A stretch of DNA of 64,000 bases from Closterium sp. NIES-65 (lineage: Eukaryota; Streptophyta; Zygnematophyceae; Desmidiales; Closteriaceae): NCBI GenBank assembly GCA_948144175.1, contig CANXME010002275.1:1182001-1246000 (forward strand), written 5' to 3'. Both the position numbers and the translations under genes were made by a program. This document shows, one piece after another, positions 1 to 64,000 of the stretch. The notes below the pieces were generated by a model. That model was not told the DNA's origin, ran no database searches, and saw nothing but the letters and a program-made list of their open reading frames with translations. How positions within the stretch are numbered: position 1 is the first letter of the stretch; the number at the start of each line of letters is the position of its first letter.

Positions 1-461
1 GGGTTGGCGCAGAACTCAGCAGGAAGCGCAGCGCGGTAGCGAGTGTCACTAGTGCGGAGGTGCGTAATGAGGTCAGTGACTGTGGGAAAGGCAGCAAGGT
101 CACGGAAGAGGTACTGTAGCATGAGGCGGCTCAGTGCAGCAGTGGCTGGGGAGGAGTAGTGTGCAACTACAGCATCGTACAAGGTCTGAGCACTCTTATA
201 CTTGCTAAAGTGTGCACGCTCAGTGGTCGGTAAGTGGCGACGCACAGCAAGACGAGCAGCAGCATCGCGTGTGGCCCACTGTGAGCAAACAGTGGCGTCA
301 GCATCAGCAGCAGGGGCAGGAGAGGCACCAAAAGTGAGGTCAAAGAGGGAGAGGCCGTCTGCCCTATCGCACTGGAGAAACAGCTGGAGGTCATCAACCA
401 AGACCTCAAAGTCAATGGCACGGCCCTCAGCATCAAAAGTAAGGACGCTAAGGGTAGCCAT
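1..461 (-). pseudogene. Copia A gag, N-terminal part
   Basis: The reverse strand from 461 encodes the N-terminus of a Copia-type Gag nearly the same as that of element B at 3026 (shared stretches DAEGRAIDFEV, QCDRADGLSLFDLT, ATRDAAARLAVRRHL). Gag would form the cytoplasmic virus-like particle. Plus-strand open frames here are shadows. The region is cut by the window edge. Confidence 0.8.
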
Positions 462-572
462 GACTGCAGTGGCCTAGTAGGGAGTGAGCTCACCAGTCCA
501 AGGAAGGAGGGCCGCGTCGCACTGGTAGGAACAGCAGCGGCTCGACAGTAGGGCTTCTCGGCGGCTCGGCAG

Positions 573-1130
573 CTCAGCGGCAAGGCGGCTCGGCTGCTAG
601 GTGGCTCGGCTGCTGGGCGGCTCGGCGGCAGGGCGGCTCGGCTGCTGGGCGGCTCGGCAACTCGGCGGCTGGGCGGCTCGGCTTCTGGGCGGCTCGGCTG
701 CTGGGCGGTTCGGTTGCCGGGCGGCTCGGTTCCTGGGCTGCTCGGCTGTTCGGCAGGTGGGCGGTTCGGGGCCGTAGGCGGCGGCTGAGTGGCCGCAGGT
801 GGCGGCGGTGGGGCCGCTGGTGGAGGTGACGTGGCGGCAACGGGGCCGTAAGGGGCCTGGACGGGGCCGCGGAGGGGCCGTAGCGGGGCCGTAGCGGGGC
901 GGTAAGGTGCCTGGACGGGGCCGCGGAGGGTCCTTAAGGGGCCTGGACGGGGCCGTAGCGGGGCCGTAGTTGGGCCGTAGCGGGGCCGTAGCGGGGCCGT
1001 AGCGGGGCCGTAGCGGGGCCGTAGCGGGGCCGTAAGGGGCCTAGACGGGGCCGCGGAGGGGCCTAGACAGGGCCGTAGCGGGGCCGTAAGGGGCCTAGAC
1101 GGGGCCGCGAGAGGGCCGTAAGGGCGACGC
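573..1130 (-). repeat. GC-rich tandem repeats in Copia A leader
   Basis: Between gag and the 5' LTR the leader is made of short GC-rich tandem repeats: gctcgg/gcgg words at 573-760, then an 11-bp unit (GTAGCGGGGCC) in near-perfect runs around 950-1035. Every well-seen member of this Copia group has such a leader, with a different unit each time. Confidence 0.75.
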
Positions 1131-1360
1131 GAGGGGCCTTAAGGGGCCGTAAGGGGCGACGCGAGGGGCCGTAGAAGGCGACGCGAGGGGCCGTAATGGC
1201 GTAATGGGGCCGTGAGAGGGGCCACTAAGGGCGGCTCAAAGGTAGGCTGGGCACACAGAGCGCGACTCGGTCTAGAGTGAAGCGCGCTCCGGGCAGGGGA
1301 AAAAAAAGTATCGTGGTGGGCCCTAGGTAGCGTTCCCACTAGGGAACCTGCTCGATACCA

Positions 1361-1487
1361 TGAGAAGAAACGAGAATGATTGAGCTATCAAACAGTTGGG
1401 TACAAGTACTAACCCTAATTGGGTTGTACCCCTTATGGGCTACCCCACTACAGCCTACACAAATGTATAAGCTATAATGTTCTGACA
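1361..1487 (-). repeat. 5' LTR of Copia A (127 bp)
   Basis: Starts tgagaagaaacg and ends ttctgaca on the plus strand, so in element orientation it is TGTCA...TCTCA. It aligns with the LTRs of F (42137-42267) and H (59399-59529), sharing the block around ccctaattgggttgtacccc. The PBS complement abuts it at 1348-1360. Confidence 0.8.
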
Positions 1488-1798
1488 CGCCGAACCGATG
1501 GATATCGACAAATACAACGCGAAGCAGCAGCCGATAAAATGCTAATTTTGCGGCTCAGCAGGGCATCAGATTTTGTCGTGCTACAAAATGAAAAAGGCGC
1601 GTGCGGCAATGCAGGGCGGTTACAGTGGAGCACCCCCGAAGTAAAAAAACAGGAATCGCCAGTAGCCGCGAATCGACACGGCGATCGCGTAAAGATCCGA
1701 AAAGCAAGAAAAGGCGACGACGTGGCGACTTCGGAGCGGGTGAAAAAAAGAGAAAATGATGGCGTGAAAATAAAACGTCACGACCAGCCGGCATCAAG
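1488..1798 (+). mobile_element. Gypsy-1 chromovirus, segment 1 (gag zinc knuckle)
   Basis: Remnant of Gypsy gag containing a CCHC-like zinc-knuckle signature (FCGSAGHQILSC) near 1535-1575 followed by a basic stretch. It continues after Copia B at 8677: the 5 bases tcaag before B (1794-1798) are repeated just after it (8677-8681). The more 5' part of Gypsy-1 lies left of Copia A, outside the window. Fossil. Confidence 0.65.
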
Positions 1799-1920
1799 TG
1801 TCAAATTATAACATTCTGTGGGCTATAGTGGGGTAGCCCATATGGGTTACACATTTCTAGGGTTGGATACTTGTATCACTTTCATTCCATAGTTCATCCA
1901 TTCTCGTTCTACTTTTCTCA
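1799..1920 (+). repeat. 5' LTR of Copia B
   Basis: Begins TGTCAAATTATAAC, ends TTCTCA, and is followed immediately by a PBS-like TGGTATCGAGCAGG at 1921. It matches the 3' LTR at 8555-8676 base for base apart from three substitutions. Confidence 0.93.
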
Positions 1921-2094
1921 TGGTATCGAGCAGGTTCCCCCGTGGGAACTGTGCCTAGGGCCCACCACACCGATTTTTTTTCCTGCCCGAAGCGCGCTCG
2001 CCCTGAGTCGCGCTCTGGGCCCTCTCTCGCTTGGTCGAGCCGCCCTAGAGGCCCCGCCGCCCGTCGATTAGGCCCCGCCGCCCTTCGTCGCGGC

Positions 2095-2300
2095 CCCGCC
2101 CTTAGTCGCGGCCCCGTCCTTCGTCACGGCCCTGCCCTTCGTCGCGGCCCCGCCCTTCGTCGCGGCCCCGCCCTTCGTCGCGGCCCCGCCCTTCGTCGCG
2201 GCCCCGCCCTTCGTCGCGGCCCCGCCCTTCGTCGCGGCCCCGCCCTTCGTCGCGGCCCCGCCCTTCGTCGCGGCCCCGCCCTACGTCGCGGCCCCGCCAC
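2095..2300 (+). repeat. 18-bp minisatellite in Copia B leader
   Basis: About ten near-identical copies of an 18-bp unit (CGCGGCCCCGCCCTTCGT). The repeat degenerates downstream to 2640 and is then replaced by a gagccgcc-type repeat to about 2870. Open frames on both strands here are products of the repeat, not genes. Confidence 0.9.
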
Positions 2301-3025
2301 CCCTCGTCGCGGCCCCACCGCCTCTGTCGTCGCGGCCCCGCCGCCTCTGTCGTCGCGGCCCTGCCGCCCTTCGTCGCGGCCCCTGCCGCCCTTCGTCGCG
2401 GCCCCACCACCCCTCTTTGCGGCCCCGCCGCCTCCCTCGACGCGGCCCCGCCGCCCTTCTTAGCGGCCCTGCCGCCCTTTGTCGCGGCCCCTACCGCCCT
2501 TCGTCGCGGCCCTGCCGCCCTTCGTCGCGGCCCTGCCGCCTTTCGTCGCGGCCCTGCCGCCCTTCGTTGCGGTCCCCGCCGCCATTCTCCACCGCGGCCC
2601 CGCCACATCCCTTGCGGCCCCGCCGCCCTGCACCGCCCGCTCCGCCCGAATCACCTGAGCCGCCCAAGCCGCCCAAGCCACCTGAGCCACCCGAGCCGCC
2701 CGAGCCGCCTGAGCTGCCCGAGCCGCCTGAGCCGCTGAGGAGCCGAGCCGCCCGAGCCGCCTGTGCCGCTGAGGACCCGAGCCGCCCGAGCCGCCCGAGC
2801 CTCCCGAGCCGCCCGTGCCGCCTGCGCCGCCCGAGCCGCCCGAGCCGCCTGAGGAGCCGAGCCGCTGGTCCTGCGGGGCTGCTGTTGCTGGTGGGCCGGC
2901 CGAGCAGTAGTGTTGCCATGTTGCTGTGCTGCTGAGCTGCCCGAACCGCCCTGTCTCGTGAGAACGGCACCTCTGTCACTGCACTGCCCCTGTCCTACAG
3001 TCACTACTGCTAGTCTACTGCTGTC

Positions 3026-4360
3026 ATGGCTACCCCTAGTGTCCTAGCTTTTGACGCTGAGGGTCGCGCCATTGACTTTGAGGTCTGGGTCGACGACCTG
3101 CAGCTATTCTTACAGTGCGATAGAGCAGACGGCCTTTCTCTCTTTGACCTCACCTCTGGCGCCTCTCCTGCCCCTGCTGCTGATGCTAACCCTACTGTTC
3201 GCTCCCAGTGGGCCACGCGCGATGCTGCTGCACGTCTTGCTGTGCGTCGCCACCTCCCTACCTTTGAGCGTGCGCACTTTAGTCAGTACAAGAGTGCTCA
3301 GACCCTGTACGACGCTGTAGTTGCGCGCTACTCCTCCCCTGCCACAGCTGCACTGAGCCGTCTCATGCTACCGTACCTCTTCCCTAACCTTGCTGCCTTT
3401 CCCACAGTCACTGACCTCATTACGCACCTCCGCACTAGTGACACTCGCTACCGCGCTGCGTTTCCTGCTGACTTCTGCGCCAAGAACCCCCCCCCCATGT
3501 ACATCACTCTCTACTTCATAGTCACTCGTCTCCTTGACTCCCTTCATGTAGTCAGGGACCACTTCCTCTCAGTCTGTCCCACCACTCTCACTGTAGACCT
3601 CCTCGAGAAGTCCCTCCTAGCGGCAGAGAAGAGCATAGTCGCTGTAGGGGCCTCTCGTGGTGACCCTCGCACCCCCATCTTTGAGGGGTGTTCTCCTTCC
3701 CCCCTTTTGCCCTCTGTTGCCTCTGCCGCTGCGGCCGACCTCGTTGGTCTTGAGTCGGTCGGTGCGGCGTCTGCCCCTGGCGGGAGACGCCGCTCTGGCA
3801 AGGGCAAGGTGGGCAAGGGCGCGGGTGGAGCTAGCGGGGGCGGTGGAGGTGGAGGTGGAGGCGGCGGAGGGAGTGGGGGTGGCGGTGGGAGTGGTGGCGG
3901 GGGTGGAGGTGTCGGTGGCATCAGTGGAGGCGGAGGCGGCGGAGGCGGCGGCGGTACTGGTGGAGGCGGCGGTGGTGGCGGAGGTGGGGGAGGCGGTGGT
4001 GGAGGTGGTGGAGGTGGTCCGGGTGGCGCTTCGCAGCGGAGCAGCACTGGTGGTGGTCAGTGCCAGCAGCAGCAGCAGCAGCAGCGTTCTCGTGACATCC
4101 CCCCCCCCCTCAGCAGCTCCGTGAGTGGTAAGCGCAGCGTCAGCGTGGTGGGGGTTTTGGTCCCTGCACCTACGTCCTTCGCACCGGCGACCGCGCGGGT
4201 GAGCAGTGTGGGGGTGCCCACCCCACCCAGCGCTGCTTTGGCTGCCTGACGGACGCTTGGCGTCACCAGTTCCCGGAGGCCACTGAGATCCCCTGCTGGG
4301 GAGAGCTGTCTAGGGCAGGCGTAGCTATCTATGATCTTGACTTTGATGCTATCCTTGCTG
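3026..4360 (+). pseudogene. Copia B gag region
   Basis: The ATG at 3026 starts a Gag that reads MATPSVLAFDAEGRAIDFEV, the best-preserved gag N-terminus in the window. An N-terminal Copia gag domain of about 250 residues is followed by a glycine tract encoded at about 3830-4030 and a Gln run. The antisense of the glycine tract gives a spurious proline-rich frame. Gag would assemble particles and bind RNA. Part of a broken element. Confidence 0.8.
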
Positions 4361-4362
4361 CC

Positions 4363-7300
4363 ATGTATGCTGTAACTATTAGTGATGAGGGTGACTGTTA
4401 CCGGTGTTTCCCGCCCGACCCGGGCATTGGTACTGCTGCTCTAGGTACTGGTGATGCTGCTGCTCTAGGTGCCAATGAGTCTGCGCTCTCAGGTACTGGT
4501 GAGTCTGCGCTCTCAGGTACTACGTCGGCTTCGGCCTCCCTCACCTTCACCCTTGACTCTGGAGCGTCTCGCTCCTTCTTTCGGGACCGCACCTCACTCA
4601 CGCCGCTTAGTCGGCCTGTTGCGGTGTCTCTGGCTGACCCCTCTGGGGGTCCTGTCCTGTCTCGCTTCTCCACAGTCCTCCCGTGTCCGGCGGCTCCCTC
4701 TGGCACCCTGTCTGGTCTCTACCTCCCCTCGTTCTCTACAAACCTGGTAAGCGGTGCTGACCTACAGGATGCGGGTGTCCACCAGTTCACTCCTGCGCGC
4801 CAACGGTTGACGCACTGCACAAAGGCTAGCACAGGGCGACACCTGGCTACGTTTACCCGTCAGCCGGGGTCGAGCCTGTACACACTGACCACTGCGTCTC
4901 CTCCCGTTGCTGAGTCTGGTCGGGTAGCTGCGTCGGGTCAGGTGTTTGCTGTAGCGTCCAGGTCTGGTCCAGAGTCTGCCCCCTGTTCATGTCGTCTCGT
5001 GTCTCACGAGACTCTCCTCTGGCACCACCGCCTTGGTCACCCCTCTCTGCTTCGGCTCAGAGGCATGGCCTCCCGTCTTCTTGTGTCTGGTCTCCCCCGG
5101 TCCCTCCCTCCCCTTCCTCAGGGCCCTGGCCCTGCCTGTGTCCCCTGTGTTGAGGGGCGTCAGTGGGCTGCCCCTCACTCCTCCCAGTTTCCTCCGACAG
5201 AGGCCCCGTTGCAGACGCTTCACATGGACGTGTGGGGCCCAGCCCGCGTCCGTGGACAGGGTCACGAGCGCTACTTCCTGCTTGTTGTTGACGACTACTC
5301 GCGTTACACCACAGTCTTCCCCTTGCGCAGCAAGGGTGATGTCACTGAGGTGCTGATCGACTGGATCCGCGCAGCTCGTCTCCAGCTCACGCAGAGCTTT
5401 GGCTCGGACTTCCCTGTTCTGCGTCTGCACTCGGATAGAGGCGGAGAGTTCTCCTCTGGCCTTCTGCGAGCCTACTGTCGTGCACGAGGCATCCGTCAGA
5501 CCTTCACGCTTCCGGACTCACCGCAGCAAAATGGGATTGCTGAGCGCCGCATTGGCATGGTCATGGACGTCGCTCGTACGTCTATGATGCATGCCGCTGC
5601 CCCCCATTTTCTGTGGCCGTTTGCGGTCAGGTACGCGGCGCATCAGATCAACCTTCACCCCAGGGTCTCCAGGCCGGAGACCTCCCCAGCCCTGCTGTGG
5701 ACGGGGAAGGTTGGCGATGCGTCGGCATTCCGGGTCTGGGGATCTCGGGCGTTTGTCCGCGACTTGTCTGCGGACAAGCTGTCCCCTCGTGCTGCTCCTT
5801 GCGTCTTCCTGGGGTTCCCCCCCGGCGCGCCTGGGTGGCAGTTCTACCACCCCACCTCTCGCCGTGTTCTGTCCTCCCAGGACGTCACGTTTGACGAGTC
5901 GGTCCCCTACTACCGCCTCTTCCCCCACCGCACTCCGTCCCTCCGCCCGCCCCCACTCTTCCTTGTACCAGGTCCCCCCCCGGTAGACCCCCTCCCCCCT
6001 CAGGGTCCTGCCCCTTCAGCTGTGTCCCAGGTAGACGCAGTCGAGCCTATCGAGGTCACTGGTGACTCTGGTGCTGCTGCGGGTGCTGAGCCTAGGGGTG
6101 CTGAGTCTGGGGGTGCTGGGCCTGGGGCTGCGGAGCCTAGGGGTGCTGAGCCTGGAGGTGCTCTGCCTGGAGGTTCTCCGGGTGCTTCATCTCGCCGGGA
6201 GCCACTCTCTCCACGGGAGCTGCGCGAGTGGTTTGCCCGGCGCTGGAGCCGTGCTGCTGGTGCTGGAGGTTCTTCGGCTACTGAGGGTGCTGCTGTCGCG
6301 GGTCCCGGAGGTGCTCGTACTGGGAGTACTGGAGCTGCTGGGCCTGCGCGTTCAACTGGAGCTGGTGCTGCTGAGGGTGTTGGCGCTGAGACTACCACTA
6401 GCGGTCCTGCTGGGGGTGCTCCTGGTGCTGCTGGAGGTTCTGGAGCTGCTGGAGGTGCTGCTGGAGCGGGTGCTCTTGCTGGGGGTTCTGGTGCTGTCCC
6501 CCCTGTTTCTGGCGTCGCCATGCGGCCTCGACCGTACTTCGTTCCACTCCTGCAGCAGGTTCTTGTTCTTCCACCTTCTACAGGTCCTCCACCTCCCTTG
6601 GAGGGTCCCCAGTCTGTCCCGTCACAGCCAAAGCTAGAGCTTGCCTCTCCTTTGCCTGCTCCTTCTCCCTAGGCTGGTCCTACTGGAGGTCTTACTGAGT
6701 GTCGTGATCCTGCGTCTCGTCCTGCGTCGCCTGTTCGTGTTGCTCGCGCTAGTGATCGCGGTTCGCGTCAGCGTCCTCCGCCTGTCCCTTGCACGCACCG
6801 GATGTCTCTGCGTCCGTCTACTGCTCCTCTGCATGCCCCTTTGCCTTCTCCTCCTGCGTCCTCTCTTCCTGCTCTTGCCGACCCGGAGTCGGACTCTCTT
6901 CGTGCTGCCAGTCCTACTGTCACGCGTCTCCTTGCTACTGCTGTCACTGACCCTTCTTTCGAGTCTTCTGCTGCGTCCGCCCTTATTGCTGAGCTCGTCG
7001 ACTTTGCTGCTCGCTGTCGCCTAGACTACGCTGCCAGTCTTGTCGCTGAGTCTGAGTCTGTCTGTCCTCCGTCCGTCGGGGGTGAGTGTGCCCTTGGCAC
7101 GGACGTCCTTGAGGACAGGCAGGAGGAGTTCCACTGCTTGGCCGCTGCTTCACCTCATCTCATGTCCGTACTACTTACCCCTGAGGGAGACCCGGATGCA
7201 CTTGACATCCCGACTCCGCGCTCTTACGCGAAGGCGATAGAGGGTCCCTTGCGGCTCTTGGGTTTGCTCCTTCTACTGCCGACCCGTCGCTGTTTCTGCG

Positions 7301-8300
7301 CACCGACACCTCTCTGCCGCCGTTCTACATCCTCGTGTACGTCGACGACTTGGTCTTTGCCACAGCTGACACTGCTGGACTCGCCTACGTGAAGTCTGAG
7401 CTGCAGAAGAGACACACGTGCACTGACCTGGGTGAACTGCGCAGCTACCTTGGCTTGTAGATCACCCGGGACAGAGCACGCCGCACCATTACCCTGACTC
7501 AGTCACACATGGTGCAGCAGGTCCTTCAGCGCTTCGGCTTCACGTACTCCTCGCCTCAGGCCACTCCTCTGCCTACTCGCCACTCGCTCTCAGCTCTGCC
7601 TTTGGATGAGTCCGTATAGTCGAGTGGCCCGTATCCAGAGCTTGTCGGCTGCCTCATGTACCTGATGACCTGCACACGACCTGACCTTGCATACCCTCTT
7701 AGCATTCTTGCACGCTATGTTGCTCCTGGGAGACACCGACCAGAGCACATGGCTGCAGCGAAGAGGGTGTTGCGCTACTTGTGCAGTACGTCGGGCATGG
7801 GGCTAGTGCTTGGAGGGCGGAGTCCAGTGGTCCTCACTGGGCACGCGGACGCTTCTTGGGCTGACAACCAGGCTACGCAGCATTCGTCACAGGGTTACAC
7901 CTTCAGTCTTGTTTCCGGCTCTGTTTCGTGGCAGGCTACCCGCTCGTCTTCTGTTCTCGGCTCCAGTTGTGAGGCTGAGATCTACGCCGGGGCTATGGCA
8001 GCCCAGTAGCTTCGCCGGCTCACCTACCTGCTGACCGACCTTGGAGAACCGCCTCGTTCTCCTCCAGTCCTGTACGTAGACAACAAGGCCATGCTGGCCT
8101 TGTGTTGAGAGCAGCGACTGGAGCACAGGACAAAGCACATTGCTCTCCTCTACTTCCTTGCACGTGAGCTACAGCAGCGTGGACAGTTGCGGCTTGCGTA
8201 CGTGGCCTCTAAGGCCAACACTGCTGATGTCTTCACCAAGGCACTTGCGCCTTGTGATCATCAGCGCTTCTGCACTCAGCTGGGTCTTGTGCCTGTCTTG
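4363..8300 (+). pseudogene. Copia B pol region (PR-IN-RT-RH)
   Basis: Domains in Copia order: aspartic protease (FTLDSGASRSFF, about 4550), GAG-pre-integrase zinc finger (LLWHHRLGHPSL, about 5015-5160), integrase core (HMDVWGPARV at about 5220; LHSDRGGEFSS, about 5425; PQQNGIAERR, about 5520), a low-complexity linker with an LREWF motif (about 6215), RT with YVDD (about 7338-7349), and RNase H (GHADASWAD about 7840; YVDNKA about 8075). The strongest relatives are C, F and H in this window. Fossil with several breaks. Confidence 0.85.
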
Positions 8301-8372
8301 GTTCACTTGCTCACTTCTTGACCTTGCTTGTACTGTCACATATATATACTCCTGCTCTTGCTTGCTTAGCCT

Positions 8373-8374
<2 letters not shown>

Positions 8375-8412
<38 letters not shown>
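8375..8412. repeat. (TA)n/(TG)n microsatellite
   Basis: About 28 bases of alternating TA followed by a TG run, in the 3' non-coding part of Copia B. Related members (C near 11729, F near 42452, H near 59710) carry shorter TA runs at the equivalent place. Confidence 0.9.
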
Positions 8413-8554
8413 CTCCTGCATGTGAACTGGCCTTTTGGCCTTTGAACTTGTGCTCGGAATGTGTGGTGACTTTGTGATCCACCCTGAGCTTTGCTTTGCT
8501 TTGCTTGACTGGTCTTGTGACCCCTTGTTCTCCCGCACTTTGCCTATGGGGTTG

Positions 8555-8676
8555 TGTCAAATTATAACATTCTGTAGGCTATAGTGGGGTAGCCCATATG
8601 GGGTACACATTTCTAGGGTTGGATACTTGTATCACTTTCATTCCATAGTTCATCCATTCTCGTTCTACTTTCCTCA
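8555..8676 (+). repeat. 3' LTR of Copia B
   Basis: Partner of the LTR at 1799-1920. It is preceded by a purine-rich tract (ctatggggttg), and followed by the target duplication tcaag and then by Gypsy-1 sequence. Confidence 0.93.
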
Positions 8677-11387
8677 TCAAGGGAAATCGCCGAGGTGAAT
8701 GGAGGCTCCGCGAAAAAAAGACTCTGCACCGACCGGGAAACTCCAGCCGTACATCCACAAAAATAAGAATTCGTTAAAAGTATCCTATAATGATACTCTA
8801 ACAAAAAATATTGCTTCTCGTGGTTTTCAAGCCTTTGAAAAATTCAGGGGAGATTTAGAGGCCAAGAAAAAGCCTTTAGTGATTATTCTGGTACCTGAGA
8901 AGTTGGGCAAAGTACTACGGAGCGTAGAAAAGGGTCGTGCGTTCCGTGGAGTTAATATTCTCTCCCCGCAGCTCAGTGTTAAGGCTCCGCGTTGCCCACA
9001 TGTGAAGCCTACACAGCTGCCAAAAGCTTAGAGGAGAATTCCAGGCTCTTGAGAAGTTGTACAAGCCTCGGAAAAATCCTCCTAGCCCCCAGGTAAAGTT
9101 GGAAAAGAAAAGTGATGAGTCAAGTATAGGAAATAGGGATGGTATTCAGTTAAATGTACCCTATGATCCTATCAATGAGACCCTCTTTGGCTACTCAGCG
9201 CAGCAGGCACCACTACTCCTCGAGGTGTTATGCAAAGGACGGCGCCTCCAGGCACTGGTGGACAGCGGTACATCTCACTCAGTGTGTGACCACGGAACGT
9301 TGGAGAAAATTGGGGAACCTTCCGAGGAGACCAAATTCTCGGCAACGATGGTGGACGGTACAAAACTTCCCATCCACGGCGAAGCATCACTACAGCTGCA
9401 CATAGGGGCGCTGAGATGGAAGCCAACATTGCCGATCACGAACATCAAGGGTTTAGATTTCATCTTGGGGCGAGATTTCCTGAAGCGGTTCAACCCCGAG
9501 ATTGACTGGGTCAACAAGATGGCGTGCATCTACAGCAACGGGAAGCGGATAGCACTACAGAGCTGGACGGACACACGGGACGTTCCTGAAACGACACTGG
9601 CACGGTTTGAACAGACGGTGAATGAGAGTAACACGGGATACCTAGCACAAGTTATGGCAGTAGCAGAGGAGGAGAAGCCGAACACAGAGCTAACTGCAGC
9701 AGTGAAGGATGTCTTGAAGTAGTACAAGGATATAATGCCCGACGACCTACCCGCAGGCGTACCTCCAGCACGCACCCACGAGCACGAAATCGTGGAGGAA
9801 CCAGGTGCGCCATACCGAGTGAGTCCGACCGAACTGACAAACATGAAGAAACAATTTGAGTATCTATTGGACAGACAACTGATCCGCCCATCCACCTCTC
9901 CATATGGTGCACCAGTCCTCTCCACTCCAAAACCAGATGGCAGTTTACGGATGTGCATCGACTACCGCGCACTGAACAAACAGACAGTTAAAAACAAATA
10001 TCCCATACCGTGCATAGACGACTTGCGGGACCAACTCGGTCCACAAGACGGCGTTCCGTACCAGATACGGCTCCTACGAATACTTGGTGATGCCATTCGG
10101 ACTCTGCAACGCACCAGCAACGTTCCAGGCGGAGATGAATCACGGCCCCTGTTGGACGAATGCATGGTGGTGTACCTGGACGACATTCTCATCTACTCCA
10201 AGAACATGAAGGAGCATGTGGAGCATCTACGGAAGGTGTTCGAGATCTTGCGGAAAAACAAGCTCTTTGTGAAGCTGTCGAAGAGCGACTTCTCCCTGAA
10301 GAAGGTGCAGTTTCTCGGGCACATGGTGAGTGCCGAGGGCGTACACGTGGACCCGCGGAAGATCGAAGCCGTCAAGAAGTGGAAAGTACCGGAGAGCGTG
10401 AAGGAGTTGCAGCAGTTCCTAGGCTTCGCCAACTACTACAACAGGTTTGTGCCGCAGTATGCTAAGATAGCAGCGCCACTGACCGACCTACTGCAAAAGG
10501 ATACGCCCTACAAATGGGATACTCCTCACCAGCAAGCCATGGAGCAGCTACACACAGCACTGACCACAGCCCTAGAACTCATCTTGCCGGACCCAGACAA
10601 GGCCTACGTGGTAGAAGCAAACGCTAGTGACCAAGCAGTCAGAGCAGTCCTAATGCAAGATCACGGACGCGGTTTACAGCCTATCGCCTACATCAGTAAA
10701 AAGCTACACAGAGCAGAACTTAACTACCCCATCCACGACAAGGAAGCCTTAGCTATAGTTGTAGCCTTCAAGGTGTGGAGGTGTTATCTAGAGGGAGCCC
10801 AGACCACCGTCTACACTGACCATTGCCGTCTCAAATACCTCAAGTCACAGCTGACGCTCTCACGACAACAGGTGCGGTGGATGGACTTCTTGGAAACTCA
10901 CTTCCACTATGACATCGTCTACAAGCCCGGGCCTCACAACAAGGCAGACGCATTGAGCCGCCCCGGACATATAGCAGGCATCCAGCTCGACGGAATGAAC
11001 CCTCTGCTCAAGGGTCTATTCCAACAAAGGTACTCCGTGGACGCAGAGATCGCTACAGCACAGACCAAGAAGCTATTACAGTGGGAGAAAGACTTAGCTG
11101 TAAGGAAGGGTTCGGGAAAGATTTGGGTACCGAATTACGCCCCGGTACGGCCGATCCTATTGGAGGAGTTTCACGACGTACCTTACGCGGGACACTTTGG
11201 GAGCAACAAGACGTTAGCGGGAATAGTGAAGTATTACTACTGGCCCGGGATGGCAGCAGACGTGCAGCAGTTCGTCACCTCTTGCGACACGTGTCAGCGG
11301 ATGAAGAGCAACAAACAGAAAATACAGGGTTACTTCAGCCTCTACCCGTACCGGACCACCCATGGCAGGTCGTTAGGCGCGGCTTCA
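8677..11387 (+). mobile_element. Gypsy-1 chromovirus, segment 2 (protease, RT, RNase H, integrase zinc finger)
   Basis: Ty3/Gypsy pol. Aspartic protease with ALVDSGTSHSVCD at about 9255; RT with MCIDYRALNKQTVKNKYPIP (about 9950) and the YLDD catalytic box (10173-10184), then LGFANYYNRFVPQYAKIAAP (about 10420); RNase H region with YVVEANASDQAV (about 10605) and HNKADALSRPGH (about 10940); integrase HHCC zinc finger (HFGSNKTLAG to CDTCQRMK, about 11190-11310). Copia C interrupts the element after this and the 3' part resumes at 18279. Fossil with several breaks, more than three. Confidence 0.88.
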
Positions 11388-11421
11388 AGTAGCAGCACCC
11401 TCAGTAGCCCGCTCTATACCA
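11388..11421 (-). other. short PBS/leader-like piece outside the left LTR of Copia C
   Basis: The bases left of Copia C's left LTR end in ccgctctatacca, identical to the PBS complement and leader edge found inside its right LTR (18134-18146). A normal 3' LTR should be bordered by host DNA here. This suggests a former tandem LTR-internal-LTR arrangement or an end rearrangement. Confidence 0.6.
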
Positions 11422-11553
11422 TGTGAGAATAAGCGAACAGGAATGAATGAACTAGCAGTGAAATGAGTACAAGTAGGAAACCCTAGAATTGTGTACCCCC
11501 TATAGGCTAACCCACTGTAGCCTACACAAGCAGAACATATATAATGTTTGACA
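11422..11553 (-). repeat. 3' LTR of Copia C
   Basis: Plus-strand sequence tgtgagaataagcg to gtttgaca, pairing with 18147-18278. On its inner side lies caccccc, the complement of a polypurine tract. Confidence 0.9.
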
Positions 11554-11763
11554 CACCCCCATAGGCAAAGTGGGGGAGAACAAGGGGTCACAAGACCAGT
11601 CAAGCAAAGCAAAGCAAGCTCAGGGTGGATCACAAAGTCACCACACAGTCCGAGCACAAGAGCAGGGCCAGAGGCCAGTTCACATGCAGGAGTACAGACA
11701 TATATATAAAACTAGACAAGCAAGAGCAGGTATATATATATATATGTCACAGTACAAGTGAAG

Positions 11764-14700
11764 TCAAGAGGAGAGCAAGTGAGGCAAGACAGACACAAGA
11801 CCCAGCTGGGTGCAAAAGCGCTGATGGTCACAAGGCGCGAGTGCCTTGGTGAACACATCAGCAGTGTTGGCCTCAGAGGCCACGTACGCAAGTCGCAACT
11901 GACCACGCTGCTGCAGCTCACGAGCAAGGAAGTAGCGGAGAGCAATGTGCTTCGTTCTGTGCTCCAAGCGCTGCTCTCGACACAAGGCCAGCATGGCCTT
12001 GTTGTCTACGTACAGCACTGGAGGAGAACGAGGTGGCTCTCCAAGGTCAGTCAGCAGGTAGGTGAGCCAGCGAAGCTCCTGTGCAGCCATGGCCTCGGCG
12101 TAGATCTCAGCCTCACAACTGGAGCCGAGAACCAAAGACGAGCGAGTAGACCGCCACGAGACAGAGCCGGAACCAAGGCTGAAGGTGTAACCCTGTGACG
12201 ACCGCTGCGTAGCCTGGTCGTCAGCCCAAGAAGCGTCCGCGTGGCCGGTAAGGACCACTGGACTCCGCCCTCCAAGCACTAGCCCCATGCCCGACGTATT
12301 GCACAGGTAGCGCAATACCCTCTTCGCTGCAGCCATGTGCTCTGGTCTGTGTCTCCCAGGAGCAACATAGCGTGCAAGAATGCTCAGAGGGTATGCAAGG
12401 TCAGGTCGTGTGCAGGTCATCAGGTACATGAGGCAGCCAACAAGCTCTGCATACGGACCACTCGACTCTACGGACTCATCCGAAGGCAGAGCTGAGAGTG
12501 AGTGGCGAGTAGGCAGAGGAGTGGCCTGAGGCGAGGAGTACGTGAAGCCACAGCGCTGAAGGACCTGCTGCACCATGTGTGACTGAGTCAAGGTAATGGT
12601 GCGGCGTGCTCTGTCCCGAGTGATCTGCAAGCCAAGGTAGCTGCGCAGTTCACCCAGGTCTGTGCACGTGTGTCTCTTCAGCAGTTTGGACTTCACGTAG
12701 GCGAGTCCAGCAGTGTCCGCTGTGGCAAAGACCAAGTCGTCGACGTACACGAGGATGTAGAACGGCGGCAGTGAAGTGTCGGTGCGCAGAAACAGCGACG
12801 GGTCAGTAGTAGAAGGAGCAAACCCAAGAGCCGCAAGCGTAGTCCTCAGTGTGTCGTGCCACTCACGCGGTGCCTGGCGGAGACCGTAGACTGGCCGTCG
12901 GAGGCTCCACTGGGTGCCAGGAGGGAAAGTCCCAGTGAAGCCAGGTGGACGGCGCAGCCAGATCTCCTCGTGCAGGCTACCCTGCAGGAACGCAGTGCTG
13001 AAGTCGAGAGAGTGAAGCTCGTAGTCGCGCTGAGCGGCTATGTGCAGCAGCACCCGAAGAGTGGTCATCTTCGGGGTGGGAGAGAAGGTCTGAAAGTAGT
13101 CAACTCCCTGCCGCTGACTGAAGCCACGAGCAACGTACCGTGCCTTGAAGACAGGTGGAGAGCCCGGCGGCCGCTTCACCCTGAAGATCCACATGCCACT
13201 GACGATGTTCGCCCCAGGAGGGGGAACCGCGTCAACGTAGGTGCCTGTGGACTTCCAGGAAGCCATCTCTGCATCCATAGCTGCCTGCCACTGAGAGGAG
13301 TAGGGACCCTCTACGGCCTCCGCGTAAGAACGCGGAGTCGGGATGTCTAGTGCATCCGGGTCTCCCTCAGGGGCAAGCAGTACAGACGCGAGATGAGGTG
13401 AAGCAGCCGCTAGACACTGTAACTCCTCCTGCCTGTCCTCTAGGACGTCCGTGCCAAGAGCACACTCACCCCCGACGGACGGAGGACAGACAGACGCAGA
13501 CTCAGCAACAAGACTAGCAGCGTAGTCGAGACGACAGCGAGCAGCAAAGTCAACGAGCTCAGCGACTAGAGCAGACGCAGCAGTGGACTCAAAAGAGGGG
13601 TCAGTGACGACAGTAGCAAGCAGACGCGTGACAGTAGGACTGGCAGCGCGAAGAGAGTCCGACTCAGGGTCGGCAAGCGCAGGAAGAGAGGACTCAGGAG
13701 GAGAAGGCAAAGGGGCACGCAGAGGAGCAGTGGACGGACGCAGAGACATCCGGTGCGTGCCAGGGACAGGAGGAGGACGCTGACGCGAACCGCGACCACT
13801 AGCGCGAGCAGCACGAACCGGCGACGCGGGACGAGACGCAGGCTCACGACGCTCAGCAAGACCTCCAGTAGGACCAGTGTAAGGAGAGGGAGCAGGCAGA
13901 GGAGAGGAAGGCTCCAACAGTGACTGCGACTGGACAAGCTGTGGACACTCTACCGAAGGAGAAAGACCAAGAACCTGCTGTAGGAGCGGAACGAAGTACG
14001 GCCGAGGCCGCGCGGCAGCTCCAGACTCAGCAGGGACAGCACCAGCACCCTCAGCGACAGCACCAGCGCCACCAACACCTCCAGCGGCAGGACCTCCAGC
14101 AGCACCAGCAGCAGAACCACCGCCAGGACAGACAGCAGTAGTCTCAGCACCAACACCCTCAGCAGCTCCAGCTCCAGTAGGACCCGCAGGCCCAGCAGCT
14201 CCGGGACCGGCAGCACCAGCACCCTCGACGGTCGACGAAGCTCCAGCTCCAGCAGCACTCCTCCAGCGGCGAGCAAACCACTCGCGCAGCTCCTGTGGAG
14301 AGAGGGGCTCCCGGCGAGACGCAGCAGCAGGAGAAACCCCAGGCTCAGCAGCTCCAGACTCAGCACCCCCAGGCACAGCAGCTCCAGACGTAGCACCCCC
14401 AGGCTCAGCAGCTCCAGACTCAGCACCTCCAGGCTCAGCAGCTCTAGACTCAGCACCCCCAGACTCAGTAGCTCCAGCTCCAGTAGGACTCGGAGGCCCA
14501 GCAGCTCCGGGACCGGCAGCACCCTCAGCAGGCGAAGAAGCTCCAGCTCCAGCAGCACGCCTCCAGCGGCGAGCAAACCACTCGCGCAGCTCCTGTGGAG
14601 AGAGCGGCTCCCGCCGAGACGGAAGAACCGGAGAGCCCCCAGGTCCAGCAGGCGCAGGCTCCGCACCTCCAGGCCCAGCACCCCCAGGCTCAGCAGCTCC

Positions 14701-17010
14701 TGACGTAGCACCCTCCGGCTCAGCACCCCCCGGCTCAGCACCCCCAGACTCAGCACCCCCCGGCCTCGCACCCCCAGGCTCAGCACCCCCAGGCTCAGCA
14801 CCCGCAGCAGGACCAGACTCAGCAGCAACCTCGACTGGCTCGACCGTGTCTACCTGGGACACACCTGAAGGGGCAGGAACCTGAGGGGGGAGGGGGTCTA
14901 CCGGGGGGGGAACTGGTACCAGGAAGTCCGGTGGGGGGGGGAGGGAAGGAGTACGGTAGGGGAAGAGGCGGTAGAAGGGGACTGACTCGTCGAACGTGAC
15001 GTCCTGGGAGGACAGAACACGACGAGAGGAGGGGTGGTAGAACTGCCACCCTGGAGCGTCAGGGGGGAAGCCAAGGAAGACACAGGGAGCAGCACGGGGG
15101 GACAGCTTGTCCGCAGACAAGTCGCGGACAAACGCCCGAGATCCCCAGACACGGAACGCAGACGCATCGCCGACCTTCCCTGTCCACAGTAACACTGGGG
15201 ACATCGCGGGCCGAGAGACCCTGGGGTGAAGGTTGAGCTGATGCGCCGCGTACCGAACCGCAAACGGCCACAGAAAATGGGGGGCAGCCGCATGCATCAT
15301 GGACGTACGAGCGACATCCATGACCATGCCAATGCGGCGCTCAGCAATCCCATTTTGCTGTGGAGAGTCCGGAAGCGTAAAGGTCTGGCGGATCCCCTGT
15401 GCACGACAGTAGTCTCGCAGAAGGCGAGAGGAGAACTCCCCACCTCGGTCAGAGTGCAGACGCAGAACAGGAAAGTCCGAGCCGAAGCTCCTCCTGAGCT
15501 GGAGACGAGCCTCGCGGATCCAGTCGATCAGCACCTCAGTGACAGCACCCTTGCTGCGCAAGGGGAAGACTGAGGTGTAACGCGAGTAGTCGTCAACCAC
15601 CAACAGGAAGTAGCGCTCGTGACCCTGCCCATGGACGGGGGCCGGACCCCACACGTCCATGTGAAGCGTCTGCAGAGGAGCCTCTGTCGGGGGAAACTGG
15701 GAGGAGTGAGGAGCAGCCCTGAGGCGCCCCTCGACACAGGGGACACAGGAAGGTCCTGGTCCCGAAGGAAGGGGAGGGAGAGACTGGGGAAGACCAGAGA
15801 CAAGGACACGGGAAGCCATGCCCCGAAGACGGGGCAAGGAGGGGTGGCCTAGACCTTGGTGCCACAAAAGAGTCTCGTGAGACAGGAGGCGACACGAACA
15901 GGGGGCAGACTCAGGACCAGACCTGGACGCAGCAGCAAACACCTGACCCGACGCTGCTACCTGACCGGACGCGGGGACAGGAGGAGACTCAGTGGTCAGG
16001 GTGTAGAGGCTCGACCCCGGCCGACGCGAGAACGTGGCCAGGTGCCGGCCTGTGCGTGCGTCCGTGCAGTGGGTCACCCGCTGACTCGCAGGAGTGAACT
16101 GGTGAACCCCCGCATCCTGTAGGTCTGCACCACTCACCAAGTTCGTCGAGAACGAGGGGAGGTACAGGCCAGACAGGGTGCCCGAGGGGGCAGCCGGACA
16201 CGGGAGGACAGTGGAGAAGTGAGCGAGGACAGGACCCCCAGAGGGGTCAGCCAGGGAGACAGCAACCGGCCGACCAAGCGGCGTGAGTGTGGTGCGGTCC
16301 CGAAAGAAGGAGCGAGAAGCCCCAGAGTCAAGTGTAAAGGTGAGGGAGGCCGAAGCCAACGCGGTACCTGAGAGCGCAGCCTCACCCGCACCTGAGGAAG
16401 CAGACTCACTAGCACCTAGAGCAGCAGCCGCACCTGTACCTGGAGCAGGAGACTCACTAGCACCCAGAGCAGCAGCCTCACCAGTAGCTAGAGCAGCAGG
16501 TCCTATACCTGGGTCAGGCGGGACGCACAGGTGACCGGCACGGTCAGCACTAGTAGGGAATGCATACATGGCAGTGAGAATAGCATCATAGTCAAGAGCA
16601 TATATATCTTCCCTCTGCCTAAGCAACTCCACCCAGTCGGGGAGCTCAGCCTCGTCGCCAAACACGGTACGCCAGGCGTCGCTCAGACGGGCGAAGCAGC
16701 GGGACGGTGTATGACTACGTGTCCCACAAGGCTGACCAGTCCGAGTACCAGTGCGAATCACGTAAGAGCAGCGAACAGCACTGAGAGACCCTCCACTCTG
16801 AGCGTACCACTCACGAAGCTGGCGAGGCGTGAGAGACACGCGAGAGGGTCGCGGGAGCTGCATCTGGCCGCCACCACGAGTAGAAGCAGCAGGAGTGGAA
16901 GTAGGAGTAGCGTCGCCACCCCTACAGCCCCAACCAGCGTACCACTCACGCAGCTGCTGGGGCGTGAGGGACTCACGCAGGCGTCGCTGGGGCTGCATCT
17001 GGCTCCGCAA
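11764..17010 (-). CDS. Copia C polyprotein (gag C-terminus, PR, IN, RT, RNase H)
   Basis: A single 1748-residue frame. In order: two SLTPxQLREWY motifs (residues about 14 and 59); a spaced zinc-knuckle-like motif C-x13-C-x4-H-x4-C; protease FTLDSGASRSFF; GAG-pre-integrase (LLWHQGLGHPSL); integrase core with DVWGP, LHSDRGGEFSS and PQQNGIAERR; a long linker of GAEPG/GAESG repeats with two further PLSPQELREWF motifs; RT (LVYVDDLVFATAD); RNase H (GHADASWADDQA, YVDNKAMLAL). It would process itself, copy element RNA to cDNA and integrate it. Start taken at the first in-frame Met; the true start could differ because the gag N-terminal domain is not visible. It is an element gene, not a host gene. 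Confidence 0.85.
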   Translation of the reverse strand: MRSQMQPQRRLRESLTPQQLREWYAGWGCRGGDATPTSTPAASTRGGGQMQLPRPSRVSLTPRQLREWYAQSGGSLSAVRCSYVIRTGTRTGQPCGTRSHTPSRCFARLSDAWRTVFGDEAELPDWVELLRQREDIYALDYDAILTAMYAFPTSADRAGHLCVPPDPGIGPAALATGEAAALGASESPAPGTGAAAALGASESASSGAGEAALSGTALASASLTFTLDSGASRSFFRDRTTLTPLGRPVAVSLADPSGGPVLAHFSTVLPCPAAPSGTLSGLYLPSFSTNLVSGADLQDAGVHQFTPASQRVTHCTDARTGRHLATFSRRPGSSLYTLTTESPPVPASGQVAASGQVFAAASRSGPESAPCSCRLLSHETLLWHQGLGHPSLPRLRGMASRVLVSGLPQSLPPLPSGPGPSCVPCVEGRLRAAPHSSQFPPTEAPLQTLHMDVWGPAPVHGQGHERYFLLVVDDYSRYTSVFPLRSKGAVTEVLIDWIREARLQLRRSFGSDFPVLRLHSDRGGEFSSRLLRDYCRAQGIRQTFTLPDSPQQNGIAERRIGMVMDVARTSMMHAAAPHFLWPFAVRYAAHQLNLHPRVSRPAMSPVLLWTGKVGDASAFRVWGSRAFVRDLSADKLSPRAAPCVFLGFPPDAPGWQFYHPSSRRVLSSQDVTFDESVPFYRLFPYRTPSLPPPPDFLVPVPPPVDPLPPQVPAPSGVSQVDTVEPVEVAAESGPAAGAEPGGAEPGGARPGGAESGGAEPGGAEPEGATSGAAEPGGAGPGGAEPAPAGPGGSPVLPSRREPLSPQELREWFARRWRRAAGAGASSPAEGAAGPGAAGPPSPTGAGATESGGAESRAAEPGGAESGAAEPGGATSGAAVPGGAESGAAEPGVSPAAASRREPLSPQELREWFARRWRSAAGAGASSTVEGAGAAGPGAAGPAGPTGAGAAEGVGAETTAVCPGGGSAAGAAGGPAAGGVGGAGAVAEGAGAVPAESGAAARPRPYFVPLLQQVLGLSPSVECPQLVQSQSLLEPSSPLPAPSPYTGPTGGLAERREPASRPASPVRAARASGRGSRQRPPPVPGTHRMSLRPSTAPLRAPLPSPPESSLPALADPESDSLRAASPTVTRLLATVVTDPSFESTAASALVAELVDFAARCRLDYAASLVAESASVCPPSVGGECALGTDVLEDRQEELQCLAAASPHLASVLLAPEGDPDALDIPTPRSYAEAVEGPYSSQWQAAMDAEMASWKSTGTYVDAVPPPGANIVSGMWIFRVKRPPGSPPVFKARYVARGFSQRQGVDYFQTFSPTPKMTTLRVLLHIAAQRDYELHSLDFSTAFLQGSLHEEIWLRRPPGFTGTFPPGTQWSLRRPVYGLRQAPREWHDTLRTTLAALGFAPSTTDPSLFLRTDTSLPPFYILVYVDDLVFATADTAGLAYVKSKLLKRHTCTDLGELRSYLGLQITRDRARRTITLTQSHMVQQVLQRCGFTYSSPQATPLPTRHSLSALPSDESVESSGPYAELVGCLMYLMTCTRPDLAYPLSILARYVAPGRHRPEHMAAAKRVLRYLCNTSGMGLVLGGRSPVVLTGHADASWADDQATQRSSQGYTFSLGSGSVSWRSTRSSLVLGSSCEAEIYAEAMAAQELRWLTYLLTDLGEPPRSPPVLYVDNKAMLALCREQRLEHRTKHIALRYFLARELQQRGQLRLAYVASEANTADVFTKALAPCDHQRFCTQLGLVSVLPHLLSS

Positions 17011-17129
17011 GTAGAAGCAGGAGCAGGACTAGCAGCAGGAAGGCAGGCAGCCAGGCAAGCCAAAAGGCAGGCAGGCAGGCAAGCAGGCGACGTGAGCGTG
17101 CTAGCAGGGCAAGAGCTCACCAGTGGTGG

Positions 17130-18050
17130 GAAGAGTAGGCTCGGCGACTCAGCGGCTCGGCAGCTCGGCGGCTCGGCGGCTCGGGCGACTCGGGCGGCTC
17201 GGCGGCAAGGCGGCTCGGCAGCAACTGCAGCTCAGCAGCTCGGTGACTCGGCGGCTCGGCGGTAGGGCGGCTCGGCAGCAACTGCAGCTCAGCAGCTCAG
17301 CGACCCGGCGGCTCGGCGGCAGGGCGGCTCGGCTGCTGGGCGGCTCGGGTGCAGGGCGGCTCGGCGGTGGGGCGGCTCGGCTGCTGCAGGTGAGCGATGA
17401 AGGAGGAGGAGAAGCGGGGGAGGCCACACACCTGCCACCCCTCTGCTGGCCTCTCCCGTCGCCTGTCGAGGCGACCTGAGGAGGCCACACACCTGCCACC
17501 CCTCCGCAAGCGGCCCCCTCAGGTCGCCTCGACAGGCGACGGGAAAAGGGGGGGTGGGTGGTGGGGGCCGGTAGGTGCAGCGGCGGGGCCAGCAGGTGCA
17601 GTTGCGGGGCCGGTAGAAGGGGACGGCAGGAGCCGTCAGGAGGGGACGGCGGGGCCGTCAGGAAGGGACGGCGGGGCCGTCACGAAGGGACGGCGGGGCC
17701 GTCAGGAGGCGACCGAGCCGCGACGGGGGCAGGCGGCGGGGCCGCGTAAGGGCCTGGGCGGGGCCGCGACAGAGCCGTCGGCGGGGCCGCGTGAAAGCCG
17801 GGGCGGGGCCGCGTAGAAGCCGGGGCGGGGCCGCGCGAGAGCAGGCGGCGGGGCCGCGAAGGAGCCGGGGCGGGGCCGCGTGAGAGCAGGCGGCGGGGCC
17901 GCGTAAAGGCCGGGGCGGGGCCGCAACAGAGCCTGCTGCGGGGCCGCGTGAGAGCCGGCGACGGGGCCGCGTAAGGGCCGGCGGCGGGGCCCCGTCAGAG
18001 AGGGCGGCGGGGCCGCGTCAGTGAAAGCGGCGGGGCCGCAGGGAAAATGA
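17130..18050 (-). repeat. GC-rich tandem repeats in Copia C leader
   Basis: Two repeat fields: ggcggctcgg words at 17130-17390, and imperfect units of roughly 22-27 bp built on ggcggggccgcg at 17575-18050. The first resembles the Copia A and B leaders; the second is specific to C. Confidence 0.85.
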
Positions 18051-18146
18051 CGACCCGAGGGGTCGCTAAAAAAAAATCGCGCCTCGGGGGGCGCTTCGGT
18101 GGGCCCAAAAAAAAAAACGGTCCGTAGAAGGACCCGCTCTATACCA

Positions 18147-18278
18147 TGTGAGAATAAGCGAACAGGAATGAATGAACTAGCAGTGAAATGAGTACAAGTA
18201 GGAAACCCTAGAATTGTGTACCCCATATAGGCTAACCCACTGTAGCCTACACAAGCAGAACATATATAATGGTTGACA
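18147..18278 (-). repeat. 5' LTR of Copia C
   Basis: Partner of 11422-11553 with two differences. The PBS complement (ctctatacca) abuts it on the left; Gypsy-1 pol resumes at 18279. Confidence 0.9.
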
Positions 18279-19423
18279 AGATCGACTCAATAAATTGGTT
18301 GAACAGTTACTGCGCACAGCTTGCAAAGACGACGTCAGCCACTAGGACACACAGTTACCGACCCTAGAGTTCGCTTACAACAATGCATCACATGCAGCCA
18401 TAGGGAAAACTCCTTTCTTCCTGTGTTACGGACGGGAACCACTCACACCACAGCAGCCTACCCCACCGGCACACGTCCAAGCCGCACATGACTTCGTCAC
18501 CACCATGCAGCAGCTATGGGAGAAGACTCAGCGACGAATCACCACGATGCAGACCTCCCAGAAGCAGTATGCCGATCGTCAGCGACATGATCACTCAGTA
18601 GCAGTCGAAGATCAGGTGCTTCTTGACACGCGCAACTTGAACCTGTCTCACCTCCCATCCAAACTCTGGCCTCGCTTCCGTGGTCCTTTTCTCGTTGAGG
18701 TACAGTTGACACCACTAACATTCCGCTTGCGTTTACCAGATACGTGGAAGCTTCACAACGCTTTCCATGTCTAGCTACTGAAACCCTACAAGGACCCCAC
18801 CCACGAGTTCCAGGGACGGCAGCTACTGCCACCACCACCTGTTCTCATACAAGATGAACCCGAGTACGAAGTGGAACGTGTTCTCACTCATCGGCGCTGC
18901 TGCGGCAAGACCCTCAAGTTCCTGCTCCGCTGGAAGGGATACGACCCCACTGAGGACAGTTGGGTTGCAAAAGCTGATATGGGCAAAGCACGCGGTGCTC
19001 TCAAGGACTATCTTGTCAAGCAGGGTGTATCTCACGCCACCCAGCTTTGAGGGGGGGACGTGTGGGTGTACGACAGCTTATGCTAGCTATGCTTTCTTGC
19101 CTTTACTTTGTTATGCTATTTCTAGCATAGGATAATTATATGCATGCATGAATTGCTTGATTTCCTAGGCTAGGTGCTTTCCTATATTTTATTATAGCAC
19201 CGAGCTAGGTTGCGTGCACCGAATTCTGGGCTTTTCGGTTGCCACCGAATTGCCTTCTACCGAATTCGGGAAGGCTCTGTTCGGGACGCTTAGCGACCCT
19301 CTGAACCTTCGCGTAACACCTGGTTACAGGGCCTTGTGTCGAGCCTATATATAGCCTCGTGTTGTACCCAGGTGATCATTCAATTTAAACTCTCTTTTCT
19401 GAGCTCGATCCTAGATCCTCACA
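18279..19423 (+). mobile_element. Gypsy-1 chromovirus, segment 3 (integrase C-terminus, chromodomain, 3' LTR)
   Basis: Continues Gypsy pol after Copia C: EFAYNNASHAAIGKTPF (about 18365) and YADRQRHD, the integrase C-terminal region with FRGPF (about 18675), then a chromodomain (EYEVERVLTHRR to LLRWKGYDPTEDSW, about 18860-18965). A chromodomain at the integrase C-terminus marks the chromovirus clade and usually guides insertion to marked chromatin. A polypurine tract (gaggggggga, about 19049) leads into the 3' LTR at 19061. Fossil. Confidence 0.88.
19061..19423 (+). repeat. 3' LTR of Gypsy-1 (363 bp)
   Basis: Runs from tgtgggtgtacg to gatcctcaca. It contains a TATA-like block (gcctatatatagcctcg, about 19344). 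It aligns over its length with the inverted LTR of element K (22533-22894), which fixes both boundaries. Directly right of it begins opposite-strand Gypsy-2 gag. Confidence 0.85.
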
Positions 19424-20800
19424 CCAACTCTCGTTCCGATTGTAGCTCCCTTGCTGGTTTCCTTCTGGTCCTTTCTCCCCTGCTGTAAGATTTGGCTTCT
19501 ATATGACCTTTCTTTCCACACACCTTCGGGCAGTCTCGCCTGAAGTGTCCTCTTGCACCGCAGGTGTCACATATTATCCTTACAGGACAGTGCCTATGAA
19601 GATGTCCCTGCCCCGCATTTATGGCATTGCCTCGTATCTTCTGATGCCCTTTCCTTTCGCTCCTCGTCTCCCCTTCTGCCCTCCACAGCTGCCCAAGTCG
19701 GCCTTCTCCGCTCGTTCGGCCGACTGGAACTCGACCCCTACATGCAATAATAAAATCTCTTCCCTTCCTCCACTTCCTTCGCCAACTGGTACACCTGCCG
19801 CAGCGTAGCTCGTACTCCCAGGGAGTACAGCTGGCTCCTCATGTTACTTCTCATGTCTTTATCCAGGCCGTTGACAAACTTAGTCACCAAGATGTGTTCT
19901 TCCATGCAACCCATGTCCCCCGTCAGCTCCAGCAACCTATTGTAATAGGCTAGCAGCAACTCTGAAGTGGCTCTAATGAAGTTTTGGAACTCCGCCATCA
20001 GATCTACTGAATGCCCCGGAAGTTGCTCTTGCAGGCTCTCCAAGAATCGGTCCGTGATCACCGCAGGTGGGAATCTCCCATCTTGCCCTGCATCAGTAGC
20101 CCCTGTCTCTCCATGTGGTAGTGAGTTAACGCTTCATCCTAAAGAGTCCTTCCCAAACCTCTCCGAGCAGTAGCGGATGGCGTCTATCATCATCAGGTAA
20201 TTCTTGAGCATGGGTTCTTCCCTGGCATTCCCGAGAAACGGTCCGGCACCTCAATCTTCGGAGGAGCTGCGTTCATCAATCAGCTAGTCCCCCAGCTCAT
20301 GGTCCCCCGATCCCCGCTTCTAGCCGGCCGACCTCCTCTTCCGGCCTCCATAGCTTCATATGGAGAAGCACTGATGCCCATTTCCTCCTTGCTGACTGCG
20401 TCGCTCTTCGTGCTGATCGTCCCCTCCCCTCTAACTGCGTCGTTCCCCGTGATGATCATCCTCCCTTCTCTGACTCCGTCGCTCTTCCCGGTAATCTTCC
20501 CCTCCTAGAGCAGGAGCACCTCTTCGAGATCCACCTCCCACATGACGGATTTTACTCCCGCCAATGGGCGCATCACAAGCGGAGCTTGGCGGCGGTTCTC
20601 CTTGTCTGCCGCCTTCCTTCTCTCGATCCAATCTGTTGTTCCCGCGAGCAGTAGCATCGCCTTCCCCGGCCCAAAATCCAGGTGTCCTGGTCAGCAGATC
20701 TTGTCCTTCCATCGTCTTGGCAGGGAATCAAAGTCCCGAGCGTAGTTGTTGAGTGTGAAGTTCCTGATTGAATCTACTCATTCCTCACGGCGCATCACCG
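19424..20800 (-). mobile_element. Gypsy-2, gag region (minus strand)
   Basis: Reverse strand encodes Gypsy-type Gag: a candidate start MEGQDLLTRTPGFW at 20712, a retrotransposon gag domain (AEFQNFIRATSELLLAYYNR to LAKEVEEGKRF, 20000-19750), and a canonical CCHC knuckle CDTCGARGHFRRDC (about 19571-19530). It is directly bordered on the left by the 3' LTR of Gypsy-1, suggesting Gypsy-1 inserted into it. The LTR is not delimited; sequence to about 21180, with a TATA-like ttgtatataacaag near 20860, may belong to it. Fossil, several breaks. Confidence 0.7.
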
Positions 20801-22532
20801 CAAGCGACTCCAGGCGGCAAAGTCTGTCTCCTGTACTCTAGACAGTCGTAATCCTTTTGCTTGTATATAACAAGTCTTACACTCCCCCGCGAGGGCTTTG
20901 TCAGATTGCTTATAGCTTCTCCCACTACTAGCTCCCATCGGATTAGGAAAGCAAATTGCAGTAAACGAGAAACATACAAGCTGAAGCAACGAGTACAAAT
21001 GCTTTTCCTGACTACATCCGCTCCTTCCTACCTAGGTTCCTTGTCCCGCAAGCTACCTCTTTCCTGCCTAGGTCCCTTGTCCTGCACACTACCTCTATCC
21101 CCTAAGCGCCAGTCAGCCGAGCTGATCGTAAGCTTCAAGGTGCTAGCAGGGTCCCACTGGGCCCACTAGGCATGCACCGCCTTCCAGCCTGGTGACTCCG
21201 AATTGAATTCCCAGGCTGGTAGGAATCGAATTCGCCGCCATCCTCCCCACCCACCTCCTCGAACTCCTCAACAGCTTGACTTTGTATAGTATAGTAACAT
21301 TTCAAAACAAGCAAACAATGTAAACTATAGTACACCCTTACCTCGGTTGCTGTGCAGTTCACACTTAGTTGCCAGCTAAATGTTAATAACGCAAATATAA
21401 GCAGGGGAGGAAATGAGCGGAAGTAAGGGTGGATATGAGTGGAAGCACGGAGGAAATGAGGGGAAGAAGGTACAAACAAGGAAAGCAGGGAGGGAAATGG
21501 GGTGAAGCAAGGAGGAGAATGAGGGGAAGCAAAGAGGGAAATGAGGAGCAGGGAGGGAAATGAGGGGCAGCATTGGAGGAAATGAGGGGAAGCAGGGGGT
21601 GGGGGGGGGGGGGGGGGGGGGAAGAGGGGAAAAATGAGGGGAGCATACGTTTGCATTTGTGAGATATTTTTTTACAGAACTAAATATAGATTCATTGACT
21701 ATACACATAATCTCCACTCCACTACAAGCAGTTTTGAACACTTCTCTCACAATGCGCTCCACGTGGCATCGATCCATCACTTCCCGCCATTTTCTCTCCA
21801 ACTCCCCTAGCCATTCCCAAGGCCGACCACCTTTCTGCGATCAGGGCGTCTCACGCAATCTGAAATCAGACCCCTTTCTCTGATCAGTTACCCGATGACA
21901 TCGTATTTCAGATTGATAAATTTGGAATCGCACCTTGCCTACAAATTTCCTTGGCACATTTGGAACGCATCAGAATATGTGTGGCACACAAGCCTTGCAC
22001 ACGAGAAAAAACCAATTTGGGGATTCCGTGTCAGACACAGGCGTTACCGGAAATTTAATCATCGCAAAGTGTTTACTTGCGAAAAAGGAAAGGCATGTTT
22101 CGTGATCTGGTGCGAGTTAACGATGGTCGCCAATGTTTGACCCTTTTCGTGCGGCAGCAGGGTTACCGCACACAAATCTGGTTAATTTTGTTCCTTTGCA
22201 TATTTTTTTTTAGGTGATACTCATTGTCCGCGGCTCATAAATAGGTTCACGCCAGGTAGACATAAACCTTCGCTCGTACGACTTGCTTGACACACCCTCA
22301 GAGCCACGAGTGATTTGGTTTTTTCTGACCTCGCATCCTCCGACGCAAGCATGGCCTTCGCATCGTCTCTCATCTCTACCTTCCTCTTTGCCTCCAGTAG
22401 TCACTTTCTCTGGCGATCCCGTTATCGCTGACCGTGATTCACTCTAACAACTCCGTGGTGTTCATTTCCAAGTTTACATTTCCTCGGCATATTGGGAGTC
22501 CATGCTAATGACCGCGATGGCGTCACTAAAGG
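20801..22532. other. mostly unassigned sequence between Gypsy-2 and K
   Basis: I recognise no gene. It holds possible Gypsy-2 LTR/leader sequence (to about 21180), a G-rich minisatellite (21395-21645), and AT-richer unique sequence from 21650. A short frame at 22351-22431 (MAFASSLISTFLFASS start, TATA-like cataaatag at 22236) has a hydrophobic N-terminus, but it is only 26 residues and there is no further support, so I do not call it. Confidence 0.5.
21395..21645 (+). repeat. G-rich minisatellite with poly-G tract
   Basis: Degenerate tandem units of the type ggaggaaatgaggggaagc repeat across about 200 bp and end in an almost pure G run of about 25 bases (about 21595-21622). The antisense proline/serine-rich frames are artefacts. 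Confidence 0.85.
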
Positions 22533-22894
22533 TGTGAGGATCTGGTTCAGGAAAGATAAATCTATTGAATGCTTCACCTGGGTACAAGGCGAGGCTATAT
22601 ATAGGCTCGACACAAAGGCAGTAACCCGGGTGTTACTAGAAGGTTCCGTGGGTCGCGAAGCGTCCCAAACGGGTCCTTCCTGAATTCGGTAGAAGGCACT
22701 TCAGTGGCAGCCGAAAAGCCTAGAATTGGTGCACTCAACCTAGTTTGGTGCCTATAACCATAATAACTATAGTAAAAGCAACGAACCTAGGAAATCAAGC
22801 AAAAGCAAGCAAAGAAAGATAAAGCTAAGCTAGATAATGCGTAATAAAGCAGTATCAAGCAAGTAAAGTCTAGCAAAGCCATTCTACTCTCACA
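22533..22894 (-). repeat. LTR of Gypsy K (362 bp)
   Basis: In element orientation it starts tgtgagagtagaatgg and ends gatcctcaca, parallel to 19061-19423, with the same central TATA block (cctatatatagcctcg). It is clearly more diverged from the Gypsy-1 LTR than the LTR pairs of the Copia elements are from each other. Confidence 0.82.
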
Positions 22895-22987
22895 CGTCCC
22901 CCCCTCAAAGCTGGATGGCATAAGAAACACCCTGCTTGACAAGATAATCCTTGAGAGGACGGCGTGCGTTGCCCATGTTGGTGCAAC
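22533..22987 (-). mobile_element. Gypsy element K, 3' end and LTR (minus strand)
   Basis: Reverse complement of a chromovirus 3' terminus related to Gypsy-1: the last pol residues (LKDYLVKQGVS, about 22955-22925), a polypurine tract (gaggggggga complement, about 22898-22908), then a 362-bp LTR (22533-22894). Only this end is present; homology stops near 22987. Fossil fragment. Confidence 0.8.
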
Positions 22988-23250
22988 CCTACGGTTCTGC
23001 ACTTGGCTTGTTGTTCGTGTGCGTGCATGCGTGTGTGCATGGAATGGTATGAGGGCAAGAGATAATATCTATTCCATGCTTATGATAGTGTGTGAACGAT
23101 TAGTCATGATGTCGAGTGTGTGTGTCAAGTCAATAGAGAGTTATCGCTAGTCGCGTATTACGTGGTCATTTGTGTATCGCGCGCGGTTTCTGTTCTGTCG
23201 TGTGTCCCATGCGTGGTTTCTATTTTGTTGTGTGTTGAACGTTCGGCGTG
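22988..23250. other. unassigned G/T-rich stretch
   Basis: No gene or repeat family recognised. The stretch is rich in tgtgtg words and ends in a splice-acceptor-like gtgttgcag at 23248-23256, next to Copia D coding similarity. Confidence 0.4.
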
Positions 23251-23351
23251 TTGCAGATGTGTGCAGCAGACCCATCAAGAACTCAAGGATGAGTTTGTGA
23301 TGAAGAACCCGAGCCTTGGTTTCAAGCTTCAAGTGATTTCGAAGCTCACCA
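23251..23351 (+). mobile_element. Copia D, segment 1 (gag)
   Basis: A short gag-like coding stretch (THQELKDEFVMKNPSLGFKL) interrupted by element N. The target duplication cacca (23347-23351) is repeated at 24630-24634, where D continues. The 5' end of D is not identified. Fossil. Confidence 0.6.
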
Positions 23352-23608
23352 TGTCGAAATATATTTGTCATCTTTTATAACTGCTTGTAGTTGTAGCGTA
23401 GTTATTGTGCTTTGTAGGTGGTGCACCAACTTTGTTTCCTATGCTATATGTTTCTTGAAACCTATAGTGAAATCATTCTTCCCAATTTCTCTCTTCCAAC
23501 TCACTCGATACCTCGCCTAGGAGAAACCCGCTCGATATCCTACTTGGGCCTAGGCTACTAAGCCTAGGCCCTACTTAATCTTAACTCTTTCTCGTTCAAC
23601 TCACGACA
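23352..23608 (+). repeat. 5' LTR of element N
   Basis: TGTCGAAATATATTTG to CTCACGACA, with PBS adjacent. It contains a palindromic ctactaagcctaggccctac block. Confidence 0.9.
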
Positions 23609-23734
23609 TGGTATCAGAGCGACGTTCGTTCTGGCCTCACGTTTCCGCTGCTACGATTTTCTGGTCGCGCGCCTAGGGCGCGTGACGAATTTTTCCTTGT
23701 CCCGCCCCCGGTTGGCGTGTGACGCCTTTTCTGC

Positions 23735-23905
23735 CCGTCGCGCGCCCCGTGGCACGCGACGGTGCCCTTAACCTGCCCATCGTGCGCCCCGTGGCACACG
23801 ATGGTGCCCTGCTCGTCGTGCGCCCCGAGGCACACGATCGGGCCCTTGCTCTTATCTTACCCGTCGTGCGCCCCGTGGCACTGGCACGCGACGGGCCTTT
23901 CCGCC
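23735..23905. repeat. GC-rich dyad repeats inside element N
   Basis: Four imperfect copies of a unit like cgtcgtgcgccccgtggcac-acgacgg, each self-complementary (cgtcgtg/cacgacg) and so able to form a hairpin. Confidence 0.75.
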
Positions 23906-24372
23906 CCTACTCTCCCTGAAGCCGCCCCTGATCCATCTGCGCCGACACCGTTTAGCCGCTCTGCGGCTTTCTTCCCGCCCACCCCCCTCCTCTTTTGTCT
24001 CCCTGCAGCCGTGGGGAGGAGGGTATGGGGGTGGCGGGTGTTGGAGTGTTGGGTCAACTCTCTCCCTTCCCCTCCTCCTTCTTTCAGTCCCACCGCTGCA
24101 GCTGCCGCTGGGGGGGGAGGGTGTGAGGATGTGGGGGAGCAGGGGGAGTGGTACCGGGGTGGCGGGTGTGAGGCAACATGCAGCCGTCCCTCCACCTCTC
24201 CTCTCTTCCCCCCTTCTCTGCTGCTCCTGCAGCAGTGTGGGGGAGGGGAAGGAGGAGGGTGAGGAGATGGAGGGGGTAACTATTCAATGTTAGCCCGCCT
24301 GCAGTACCTGCTGTTGCTTGTTATTCTTTGCATGGCGTAACTACATTTCTACCTACAAGCATTATGGGGGCG

Positions 24373-24629
24373 TGTCGAAATATATTTGTCATCTTTTATA
24401 ACTGCTTGTAGTTGTAGTGTAGTTATTGTGCTTTGTAGGTGGTGCACCAACTTTGTTTCCTATGCTATATGTTTCTTGAAACCTATAGTGAAATCATTCT
24501 TCCCAATTTCTCTCTTCCAACTCACTCGATACCTCGCCTAGGAGAAAACCGCTCGATATCCTACTTGGGCCTAGGCTACTAAGCCTAGGCCCTACTTAAT
24601 CTTAACTCTTTCTCGTTCAACTCTCGACA
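24373..24629 (+). repeat. 3' LTR of element N
   Basis: Partner of 23352-23608, followed by target duplication cacca and then Copia D coding sequence. Confidence 0.9.
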
Positions 24630-27600
24630 CACCAAAAGGGTAGACTTCAAGATAGTGCAAATCGTTGCATTACTTTGTGTACTCTAACATTCCACTTGGT
24701 GTAGGCCCTTGTGGAGGGTAGTTTCGAGACCCTTCTTGGTTGGGGACAGTGTGGCATTGTTCCACATTACTATACCTCGGCTCTTGGGGTTCGAGCGATC
24801 CTTCAAAATGACTTCCGCCGCCGTGAGTTGGCGAGTGCGGATGGTGCCGGGGCAGCAAGCATCGGCCGGGGGTATGGCCGTGGAAGGGGCAGAGGACGAG
24901 GGAGAGGCAGATTCAGCAGCAACAACTTCGGTGGAGGCCACATGAATAGCGGATACGGCAGCGACGACAAGAGCTACGGACGCGCTCGCGGCCGATTCGA
25001 CGGCGAGTGCCACTATTGCCACAAGAGCGGACACATGTGGCGTGATTTCTTCAAACTCCCTGAAAGATGGACCCCTACTCAAGGCCAAGAGGGTAGAGGA
25101 GCAGGAGGGAGAGGAAGAGGCTGTGGAGGCCGTGGAGGTCGCGAAGGTGGTGCTGCAAACATGAAGAGCGGAGATAACGACAAGGAATCGAGCGACTATC
25201 GGTTCCCAAGTCAATTCTTCTTTGTGTCAACGCAAGCACCGGCTGCACCAGAGGAGGATGAAGGCTTTGATGAGCCTGCAGTTGTGGGGAAGGTGACCCT
25301 ATAGTCCCTGGATTATTGGGTGATCAATAGCGGCGCTACCTATAGCATGACACCTCGTGTGGACTTGCTCACCGAACTCGAACCGTCACCGGTGAAGCAT
25401 GTCACATCAGCTTTGGGGCAGCAAGCAGAGGTGAAAGGCATGGGCAAGGCCATGTTTAAGGGTGCTGATGGGAAGATGGTGGGCCTCAAGAACGTGCTTT
25501 GGGTGCCCAGCCTTGCAGCCAACCTGATTTCCGTGCGGCGGTTGCAAAAGGCTGGCATGGACACGAACTCGAAGGGAGCCAAGACCTACACTGCAAGGAT
25601 TGGCGAGCGGATTCTCTGGGACCTTCATGAGGATAGAAATGTCTACAATGACATGTGGCAGATCCCTGTGGTCCCAATGCCTAAGGAGAGGCAAGTGGCA
25701 GCAAGCGTTAGCACCAAGGGTGAAGCGGTTGGTAGCAGCTATAGTGCGAACGATGGCGCCAAGGAGAACGAGTCCAAGAGGAGCCATCTTGGAGGGACCA
25801 GCAAGCTGGCTGCTCACAAGGAGAGTGGTGCAGGAACCAAGGAGCAGCATAAGGGTGAGAAAAACCCCGAGGCAGCAGCAGAGGAGGACTACGGAGAAAG
25901 CATGTGGGACGCTATGCGAGCGCGGCATTCTCCAACCCGACTTCGGCTACGGGGGAGTGTGATTGGCTCACCTTGCATCGGCGCATGGGGCATGTGGCCC
26001 TGCCGATCTTGCAGCAGCTAGTGAAGAATGAGATGGTTGCTAGCATACGTGTGAAGGGGGGGCCCGATGAGGTACTTGGCTGCCCGACGTGCATGCAAGC
26101 TAAGTTCAACCGTTTCCCGTTCTCGACTTAGGAGGCAACGGCTAAGGCACCACTTGATGAGGTGGTGATGGACATGGCGGGCCCCTTGAAGCTTGGAGCT
26201 GCTAGAGCAGAGTACTTCCTCACCATTGTGGACGTCTACACCCGCATGACCTGGGTGTACGTGCTGTCTAAGAAGAGCGACGTGGCTGAAACGGTGAAGA
26301 CCGATTGGTTGCCGATGGTGGAGCGGCAACAACACCGGCTAATCAAGTCGATCTGCACTGATCGAGGGGGAAAGTTCCTGAACAAGGAATTCGGATTGTG
26401 GCTGAAGAAGAATGGTATAAGGCACTCCCTCGCCATGCCATACTCCCCTGCAAGGAACGGCATCACCGAGCGAGCGAACCGCACAATCACGGAGACGGCA
26501 CGCGGGTTGCTCATCGAAGGCGGACTACTTGACTACTTCTGGCCTGATGCGGTGCGGGGTGCATGTGCGGCCAAGGACAGAGCCTTGACTCATGTCGGAG
26601 TAGACAAATGGGTGCCGTATGTGGAGTGGATTGGAAGGAAGCCCAAGGAGGATATGCTTCGGGTGTTTGGGTGCATGTGCATGGCGCTCGTGCCTAAGCA
26701 TCTTTGGCACAACAAGCTTTGTGCCAAGGCGATATGGGCTGTGCACTTGGGCATGGCTCAAAATAGCAAGGGGTGGCTTCTTAGGGACCCATTCACCAAG
26801 AAATTCTTGGTGAGCAGGGACTGCAAGTTCATGGAGAACTTGATGTACAAGAATTGGAAGGCAGAGAATGAAGCAAAGATAGGCGTGCGGTTTGGAGAGG
26901 TGAAGAGTTCCTGTTTGGAGCATGTGGAGCTGCCTCTGGACCTGAGCAGTGGCAGCACCACCACAAGGCAATCTTCCCTCGTGAATGGGGGAGAGGAGGC
27001 CAAGGATGTAGAGGAAGAAGAGGAGGAGGAGCAGCAAGTGAGCGAGCGTGCACCGACACTTCCTTCCCGCACAACGAGTGCTCCACAGATCCAAGCCACA
27101 CCGCAGCAACGCCAAGGCCTTCAAGTCCCTGCAGCTGAGGAGTAAGGAAGGGGCAAGAGGAGAGTCCAAGCCCCTAATAGGGTGACCTATGATGCACCGA
27201 GAAAGCCGGGAAAGTCAGCCTTGGCCGGAGCGGCAATGATGGTCGGAGATGACGAGGAAAGCGACTACGACGACTGTGCCTTCGTGTTCTTCTCTCCGGA
27301 AGAGATGACGGGGGAACCAGCAGCTCTCAAGGAGGCTTTGGAGAGTAGTGATGCTGAGGAGTGGAAGAAGGCAATGGAGAGCAAGCTGAAGAGCATTGAG
27401 GAGAACGACACGTGGGAATTGGTGGAGCTAACGGAAGGGCATAAGGCGATAACATCCAAGTGGCTCTTCAAGATCAAGTCGGACGCTGACGGCAAGATCG
27501 AGCGCTACAAGTCTATGCTTGTGGCCAATGGGGTACCAGCAAAAGGAGAAGGTGGACTTCAAGAAGTTTTTTGCCCCTGTGGTGAAGCCCACAACACTGC

Positions 27601-27880
27601 GGACCCTACTCGCGGGAGCTGCCATCAAAGGATGGGTGGTGAAGCAGATGGACATCACCACGGCATTCCTCAACGGCGTCCTAGAGGAAGAGATTTTCAT
27701 GGCGCAGCCTAAGGGATTTGACGATGGTAGTGGCAGAGTGTGGAAGCTGAAGAAGGCCCTCTATGGGCTCAAGCAAGCCCCTAGGCAGTAGTACTTGAAG
27801 CTGCGCGAAGTGTTGGAGGAGATCGGCTTCACTCCCTCAACGGTCGATCACTCCTTGTTCATGTTAGTAGGTAAAAAAGT
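24630..27880 (+). mobile_element. Copia D, segment 2 (gag zinc knuckle to RT)
   Basis: Gag C-terminus with RGRGRGRG-type RNA-binding repeats (about 24880) and a zinc-knuckle-like CHYCHKSGHMW (about 25007); protease-like WVINSGATYSM (about 25317); GAG-pre-integrase (LHRRMGHVALPIL, about 25975); integrase core (DMAGPLKLGAARAEYFLT about 26170; ICTDRGGKFLNKEFG about 26350; RNGITERANRTI about 26455); RT N-terminal half (TWELVELTEGHKAI, TAFLNGVLEEEIF, ALYGLKQAPRQ, about 27410-27790). RNase H is absent; similarity ends near 27880. It is a different Copia lineage from B/C/F/H, with conventional composition. Fossil, several breaks. Confidence 0.85.
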
Positions 27881-28220
27881 CGGCTCCTATCTGAAGGTTA
27901 TCTGCGGGGTCGTCCACGCTTACCGCACCAAGCGGAGAGTCACTCGACAACGGTAGTAAGCTAGACTACGGGGGTGGCACAAACTACTAGGAGTGATCGT
28001 AGCTTTGCTTGCGTTCCTTACCACATGCACATTCACGGGATAAATTGGCAAGAGTTTCACTAGCAAAGTCGAAATTACATAATGATTGAACAAGCAGCGA
28101 CAACAATGACTACATCAGGCACCTAGCAACTCTGCAGCTAGCCTGGTCGACCGCCAGCACAGCTTGGTCGACCGCCTACCAGTGTTGCGTAGAGGAGCCG
28201 CACCAGCACTGCGGGAAGGC
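27881..28220. other. unassigned stretch between Copia D and M
   Basis: I recognise no coding or repeat family here. It contains several gtcgac words near 28145-28180 that foreshadow the tandem repeat to the right. Confidence 0.4.
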
Positions 28221-28300
28221 GACCTGCCAATAGAGCAGGTCGACGGCGTGCCAATAGAGCAGGTCGACGACGTGCCAATAGAGCAGGTCGACGTCGATCT
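28221..28300 (+). repeat. 24-bp tandem repeat at the left border of Copia M
   Basis: Three units of gtgccaatagagcaggtcga-type sequence (24 bp) read in frame as (L/V)PIEQVD(G/D). They run directly into RT coding sequence (LPLRQINVKNSFLYA). Confidence 0.8.
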
Positions 28301-28912
28301 ACCACTTCGGCAGATCAACGTGAAGAACTCTTTCCTCTACGCATTATTGGATGCTGTAATCTACGTGGAGCAGTTGCACATATATGACGAAGGAGATTCT
28401 CGTGCGTGCCAGCTACGAAGGTCCCTTTATGGGATTAAATAGGCACAAAGGCTCTGGCAGCAGTACCGGCACAACATCTTGATAGAAATAGGCTTCAGCC
28501 AGCTGCCTCAGGATCTTGGGATGTACCGCCGCGATTTCCACGGCGAATATATCCCTCTCACGATCTACGTCGACGACCTCATCTATACAGGGTCAAGCAA
28601 TGAGCTACTTGAGCTTTTCAAGAAGAATCTCGAAGAACGCGTCGACGTTACCTGCAACCATGACGTGAATCAATTCCTTGGGTTGAGCATCTCCTACTCG
28701 CCAAGCCATTATCAGCCAGGTATGCAGAAGAACTTGGCAAACGCTTCAACATTGCGCCTGCACCGCTCTCCTCGCCTTTCCGCACCCCGGGACTGAACCA
28801 CGAACCTGATAACAAAACCCTGTCCCCTGCTGGACTTTAGACTATCCAACAGCAGCTGGGATGCCTGCTTTTCACCTCTATCACGTGCAGGCCCAATCTC
28901 TCGTACATCGCG
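28301..28912 (+). mobile_element. Copia M, segment 1 (RT)
   Basis: RT of the E-type Copia lineage: QINVKNSFLYALLDAVIYVE matches E's RQIDVANAFLYAPVDAEIFV; SLYGIK; the YVDD-containing LTIYVDDLIYTGSSNELLEL (about 28558-28617); FLGLSISYSPSHY; RPNLSYIA just before the solo LTR. The 5' part of the element is missing to the left. Fossil, several breaks. Confidence 0.8.
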
Positions 28913-29055
28913 TGCCAGAATATTGTATTTGTCTAGCCTGCAGTGGGGTACTCTATAGCGAGTACAACCCAATTTAGGGTTTCCCATATGTACTCAACTG
29001 CTTGCTAGTGCAACCCCTCTTCCTTTATTTCTGCTTCTGCCTGCTAATCTTAACA
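28913..29055 (+). repeat. solo LTR (143 bp) with target duplication tcgcg
   Basis: Starts TGCCAGAATATTG and ends CTTAACA. Flanks carry the identical 5-bp duplication tcgcg (28908-28912, 29056-29060). It matches the LTR of element G (36496-36676) in blocks such as tctagcctgcagtggggtac. Copia M coding similarity continues in register on both sides, so this is an LTR left by recombination of a complete insertion. Confidence 0.88.
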
Positions 29056-29693
29056 TCGCGAGCCAACTGGCTTAGTATTCACGAAAACCAACGGCTGAGA
29101 ACCTTCTGGATCTTCAGCAGGCCTCCCAATTCTTCATCTCTACTCCCAATATTGGGCTTTGCTACTCCACAGTCCCAACCGCGTCGTTCAACCTCGTCGG
29201 CTACGTAGATGCCGATCATGCCGCTGACCCCGACAATCGACGGTCCAGGACCGGCTTTCTGTTCCGCCTCGAGCCCAGCTGCCCCATCTCCTGGAACTCA
29301 CAGAAACAGGAGCCGGTTGCCCTTTCATCGGCGGAAGGCGAATTCGTTGCAGCAACAGCAGCTGTTTGCGAAGGCCTCTACCTACAGGAGCAGCTGCAGG
29401 AGGCGAAAATTCCAGCTCCGTTGAACTTCCGCCTGCATTGCAACAACCAGAGTGCGATCAGGATCGCGAACAAACCTGGATTCGTCAACCGCAACAAACG
29501 CATCGCGATGTGGTACTTCTTCGTTAAGGACGAAGTTGACAACGGCAAGGTTGGCTTGACCTACTACCCGACGGGTGATATGGCGGCTGACTTTCGCATG
29601 AAGAAATTGCCACGTCAGCGGTATCAGCACTCTCCTAACTCAGCGGAGTAGTCAAGCGGGTCAAGACCTGCTACAGCCAGGAATGAAAGAGGG
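29056..29693 (+). mobile_element. Copia M, segment 2 (RNase H)
   Basis: RNase H of the same element: VGYVDADHAADPDNRRSRTG (about 29195-29255), LSSAEGEFVAAT, CNNQSAIRIANKPGF and AMWYFFVKDEVDNGKVGLTY, close to E's RNase H (FCDNQSAIRIANKNGF). A purine tract (gaatgaaagaggg, 29681-29693) ends it. Confidence 0.8.
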
Positions 29694-31036
29694 TGTTACG
29701 AATAGTGAAATGAGAAAAGGAACAGTGCATTCCTAACCGCAGCAATCAAAGCATGTAGTATCGAGGCTGAAGACGAAAAGGCAGAAGTGACGCGAAGGGT
29801 CATACGGTTACGAAGCATCTGGACCGTTAAGGCAGATGACATCAGGCAACAGCAGTGGCGAGGATTCTGCCCGAACAGTTTCGTAACCGTCTGGAGTCGC
29901 GTGGTTGAGTTTTGCTGCAATAAGGGAATGTGCCCCTTAGAGTACGGGGCATGCAACGGTAGGTCGTTTTGTATTCCATCTTATACTTTCATTTACATCT
30001 TTGTATTTGCATGCTTTAATCATCTCAAGCATTTTAAATTTACTATATTTTGATGTCAAGGGCCCACCACTACCAACCAACTGTGTGCGAACCTTCCCGA
30101 GGTGATCCAAGGGTCGATCAACATCTGATCGCAGCAGTAGGAACTTCCTTACTATCTAGTCCACCCCACGTACAGGTAGATGCCTACAAAGATTAAGCTT
30201 CTGTATTGCTAGGTGTGAGATGCCCATTAAGTATTTGACTGAAAGATGCATGTGTGAAAAAATGGCATACAGAATTTTCTGGATGGGACAATACGTGTCC
30301 TTGCACCGGTAAAGAAAGGCTATGGTCGAATTAGTTTTGAATGATGCCACTAGCTTATCAGACTCCTGGTTATCACCTCAGCCCCATTAAATACACTGTC
30401 AACAATTAGTCGCTCTTCCAGTCTGATTTTAACGAGTCCGATATCTCCTTGTCAGCTGTTCTTGCGGGACCAATAACAGGGAACCGTCGCGCGCTGCAGC
30501 ATTTTATCCAAACCGCCATTTAGCGGCTCGCATGTGTTGTCTCTTGTCCGTATCCCAAAGTACGTGCACAGTACATAGTTAATGTTTTGTTGCTAGTTTG
30601 TCGGCGGCAGAGAGCTGGCCCGGTTAAGTTTAATTTTTAATTACGTTACACTAAGTGCGTTAACCTCAACAGACTGCACCCCTTCAACTGTTTTCGGGCA
30701 GGTGTCGTCAATCAAACGTTTATCCGTCGGTGAGGTTTTCTCGTGTGCCTGGCCACCTGCCAACCTGCCGCCAGTGTTTTTTTCGCTACTTGCATTTCTT
30801 GTGGCTTGTGTGAAGTCAATCGGGAATGCATCGTTTTGGAGGATTGTTCCTCTGACACAGAAAACCGCAATCGTGTGTACAGAAGTGCTTTCGCCTATGT
30901 TTTTTTTGGGTTGCGTAGCAACCCTTTATATTTGGTTTCACATTTTGGGGATATCATTCAAAGAGTGTTTTTTTTTTTTTTTGTGAATGGGTATGCACTA
31001 CAGTAAAACAAAAGCATACAGAATTCGCAGTCGTAA
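29694..31036. other. Copia M 3' LTR start, then unique AT-rich sequence
   Basis: The M 3' LTR probably begins TGTTACGAATAGTG at 29694, since E-type LTRs begin TGTTGGG after a similar purine tract. Its end, perhaps near 30000, cannot be fixed without a partner LTR. From about 30060 to 31036 I recognise no gene; there is a T run at about 30965-30983. Confidence 0.45.
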
Positions 31037-31563
31037 GGACGCGGTGCATATCGGCCAGATCTGAGTGCGATCGCATCAGATTGGGGCGGAACACCATTTC
31101 TGAGAAGCCTCAGTGGTATTTGAGGCAATCGCATGCAATCGGGGGCAATCCATCGATTGCGATCGGTCGACTCGATCTGACGCAATCTCTTGCGATCGAC
31201 AGATAGCCTCGGATCGCAGCGACAGCTGCGAACGGTAGCCCTCCTGCCGAAGATTTTAGCAGCACCATTGGATATCGCGATATCAGACTTTCCACACGCG
31301 CCTGCCCCCCAAAAGGGGCTACACTGTAATTGCGCTATTCAAAATTTCGCCAGGGGTTTCCAACTCTGTAGGGAAGGAACGAGTGAATTGCACAAAGCCC
31401 TCGCGGCTGATTCTCATTTACTTCCCCGAAATTCATTGTCTGATCGCGCGGCTCAGGACGCAATCGACAGATTGCCTAAGATTGGTGCAATCTCATGCAA
31501 TCTGATCCGACCAGACCCGATCGGACGATCTGAGACGATCGATCGCCCGATCTGCACCCGTCC
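31037..31563. mobile_element. candidate MITE (527 bp), imperfect TIRs, TAA flanks
   Basis: The left end GGACGCGGTGCATATCGG and the reverse complement of the right end GGACGGGTGCAGATCGG match except for one inserted base and one mismatch. Both ends are flanked by taa (31034-31036, 31564-31566), the 3-bp duplication size of PIF/Harbinger elements. Subterminal regions are rich in gcaatc/gatcg words on both sides, and no coding sequence is present. The superfamily is inferred only from the flank length; other TIR families are possible. Confidence 0.45.
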
Positions 31564-31566
31564 TAA

Positions 31567-32344
31567 ATGTGAACAAATGTAGCTATGTCACGCCATCGCT
31601 ATGGAGTTGAGAGCAGTCGCTGCCGGATTTCTGCATCAGAAGAAAATTTGAGCACGCAGTACAGTGCCAGAGCCTTGATCCCCTGGGTATGCCCGAAGCA
31701 GCATTCCCGCTCCACGTGTCAGGTTCACAAGAACGAGGATTTCTTTGTACGTGTAACGGTTCTTGACTTTGGATTTCCCCAGCGGGACTGAAAACTTTCG
31801 GTGATAAAAAGTAAGTGAAAAGAGGAAAAGCAGAAGTCTGTGGTTAGAATTTCCTTGTTACACAGATCTCGTAGTTTTACATTTGAGCTTTCTAGACCCA
31901 CTGAAATCTCTAAGGGTAAACGGATATCCAGCCTATTTCGGCTCGCGCACTCTCCTGACCTCCCTCTCAGGCTCGGCCTTGAAGGCGTCTCGGTTCTGTG
32001 CTTGGGGACGGTGGTTTGCAGGCCCGGCTGTTGCTTGCTTCTCACTCGGTCTCTTGGCATCCCCTTGCCTCTTCGTGACACTGTGCGACGTTCCGTCGGA
32101 CCGTTACAGTACCACCTGGCTGGATGCTCCTCTCCCTTAACCTCACTCATCCCTCGCGTGACTCCTCAGAGGGATCCAGTCCAGTCCCCGACCCGAAGCA
32201 ACTTTTCTACTTAATGGCAATATCTTTTGTTCTCTACTTACCATCTCACTTTGTTTGATTCAAGATTGCTGGACAGAGAATTTCGAGCTTCAAGGAACAA
32301 GCTTCTTACGCTGTCGAAGTACGAGGACCCTACGACTCACTACA
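31567..32344 (+). promoter_or_regulatory. upstream region and probable 5' UTR of the CC-repeat gene
   Basis: Unique sequence of 778 bp between the MITE and the start codon. I see no clear TATA box near the start. The last 90 bases before the ATG stay open in the coding frame, but the upstream in-frame ATG (32255) would put 30 polar residues in front of the signal peptide, so 32345 is preferred. Confidence 0.35.
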
Positions 32345-35250
32345 ATGGCGACGAATAGAGCCATCTTGTCGCTCACTCTCTGCTGCGTCGTTCTTCTCTG
32401 CTCCGCTGTAGTCGCGCCCGCGTCGCGAGTGGAATCGCGAAAGCTTCAGGAGTGCGTGGACCCTAAAGGCTTATGTCCGGTCATCCCCACAACTGCTTCG
32501 ACTACTCGCGACGTCGCGAATGTTCAGCAATGCGTCGATCAGTCGATCTATTGCAACGGCAGCTGCTGCCAGGTACCCTTCTATTTTGTATTTGTTTTCT
32601 AGCAATTGACGTTCTCTCGTCTGGAGGCACTGTCATTAGCCGTTTTTTAAGAATTGGTTGCATAAGCTGACAGTTTTTTTGTGGTTTGTCGATGATAGAA
32701 AATTAGTTCCAGCTTGGTATCGAACCGTCGACTGTACAGTGAAACCCCCCGTTTTGGCCTTTTGGGTTTCGACCTTATAAGCATGTTTGCAACACGTTTG
32801 ATTTCTGATATATTTCTGGATTCATGTATTTCTACTTTAAAAATTTCCTTCGCATTCTCTCCATTGTTTTTCAGGTTGGGCCCAAGTGCTGCGGTGGGAG
32901 GTGCTGCCTAGGCGGCGAGGAGTTCGGCGTGTCGTGCTGCACGCCCTTCAAACTTAACCCCGCCATCTTCGGCGAATGCTGCCGCAACCAGGAGGGCCGC
33001 TGCTGCGGCGGAAAGTGCTGCGCCCACGCCAACAAGTGCTGCGGGACAACCAAGTTCAACGCGCAGTGCTGCAAGGGCGAGTGCTGCGGCGCCAACTGCT
33101 GCCCGGAAGGCACAGGCTGCTGCGACGGCAAGGCGTGCTGCGCGCGCGGGCAGCGCTGCTGCAAGGGCAAGTGCTGCGATCAGGGCGCGGAGTGCTGCGG
33201 CGGCCAGTGCTGCCCCGTCGGCACCGCGTGCTGCGGCGGCAAGTGCTGCAAGCCCGGCTTCTCCTGCTGCAACGGCCAGTGCTGCGAGATTAAGCTCCAG
33301 CCGCAGTGCTGCACCCAGGTGCTTACCACGGGCTCCGCGCTCCTCAACGCGCTGCTCCCCGCGGCGGCGAAGCCTGGGAAGCCCGGGCCGTCGGAGATCA
33401 TCGGCGCGCTGGGCACGTGCTGCCCGGGAGTGACGGCGGACGGCACGTCGACGGGGCTCCGGTGCTGCGGCACGGCGTGCTGCAAGGGGGGCTCCGTGTG
33501 CTGCCAGGACCCGCGCGGAAACCCGCTCAACCGCTGCTGCCCGGAGGGCGCGACGTGCTGCGACGACGGCAAGACGTGCTGCGAGAAGGGCACCAAGTGC
33601 TGCGGCAACGGCAAGTGCTGCAAGGAAGGCACCATGTGCTGCGGCAAGGAGTGCTGCCCGGCCGGCACGCAGTGCTGCGGCGACGGCAAGTGCTGCCCGA
33701 TGATGCAAACCTCCACGGGGATGCAGTCGACATGCTGCGGCAGGACGTGCTGCGACCCGAAGCTCCGTGCGCAGTGCTGCGTGGGGTACGACCGCAAGCC
33801 CGGGGAGTGCTGCGCGGGGCTGGACGCGAACGGCGGAGAGACGGGCAACCAGTGCTGCGGGAAGCGGTGCTGCGGGAAGGGCTTTCAATGCTGCAAGGAC
33901 GCGAACGGCATCCCGCTGGACCAGTGCTGCCCCGAGGGCACCCAGTGCTGCGGGTCCACCTGCTGCAAGCCCGGGTACGAGTGCTGCGGCGACGGGCAGT
34001 GCTGCCCTATTCAGAAGGCCGCTTGCTGGAACAACACGTGCTGTGACGTGACGCTGAAGCCGCTGCGGTGCGCCATTAAGGGCACGGATGATCAAGGGCA
34101 GACGGTGGAGCTGCAGGGGGCTTGCTGCCCTGCTGCGACTTCCACTGGCGCGGCGACGGGCAACCAGTGCTGCGGGCGCAAGTGCTGCCTCAAGAGCGAC
34201 ACGTGCTGCACAGACAGGGAGGGCACCCCCACGGAGACCTGCTGCCCCGAGGGCAGCCAGTGCTGCCAGGACGGCAAGACGTGCTGCAAGAAGGGCACCG
34301 TGTGCTGCGGCGACGGCAAGTGCTGCCCGGCTGAGACGTTCTGCTGCAAGCCCACCATCGACGTGGCTGGCAACGCCAAGGAGTTTGCCATCGCCATGCT
34401 GGGTCGGTCCGTGGGCATGCTGGCGAGGAAGCCCAAGCAGGATGTGGCGGGCGTGCAGTGCTGCAAGGTGGGCGACAGCTGCTGCGCTGAGGGCACGTGC
34501 TGCCCCAAGGGGACCCAGTGCTGCGGTGGAGGCAAGTGCTGCCCGCTGGACGGCGACTGCTGCGGTGCCACGTGCTGCAAGCCGGGGTTCCAGTGCTGCG
34601 GGCCCAACAAGTGCTGCGAGAGGAAGCTCAAGCCACAGTGCTGCGGTAATTCCTCCCTCACCACCACGGGGACGCCGCCGGCTATTGACTGCTGCCCCAT
34701 GCTGAACGTTGATGGGAAAGAGACGGGCAATGAGTGCTGCGGGTCGGCGTGCTGCATGGGCGGCACCAGGTGCTGCGGCGGGCGGACCTGCTGCGACCTC
34801 GCGTCCAAGTCTCTCTGCTGCAGCATCCAGGGGACGACCCTGGGCGGCACGTGCTGTCCGCAAGTGAACCCCACGACGGGTGTCCCCACGGGGCTGACGT
34901 GCTGCGGCGCGCAGTGCTGCAAGGCCGGGCAGGAGTGCTGCGGGAACAAGTGCTGCCCGCCGGATACCAAGTGCTGCGGCGACCAGTGCTGCCCCAAGGA
35001 GCGCAACCACTGCTGCGGCTCCACCTGCTGCAACCCCCTCACCAAGCCCAAGTGCTGCGGTGCTGCGTCGGCGGATGGGACTGTGGGCGCCATGGAGTGC
35101 TGCCCGAGTGTGGACCTGCTGGGGCGGGAGCTGGGCACAATCTGCTGCGGCAAGCAGTGCTGCATGCCCCCGGGCAATGGCGTCCCGGCACAGTGCTGCA
35201 AGAGCGATGCTGGCGAGGAGATCTGCTGTGATGCTACCACGGGGCAGTAG
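32345..35250 (+). CDS. predicted secreted CC-dipeptide-repeat protein (867 aa, two exons)
   Basis: Exons 32345-32572 (76 codons) and 32875-35250 (791 codons plus stop), joined in phase 0 by a GT-AG intron. Residues 1 to about 27 form a signal peptide (MATNRAILSLTLCCVVLLCS, then AVVAPAS), so export to wall or matrix is likely. I count about 88 Cys-Cys pairs and two single Cys in exon 2, spaced mainly CC-x3-CC, CC-x4-CC and CC-x5-CC (CCPEGTQCCGDGKCC type). About six larger modules each end in a KL(K/Q)PQCC-like motif and resume with CCP...TGNQCCG. Two Cys-free spacers of about 35 residues lie near 33310-33415 and 34350-34455. CC spacing recalls granulins, but the iteration is denser and no granulin unit fits cleanly. 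A structural disulfide-rich coat or metal binding are guesses. Cys is almost always TGC. No family recognised. Its 3' 1.5 kb recurs at 48331. Confidence 0.82.
32573..32874 (+). other. intron of the CC-repeat gene (302 bp)
   Basis: Donor CAG|GTACCC at 32573; acceptor TTTTTCAG|GTTGGG ending at 32874 with a T-rich tract before it. AT-rich against strongly GC-rich exon 2. Phase 0, and it separates the signal-peptide exon from the repeat exon. The frame is open into both intron ends, so splicing rests on the splice signals and the composition change. Confidence 0.78.
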
Positions 35251-35704
35251 GAGCGAGATTGGGGCGCAGAGAATGGTGGAGTGAGTGTTTTTGAGGATGT
35301 TTGAGCAGGGAAGAGTTGCTTGCAAGAGCAGTGGAGATGTGAAGTGCATAGGCTGCTGCTGCTGCTGACTTGTTTTTTCTCTGCTTTTTTGTCATGGAAG
35401 TTTGTAGCCAGCGTCTGTTTCATGCCAGTGCTCTATTCTAGGTGCGCATGCTTTTGTCCTTACCTTACGGTATTCCCTTAGCTAGTGCGTACAGCCGTGT
35501 TGCTTTTGTGCTTACTTCTGTACCCCCCAATAGTCCCCACTTGGGGTGTCTAAGAATCTGTTCGGGTTCAGGGTGCTAATTAAAAACTGGATTTTTGCTA
35601 CCGTATGGCCCCGGATATAAGCGCAGGCCTATAATAAGCGCATGCGCTTGTATCTGGAGCAATGCGCTTATGGCCGATCCTCATTTATAAGCGCATGTAG
35701 AGTA
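35251..35704 (+). other. 3' flank of the CC-repeat gene with palindromic block
   Basis: Probable 3' UTR and downstream sequence; I see no strong polyadenylation signal. At 35606-35700 a palindromic block repeats ataagcgca and its complement tgcgcttat (for example aataagcgcatgcgcttgta), resembling the termini of a small inverted-repeat DNA transposon. Copia E is inserted at its right edge. Confidence 0.6.
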
Positions 35705-36104
35705 TGTTGGGCTGAGAATTTCAGCCTTAGGATCTTTGCAGAGAATAGGCTAGTAGGTGCTAGAGTAGCACAGCGGAAGACTTGAGTGAATGTACTTGTG
35801 CTGGTATGTGAGAACAAGTAATTGATTAAAGCAAAGAGCATACAGGAATATATAGGAAAGATAGATTACAGGAAGCGGTTATGTTTATCGAGACGCGTAA
35901 CGCTTCGACTATCGAGGCGGTTACTGTTCACTCAAGCGTCGCTTGCTGTTACGTAACCTCCAGGCGGGTACAGCTCGCAACCTCCAGTTGCGGTTTGATG
36001 TGGTACGCGCCTTTTCGACTTCATACCCCTTTTGTTGTGCTTCAGTATCGGGTGAGGTTCGATACTACAGAAACGCACTAAGTCATGCGTTTATATTCCC
36101 AACA
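35705..36104 (-). repeat. 3' LTR of Copia E, copy 1 (400 bp)
   Basis: Plus-strand tgttgggctgagaattt to attcccaaca. The same sequence is at 50287-50686; the 5' LTR of the complete copy is at 57471-57870. Confidence 0.92.
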
Positions 36105-36495
36105 CTCCCCTTCGTGTCTGGAGTGTCGACGTGGTTAGCTTCGGTGACGTGGCCCAATCCGGTGAGCAGCATGCAGTACTCGAATTTCCCCTTTGGTAGC
36201 TTCTTGGTGAGATAATCTGCTGCCATCTCGGTGGTCGGGCAGTAGTCCAGCTGGAGTTTTCCCTTCTCAATTTCGTCTTTCACGAAGAAGTATCGCAGTG
36301 CGATATGCTTGGTTCTGTTGGCGAAGCCATTCTTGTTTGCGATCCGTATCGCGGACTGGTTGTCGCAGAAAAGCGAGAAGCTGGGTACTTTCGCAATTTT
36401 CGCTTCTTCCAGCAGTTCGCGCAGGTACAGACCTTCCATGGTAGCGGTGCAGAGAGCAATATACTCTGCTTTAGCAGATGATAGTGTGACGAGTT

Positions 36496-36676
36496 TGTCA
36501 GAATGTCATATTTGTTATCTAGCCTGCAGTGGGGTACTCTATAGCGAGTATAACCCCTTAGGGTTTCATATTTGTATCTCATTGCCTGCTAGTACAACCC
36601 TCTTTTGCCTAACCTCTCGTTGCCTAGCTAGGTTAGTCCTAGCTATGGCTACTATCGTTACCTGCCTATCTTCACA
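36496..36676 (+). repeat. 5' LTR of element G, copy 1
   Basis: TGTCAGAATGTCATATTTG to ATCTTCACA, 181 bp, PBS adjacent. Same family as the solo LTR at 28913-29055. Confidence 0.92.
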
Positions 36677-36876
36677 TGGTATCAGAGCAGTACGCTCCTG
36701 GCCTGTGTGCCTAACCACGTTCCTTCCGCTGCAAATACTACTTTCCCTTACCGACGTGCGCCCCGAGGCGCGCGGCGGTTTTCTGCCCGCCGTGCGCCGC
36801 TCCCGGGAGGCGCTGTGACGGGCGACGGGGACCTCCGCGTCGCCCCCCGTCGCCCGTCGTGGCCTCTGTGCGGCCC

Positions 36877-37055
36877 GTACAGGCAGCGCGCGGCCCGTAC
36901 GGGCTGCGCCAGACCCACGCGCTGCCCGTACGGGCTGCGCCAGGCTCGCGCGCGGCCCGTACGGGCTGCGCCAGGCCCGCGCGCGGCCCGTACGGGCTGC
37001 GCTTGGCCGTCGCGCGGCCCGTACGGGAGACGCCCGACCCGCGCGCGGCTCGGGC
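36877..37055. repeat. 31-bp palindrome-centred minisatellite in element G
   Basis: CCCGTACGGG-type palindromes recur at 36897, 36928, 36959, 36990 and 37021 (gtac positions), exactly 31 bp apart, joined by gctgcgccaggcccgcgcg-like spacers. Confidence 0.9.
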
Positions 37056-37818
37056 TGCATGCGCGCGGCTCGGGCGTCCCTACCAGGCCCGTGGTGGGCC
37101 CGTTTCCTACCTTCCCTGCCCTCCCCGCTGTTCCCAGTCCCTCTACTACCGCCCTACCCCTCCTACTCCCCATTCTCCTACTTTAGGGTTTGGGGGTGAG
37201 GGGTATGGGGGTGACCCTCCTCAGTACCACTCCCTGCTCCTCCTCCTCCTCCGTCTCCTTGTGCTGCAGCTGCCGCTGAGGGGGGGGTGATTGTGGTGGA
37301 GCCGGTGGAGTGATACTAAGGGGGGGGGAAGGGGAGGAGAGCTTGCGGTGTAGCAGTGGGTGTGTGCCAAGGGGAGTAGGACAGTCTGGGGAAGCTGAAT
37401 GGAGGATGCCGATGTGTCGCTAGCAGCACCTGTAGTCCGGGGACTTCGTCCGGTAGCCCAGTCGTAGCCAGCTGTGCCAGCCGCCCGTGGGTCCGTTGCT
37501 CGTCTGCCGCTACTTTAGCCGCGGGGCCAGTTACTCCTGTAGTCCGGGGGCTTCGTCCGGTAGCCGCTGTGCCAGTCTGCCTCCTGTTGCCCGTGTGTCT
37601 GCAGCTTCATCCGTCACCTCCTATCTCCTCTCCTCTCAGTCTCTCTCCTCCTCCTCACTTGCCCGTTGTGACTACCTCTAGCTTTTCTTATAACTGTGAA
37701 CTTTATACTACTGCTGCTTGAACTTGTGCTCAGACTGTGTGGTGACATTGTGATCCACCCTGAGCTTGTTCTGTTTTGCTTGCTCTGCTGATTACACCCC
37801 ACTTTGGCTATGGGGGTG

Positions 37819-37999
37819 TGTCAGAATGTCATATTTGTTATCTAGCCTGCAGTGGGGTACTCTATAGCGAGTATAACCCCTTAGGGTTTCATATTTGTAT
37901 CTCATTGCCTGCTAGTACAACCCTCTTTTGCCTAACCTCTCGTTGCCTAGCTAGGTTAGTCCTAGCTATGGCTACTATCGTTACCTACATATCTTCACA
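37819..37999 (+). repeat. 3' LTR of element G, copy 1
   Basis: Partner of 36496-36676 with two differences near its end. Followed by target duplication gagtt and then Copia E RT on the minus strand. Confidence 0.92.
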
Positions 38000-40900
38000 G
38001 AGTTCCTGCTTACTTGATTGCCAGGAGATAGTTCCGACGGGCTCGAGACGGTAGACGTAGCCGGTGCGGGAGCGACGATCGACACGATCAGCAGCGTGAT
38101 CAGCGTCGACGTAACCGAGTAGTTTTAGGTCGGTCGTCGTGCTCTTGTGATACGTTAAGCCAACTGTTGGCGTCGAGATGAAGTAGAGAAGGGCACGGTT
38201 GAGTTCCTTGAGGTGACGTTGTTTTGGGCGCTTGAGGTAGGTCGCTAGCTGGCCGGCGCTGTAAGATAAGTCCGGTCGGCACGTAACGGCGGCAAAGAGT
38301 AGGCAGCCCAGTTTCTGTTGATATTCCTGGATTCCGGCAGACGGCAGTAGGTTGGTTTCTTCAGTTGGGTCGGGCGATAGGTGACTGTAGGGTGTTGCGA
38401 CGTGCGTCGGTGTGAAGCAGAAGCGTTCGGCGATAGTGCTTGCGTATTTTGAGGCGCTGAGATGAATGGCGTTGTCTTCGTCGAGAATGTTGAGCCCTAG
38501 GTACTGCGTGACGTTGGGTGAGACTGTGAGGGAGAGATCCGTCTGAAGCTCCTTTTCGAACCAAGTGACGATAGTGGTAGTTGATCCGATGTAAAGTAAG
38601 TCGTCGACGTAGAGGATTAGCAAGACGTAGTCGTTGTCGTGAGTGGAGCGATACATGCCCTGGTCATGGGGCAGTTGGTTGAATCCGATACGTTTAAGTC
38701 GTGCGTGCAGGTACTGCTGCCAGAGTCGCGGTGCCTGTTTAATTCCGTACAGTGATTTAAGTAGTTGATAGACGCGGGAAGGGTCGTCGACGAACCCGTG
38801 GGGCTGTTCAACGAAGATTTCGGCGTCGACTGGGGCGTACAGAAAAGCGTTGGCGACGTCGATTTGTCGGAGTGGGCGGCGACGTGAGGCGGCAATGGGG
38901 AGGAGAATGCGTAGGGAAGTATGTCGACTGACTGGTGCAAAAGTTTCAGTGAAGTCGCGACCAAACTCTTGGTCGAATCCACGGACGACCCATCGAGCTT
39001 TAAATCGTTCGATGGTTCCGTCGGAGTTGGTTTTGATCCGGAATACCCATTTCTCGGAGAGAATGGGTCTGTCTTGTGCGAGTGATGCAGGAACGATCTT
39101 CCAGGTGTTGCGGTCTGATAGCGCTTTTAACTCCTTTTCCATGGCTTCGCGCCATTTTTCTTTGTGTTCCCCCCCTCAGAGCCTGCTTGACAGAGCGAGG
39201 CTCTTCAGGTGGCGTCGAAGGCCCGTGCACTGCAGCGACGAGTCCCAGGACTTGGAGTCCGCTGGGGGTGTGACGGTTCAGCAAGGGATCCTCGGGATAG
39301 ACTGCTTCGTCTCCCGCTTCAGGATCAGGTGCGAATCCGGGGCCGTATCGTTCAGAGATGTCGGTGTTGACGGGTTGGGGTGTTACGTAACCAGTGTCGG
39401 CGAATTGGTAGTAGACATCGGCATTGATGCTGTCGCGAGGATTTTCCTCATCCATGGGGATTGGGACGGAACAGTAGGGAAGGGGTCCAGCAGCTTCGGA
39501 GGCGCCGTCGACGTTTTCTTCTTCCCAGTCAGCAGCGTCGGTGGGTGAAGCGAAGGCTCGGGAACCAGAAAATCCGCTGGTGGGGTCGACGTGGCGTGCG
39601 ATGTTGTCCAGGTAATGGTTGAGGGTGAGTCGCTCGTAGAAGATAACGTCACGTGCTGCTACTGTTTCCTTTTTGTGGACGTCGAAGATTCGCCAGGCTT
39701 CGTAATGTTTTGCCAGCCCGAGGTGTAGACCCCACTGTGCACGTTGCGAAAATCTCCCTGCGCGTGCAGTGTGTGGGCGGTACTGTACCATACACCCAAA
39801 AACTCGTAACATTTTTGTGTTGCCCAGCTTCCCAGTCCACAACAGGTGCGGAGATGCGTTGTTGGGTAGTGAAGACGAGGACAGCAAGTTGTGCAGGAGG
39901 ACAGCGTGGTCCATCGCTGCTGGCCATTCTGAGTTGGGCAGTTGTGTTCCACGTAGCAGCTTTCGCATGGTTGTCTGCAGGGTCCTGTTCATCCTTTCTG
40001 CCACACCCTGCTGTTGGTGAGCGTAAGGAAGAGAGATGAGGCGTTTGATGCCTCTTTCTGCCAAGAACTGTTTGAAGCGATGTGACTGGTATTCCATCGC
40101 GCCATCTGACTGAAAACTCTTCAGTTTTACTCCCGATTCTCTTTCAGCGACAGGTAGCCAGGCTGTGAAGGCTTCTAGAGCCATGTCTCGTGACGGTAAG
40201 TTGACGTGCCAGACATATCGCGTTGCGGCGTCGATGAAGGTGATGACGTAGTTCAGATCTTCACGTCCTTCAGTTCGAGGTATGTATAGTATGTCGCTGT
40301 AGACTTTCTCGAGTGGTTGATAAACGGGGGCGCTCGGATTGTGGTGTGACGGGAACGGTTGGTGAGGCAGATCTGCTTCCGGGCAGATGAAGCAGGTGCC
40401 GCGTGGTCGCTCGAGTTCACGTCCGTTGGGAAGAAGTAGGGCGTTCTTGTCTAACACTCCTGCTCGTATGGTGTTATAAAGTGTTTTGTTTCCAGGATGT
40501 CCAAGACGTTGATGCCAGATGTCTTCGGAGGCGCTGTGACCGATGGAGCGTTGATAGAAGTCTGCGTTGGCGAAGAAGGCGGTGTGTGTTGCTGCACTTC
40601 GATGAACGGCGCGTGGTACTGGTGTTAACTGTTGGGCGGCTGTCGGTGGCGTGTCGATGATGAGAGGTGGTGGCGCGACGGAGGGACCGGGCTGTGGAGT
40701 TTCGGAAGGTGGTTCCACGACGATGGTTGGTTCTTCAACTGCAGGTTCGGTGGTTGTTGGTGCTGTGTCGGGTGCAGTTGTTGTTTCGATGACGGGTGCT
40801 GACTCAGGTGTTGTTGCTTGTGTTTGCAGGACGGCAAACGCGTTGGTGCGTTCAGCTTCGCGAATGGTACGGGAGTACCAAAAGCCTTCGGGACTGAAGT

Positions 40901-42136
40901 TCGGGTCAAGATCTGGCGGGTGCGTCCAAGGTGCGAGGGCGACTATGCCGTCGCTGTCGGCGGTGCCTTTGTCGGGGACGAAATCAAGAACGAAGACGTC
41001 ATCTTGTTGGATTGCGCGGCCGATGAAGACCCCCCTTTTTCCGTGGTAAAGACGGATTTCCCGGGCGTCGGAGTCACACTCCAGGTGAATGCCTTTCGAC
41101 ATGAGTTGGCTGACGCTCAGCAAGTTGAAACCAAGGTTGTCGACGACGAGTACTTTGTTTAACTGAAGAATGACATTCGTTTCGTTCGACTGAAGCTCCA
41201 CGATTCCTTGCTTGTCGGTGCGCAGGTTTTCGTTATTGGCGACGGTAATGATAACATCTCGCGGAAGTCGTCGTTCGCGTTGAAGAAATCGTGATGAAGA
41301 ACACATGTGGTGACCACAGCAGCTGTCGAGGAACCATGTGTCGGGTCCAGTGGGTGTACTATTTGCGACGGCGGCATATGTCGGATTCACATTGAAGGAT
41401 GACGGTGGCAATGATGGTCGCTCGTCGGGACTGTAAGTTGGTGGTGAATTGGTAATGCACGAGTCAATGTTTGACTCTGTTGTTCGTGCCATGGCGACGA
41501 TTCTTGATGTCTGTGCAGGTCCCGAAGTGGAAGTTGATGGTCGCGTTGAAGTAGTCGTTGAGGCGGTCGCGGGTCGTTGTTGAGTTGACGCGATGTGAGG
41601 AGGTGCTGGTCGCAGAGGACGAGAGAATGGTGCTGGTTGTCGTTGTTGCTGAGGGCAGTTGAAGCGTGTATGTCCTGAAGTCCGACACAGATGACAGTAA
41701 GGAGGTACGTGTCCTCGATTTTGGTAACGTGGCTGTCGTCGATTGGTGTAAAGAACGTCTGGTTGATGATGCCTTTTGTTGTTGCGTTCTTTGAACAGGT
41801 CCATTTCCTGCTGCTCGGCGTGAAGTTCGGCGCAGAGATGCATTTCGGAGAGTCGACCGTGAGCGCGAAGAAGTGAACGGGTGGTACGCCATTGAGGTCC
41901 AAGGCCGGCAAGAACGACGGTTACGAAAGCTTCTTCAGATAAGTTTCCTCCGCAACGAATAAGTCTGTCGCGTAGTCCTTGACAACGACTGATGTAGGGC
42001 ATGGCCTTTTCTCCAGGTTGCATTTGAACTGTTGTCAGTTGTGCCATGAGTCGGCTTTGTGTAACGCTGTCGGATGCTTGATGGATGCTTCGCAGATGCT
42101 GATAAGCGAGTTCCGCAGAGTTTGCGTAGTTCCGGT

Positions 42137-42267
42137 TGAGAAGAATTGAACGAGAATGAAATGAGTATGAACGAAGTGAGTACAAATAGGAAACCCTAAT
42201 TGGGTTGTACCCCCTATGGGATACCCCACTATAGCCTACACAAATAAGTAAGCTATATGTTCTGACA
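42137..42267 (-). repeat. 3' LTR of Copia F (131 bp)
   Basis: Plus-strand tgagaagaattgaacg to atgttctgaca. Same length as and closely similar to the H LTR at 59399-59529. Its left flank ccggt is the E target site, seen uninterrupted at 56714-56718. Confidence 0.88.
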
Positions 42268-45084
42268 CACCCCCATAGGCAAAGTGGGGGAGAACAAGGG
42301 GTCACAAGACCAGTCAAGCAAAGCAAAGCAAAGCTCAGGGTGGATCACAAAGTCACCACGCATTCCGAGCACAAGTTCAAAGGCCAGAAGGCCAGTTCAC
42401 ATGCAAGATCATATATAGAGGTATACAAGAGTCAAGTAAGCAAGAGCAAGGGTATATATATGCGAAGGTACAAGCAAGGTCAAGAGGAGAGCAAGTGAGG
42501 CAAGACATGCACAAGACCCAACTGCGTGCAGCAACGCTGATGATCACAAGGCGCAAGTGCCTTGGTGAAGACATCAGCAGTGTTGGCCTCAGAGGCCACG
42601 TACGCAAGTCGCAACTGTCCACGCTGCTGTAGCTCACGAGCAAGAAAGTAGCGGAGAGCAATGTGCTTCGTTCTGTGCTCCAGTCGCTGCTCTCGACACA
42701 AGGCCAGCATGGCCTTGTTGTCTACGTACAGGACTGGAGGAGAACGAGGCTGCTCTCCAAGGTCGGTCAGCAGGTAGGTGAGCCAGCGTAACTCCTGTGC
42801 AGCCATAGCCCCAGCGTAGATCTCAGCCTCACAACTGGAGCCGAGAACAGAAGACGAGCGGGTAGCCCGCCACGAGACAGAGCCGGAACCAAGGCTGAAG
42901 GTGTAACCCTGTGACGACTGCTGCGTAGCCTGGTCGTCAGCCCAAGAAGCGTCTGCGTGCCCAGTGAGGACCACTGGACTGCGCCCTCCAAGCACTAGCC
43001 CCATGCCCGACGTACTGCACAAGTAGCGCAACACCCTCTTCGCTGCAGCCATGTGCTCTGGTCGGTGTCTCCCAGGAGCAACAAAGCGTGCGAGAATGCT
43101 AAGAGGGTATGCGAGGTCAGGTCGTGTGCAGGTCATCAGGTACATGAGGCAGCCAACAAGCTCTGCAAACGGGCCACTCGACTCTACGGACTCATCCGAA
43201 GGCAGAGCTGAGAGCGAGTGGCGAGTAGGCAGAGGAGTGGCCTGAGGCGAGGAGTACGTGAAGCCGAAGCGCTGAAGGACCTGCTGCACCATGTGTGACT
43301 GAGTCAGGGTAATGGTGCGGCGTGCTCTGTCCCGGGTGATCTGCAAGCCAAGGTAGCTGCGCAGTTCACCCAGGTCAGTGCACGTGTGTCTCTTCTGCAG
43401 CTCAGACTTCACGTAGGCGAGTCCAGCAGTGTCAGCTGTGGCAAAGACCAAGTCGTCGACGTACACGAGGATGTAGAACGGCGGCAGAGAGGTGTCGGTG
43501 CGCAGAAACAGCGACGGGTCGGCAGTAGAAGGAGCAAACCCAAGTGCCGCGAGCGTAGTCCTCAGTGTGTCGTGCCACTCACGTGGCGCCTGGCGGAGAC
43601 CGTAGACTGGACGCCGGAGACTCCACTGGGTACCAGGAGGGAAAGACCCAGTGAAGCCAGGTGGGCGACGCAGCCAGATCTCCTCGTGCAGGCTGCCCTG
43701 CAAGAAAGCTGTGCTGAAGTCGAGAGAGTGCAGCTCGTAGTCACGGTGAGCAGCAACGTGCAGCAGAACCCGAAGAGTGGTCATCTTCGGGGTGGGGGAG
43801 AAGGTCTGAAAGTAGTCAACCCCCTGCCGCTGACTGAAGCCACGAGCCACATAACGCGCCTTGAAGACAGGCGGAGAGCCCGGCGGTCGCTTCACCCTGA
43901 AAATCCACATGCCACTGACGATGTTCGCCCCAGGAGGGGGAACAGCGTCAACGTAGGTGCCTGTGGACTTCCAGGAAGCCATCTCTGCATCCATAGCTGC
44001 CTGCCACTGAGAGGAGTAGGGACCCTCTATCGCCTCCGCGTAAGAGCGCGGAGTCGGGATGTCTGGTGCATCCGGGTCTCCCTCAGGGGCTAGCAGTACA
44101 GACGCGAGACGAGGTGAAGCGGCGGCCAGACATTGGAACTCCTCTTGCCTGTCCTCAAGGACGTCCGTGCCAAGGGCACACTCACCCCCGACGGACGGAG
44201 GACAGGCGGACTCAGACTCAGTGACAAGACGAGCAGCGTAGTCTAGACGACAGCGCGTAGCAAAGTCGACAAGCTCAGTGACAAGGGCAGACGCAGCAGA
44301 CGACTCGAAGGAAGGGTCAGTGACAGCAGTAGCAAGGAGACGCGTGACAGTAGGACTGGCAGCACGAAGAGAGTCCGACTCCGGGTCGGCAAGAGCAGGA
44401 AGAGAGGAAGCAGGAGGAGAAGGCAAAGGGGCACGCAGAGGAGCAGTGGACGGACGCAGTGACATCCGGTGCGTGCCAGGGACAGGAGGAGGACGCTGAC
44501 GCGACCCGCGACCACTAGTGCGCTCAGTACGAACAGGCGACACGGGACGAGACGCAGGCTCACGACGCTCAGTAAGACCTCCAGTCGGACCAGCGTAGGG
44601 AGAAGGAGCAGGCAAAGGGGAGGCAGGCTGTAGCTGTGGCTGTGACCGGACAGGCTGCGGACCCTCTAAGGGAGGAGGAGGAGGTGTAAGACCAAGAACC
44701 TGCTGCAGGAGCGGAACGAAGTACGGTCGGGGCCGCGCGGCGACGCCAGAAACAGCAGGAACAGCACCAGCAGCCCCGGCAGGAGCACCCACTCCAGCAG
44801 CACCTCCAGCAGCACCACCAGAAGCTCCAGAACCTCCAGCAGCAGCACCAGGAGCACTGTCAGTCGGACCGCCAACGGCAGGCTCAGCGCCAACACCCTC
44901 AGCAGTACCAGCTCCAGGAGAACTCTCAGACCGAGCAGCTCCAGCACCCACAGTACGAGCACCGGCGGGACGCGCGGCAGCAGTACCCTCTGCAGCCGAA
45001 GAACCACCAGCACCAGCAGCACGCCTCCAGCGCCTGGCAAACCACTCACGCAGCTCCTGTGGGGAGAGTGGCTCCCGGCGAGAC

Positions 45085-45360
45085 GAAGCACCCCCAGGCT
45101 CAGCACCCCCCGGCTCAGAACCCTCAGGCTCAGCACCCCTAGGCACAGCACCCCCAGGCTCGGCACCTCCAGGCTCAGCACCCCCAGGCACAGCACCCCC
45201 AGGCTCAGCACCCCCAGACTCCGCACCCCCAGGCACAGCAACCCCAGGCTCGGCACCCCCAGGCACAGCACCCCCAGGCTCGGCACCTCCAGGCTCAGCA
45301 CCCCCAGGCTCAGCACCCCCAGACTCCGCACCCCCAGGCTCAGCTCCCGCAGCAGCACCA
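45085..45360 (-). repeat. 15-bp-based minisatellite in Copia F pol linker
   Basis: Many tandem copies of a 15-bp word (plus strand ggctcagcacccccа-like, encoding GAEPG/GAESG/GAVPG) between integrase and RT. The number differs between B (6070-6190), C (14330-14800), F and H (62340-62600). Confidence 0.85.
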
Positions 45361-47399
45361 GAGTCACCAGTGACCTCGACAGGCTCGACCGCGTCTACCT
45401 GGGACACACCTGAAGGGGCAGGACCCTGAGGGGGGAGGGGGACTACCGGGGGGGGACCTGGTACCAAGAAGAGCGGGGGTGGGGGGAGGAACGGAGTGCG
45501 GTAGGGGAAGAGGCGGTAGTAGGGTACCGACTCGTCGAACGTGACGTCCTGGGAGGACAGAACACGTCGAGAGGTGGGGTGGTAAAACTGCCACCCAGGG
45601 GCGTCGGGGGGGAACCCCAGGAAGACGCAGGGAGAAGCACGAGGGGACAGCTTGTCCGCAGACAGGTCGCGAACAAACGCCCGAGATCCCCAGACCCGGA
45701 ACGCCGACGCATCGCCAACCTTCCCCGTCCACAGCAGGGCTGGGGAGGTCTCCGGTCGAGAGACCCTGGGGTGGAGGTTGATCTGGTGCGCAGCGTACCT
45801 GACCGCAAACGTTCACAGAAAATGGGGAGCACCCGCATGCATCATGGACGTACGAGCGACGTCCATGACCATGCCAATGCGGCGCTCAGCAATCCCATTC
45901 TGCTGTGGTGAGTCCGGAAGCGTGAAGGTCTGACGGATGCCTCGCGCACGACAGTAGGCACTCAGGAGGCCAGAGGAGAACTCTCCGCCTCTGTCCGAGT
46001 GCAGACGCAAAACAGGGAAGTCAGAGCCAAAGCTCCTCCGAAGCTGGAGACGAGCTGCGCGGATCCAGTCGATCAACACCTCACTGACCTCACCCTTGCT
46101 GCGCAAGGGGAAGACTGTGGTGTAACGCGAGTAGTCGTCAACCACCAGCAGGAAGTAGCGCTCCTGACCCTGTCCACGGACGCGGGCTGGGCCCCACACG
46201 TCCATGTGAAGCGTCTGCAACGGGGCCTCTGTCGGAGGAAACTGGGAGGAGTGAGGGGCAGCACGCTGGCGCCCCTTGACACAGGGGACACAGGTAGGGC
46301 CAGGGCCCGGAGGAAGGGGAGGGAGAGACCGGGGAAGACCAGACACAAGGACTCGCGAGGCCATGCCTCTGAGCCGAAGCAGAGAGGGGTGGCCAAGGCG
46401 GTGGTGCCAGAGGAGGGTCTCGTGAGACAGACGACGACACGAGCAGGGGGCAGACTCAGGACCAGACCTGGACGCTGCAGCAAACACCTGACCAGACGAA
46501 GGGACCCTACCAGACTTAGCACCTGGAGGAGAAGCAGTGGTCAGTGTGTACAGGCTCGACCCTGGCCGACGTGTAAACGTAGCCAGGTGGCGACCTGTAT
46601 CCGCCTCCGTGCAGTGAGTCACCCGCTGACGAGCAGGGGTGAACTGGTGGACACCCGCATCCTGGAGGTCAGCACCACTCACCAAGTTCGTCGAGAACGA
46701 GGGGAGGTAGAGACCAGTCAGGGTGCCAGAGGGGGCCGCCGGACACGGGAGGACAGTGGAGAAGCGAGACAGGACAGGCCCCCCAGAGGGGTCAGCCAGG
46801 GACACCGCAACCGGCCGACTCAGCGGCGTGAGAGTGGTGCGGTCCCGAAAGAAGGAGCGAGACGCTCCAGAATCAAGGGTGAAGGTGTGAGAGGCCGAAG
46901 CCGACACAGTACCTGAGAGGGCAGACTCACCAGCACCTGAGAGCACAGACACACTGGCACCTAGAGCAGCAGCCTCACTAGTACCTGACGCGGCAGTACC
47001 AATGCCCGGGTCGGGCGGGAAACACCGGTAACAGTCATCCTCATCACTACCAGTCACAGCATACATAGCAGCGAGAATAGCCTCAAAATCAAGATCATAA
47101 ATAGCTACACCAGCCCTAGACAGCTCTCCCCAGCGGGGGATCTCAGCGGCCTCCGGAAACTGCTGACGCCAGGCGTCGGACAGGCGGCCAAAGCAGCGGC
47201 GGGCTGTGTGGGCGCCGCCACACCTCTCCCCTGCACGGTCATCGGTGCGAAGAACGTAGGGGCAGGGACCAAGCGCACCACCACGCTGACGCTGCAAGTA
47301 CCACTCACGGAGCTGCTGAGGGGCGGGGACGGTGCGAGAGCGCTGCTGCTGCTGTGGCTGCTGCTGCGGATGCTGCTGCTGCTGCTGCTGGCGTTGACC

Positions 47400-47690
47400 A
47401 CCCCCAGAGCTGCTCCGCTGGGACGAGCCACTCCGACCCCCACCTCCACCGCCACCCCCGCCTCCACCGCCACCCCCGTCTCCACCGCCACCTCCCCCAC
47501 CAGGACCGTCGCTCCCACCGCTCCCACCGCCTCCTCCGCTACCACCGCCGCCGCCACCTCCGCCTCCACCGCCCCCACCAGTACCTCCACTCCCGCCACC
47601 ACCCCCACCGCCACCCCCACTCCCCCCGCCACCCCCACCGCCTCCTCCACCGCCCCCTCTAGCTCCACCCGTTCCCTTGCCCCCTTTGCC
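47400..47690 (-). repeat. glycine-codon tract in Copia F gag
   Basis: ccaccgcc/ccacccccg-type repeats encode long glycine runs in Gag on the minus strand, followed by Gln runs (about 47345-47395). Equivalent to 3830-4090 in Copia B. Confidence 0.88.
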
Positions 47691-48330
47691 CTTGCCAGAG
47701 CGGCGTCTGCCGCTGGGGGCAGACGCCGCGCCGACCGACTCAAAACCAGTGAGGTCGGCCGCAGCGGCAGAGGCGACAGAGGGCAGCAGGGGGGAAGGAC
47801 CACACCCCTCAAAGATGGGGGTGCGAGGGTCACCCCGAGAGGCCCCTACAGCGACAATACTCTTCTCAGCCGCTAGCAGGGACTCCTCAAGGAGGTCGAC
47901 AGTGAGAGTGGTGGGACAGACAGAGAGAAACTGGTCCCTAACGACACGAAGGGACTCAGGGAGACGGGTGACGAGAAAGTAGAGTGTGATGTACATGGGA
48001 GGAGGGTTCGCAGCGCGGAACTCAGCAGGAAGGGCAGCGCGGTAGCGGGTGTCACTAGCACGGAGGTGGGTAACGAGGTCAGCAACAGTGGGAAAGGAGG
48101 CGAGGTCAGGGAAGAGAAACGGTAGCATGAGGCGGCTAAGGGTAGCGGAGGAAGGGGAGGAGTAGCGTGCAACTACAGCGTCGTACAAGGCCTGAGCGGT
48201 CTTGCACTGACTAAAGTGGGCACGCTCAGAGGAAGGGAGGTGGCGACGCACAGCAAGACGTGCAGCAGCATCGCGGGTCGCCCACTTGGAGCGAACAGCA
48301 GAGTCAGCATCAGCAGGTGGGGCAGGGACA

Positions 48331-49832
48331 GCTGCGACCCGAAGCTCCGTGCGCAGTGCTGCGTGGGGTACGACCGCAAGCCCGGGGAGTGCTGCGCGGG
48401 GCTGGACGCGAACGGCGGAGAGACGGGCAACCAGTGCTGCGGGAAGCGGTGCTGCGGGAAGGGCTTTCAATGCTGCAAGGACGCGAACGGCATCCCGCTG
48501 GACCAGTGCTGCCCCGAGGGCACCCAGTGCTGCGGGTCCACCTGCTGCAAGCCCGGGTACGAGTGCTGCGGCGACGGGCAGTGCTGCCCTATTCAGAAGG
48601 CCGCTTGCTGGAACAACACGTGCTGTGACGTGACGCTGAAGCCGCTGCGGTGCGCCATTAAGGGCACGGATGATCAAGGGCAGACGGTGGAGCTGCAGGG
48701 GGCTTGCTGCCCTGCTGCGACTTCCACTGGCGCGGCGACGGGCAACCAGTGCTGCGGGCGCAAGTGCTGCCTCAAGAGCGACACGTGCTGCACAGACAGG
48801 GAGGGCACCCCCACGGAGACCTGCTGCCCCGAGGGCAGCCAGTGCTGCCAGGACGGCAAGACGTGCTGCAAGAAGGGCACCGTGTGCTGCGGCGACGGCA
48901 AGTGCTGCCCGGCTGAGACGTTCTGCTGCAAGCCCACCATCGACGTGGCTGGCAACGCCAAGGAGTTTGCCATCGCCATGCTGGGTCGGTCCGTGGGCAT
49001 GCTGGCGAGGAAGCCCAAGCAGGATGTGGCGGGCGTGCAGTGCTGCAAGGTGGGCGACAGCTGCTGCGCTGAGGGCACGTGCTGCCCCAAGGGGACCCAG
49101 TGCTGCGGTGGAGGCAAGTGCTGCCCGCTGGACGGCGACTGCTGCGGTGCCACGTGCTGCAAGCCGGGGTTCCAGTGCTGCGGGCCCAACAAGTGCTGCG
49201 AGAGGAAGCTCAAGCCACAGTGCTGCGGTAATTCCTCCCTCACCACCACGGGGACGCCGCCGGCTATTGACTGCTGCCCCATGCTGAACGTTGATGGGAA
49301 AGAGACGGGCAATGAGTGCTGCGGGTCGGCGTGCTGCATGGGCGGCACCAGGTGCTGCGGCGGGCGGACCTGCTGCGACCTCGCGTCCAAGTCTCTCTGC
49401 TGCAGCATCCAGGGGACGACCCTGGGCGGCACGTGCTGTCCGCAAGTGAACCCCACGACGGGTGTCCCCACGGGGCTGACGTGCTGCGGCGCGCAGTGCT
49501 GCAAGGCCGGGCAGGAGTGCTGCGGGAACAAGTGCTGCCCGCCGGATACCAAGTGCTGCGGCGACCAGTGCTGCCCCAAGGAGCGCAACCACTGCTGCGG
49601 CTCCACCTGCTGCAACCCCCTCACCAAGCCCAAGTGCTGCGGTGCTGCGTCGGCGGATGGGACTGTGGGCGCCATGGAGTGCTGCCCGAGTGTGGACCTG
49701 CTGGGGCGGGAGCTGGGCACAATCTGCTGCGGCAAGCAGTGCTGCATGCCCCCGGGCAATGGCGTCCCGGCACAGTGCTGCAAGAGCGATGCTGGCGAGG
49801 AGATCTGCTGTGATGCTACCACGGGGCAGTAG
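48331..49832 (+). pseudogene. truncated second copy of the CC-repeat gene
   Basis: Carries codons 369-867 of the gene at 32345, unchanged as far as I compared, including the stop at 49830-49832 and the same 3' flank. Promoter, signal-peptide exon, intron and the first part of exon 2 are absent. Upstream is Copia F gag in antisense. An open frame runs across the junction from 48216 but would start with unrelated antisense-gag residues and has no signal peptide. Non-functional as a secreted protein unless a new promoter and leader are used; may be an assembly product. Confidence 0.88.
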
Positions 49833-50286
49833 GAGCGAGATTGGGGCGCAGAGAATGGTGGAGTGAGTGTTTTTGAGGATGTTTGAGCAGGGAAGAGTTG
49901 CTTGCAAGAGCAGTGGAGATGTGAAGTGCATAGGCTGCTGCTGCTGCTGACTTGTTTTTTCTCTGCTTTTTTGTCATGGAAGTTTGTAGCCAGCGTCTGT
50001 TTCATGCCAGTGCTCTATTCTAGGTGCGCATGCTTTTGTCCTTACCTTACGGTATTCCCTTAGCTAGTGCGTACAGCCGTGTTGCTTTTGTGCTTACTTC
50101 TGTACCCCCCAATAGTCCCCACTTGGGGTGTCTAAGAATCTGTTCGGGTTCAGGGTGCTAATTAAAAACTGGATTTTTGCTACCGTATGGCCCCGGATAT
50201 AAGCGCAGGCCTATAATAAGCGCATGCGCTTGTATCTGGAGCAATGCGCTTATGGCCGATCCTCATTTATAAGCGCATGTAGAGTA

Positions 50287-50686
50287 TGTTGGGCTGAGAA
50301 TTTCAGCCTTAGGATCTTTGCAGAGAATAGGCTAGTAGGTGCTAGAGTAGCACAGCGGAAGACTTGAGTGAATGTACTTGTGCTGGTATGTGAGAACAAG
50401 TAATTGATTAAAGCAAAGAGCATACAGGAATATATAGGAAAGATAGATTACAGGAAGCGGTTATGTTTATCGAGACGCGTAACGCTTCGACTATCGAGGC
50501 GGTTACTGTTCACTCAAGCGTCGCTTGCTGTTACGTAACCTCCAGGCGGGTACAGCTCGCAACCTCCAGTTGCGGTTTGATGTGGTACGCGCCTTTTCGA
50601 CTTCATACCCCTTTTGTTGTGCTTCAGTATCGGGTGAGGTTCGATACTACAGAAACGCACTAAGTCATGCGTTTATATTCCCAACA
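50287..50686 (-). repeat. 3' LTR of Copia E, copy 2
   Basis: Same as 35705-36104. Differs from the 5' LTR 57471-57870 at three positions (one in the cgggtacag block, two near the end). Confidence 0.92.
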
Positions 50687-51077
50687 CTCCCCTTCGTGTC
50701 TGGAGTGTCGACGTGGTTAGCTTCGGTGACGTGGCCCAATCCGGTGAGCAGCATGCAGTACTCGAATTTCCCCTTTGGTAGCTTCTTGGTGAGATAATCT
50801 GCTGCCATCTCGGTGGTCGGGCAGTAGTCCAGCTGGAGTTTTCCCTTCTCAATTTCGTCTTTCACGAAGAAGTATCGCAGTGCGATATGCTTGGTTCTGT
50901 TGGCGAAGCCATTCTTGTTTGCGATCCGTATCGCGGACTGGTTGTCGCAGAAAAGCGAGAAGCTGGGTACTTTCGCAATTTTCGCTTCTTCCAGCAGTTC
51001 GCGCAGGTACAGACCTTCCATGGTAGCGGTGCAGAGAGCAATATACTCTGCTTTAGCAGATGATAGTGTGACGAGTT

Positions 51078-52581
51078 TGTCAGAATGTCATATTTGTTAT
51101 CTAGCCTGCAGTGGGGTACTCTATAGCGAGTATAACCCCTTAGGGTTTCATATTTGTATCTCATTGCCTGCTAGTACAACCCTCTTTTGCCTAACCTCTC
51201 GTTGCCTAGCTAGGTTAGTCCTAGCTATGGCTACTATCGTTACCTGCCTATCTTCACATGGTATCAGAGCAGTACGCTCCTGGCCTGTGTGCCTAACCAC
51301 GTTCCTTCCGCTGCAAATACTACTTTCCCTTACCGACGTGCGCCCCGAGGCGCGCGGCGGTTTTCTGCCCGCCGTGCGCCGCTCCCGGGAGGCGCTGTGA
51401 CGGGCGACGGGGACCTCCGCGTCGCCCCCCGTCGCCCGTCGTGGCCTCTGTGCGGCCCGTACAGGCAGCGCGCGGCCCGTACGGGCTGCGCCAGACCCAC
51501 GCGCTGCCCGTACGGGCTGCGCCAGGCTCGCGCGCGGCCCGTACGGGCTGCGCCAGGCCCGCGCGCGGCCCGTACGGGCTGCGCTTGGCCGTCGCGCGGC
51601 CCGTACGGGAGACGCCCGACCCGCGCGCGGCTCGGGCTGCATGCGCGCGGCTCGGGCGTCCCTACCAGGCCCGTGGTGGGCCCGTTTCCTACCTTCCCTG
51701 CCCTCCCCGCTGTTCCCAGTCCCTCTACTACCGCCCTACCCCTCCTACTCCCCATTCTCCTACTTTAGGGTTTGGGGGTGAGGGGTATGGGGGTGACCCT
51801 CCTCAGTACCACTCCCTGCTCCTCCTCCTCCTCCGTCTCCTTGTGCTGCAGCTGCCGCTGAGGGGGGGGTGATTGTGGTGGAGCCGGTGGAGTGATACTA
51901 AGGGGGGGGGAAGGGGAGGAGAGCTTGCGGTGTAGCAGTGGGTGTGTGCCAAGGGGAGTAGGACAGTCTGGGGAAGCTGAATGGAGGATGCCGATGTGTC
52001 GCTAGCAGCACCTGTAGTCCGGGGACTTCGTCCGGTAGCCCAGTCGTAGCCAGCTGTGCCAGCCGCCCGTGGGTCCGTTGCTCGTCTGCCGCTACTTTAG
52101 CCGCGGGGCCAGTTACTCCTGTAGTCCGGGGGCTTCGTCCGGTAGCCGCTGTGCCAGTCTGCCTCCTGTTGCCCGTGTGTCTGCAGCTTCATCCGTCACC
52201 TCCTATCTCCTCTCCTCTCAGTCTCTCTCCTCCTCCTCACTTGCCCGTTGTGACTACCTCTAGCTTTTCTTATAACTGTGAACTTTATACTACTGCTGCT
52301 TGAACTTGTGCTCAGACTGTGTGGTGACATTGTGATCCACCCTGAGCTTGTTCTGTTTTGCTTGCTCTGCTGATTACACCCCACTTTGGCTATGGGGGTG
52401 TGTCAGAATGTCATATTTGTTATCTAGCCTGCAGTGGGGTACTCTATAGCGAGTATAACCCCTTAGGGTTTCATATTTGTATCTCATTGCCTGCTAGTAC
52501 AACCCTCTTTTGCCTAACCTCTCGTTGCCTAGCTAGGTTAGTCCTAGCTATGGCTACTATCGTTACCTACATATCTTCACA
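51078..52581 (+). mobile_element. non-autonomous LTR element G, copy 2
   Basis: Duplicated with its host block. Same LTRs (51078-51258, 52401-52581), target duplication gagtt, minisatellite (about 51459-51637) and shared 3' block as copy 1. Identical in position, so it was carried along rather than inserted again. Confidence 0.92.
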
Positions 52582-55500
52582 GAGTTCCTGCTTACTTGAT
52601 TGCCAGGAGATAGTTCCGACGGGCTCGAGACGGTAGACGTAGCCGGTGCGGGAGCGACGATCGACACGATCAGCAGCGTGATCAGCGTCGACGTAACCGA
52701 GTAGTTTTAGGTCGGTCGTCGTGCTCTTGTGATACGTTAAGCCAACTGTTGGCGTCGAGATGAAGTAGAGAAGGGCACGGTTGAGTTCCTTGAGGTGACG
52801 TTGTTTTGGGCGCTTGAGGTAGGTCGCTAGCTGGCCGGCGCTGTAAGATAAGTCCGGTCGGCACGTAACGGCGGCAAAGAGTAGGCAGCCCAGTTTCTGT
52901 TGATATTCCTGGATTCCGGCAGACGGCAGTAGGTTGGTTTCTTCAGTTGGGTCGGGCGATAGGTGACTGTAGGGTGTTGCGACGTGCGTCGGTGTGAAGC
53001 AGAAGCGTTCGGCGATAGTGCTTGCGTATTTTGAGGCGCTGAGATGAATGGCGTTGTCTTCGTCGAGAATGTTGAGCCCTAGGTACTGCGTGACGTTGGG
53101 TGAGACTGTGAGGGAGAGATCCGTCTGAAGCTCCTTTTCGAACCAAGTGACGATAGTGGTAGTTGATCCGATGTAAAGTAAGTCGTCGACGTAGAGGATT
53201 AGCAAGACGTAGTCGTTGTCGTGAGTGGAGCGATACATGCCCTGGTCATGGGGCAGTTGGTTGAATCCGATACGTTTAAGTCGTGCGTGCAGGTACTGCT
53301 GCCAGAGTCGCGGTGCCTGTTTAATTCCGTACAGTGATTTAAGTAGTTGATAGACGCGGGAAGGGTCGTCGACGAACCCGTGGGGCTGTTCAACGAAGAT
53401 TTCGGCGTCGACTGGGGCGTACAGAAAAGCGTTGGCGACGTCGATTTGTCGGAGTGGGCGGCGACGTGAGGCGGCAATGGGGAGGAGAATGCGTAGGGAA
53501 GTATGTCGACTGACTGGTGCAAAAGTTTCAGTGAAGTCGCGACCAAACTCTTGGTCGAATCCACGGACGACCCATCGAGCTTTAAATCGTTCGATGGTTC
53601 CGTCGGAGTTGGTTTTGATCCGGAATACCCATTTCTCGGAGAGAATGGGTCTGTCTTGTGCGAGTGATGCAGGAACGATCTTCCAGGTGTTGCGGTCTGA
53701 TAGCGCTTTTAACTCCTTTTCCATGGCTTCGCGCCATTTTTCTTTGTGTTCCCCCCCTCAGAGCCTGCTTGACAGAGCGAGGCTCTTCAGGTGGCGTCGA
53801 AGGCCCGTGCACTGCAGCGACGAGTCCCAGGACTTGGAGTCCGCTGGGGGTGTGACGGTTCAGCAAGGGATCCTCGGGATAGACTGCTTCGTCTCCCGCT
53901 TCAGGATCAGGTGCGAATCCGGGGCCGTATCGTTCAGAGATGTCGGTGTTGACGGGTTGGGGTGTTACGTAACCAGTGTCGGCGAATTGGTAGTAGACAT
54001 CGGCATTGATGCTGTCGCGAGGATTTTCCTCATCCATGGGGATTGGGACGGAACAGTAGGGAAGGGGTCCAGCAGCTTCGGAGGCGCCGTCGACGTTTTC
54101 TTCTTCCCAGTCAGCAGCGTCGGTGGGTGAAGCGAAGGCTCGGGAACCAGAAAATCCGCTGGTGGGGTCGACGTGGCGTGCGATGTTGTCCAGGTAATGG
54201 TTGAGGGTGAGTCGCTCGTAGAAGATAACGTCACGTGCTGCTACTGTTTCCTTTTTGTGGACGTCGAAGATTCGCCAGGCTTCGTAATGTTTTGCCAGCC
54301 CGAGGTGTAGACCCCACTGTGCACGTTGCGAAAATCTCCCTGCGCGTGCAGTGTGTGGGCGGTACTGTACCATACACCCAAAAACTCGTAACATTTTTGT
54401 GTTGCCCAGCTTCCCAGTCCACAACAGGTGCGGAGATGCGTTGTTGGGTAGTGAAGACGAGGACAGCAAGTTGTGCAGGAGGACAGCGTGGTCCATCGCT
54501 GCTGGCCATTCTGAGTTGGGCAGTTGTGTTCCACGTAGCAGCTTTCGCATGGTTGTCTGCAGGGTCCTGTTCATCCTTTCTGCCACACCCTGCTGTTGGT
54601 GAGCGTAAGGAAGAGAGATGAGGCGTTTGATGCCTCTTTCTGCCAAGAACTGTTTGAAGCGATGTGACTGGTATTCCATCGCGCCATCTGACTGAAAACT
54701 CTTCAGTTTTACTCCCGATTCTCTTTCAGCGACAGGTAGCCAGGCTGTGAAGGCTTCTAGAGCCATGTCTCGTGACGGTAAGTTGACGTGCCAGACATAT
54801 CGCGTTGCGGCGTCGATGAAGGTGATGACGTAGTTCAGATCTTCACGTCCTTCAGTTCGAGGTATGTATAGTATGTCGCTGTAGACTTTCTCGAGTGGTT
54901 GATAAACGGGGGCGCTCGGATTGTGGTGTGACGGGAACGGTTGGTGAGGCAGATCTGCTTCCGGGCAGATGAAGCAGGTGCCGCGTGGTCGCTCGAGTTC
55001 ACGTCCGTTGGGAAGAAGTAGGGCGTTCTTGTCTAACACTCCTGCTCGTATGGTGTTATAAAGTGTTTTGTTTCCAGGATGTCCAAGACGTTGATGCCAG
55101 ATGTCTTCGGAGGCGCTGTGACCGATGGAGCGTTGATAGAAGTCTGCGTTGGCGAAGAAGGCGGTGTGTGTTGCTGCACTTCGATGAACGGCGCGTGGTA
55201 CTGGTGTTAACTGTTGGGCGGCTGTCGGTGGCGTGTCGATGATGAGAGGTGGTGGCGCGACGGAGGGACCGGGCTGTGGAGTTTCGGAAGGTGGTTCCAC
55301 GACGATGGTTGGTTCTTCAACTGCAGGTTCGGTGGTTGTTGGTGCTGTGTCGGGTGCAGTTGTTGTTTCGATGACGGGTGCTGACTCAGGTGTTGTTGCT
55401 TGTGTTTGCAGGACGGCAAACGCGTTGGTGCGTTCAGCTTCGCGAATGGTACGGGAGTACCAAAAGCCTTCGGGACTGAAGTTCGGGTCAAGATCTGGCG

Positions 55501-57470
55501 GGTGCGTCCAAGGTGCGAGGGCGACTATGCCGTCGCTGTCGGCGGTGCCTTTGTCGGGGACGAAATCAAGAACGAAGACGTCATCTTGTTGGATTGCGCG
55601 GCCGATGAAGACCCCCCTTTTTCCGTGGTAAAGACGGATTTCCCGGGCGTCGGAGTCACACTCCAGGTGAATGCCTTTCGACATGAGTTGGCTGACGCTC
55701 AGCAAGTTGAAACCAAGGTTGTCGACGACGAGTACTTTGTTTAACTGAAGAATGACATTCGTTTCGTTCGACTGAAGCTCCACGATTCCTTGCTTGTCGG
55801 TGCGCAGGTTTTCGTTATTGGCGACGGTAATGATAACATCTCGCGGAAGTCGTCGTTCGCGTTGAAGAAATCGTGATGAAGAACACATGTGGTGACCACA
55901 GCAGCTGTCGAGGAACCATGTGTCGGGTCCAGTGGGTGTACTATTTGCGACGGCGGCATATGTCGGATTCACATTGAAGGATGACGGTGGCAATGATGGT
56001 CGCTCGTCGGGACTGTAAGTTGGTGGTGAATTGGTAATGCACGAGTCAATGTTTGACTCTGTTGTTCGTGCCATGGCGACGATTCTTGATGTCTGTGCAG
56101 GTCCCGAAGTGGAAGTTGATGGTCGCGTTGAAGTAGTCGTTGAGGCGGTCGCGGGTCGTTGTTGAGTTGACGCGATGTGAGGAGGTGCTGGTCGCAGAGG
56201 ACGAGAGAATGGTGCTGGTTGTCGTTGTTGCTGAGGGCAGTTGAAGCGTGTATGTCCTGAAGTCCGACACAGATGACAGTAAGGAGGTACGTGTCCTCGA
56301 TTTTGGTAACGTGGCTGTCGTCGATTGGTGTAAAGAACGTCTGGTTGATGATGCCTTTTGTTGTTGCGTTCTTTGAACAGGTCCATTTCCTGCTGCTCGG
56401 CGTGAAGTTCGGCGCAGAGATGCATTTCGGAGAGTCGACCGTGAGCGCGAAGAAGTGAACGGGTGGTACGCCATTGAGGTCCAAGGCCGGCAAGAACGAC
56501 GGTTACGAAAGCTTCTTCAGATAAGTTTCCTCCGCAACGAATAAGTCTGTCGCGTAGTCCTTGACAACGACTGATGTAGGGCATGGCCTTTTCTCCAGGT
56601 TGCATTTGAACTGTTGTCAGTTGTGCCATGAGTCGGCTTTGTGTAACGCTGTCGGATGCTTGATGGATGCTTCGCAGATGCTGATAAGCGAGTTCCGCAG
56701 AGTTTGCGTAGTTCCGGTAGGCGCGCATGCTTTGTTGTTCGTTCGGCGACAAGTTTCGGAGAAGAACGGTGTAAGCCATCAGGGAGTGATACGTATAATT
56801 TTCTTTGTCTTTGTCTTCGCCGTTGTGTGGATATGGCCAGGTACCGTTGAAGAATCCAAGAAGATTCGCGCCTTCCATCAGGAGTTCAAACTCGAAACTC
56901 CAGGAATAGAAGTCTTTCCCATTGAATGGTGTGGATGTGTGCAGTCGCGGGATGTTGTTGAACTGCGCTTGTACTTGCAGGACTTCTTCGGTGTCTTCTT
57001 TGATGGCGGGAAGAGGAGTCGCTGGATGGCGAGGCGGCATGAACGTGAAAGAACCAGGTGAGACCGAATTTGGTGTTTGTTGATTATGTCATCCGAACGA
57101 TGAGTTGTCAATACTCATTGGTGCCGCTCCGTTGTTTACGCTGTTGCTGTTTGCAGGTTGTGAGGACTGCTGCTGCGACATGAAGTTGAAGAACTGCTCC
57201 ATTAAGCTTGGGTCGAAGGTTGTTGGTGGCGCTACTGGCGCTTGAGTAGAACGTTCCGTCGCTTCCGGCGTTAATCCGGGTGTTGTTCCTCCTTCGGTCT
57301 GCAACTCGGAGACCAGGGGTAGAGTAGATCCCGTAGATGACCTTCTTTCTTTGCCACTTGCCATGTCTTGCCTTTCTTGAATGAAGATTGAATTTCTTGT
57401 TTGCTTGCAGATCGGTAGCCTGGAAGGGGCTTAGTGACGAGAGCCTTGTTCTCTGACCGCTCTCATACCA

Positions 57471-57870
57471 TGTTGGGCTGAGAATTTCAGCCTTAGGATC
57501 TTTGCAGAGAATAGGCTAGTAGGTGCTAGAGTAGCACAGCGGAAGACTTGAGTGAATGTACTTGTGCTGGTATGTGAGAACAAGTAATTGATTAAAGCAA
57601 AGAGCATACAGGAATATATAGGAAAGATAGATTACAGGAAGCGGTTATGTTTATCGAGACGCGTAACGCTTCGACTATCGAGGCGGTTACTGTTCACTCA
57701 AGCGTCGCTTGCTGTTACGTAACCTCCAGGCGGTTACAGCTCGCAACCTCCAGTTGCGGTTTGATGTGGTACGCGCCTTTTCGACTTCATACCCCTTTTG
57801 TTGTGCTTCAGTATCGGGTGAGGTTCGATACTACAGAAACGTACTAAGTCATGCGCTTATATTCCCAACA
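57471..57870 (-). repeat. 5' LTR of Copia E
   Basis: 400 bp, tgttgggctgagaattt to attcccaaca on the plus strand. Contains a TATA-like ctatatattcc (minus strand, about 57622-57612), placed as a promoter for the element. Confidence 0.92.
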
Positions 57871-58145
57871 CAGTATAACTTTATTTTTAAATCCTGATAC
57901 ACAGTAACGAAATTCAGTGTTGCAGCGAGTCACATCCATTTTCACGTTTTCACATCCATTTTCACATTGTTTGACTCTCTGGCGAGTCCCTGGTCTCACT
58001 GGCTTCGAGTCCAGTCAGGATGAGCTGGCACGCCTGCTAAGTGACGTGCCAATGCTCTTTTCGCCGGCAGAGAATCGCACTCGCGCGATTCTGACTTCGG
58101 ACTCTCTCACAATGCGTTTCGATTGAGATCGCAAGACTGAGATGT
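57871..58145. other. unassigned unique sequence right of Copia E
   Basis: No gene recognised. Contains a short direct repeat (cacatccattttcac twice near 57940-57965). This is the original flank of the locus into which E inserted. Confidence 0.5.
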
Positions 58146-58785
58146 ACAATTTGACAACCTGACAACAACATGACAACCTTGAGACAGGGCCTACGTTATC
58201 AAAAATTTCTTGTCTGTTTGTCTGGATTTCAGACACGTTTTTTATGGTTCATATGATGGCCTAGACATGTCGTTGAAACTCATCTGATTTTTAAGACAAA
58301 GTTTTTTTTTGTTTATCTGAATTCTTAGACATCCTTATACAACTCGTTTGAGACTGCAGATATCGAGTCTTTTCCCGTCTGAAGGCAAAACTTTCGGATT
58401 TTTGTGCTTGCCTGGCACAGTCTGGCGACAGGATTCGAACCCAGGTCCTAGTCTTCACAAGTCTCCCATACAGGGCCTACGTTATCAGAAATTTCTTGTA
58501 TGTTTGTCTGGATTTCAGACACTTTTTTTATGGTTCATCTGATGGCCTAGACATGCCGTTTAAACTCATCTGATTTTTAAGACAAAGTTTTTGTATTCAT
58601 CTGAATTCTTAGACATCCTTATACAGTTCGTCTGAGACTGCAGATATCGAGTCTTTTCCCATCTGAAGGCAAGACTTTCGGAATTTTGTGCTTGCCTGGC
58701 ACAGTCTGGCAACAGGATTCGAACCCAGGTCCCAGTCTTCACAAGTCTCCCATACTACTGACTGAACCATCGAAGGCTGTATATT
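58146..58785 (-). mobile_element. candidate tRNA-derived SINE with internal partial duplication
   Basis: On the minus strand a tRNA-like head carries an A-box-like TGGTTCAGTCAGTAG (58769-58755) and a perfect B box GGTTCGAATCC (58725-58715), 29 bp apart, as in RNA polymerase III promoters. An unrelated body follows, ending near 58185, and then a TTGTCA-type repetitive tail (58181-58146). Most of the unit (B box and body) is present twice in tandem, 58185-58470 and 58471-58755, the left unit without an A box. The anticodon arm does not fold, so it is not a tRNA gene. Without the duplication the element is about 350 bp. Confidence 0.6.
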
Positions 58786-59207
58786 TTTACTACTTTACGT
58801 TACTCATCTTTGTTTTAGGAATACATTGTTTGCTAGCTATGTACCTCTATCTGAAATCACAGACAAGAACTTAGCATTCTTCTGAAAAGCTAGACAATGT
58901 TACAGCATTCGTCTGACAATCAGACAAGGAGACAGGACCCGGTCTTAAAGCCAGACGGGTCATTTTACTAAAGTTAGCCCTGCCTCGAGACCGCCATGGC
59001 TGATCCCGAAGACTTCACACGTGTCAATGTCCCTCAATTTCTTGTCAGTTGTTGATTCAGAACCTAGATTCGTACTCCTTAAGACTATAGGATCCCAATG
59101 GTACACTTTTTATGTTCATTACGCGAACATTGACCAATCGGTCTTAGTGTCAGGCAACATAAGGGTTCACTTTAACAATGAAGCTACGAGGGTGCGTGTG
59201 TCAGAAT
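58786..59207. other. unassigned sequence
   Basis: AT-richer sequence with repeated agaca/cagac words (58850-58960). No gene recognised; the open frame at 59021-59218 has no recognisable domain. Confidence 0.4.
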
Positions 59208-59398
59208 TGTTGGGCTGAAAAAGCCCTTAGGATCTTTGCAGGGGTGAACTCTGGGTAGAGTTGGTGAAGTAGCGAAAGCGTTAATAAGAAGTTGTGAACC
59301 ACCTTGCGCTAGTATGTGAGGGCAAAGTAAGTTGATTAAAACAAAGAGATACAAGATTATATAAGAGTACAAGGAATACGAAGAGATACGGTTGTAAC
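59208..59398 (-). repeat. E-type LTR, part, interrupted by Copia H
   Basis: Begins tgttgggctgaaaaagccc and follows the Copia E LTR through ccttaggatctttgcag and gtatgtgaggg to gagatacaagattatata, clearly diverged. H inserts after gtaac (59394-59398). The remainder lies beyond the window. Confidence 0.75.
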
Positions 59399-59529
59399 TG
59401 AGAAAACTGAAACGAGAATGAATGAACTATGAATGAAGTGGGCACAAGTACTAACCCTAATTGGGTTGTACCCCCTATGGGATACCCCACTACAGCCTAC
59501 ACAAAAGCATAAGCTATAATGTTCTGACA
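59399..59529 (-). repeat. 3' LTR of Copia H (131 bp)
   Basis: Plus-strand tgagaaaactgaaacg to atgttctgaca, closely similar to the F LTR (42137-42267). Confidence 0.87.
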
Positions 59530-62500
59530 CACCCCCATAGGCAAAGTGGGGGAGAACAGGGGGTCACAAGACCAGTCGAGCAAAGCAAAACAAAGCAAAG
59601 CTCAGGGTGGATCACAAAGTCACCACACATTCCGAGCACAAGTACAAGGCCACAAGGCCAGTTCACATGCAGGAGTGCATATATATATAAGGCTAGACAA
59701 GCAAGAGCAGGTATATATATATGTAACAGTACAAGCAAGGTCAAGAGGTGAGCAAGTGAGGCAAGACAGGGACAAGACCCAACTGAGTGCAGAAGCGCTG
59801 ATGATCACAAGGCGGAAGTGCCTTGGTGAAAACATCAGCAGTGTTGACCTCAAAGGCCACGTACGCAAGCCGCAACTGTCCACGCTGCTGTAGCTCACGA
59901 GCAAGAAAGTAGCCGAGAGCAATGTGCTTTGTTCTGTGCTCCAGTCGCTGCTCTCAACACAAGGCCAGCATGGCCTTGTTGTCTACGTACAGCACTGGAG
60001 GAGAACGAGGCGGCTCTCCTAGGTCAGTCAGCAGGTAGGTGAGCCAGCGAAGCTCCTGTGCAGCCATGGCCCCAGCGTAGATCTCAGCCTCACAACTGGA
60101 GCCGAGAACAGAAGACGAGCGAGTAGCCCGCCACGAGACAGAACCGGAACCAAGGCTGAAGGTGTAACCCTGTGACGACCGCTGCGTAGCCTGGTCGTCA
60201 GCCCAAGAAGCGTCTGCGTGCCCAGTAAGGACCACTGGACTGCGCCCTCCAAGCACTAGCCTCATGCCCGACGTACTGCACAAATAGCGCAACACCCTCT
60301 TCGCTGCAGCCATATGCTCTGGTCGGTGTCTCCCAGGAGCAACATAGCGTGCGAGAATGCTAAGAGGGTATGCAAGGTCAGGTCGTGTGCAGGTCATCAG
60401 GTACATGAGGCAGCCAACAAGCTCTGGGTACGGGCCACTCGACTCTACGGACTCATCCGAAGGCAGAGCTGAGAGCGAGTGGTCAGTAGGCAGAGGAGTG
60501 GCCTGAGGCGAGTAGTACGTGAAGCCGAAGCGCTGAAGGACCTGCTGCACCATGTGTGACTGAGTCAGGGTGATGGTGCGGCGTGCTCTGTCCCGGGTGA
60601 TCTGCAAGCCAAGGTAGCTGCGCAGTTCACCCAGGTCTTTGCACGTGTGTCTCTTCTGCAGCTCGGACTTCACGTAAGTGTCCAGCAGTGTCAGCTGTGG
60701 CAAAGACCAAGTCGTCGACGTACACGAGGATGTAGAACGGCGGCAGAGAGGTGTCGGTGCGTAGATACAACGACGGGTCGGCAGTAGCCAAGAGCCGCAA
60801 GTGTAGTCCACAGTGTGTTGTGCCACTCACGTGGCGCCTGGCGGAGACCGTAAACTAAACGCCGGAGGCTCCACTGGGTACCAAGAGGGAACGACCCAGT
60901 GAAGCCAGGTGGGCGGCGCAGCCAGATCTCCTCGTGCAGGCTGCCCTGCAAGAAAGCTGTGCTGAAGTCGAGAGAGTGCAGCTCGTAGTCACGGTGAGCA
61001 GCAACGTGCAGCAGTACCCGAAGAGTGGTCATCTTCGGGGTGGGAGAGAAGGTCTGAAAGTAGTCAACTCCCTGCCGTTGACTGAAGCCACGAGCCAAGT
61101 AACGTGCGTTGAAGACAGGCGGAGAACCCGGCGGCCGCTTCACTCTGAAGATCCACATGCCACTGACGATGTTCGCCCCAGGAGGGGGAATGGCGTCAAC
61201 GTAGGTGCCTGTGGACTTCCAGGAAGCCATCTCTGCGTCCATAGCTGCCTGCCACTGAGAGGAGTAGGGACCCTCTATCGCCTCCGCGTAAGAGCGCGGA
61301 GTCGGGATGTCAAGTGCATCCGGGTCTCCCTCAGGGGTAAGCAGTACGAACACAAGATGCGGTGAAGCAGCGGCCAAGCAATGGAACTCCTCCTGCCTGT
61401 CCTCAAGGACGTCCGTGCCAAGGGCACACTCACCCCCGACGGACGGAGGACAGACAGACTCAGACTCAACAACAAGACTAGCAGTGAGTCTAGGCGACAG
61501 CGAGCAGCAAAGTCGACGAGCTCAGCAACTAGGGCAGACGCAGCAGTGGACTCAAAGGAAGGGTCAGTGACAACAGTAGCAAGGAGACGCGTGACAGTAG
61601 GACTGGCAGCACGAAGAGAGTACGACTCAGGGTCGGCAAGTGCAGGAAGAGAGGACTCAGGAGGGGAAGGCAAAGGGGCACGCAGAGGAGCAGTGGACGG
61701 ACGCAGACACATCCGGTGCGTGCCAGGGACAGGAGGAGGACGCTGACGCGAACCGCGACCACTAGTGCGAGCAGCACGGACAGGCGACGCAGGGCGAGAC
61801 GCAGGCTCACGTCGCTCAGCAAGACCTCCAGTAGGACCAGTGTAGGGAGACGGAGCAGGCAGTGGGGAGGCCGGCTGTAACTGTAACTGTGACGGGACAG
61901 GTTGTGGACACTCTAAGGGAGGAGGAGGACCAGTAGAAGGCGGGAGACCAAGAACCTGCTGAAGAAGCGGAACGAAGTACGGCCGAGGTCGTGCGGCGAC
62001 TCCAGATACAGCAGGGACAACACCAGTACCCCTAGCGGCAGCACCAACACCAGCAGCACCTCCAGCTCCAGTACCTCCAGCAGCTCCAGTAGCACCCTCA
62101 GCAAGACCGCCTCCAGGACCGACAGCAGTAGCCTCCGCGCCAGCACCCGAAGCAGCTCCCACTCCAGAAGTATCCGTAGGCCCAGCAGCTCCAGTACTCC
62201 GAGTACGAGCACCGCCGGGACCCGCGGCACCAGCACCCACAGCAGCAGCAGAACCTCCAGTACCCGCAGCACCTCCAGCGCCGGGCAAACCACTCACGCA
62301 GCTCCTGTGGAGAGAGTGGCTCCCGGCGAGACGAAGCACCCGGAGAACCGCCAGGCTCAGCACCGCCAGACGCCCCACGAGCAGGCTCAGCTCCCTCAAG
62401 CTCAGCACCTCCAGGCGTAGCACCCCCAGGCTCAGTACCCCCAGGCTCAGCACCCCCACGCGTAGCACCCCGAGGCTCAGCACCCCGAGACTCAGCACCC

Positions 62501-64000
62501 CCAGGCTCAGCACCCCTAGTCGTAGTAACCACACGCTCAGCACCCCCAGAGTCAGCACCCCCAGAGTCAGCACCCCCAGGCTCTGCACCCTCAGCAGCAC
62601 CAGAGTCACCAGCGACCTCGACAGGCTCAACAACGTCTACCTGGGACACACCTGAAGGGGCACGACCCTGAGGGGGGAGGGGGTCTACCGGGGGGGTCCT
62701 GGCACAAGGAAGAGCGATGGCGGGGGGAGGGACGGAGTGCGGTAGGGGAAGAGACGGTAGTAGGGGACCGACTCGTCGAACGTGACGTCCTGGGAGGACA
62801 GAACACGGCGAGAGGTGGGGTGGTAGAACTGCCACCCTGGCGCGTCAGGGGGGAAACCTAGGAAGACGCAAGGAGCAGCACGAGGGGACAGCTTGTCCGT
62901 AGACAAGTCGCGAACAAACGCCCGAGATCCCCAGACACGGAACGCAGACGCATCGCCAACCTTCCCCGTCCACAGCAAGGCTGGGGAGGTCTCCGGCATG
63001 GAGACCCTGGGCTGAAGGTTGATCTGATGCGCCGCGTACCGGACCGCAAACGGCCACAGAAAATGGGGGGCAGCCGCATGCATCATGGACGTACGGGCGA
63101 CGTCCATGACCATGCCAATGCGGCGCTCAGCAATCCCATTTTGCTGTGGAGAGTCCGGAAGCGTGAAGGTCTGGCGGATGCCTCGTGCACGACAGTAGGC
63201 TTGCAGAAGGCCAGAGGAGAACTCTCCGCCTCTGTCAGAGTGCAGACGCAGAACAGAAAAGTCCGAGCCGAAGCTCCGCCTGAGCTAGAGACGAGCTGCG
63301 CGGATCCAGTCGATCAACACCTCAGTGACATCACCCTTGCTGTGCAAGGGGAAGACTGTGGTGTAACGCGAGTAGTCGTCAACCACCAGCAGGAAGTAGC
63401 GCTTGTGACCCTGTCCACGGACGCGGGCCGGGCCCCACACGTCCATGTGAAGCGTCTGCAGTGGGGCCTCTGTCGGAGGAAACTGGGAGGAGTGAGGGGC
63501 AGCCCGCTGCCGCCCCTCGACACAGGGGACGCAGGTAGGGCCAGGCCCCGGAGGAAGGGGAGGGAGGGACCGGGGAAGACCAGAGACAAGGACACGGGAG
63601 GCCATGCTTCGGAGACGAAGCAGGGAGGGGTGACCAAGGCGGTGGTGCCAGAGGAGAGTCTCGTGAGACAAGAGGCGACACGAGCAGGGGGCAGACTCAG
63701 GACCAGACCTGGACGCTGCAGCAAACACCTGACCCGATGCAGCTATCTGACCAGACGAAGGGACTGGAGGAGACGCAGTGGTAAGTGCGTACAGGCCCGA
63801 CCCCGGCCGACGAGTAAACGTGGCCAGGTGTCGGCTTGTCCGAGCGTCCGTGCAGTGGGTCACCCGCTGACTCGCAGGAGTGAACTGGTGAACCCCCGCA
63901 TCATGCAGGTCAGCACCACTCACCAAGTTCGTAGAGAACAAGGGGAGGTAAAGACCAGACAGGGTGCCAGAGGGGGCCGCTGGACACGGGAGGACAGTGG
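59399..64000 (-). mobile_element. Copia H, 3' part, runs off the right edge
   Basis: Minus-strand member of the A/B/C/F group. 3' LTR 59399-59529, polypurine complement (caccccca), conserved 3' block (59530-59660), TA microsatellite, RNase H and RT (YVDDLVFATAD, about 60727-60695), linker with GAEPG-type repeats (62340-62600) and LREWF motif (about 62310), integrase (HMDVWGPARVRG, about 63450; PQQNGIAERR about 63150), GAG-pre-integrase (LLWHHRLGHPSL, about 63650), cut near the protease by the window edge. Broken in a few places (roughly four). Confidence 0.9.

What the first reader, a model, noticed from the sequence alone, without database searches (positions are those of the whole stretch)
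32345..35250. Undescribed secreted protein built from about 88 Cys-Cys pairs
The only convincing host gene in the window encodes a signal peptide plus a repeat exon in which nearly all cysteines occur as CC pairs at 3-5 residue spacing, arranged in about six larger modules with a conserved K-L-K-P-Q-CC closing motif and two cysteine-free spacers. I know of no named plant or algal family with this architecture; granulin is the nearest spacing but does not fit cleanly. Signal-peptide exon split from repeat exon by a phase-0 intron suggests a modular origin. Possible roles (cross-linked wall or mucilage protein, metal binding) are inference.
Basis: partly seen in the sequence, partly recalled or inferred. 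Interest (0 to 1): 0.85.

Follow-up and report, generated by a model that had tools for sequence, protein, structure and literature searches.

The report
Secreted protein with cysteine-pair ladder
A plant-lineage genome encodes a selected, apparently secreted protein in which almost every cysteine comes as one of about 90 side-by-side pairs; it resembles a greatly stretched granulin fold and may be a tough disulfide-stitched rod outside the cell.

Summary
A signal-peptide exon (32345-32572), a 302-bp phase-0 intron and a repeat exon (32875-35250) encode 868 aa. The repeat exon has 178 Cys, 176 of them in 88 CC pairs (2000 shuffles: mean 32, maximum 45). A second full-length copy in the genome keeps the exon junction although its intron has diverged. 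Between the copies exon 2 shows 35 synonymous and 12 nonsynonymous changes (omega 0.09) and no replaced Cys, so the protein is under selection. A shorter paralogue shares the end of exon 1, the intron phase and module motifs.

No Pfam or NCBIfam cut-off is passed. Best explanation: disulfide-laddered beta-hairpins built like a granulin but with about 90 CC pairs. For: a sub-threshold Pfam Granulin match of one module, profile similarity, granulin AaE as best PDB match of one predicted module (probability 0.87, E 0.14), and two half-lost pairs placed at one granulin-type bond. Against: one control not passed (23 of 200), weak Foldseek E-values, no full granulin match for the ladder region, and a bacterial CC-ladder protein aligns better than the genome's own granulin. 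Works like granulin: likely. Descent from granulin: unproven. Function is inferred.

The parts
32345..32572 (+). exon 1: signal peptide plus C-x6-C ... C-x6-C-x3-CC segment (residues 1-76)
   Evidence: 84% identical exon at C915:710432-710656
32345..32425 (+). putative signal peptide (about 27 aa; cleavage site guessed by eye)
   Evidence: hydropathy maximum 2.99 over 11 residues from residue 13; hydrophobic core kept in the C915 copy
32531..32569 (+). ladder start: single Cys 63 and 70, then the first pair 74-75, like the single-Cys start of a granulin module
   Evidence: same C-x6-YCNGSCC pattern in the short paralogue
32573..32874 (+). phase-0 intron, GT-AG, 302 bp
   Evidence: same position, phase and length in C915, where the sequence is 64% alike in a forced alignment
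32875..35250 (+). exon 2: 791 aa of CC-pair modules, 88 CC pairs, stop at 35248-35250
   Evidence: omega 0.093, 0 of 178 Cys codons replaced versus C915
33082..33312 (+). regular ladder, gaps alternating 3 (once 4) and 5 residues, closing KLQPQCC (residues 146-222)
   Evidence: inside the model of residues 119-222, pLDDT 84.6
33313..33417 (+). Cys-free spacer 1 (35 aa, residues 223-257)
33463..33603 (+). granulin-like module B start (residues 273-319; CC-x3-CC-x5-CC-x10-CC-x5-CC-x5-CC-x5-CC)
   Evidence: Pfam Granulin 14.6 bits, E 0.039, cut-off 20.9; Foldseek to granulin AaE for residues 273-378
33853..33987 (+). granulin-like module C start (residues 403-447)
   Evidence: aligned with B and D; no Pfam match on its own
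34024..34071 (+). two half-lost pairs: Cys 460 (second Cys replaced by W) and Cys 475 (first Cys replaced by R), two elements apart
   Evidence: the alignment of 475 to the closing motif is by eye
34168..34308 (+). granulin-like module D start (residues 508-554)
   Evidence: aligned with B and C; not scanned on its own in Pfam
34348..34458 (+). Cys-free spacer 2 (37 aa, residues 568-604)
48331..49832 (+). 5'-truncated identical copy of the 3' part of exon 2, without exon 1, joined to a copia-like element (so named by eye)
   Evidence: 100% identity of 33749-42136 with 48331-56718

Best explanation
The gene encodes a secreted protein built like a greatly extended granulin. CC pairs sit in short beta-hairpins; the second Cys of one element bonds to the first Cys of the element two further on, as in granulins, so that successive hairpins are stitched into a stiff rod. 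Two single cysteines at the end of exon 1 start the ladder, and two Cys-free spacers act as hinges. The likely job is mechanical or protective: a compact, protease-resistant extracellular component (wall, mucilage or spore coat). Shown: gene structure, purifying selection with strict Cys conservation, a second locus and a short paralogue. Supported by prediction: secretion, hairpins, granulin-like module B. Inferred: disulfide pattern, rod shape, hinges, location, function. The claim is that it works like a granulin stack; common descent with granulin is a separate, weaker claim.
For: Selection: omega 0.093 in exon 2, 0 of 178 Cys codons replaced; 12 of 47 changes nonsynonymous, binomial p 3e-14. 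Module B matches Pfam Granulin below the cut-off (14.6 bits, E 0.039). Modules B-D versus five real granulins: hhalign probability 90.4; 0 of 200 controls with permuted non-Cys columns reach the score of 26.7, the highest being 26.2. Predicted module B (pLDDT 79.8): first PDB match granulin AaE, probability 0.87, TM 0.56 by target, 42% identity; 5 of 41 listed matches are granulins or mini-granulins. Ladder segment pLDDT 84.6. The only two half-lost pairs are at the second Cys of element n and the first Cys of element n+2, the granulin rule (I-III, II-V, IV-VII, VI-IX; PMC7463432 passages); 89 of 16380 random slot pairs, or 89 of 1416 within four elements, do so. Even Cys number, 184.
Against: Whole exon 2 gives no Pfam match at E up to 10, and of six CC pieces scanned only module B matched Granulin. 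Permuting loop order reaches the hhalign score in 23 of 200 controls. My own hhalign runs gave lower probabilities: B-D together 75.8; singly B 86.6, D2 49.3, F 21.2, short paralogue 17.4, D 13.8, C 7.9, whole exon 2 6.9, E 5.9, ladder A 1.4. B-D were chosen after seeing the Pfam hit. No Foldseek PDB match has E below 0.001, and most of the 41 matches of module B are other Cys-rich chains. The ladder model's nine PDB matches are eight 4-1BB chains and the mini-granulin conotoxin 6ppc. By BLASTP the bacterial ladder protein L288 (45.8 bits, 45% over 94 aa) aligns better than the genome's own granulin (23.1 bits). AlphaFold has seen granulins and can misassign such disulfides (PMC11035057 passages). 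No expression, localisation or protein data.
Confidence: 0.5

Rival explanations
1. Convergent CC-ladder protein: the repeat grew by tandem duplication of a short Cys-pair motif and resembles granulin only because both use paired cysteines. The hairpin ladder may still be right; descent from granulin is not.
For: CC-x5-CC-x3 ladders occur in secreted-looking bacterial proteins: a 123-aa Victivallales protein (L288 7483-7854 minus; BLASTP 45.8 bits to exon 2) and part of an 813-aa Deltaproteobacteria protein (L287 457-2898 minus; 30.8 bits), found through. A moumouvirus protein is the best structural match of the ladder model (BFVD E 7.9e-4, probability 1.00). Loop-order control 23 of 200. The genome's own granulin gives only 23.1 bits.
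Against: Module starts B, C and D share detail beyond Cys spacing with granulins; 0 of 200 permuted-column controls reach their score. Foldseek puts granulin first for module B. BLASTP scores between Cys-rich repeats are inflated by composition.
Confidence: 0.4
2. Progranulin-like precursor: modules are cut apart and released as small signalling or defence peptides.
For: Signal peptide, tandem modules and longer linkers resemble animal progranulin as described in PMC4527844 (section 13).
Against: Little: CC pairs run from residue 74 to 222 with gaps of at most 12 residues, leaving few evident cutting places. Processing sites were not searched for.
Confidence: 0.15
3. Metal-binding (metallothionein-like) protein.
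For: 23% Cys in exon 2.
Against: Apparent secretion signal; apart from CC the shortest gap between cysteines is 3 residues, so no CxC or CxxC; even number of Cys in the mature part; no Pfam match.
Confidence: 0.07
4. Not a working gene: decayed repeat, transposon-borne sequence or assembly artefact.
For: Neighbours are copia-like elements (named by eye) and the 3' part is duplicated at 100% over 8,388 bp; the duplicate lacks exon 1.
Against: Purifying selection, conserved junction and a second locus.
Confidence: 0.03

Closest known systems
Granulin / progranulin (Pfam PF00396)
   Same: CC-pair framework, CCP and CC.D...CC motifs, signal peptide, predicted beta-hairpins, single-Cys start of the ladder, Cys-loss pattern as expected for n to n+2 bonds.
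   Different: About 90 CC pairs in one chain against four in the granulins aligned here; CC where granulin has single Cys; 3/5 spacing; below the Pfam cut-off; no WGCCP or HCCP.
Cysteine protease with C-terminal granulin (this genome: C543, and a match of equal score at C2069)
   Same: Same genome, granulin-type Cys pairs.
   Different: Single granulin over the cut-off (40.5 bits) behind a papain-like protease (recognised by eye in L065); the window gene has no protease part.
CC-ladder proteins of bacteria (L287, L288) and moumouvirus A0A6G6ABL3
   Same: CC-x5-CC-x3 pairs in secreted-looking proteins; L288 aligns over 94 aa at 45%, L287 over 72 aa at 42%; the viral protein has a similar predicted fold.
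   Different: L288 is 123 aa with one simple repeat, L287 has a short ladder in a larger protein; the module ends and exon 1 of the window gene were not seen in them (by eye).
STIG1 (Pfam PF04885)
   Same: Plant secreted Cys-rich protein (recalled).
   Different: 12 matches in this genome, all over the cut-off, none at this gene.

Membership tests
Granulin (PF00396) | Score over the curated Pfam cut-off (20.9 bits) | tested here: not met
   whole exon 2: none at E up to 10; best of six CC pieces 14.6 bits, positive control 44.1 bits; locus not among 25 genome matches
Granulin (PF00396) | 12-Cys motif (PMC4527844 passage) with single Cys at both ends and four CC pairs (layout recalled; seen in A4) | tested here: not met
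   CC pairs nearly throughout; single Cys only in exon 1 and at 460 and 475
Granulin (PF00396) | Stack of beta-hairpins | tested here: inconclusive
   predicted hairpins; granulin AaE first PDB match for module B but E 0.14; ladder segment without full granulin match
Granulin (PF00396) | Disulfides I-III, II-V, IV-VII, VI-IX (PMC7463432) | not testable with these tools
   indirect: double loss at one predicted bond
Granulin (PF00396) | Secretory signal peptide | tested here: met
   hydropathy and conservation only; no dedicated predictor
STIG1 (PF04885) | Pfam cut-off | tested here: not met
Metallothionein | CxC / CxxC motifs (recalled) | tested here: not met
   spacings; no Pfam match
Plant granulin protease | Papain-like domain before the granulin | tested here: not met
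   no Pfam match in exon 2 or in the first 125 residues of the protein

The most novel reading that the evidence does not exclude
A green-lineage counterpart of progranulin, not met in my literature searches: granulin-type modules freed from the protease, fused and stretched into a disulfide ladder of dozens of rungs in one chain, perhaps the longest laddered hairpin stack in nature (no survey was made), used as an extracellular structural rod.
Probability: 0.25. Interest if true: 0.75.

Novelty: new variant of a known kind. Interest (0 to 1): 0.6.

Why it matters
A 2015 survey describes granulin modules in green plants only as single modules on cysteine proteases (PMC4527844, section 13). A separate secreted protein that uses the same CC-pair design with about twenty times as many pairs would show how a small growth-factor-type fold can become a structural material, would offer a natural template for disulfide-stitched rods, and gives a testable candidate for extracellular toughness in a plant-lineage organism. 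If convergent, it adds a eukaryote with a very long chain to a CC-ladder design that also occurs in bacteria.

Tried and rejected
Metallothionein, STIG1 and plain granulin membership were tested and not met (see membership). Weak genome hits of the short paralogue: seven of the lower places were fetched (C1103, C1667, C564, C287, C1729, C1792, C1731); in four no frame passed my filter (60 aa or more, over 7% Cys, two or more CC) and in three the passing frames did not look related. Other places with E above 0.1 (such as C2327, C1673, C2336, C1326, C421, C2273, C2176) were not fetched.

Scans with P0001: 1 stretch in viral contigs and 6 in genome contigs matched a peptide pattern, none confirmed by tblastn. 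These scans find close relatives only and missed L287 and L288. In those 238 loci a loose protein pattern gave 156 frames, which among the 25 shown were mainly poly-Cys low complexity (one, L092 with 59 CC, was not followed); the strict pattern gave 6 frames in 5 loci. I judged two loci (L287, L288) credible and three (L133, L150, L274) chance repeats, by eye.

Organism: at least three kinds of rDNA are in the assembly and parts of those loci read N, so no species is named. The radial-spoke search had no positive control and shows nothing. The viral structure library was searched for the ladder model only.

Papers: PMC4527844, passages and section 13; PMC7463432 and PMC11035057, passages only; all others search listings. 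These eight searches of open-licence PMC showed no paper on such a plant protein.

Full report
What is there. The window lies at C1977:1182001-1246000 of an 874-Mb, 2400-contig genome. The gene consists of exon 1 (32345-32572), a 302-bp phase-0 GT-AG intron and exon 2 (32875-35250); the protein has 868 residues. Exon 2 has 178 Cys, 176 of them in 88 pairs; 2000 composition shuffles never exceed 45 pairs. Of the 5-residue loops 23 of 28 have G third and 18 of 28 begin with P or K; of the 3-residue loops 18 of 22 begin with G (which counts one loop that starts at a single Cys). GC at third codon positions of exon 2 is 0.91, and 175 of 178 Cys codons are TGC.

It is a selected gene. A search of the genome with exon 2 found a second full-length copy (C915, 98% identical) and a short paralogue at three places (C1827, C214, C1714). 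Exon 1 searched by itself finds C1977 and C915 only (2 matches at E up to 10). In C915 the exon-intron junctions are the same although the introns align at only 64%. Exon 1 differs with dS 0.357 and omega 0.21, exon 2 with dS 0.070 and omega 0.093; of 47 changes in exon 2, 12 are nonsynonymous, and none of 178 Cys codons changes residue. The fall in dS from exon 1 to exon 2 (Fisher p 4e-6), with a 97% similar block that starts 21 bp before exon 2 and ends in the 3' flank, suggests that exon 2 was homogenised by gene conversion between two older paralogues. That is an inference; it lowers the number of independent changes.

The short paralogue (L020; 319 aa as spliced by eye) has its own hydrophobic N-terminus, ends exon 1 with C-x6-YCNGSCC like the window gene, has the same phase-0 boundary, and its last exon holds CC modules with ELKPQCC and TG..CCG..CC. 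Two of its three places are 99.95% identical over about 9 kb and the third is about 98% identical. Between L020 and L021 the spliced frame differs at two codons, both nonsynonymous, too few to judge. Decayed tandem copies of its small CC exon lie in its intron.

What family it belongs to. Whole exon 2 matches nothing in Pfam or NCBIfam at E up to 10 and no solved chain at E up to 1. The ladder piece gives five VLDL-receptor and two spider-peptide sequences at E 0.31 to 7.1. Cut into pieces, one of six CC pieces, module B, matches Granulin below its cut-off (14.6 of 20.9 bits, E 0.039), while the genome's own granulin in the same call scores 44.1 bits. A genome-wide granulin search lists 25 matches, three over the cut-off, none at this gene. 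STIG1 gives 12 genome matches, none here.

Granulin-like or not. Choosing modules B, C and D because of that hit (a post hoc choice), their alignment against five real granulins gives hhalign probability 90.4. With my own settings it is 75.8 (score 26.7); permuting non-Cys columns reaches this score in 0 of 200 trials (highest 26.2), permuting loop order in 23 of 200 (highest 30.2). So the likeness goes beyond Cys spacing, but the order of the loops adds little. Single pieces vary from 86.6 (B) to 1.4 (ladder A). By BLASTP the genome's granulin aligns to module B over 24 residues with 23.1 bits, less than the bacterial ladder protein L288 with 45.8 bits; such scores are inflated by Cys-rich composition.

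Structure. With window modules only as alignment, residues 273-378 (106 aa, beginning with module B) are predicted at pLDDT 79.8, pTM 0.58, with serial strands. The first PDB match is granulin AaE (6cku: probability 0.87, E 0.14, TM 0.56 by target, 53 columns, 42% identity); granulin A, carp granulin-1, paragranulin and the mini-granulin conotoxin MiXXVIIA are also among the 41 matches, the other 36 being receptor, follistatin-type, mucin and similar chains. No E-value is below 0.001. Residues 119-222 (104 aa, the ladder) are predicted at pLDDT 84.6, pTM 0.62; the nine PDB matches are eight 4-1BB chains and the same conotoxin. In the viral library a moumouvirus protein matches over 119 columns (E 7.9e-4, probability 1.00, TM 0.68 by query), the only one of six with E below 0.001.

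A natural test of the disulfide rule. In granulins the bonds are I-III, II-V, IV-VII and VI-IX (passages of PMC7463432; VIII-XI and X-XII are recalled): the second Cys of one element bonds to the first Cys of the element two on. The window protein starts its ladder with two single Cys (63, 70), as this rule needs. Its only two half-lost pairs are Cys 460 (second Cys now W) and Cys 475 (first Cys now R), two elements apart: one bond removed cleanly. Random choice of two slots gives this in 89 of 16380 cases, or 89 of 1416 when the two are within four elements. It was noticed after the fact and is one event. The chain ends in full pairs, not in single Cys as a granulin does, so the far end of the ladder is not explained by the rule.

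Wider distribution. P0001 gave no confirmed relative in IMG/VR or GTDB contigs (1 and 6 stretches tested), but that search reaches close relatives only. CC ladders have probably arisen more than once. Eukaryote collections other than this genome could not be searched.

Organism. A papain-like protease with a C-terminal granulin (L065, protease read by eye; granulin by Pfam) and twelve STIG1 matches point to the green-plant lineage; PMC4527844 states that in plants a single granulin module is in all cases linked to the C-terminus of such a protease (section 13). No species is claimed.

Mechanism and verdict. The best reading is a secreted chain of disulfide-stitched hairpins working like an extended granulin, most likely as a tough extracellular structural or protective component. 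Descent from granulin is possible (a canonical granulin sits in the same genome), but convergence is a serious rival. It is novel as an architecture, a new variant of a known kind of fold rather than a new kind.

Noticed in passing
33749-42136 and 48331-56718: 8,388 bp repeated at 100% identity, separated by a copia-like element (42137-48330, named by eye); the second copy starts inside the Cys gene. Either a very recent duplication or an assembly error.
   Followed up: partly
32854-35699 versus L019 5940-8780: Exon 2 and 3' flank are 97% identical between two paralogues whose exon 1 (dS 0.36) and intron have diverged: looks like gene conversion limited to the repeat exon.
   Followed up: partly
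L020 3572-4555 (and L021, L022): Decaying tandem copies of a small CC exon inside the intron of the short paralogue.
   Followed up: partly
L288 7483-7854 (minus): 123-aa secreted-looking Victivallales protein made largely of CC-x5-CC-x3 pairs; aligns to exon 2 at 45% over 94 aa.
   Followed up: partly
L287 457-2898 (minus): 813-aa Deltaproteobacteria protein with a short CC ladder among other Cys-rich repeats.
   Followed up: partly
G000 contigs C19, C1143, C1262: Three different rDNA repeats in one assembly; of 40 scored 5.8S matches, 5 are on C1262, 4 on C1143 and 31 elsewhere with one equal score. May mean a mixed sample.
   Followed up: no
BFVD A0A6G6ABL3: Uncharacterised Borely moumouvirus protein (402 aa) with a predicted fold like the CC ladder.
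   Followed up: no
3001-8676, 11424-16451, 42137-48326, 59399-64000: Four related copia-like retroelement stretches (aligned pieces 84-92% alike), the first inverted to the others.
   Followed up: no
L092 (viral contigs), minus-strand frame of 395 aa: Frame with 59 CC pairs in a virus-collection contig; could be a real Cys-rich protein or a chance frame.
   Followed up: no
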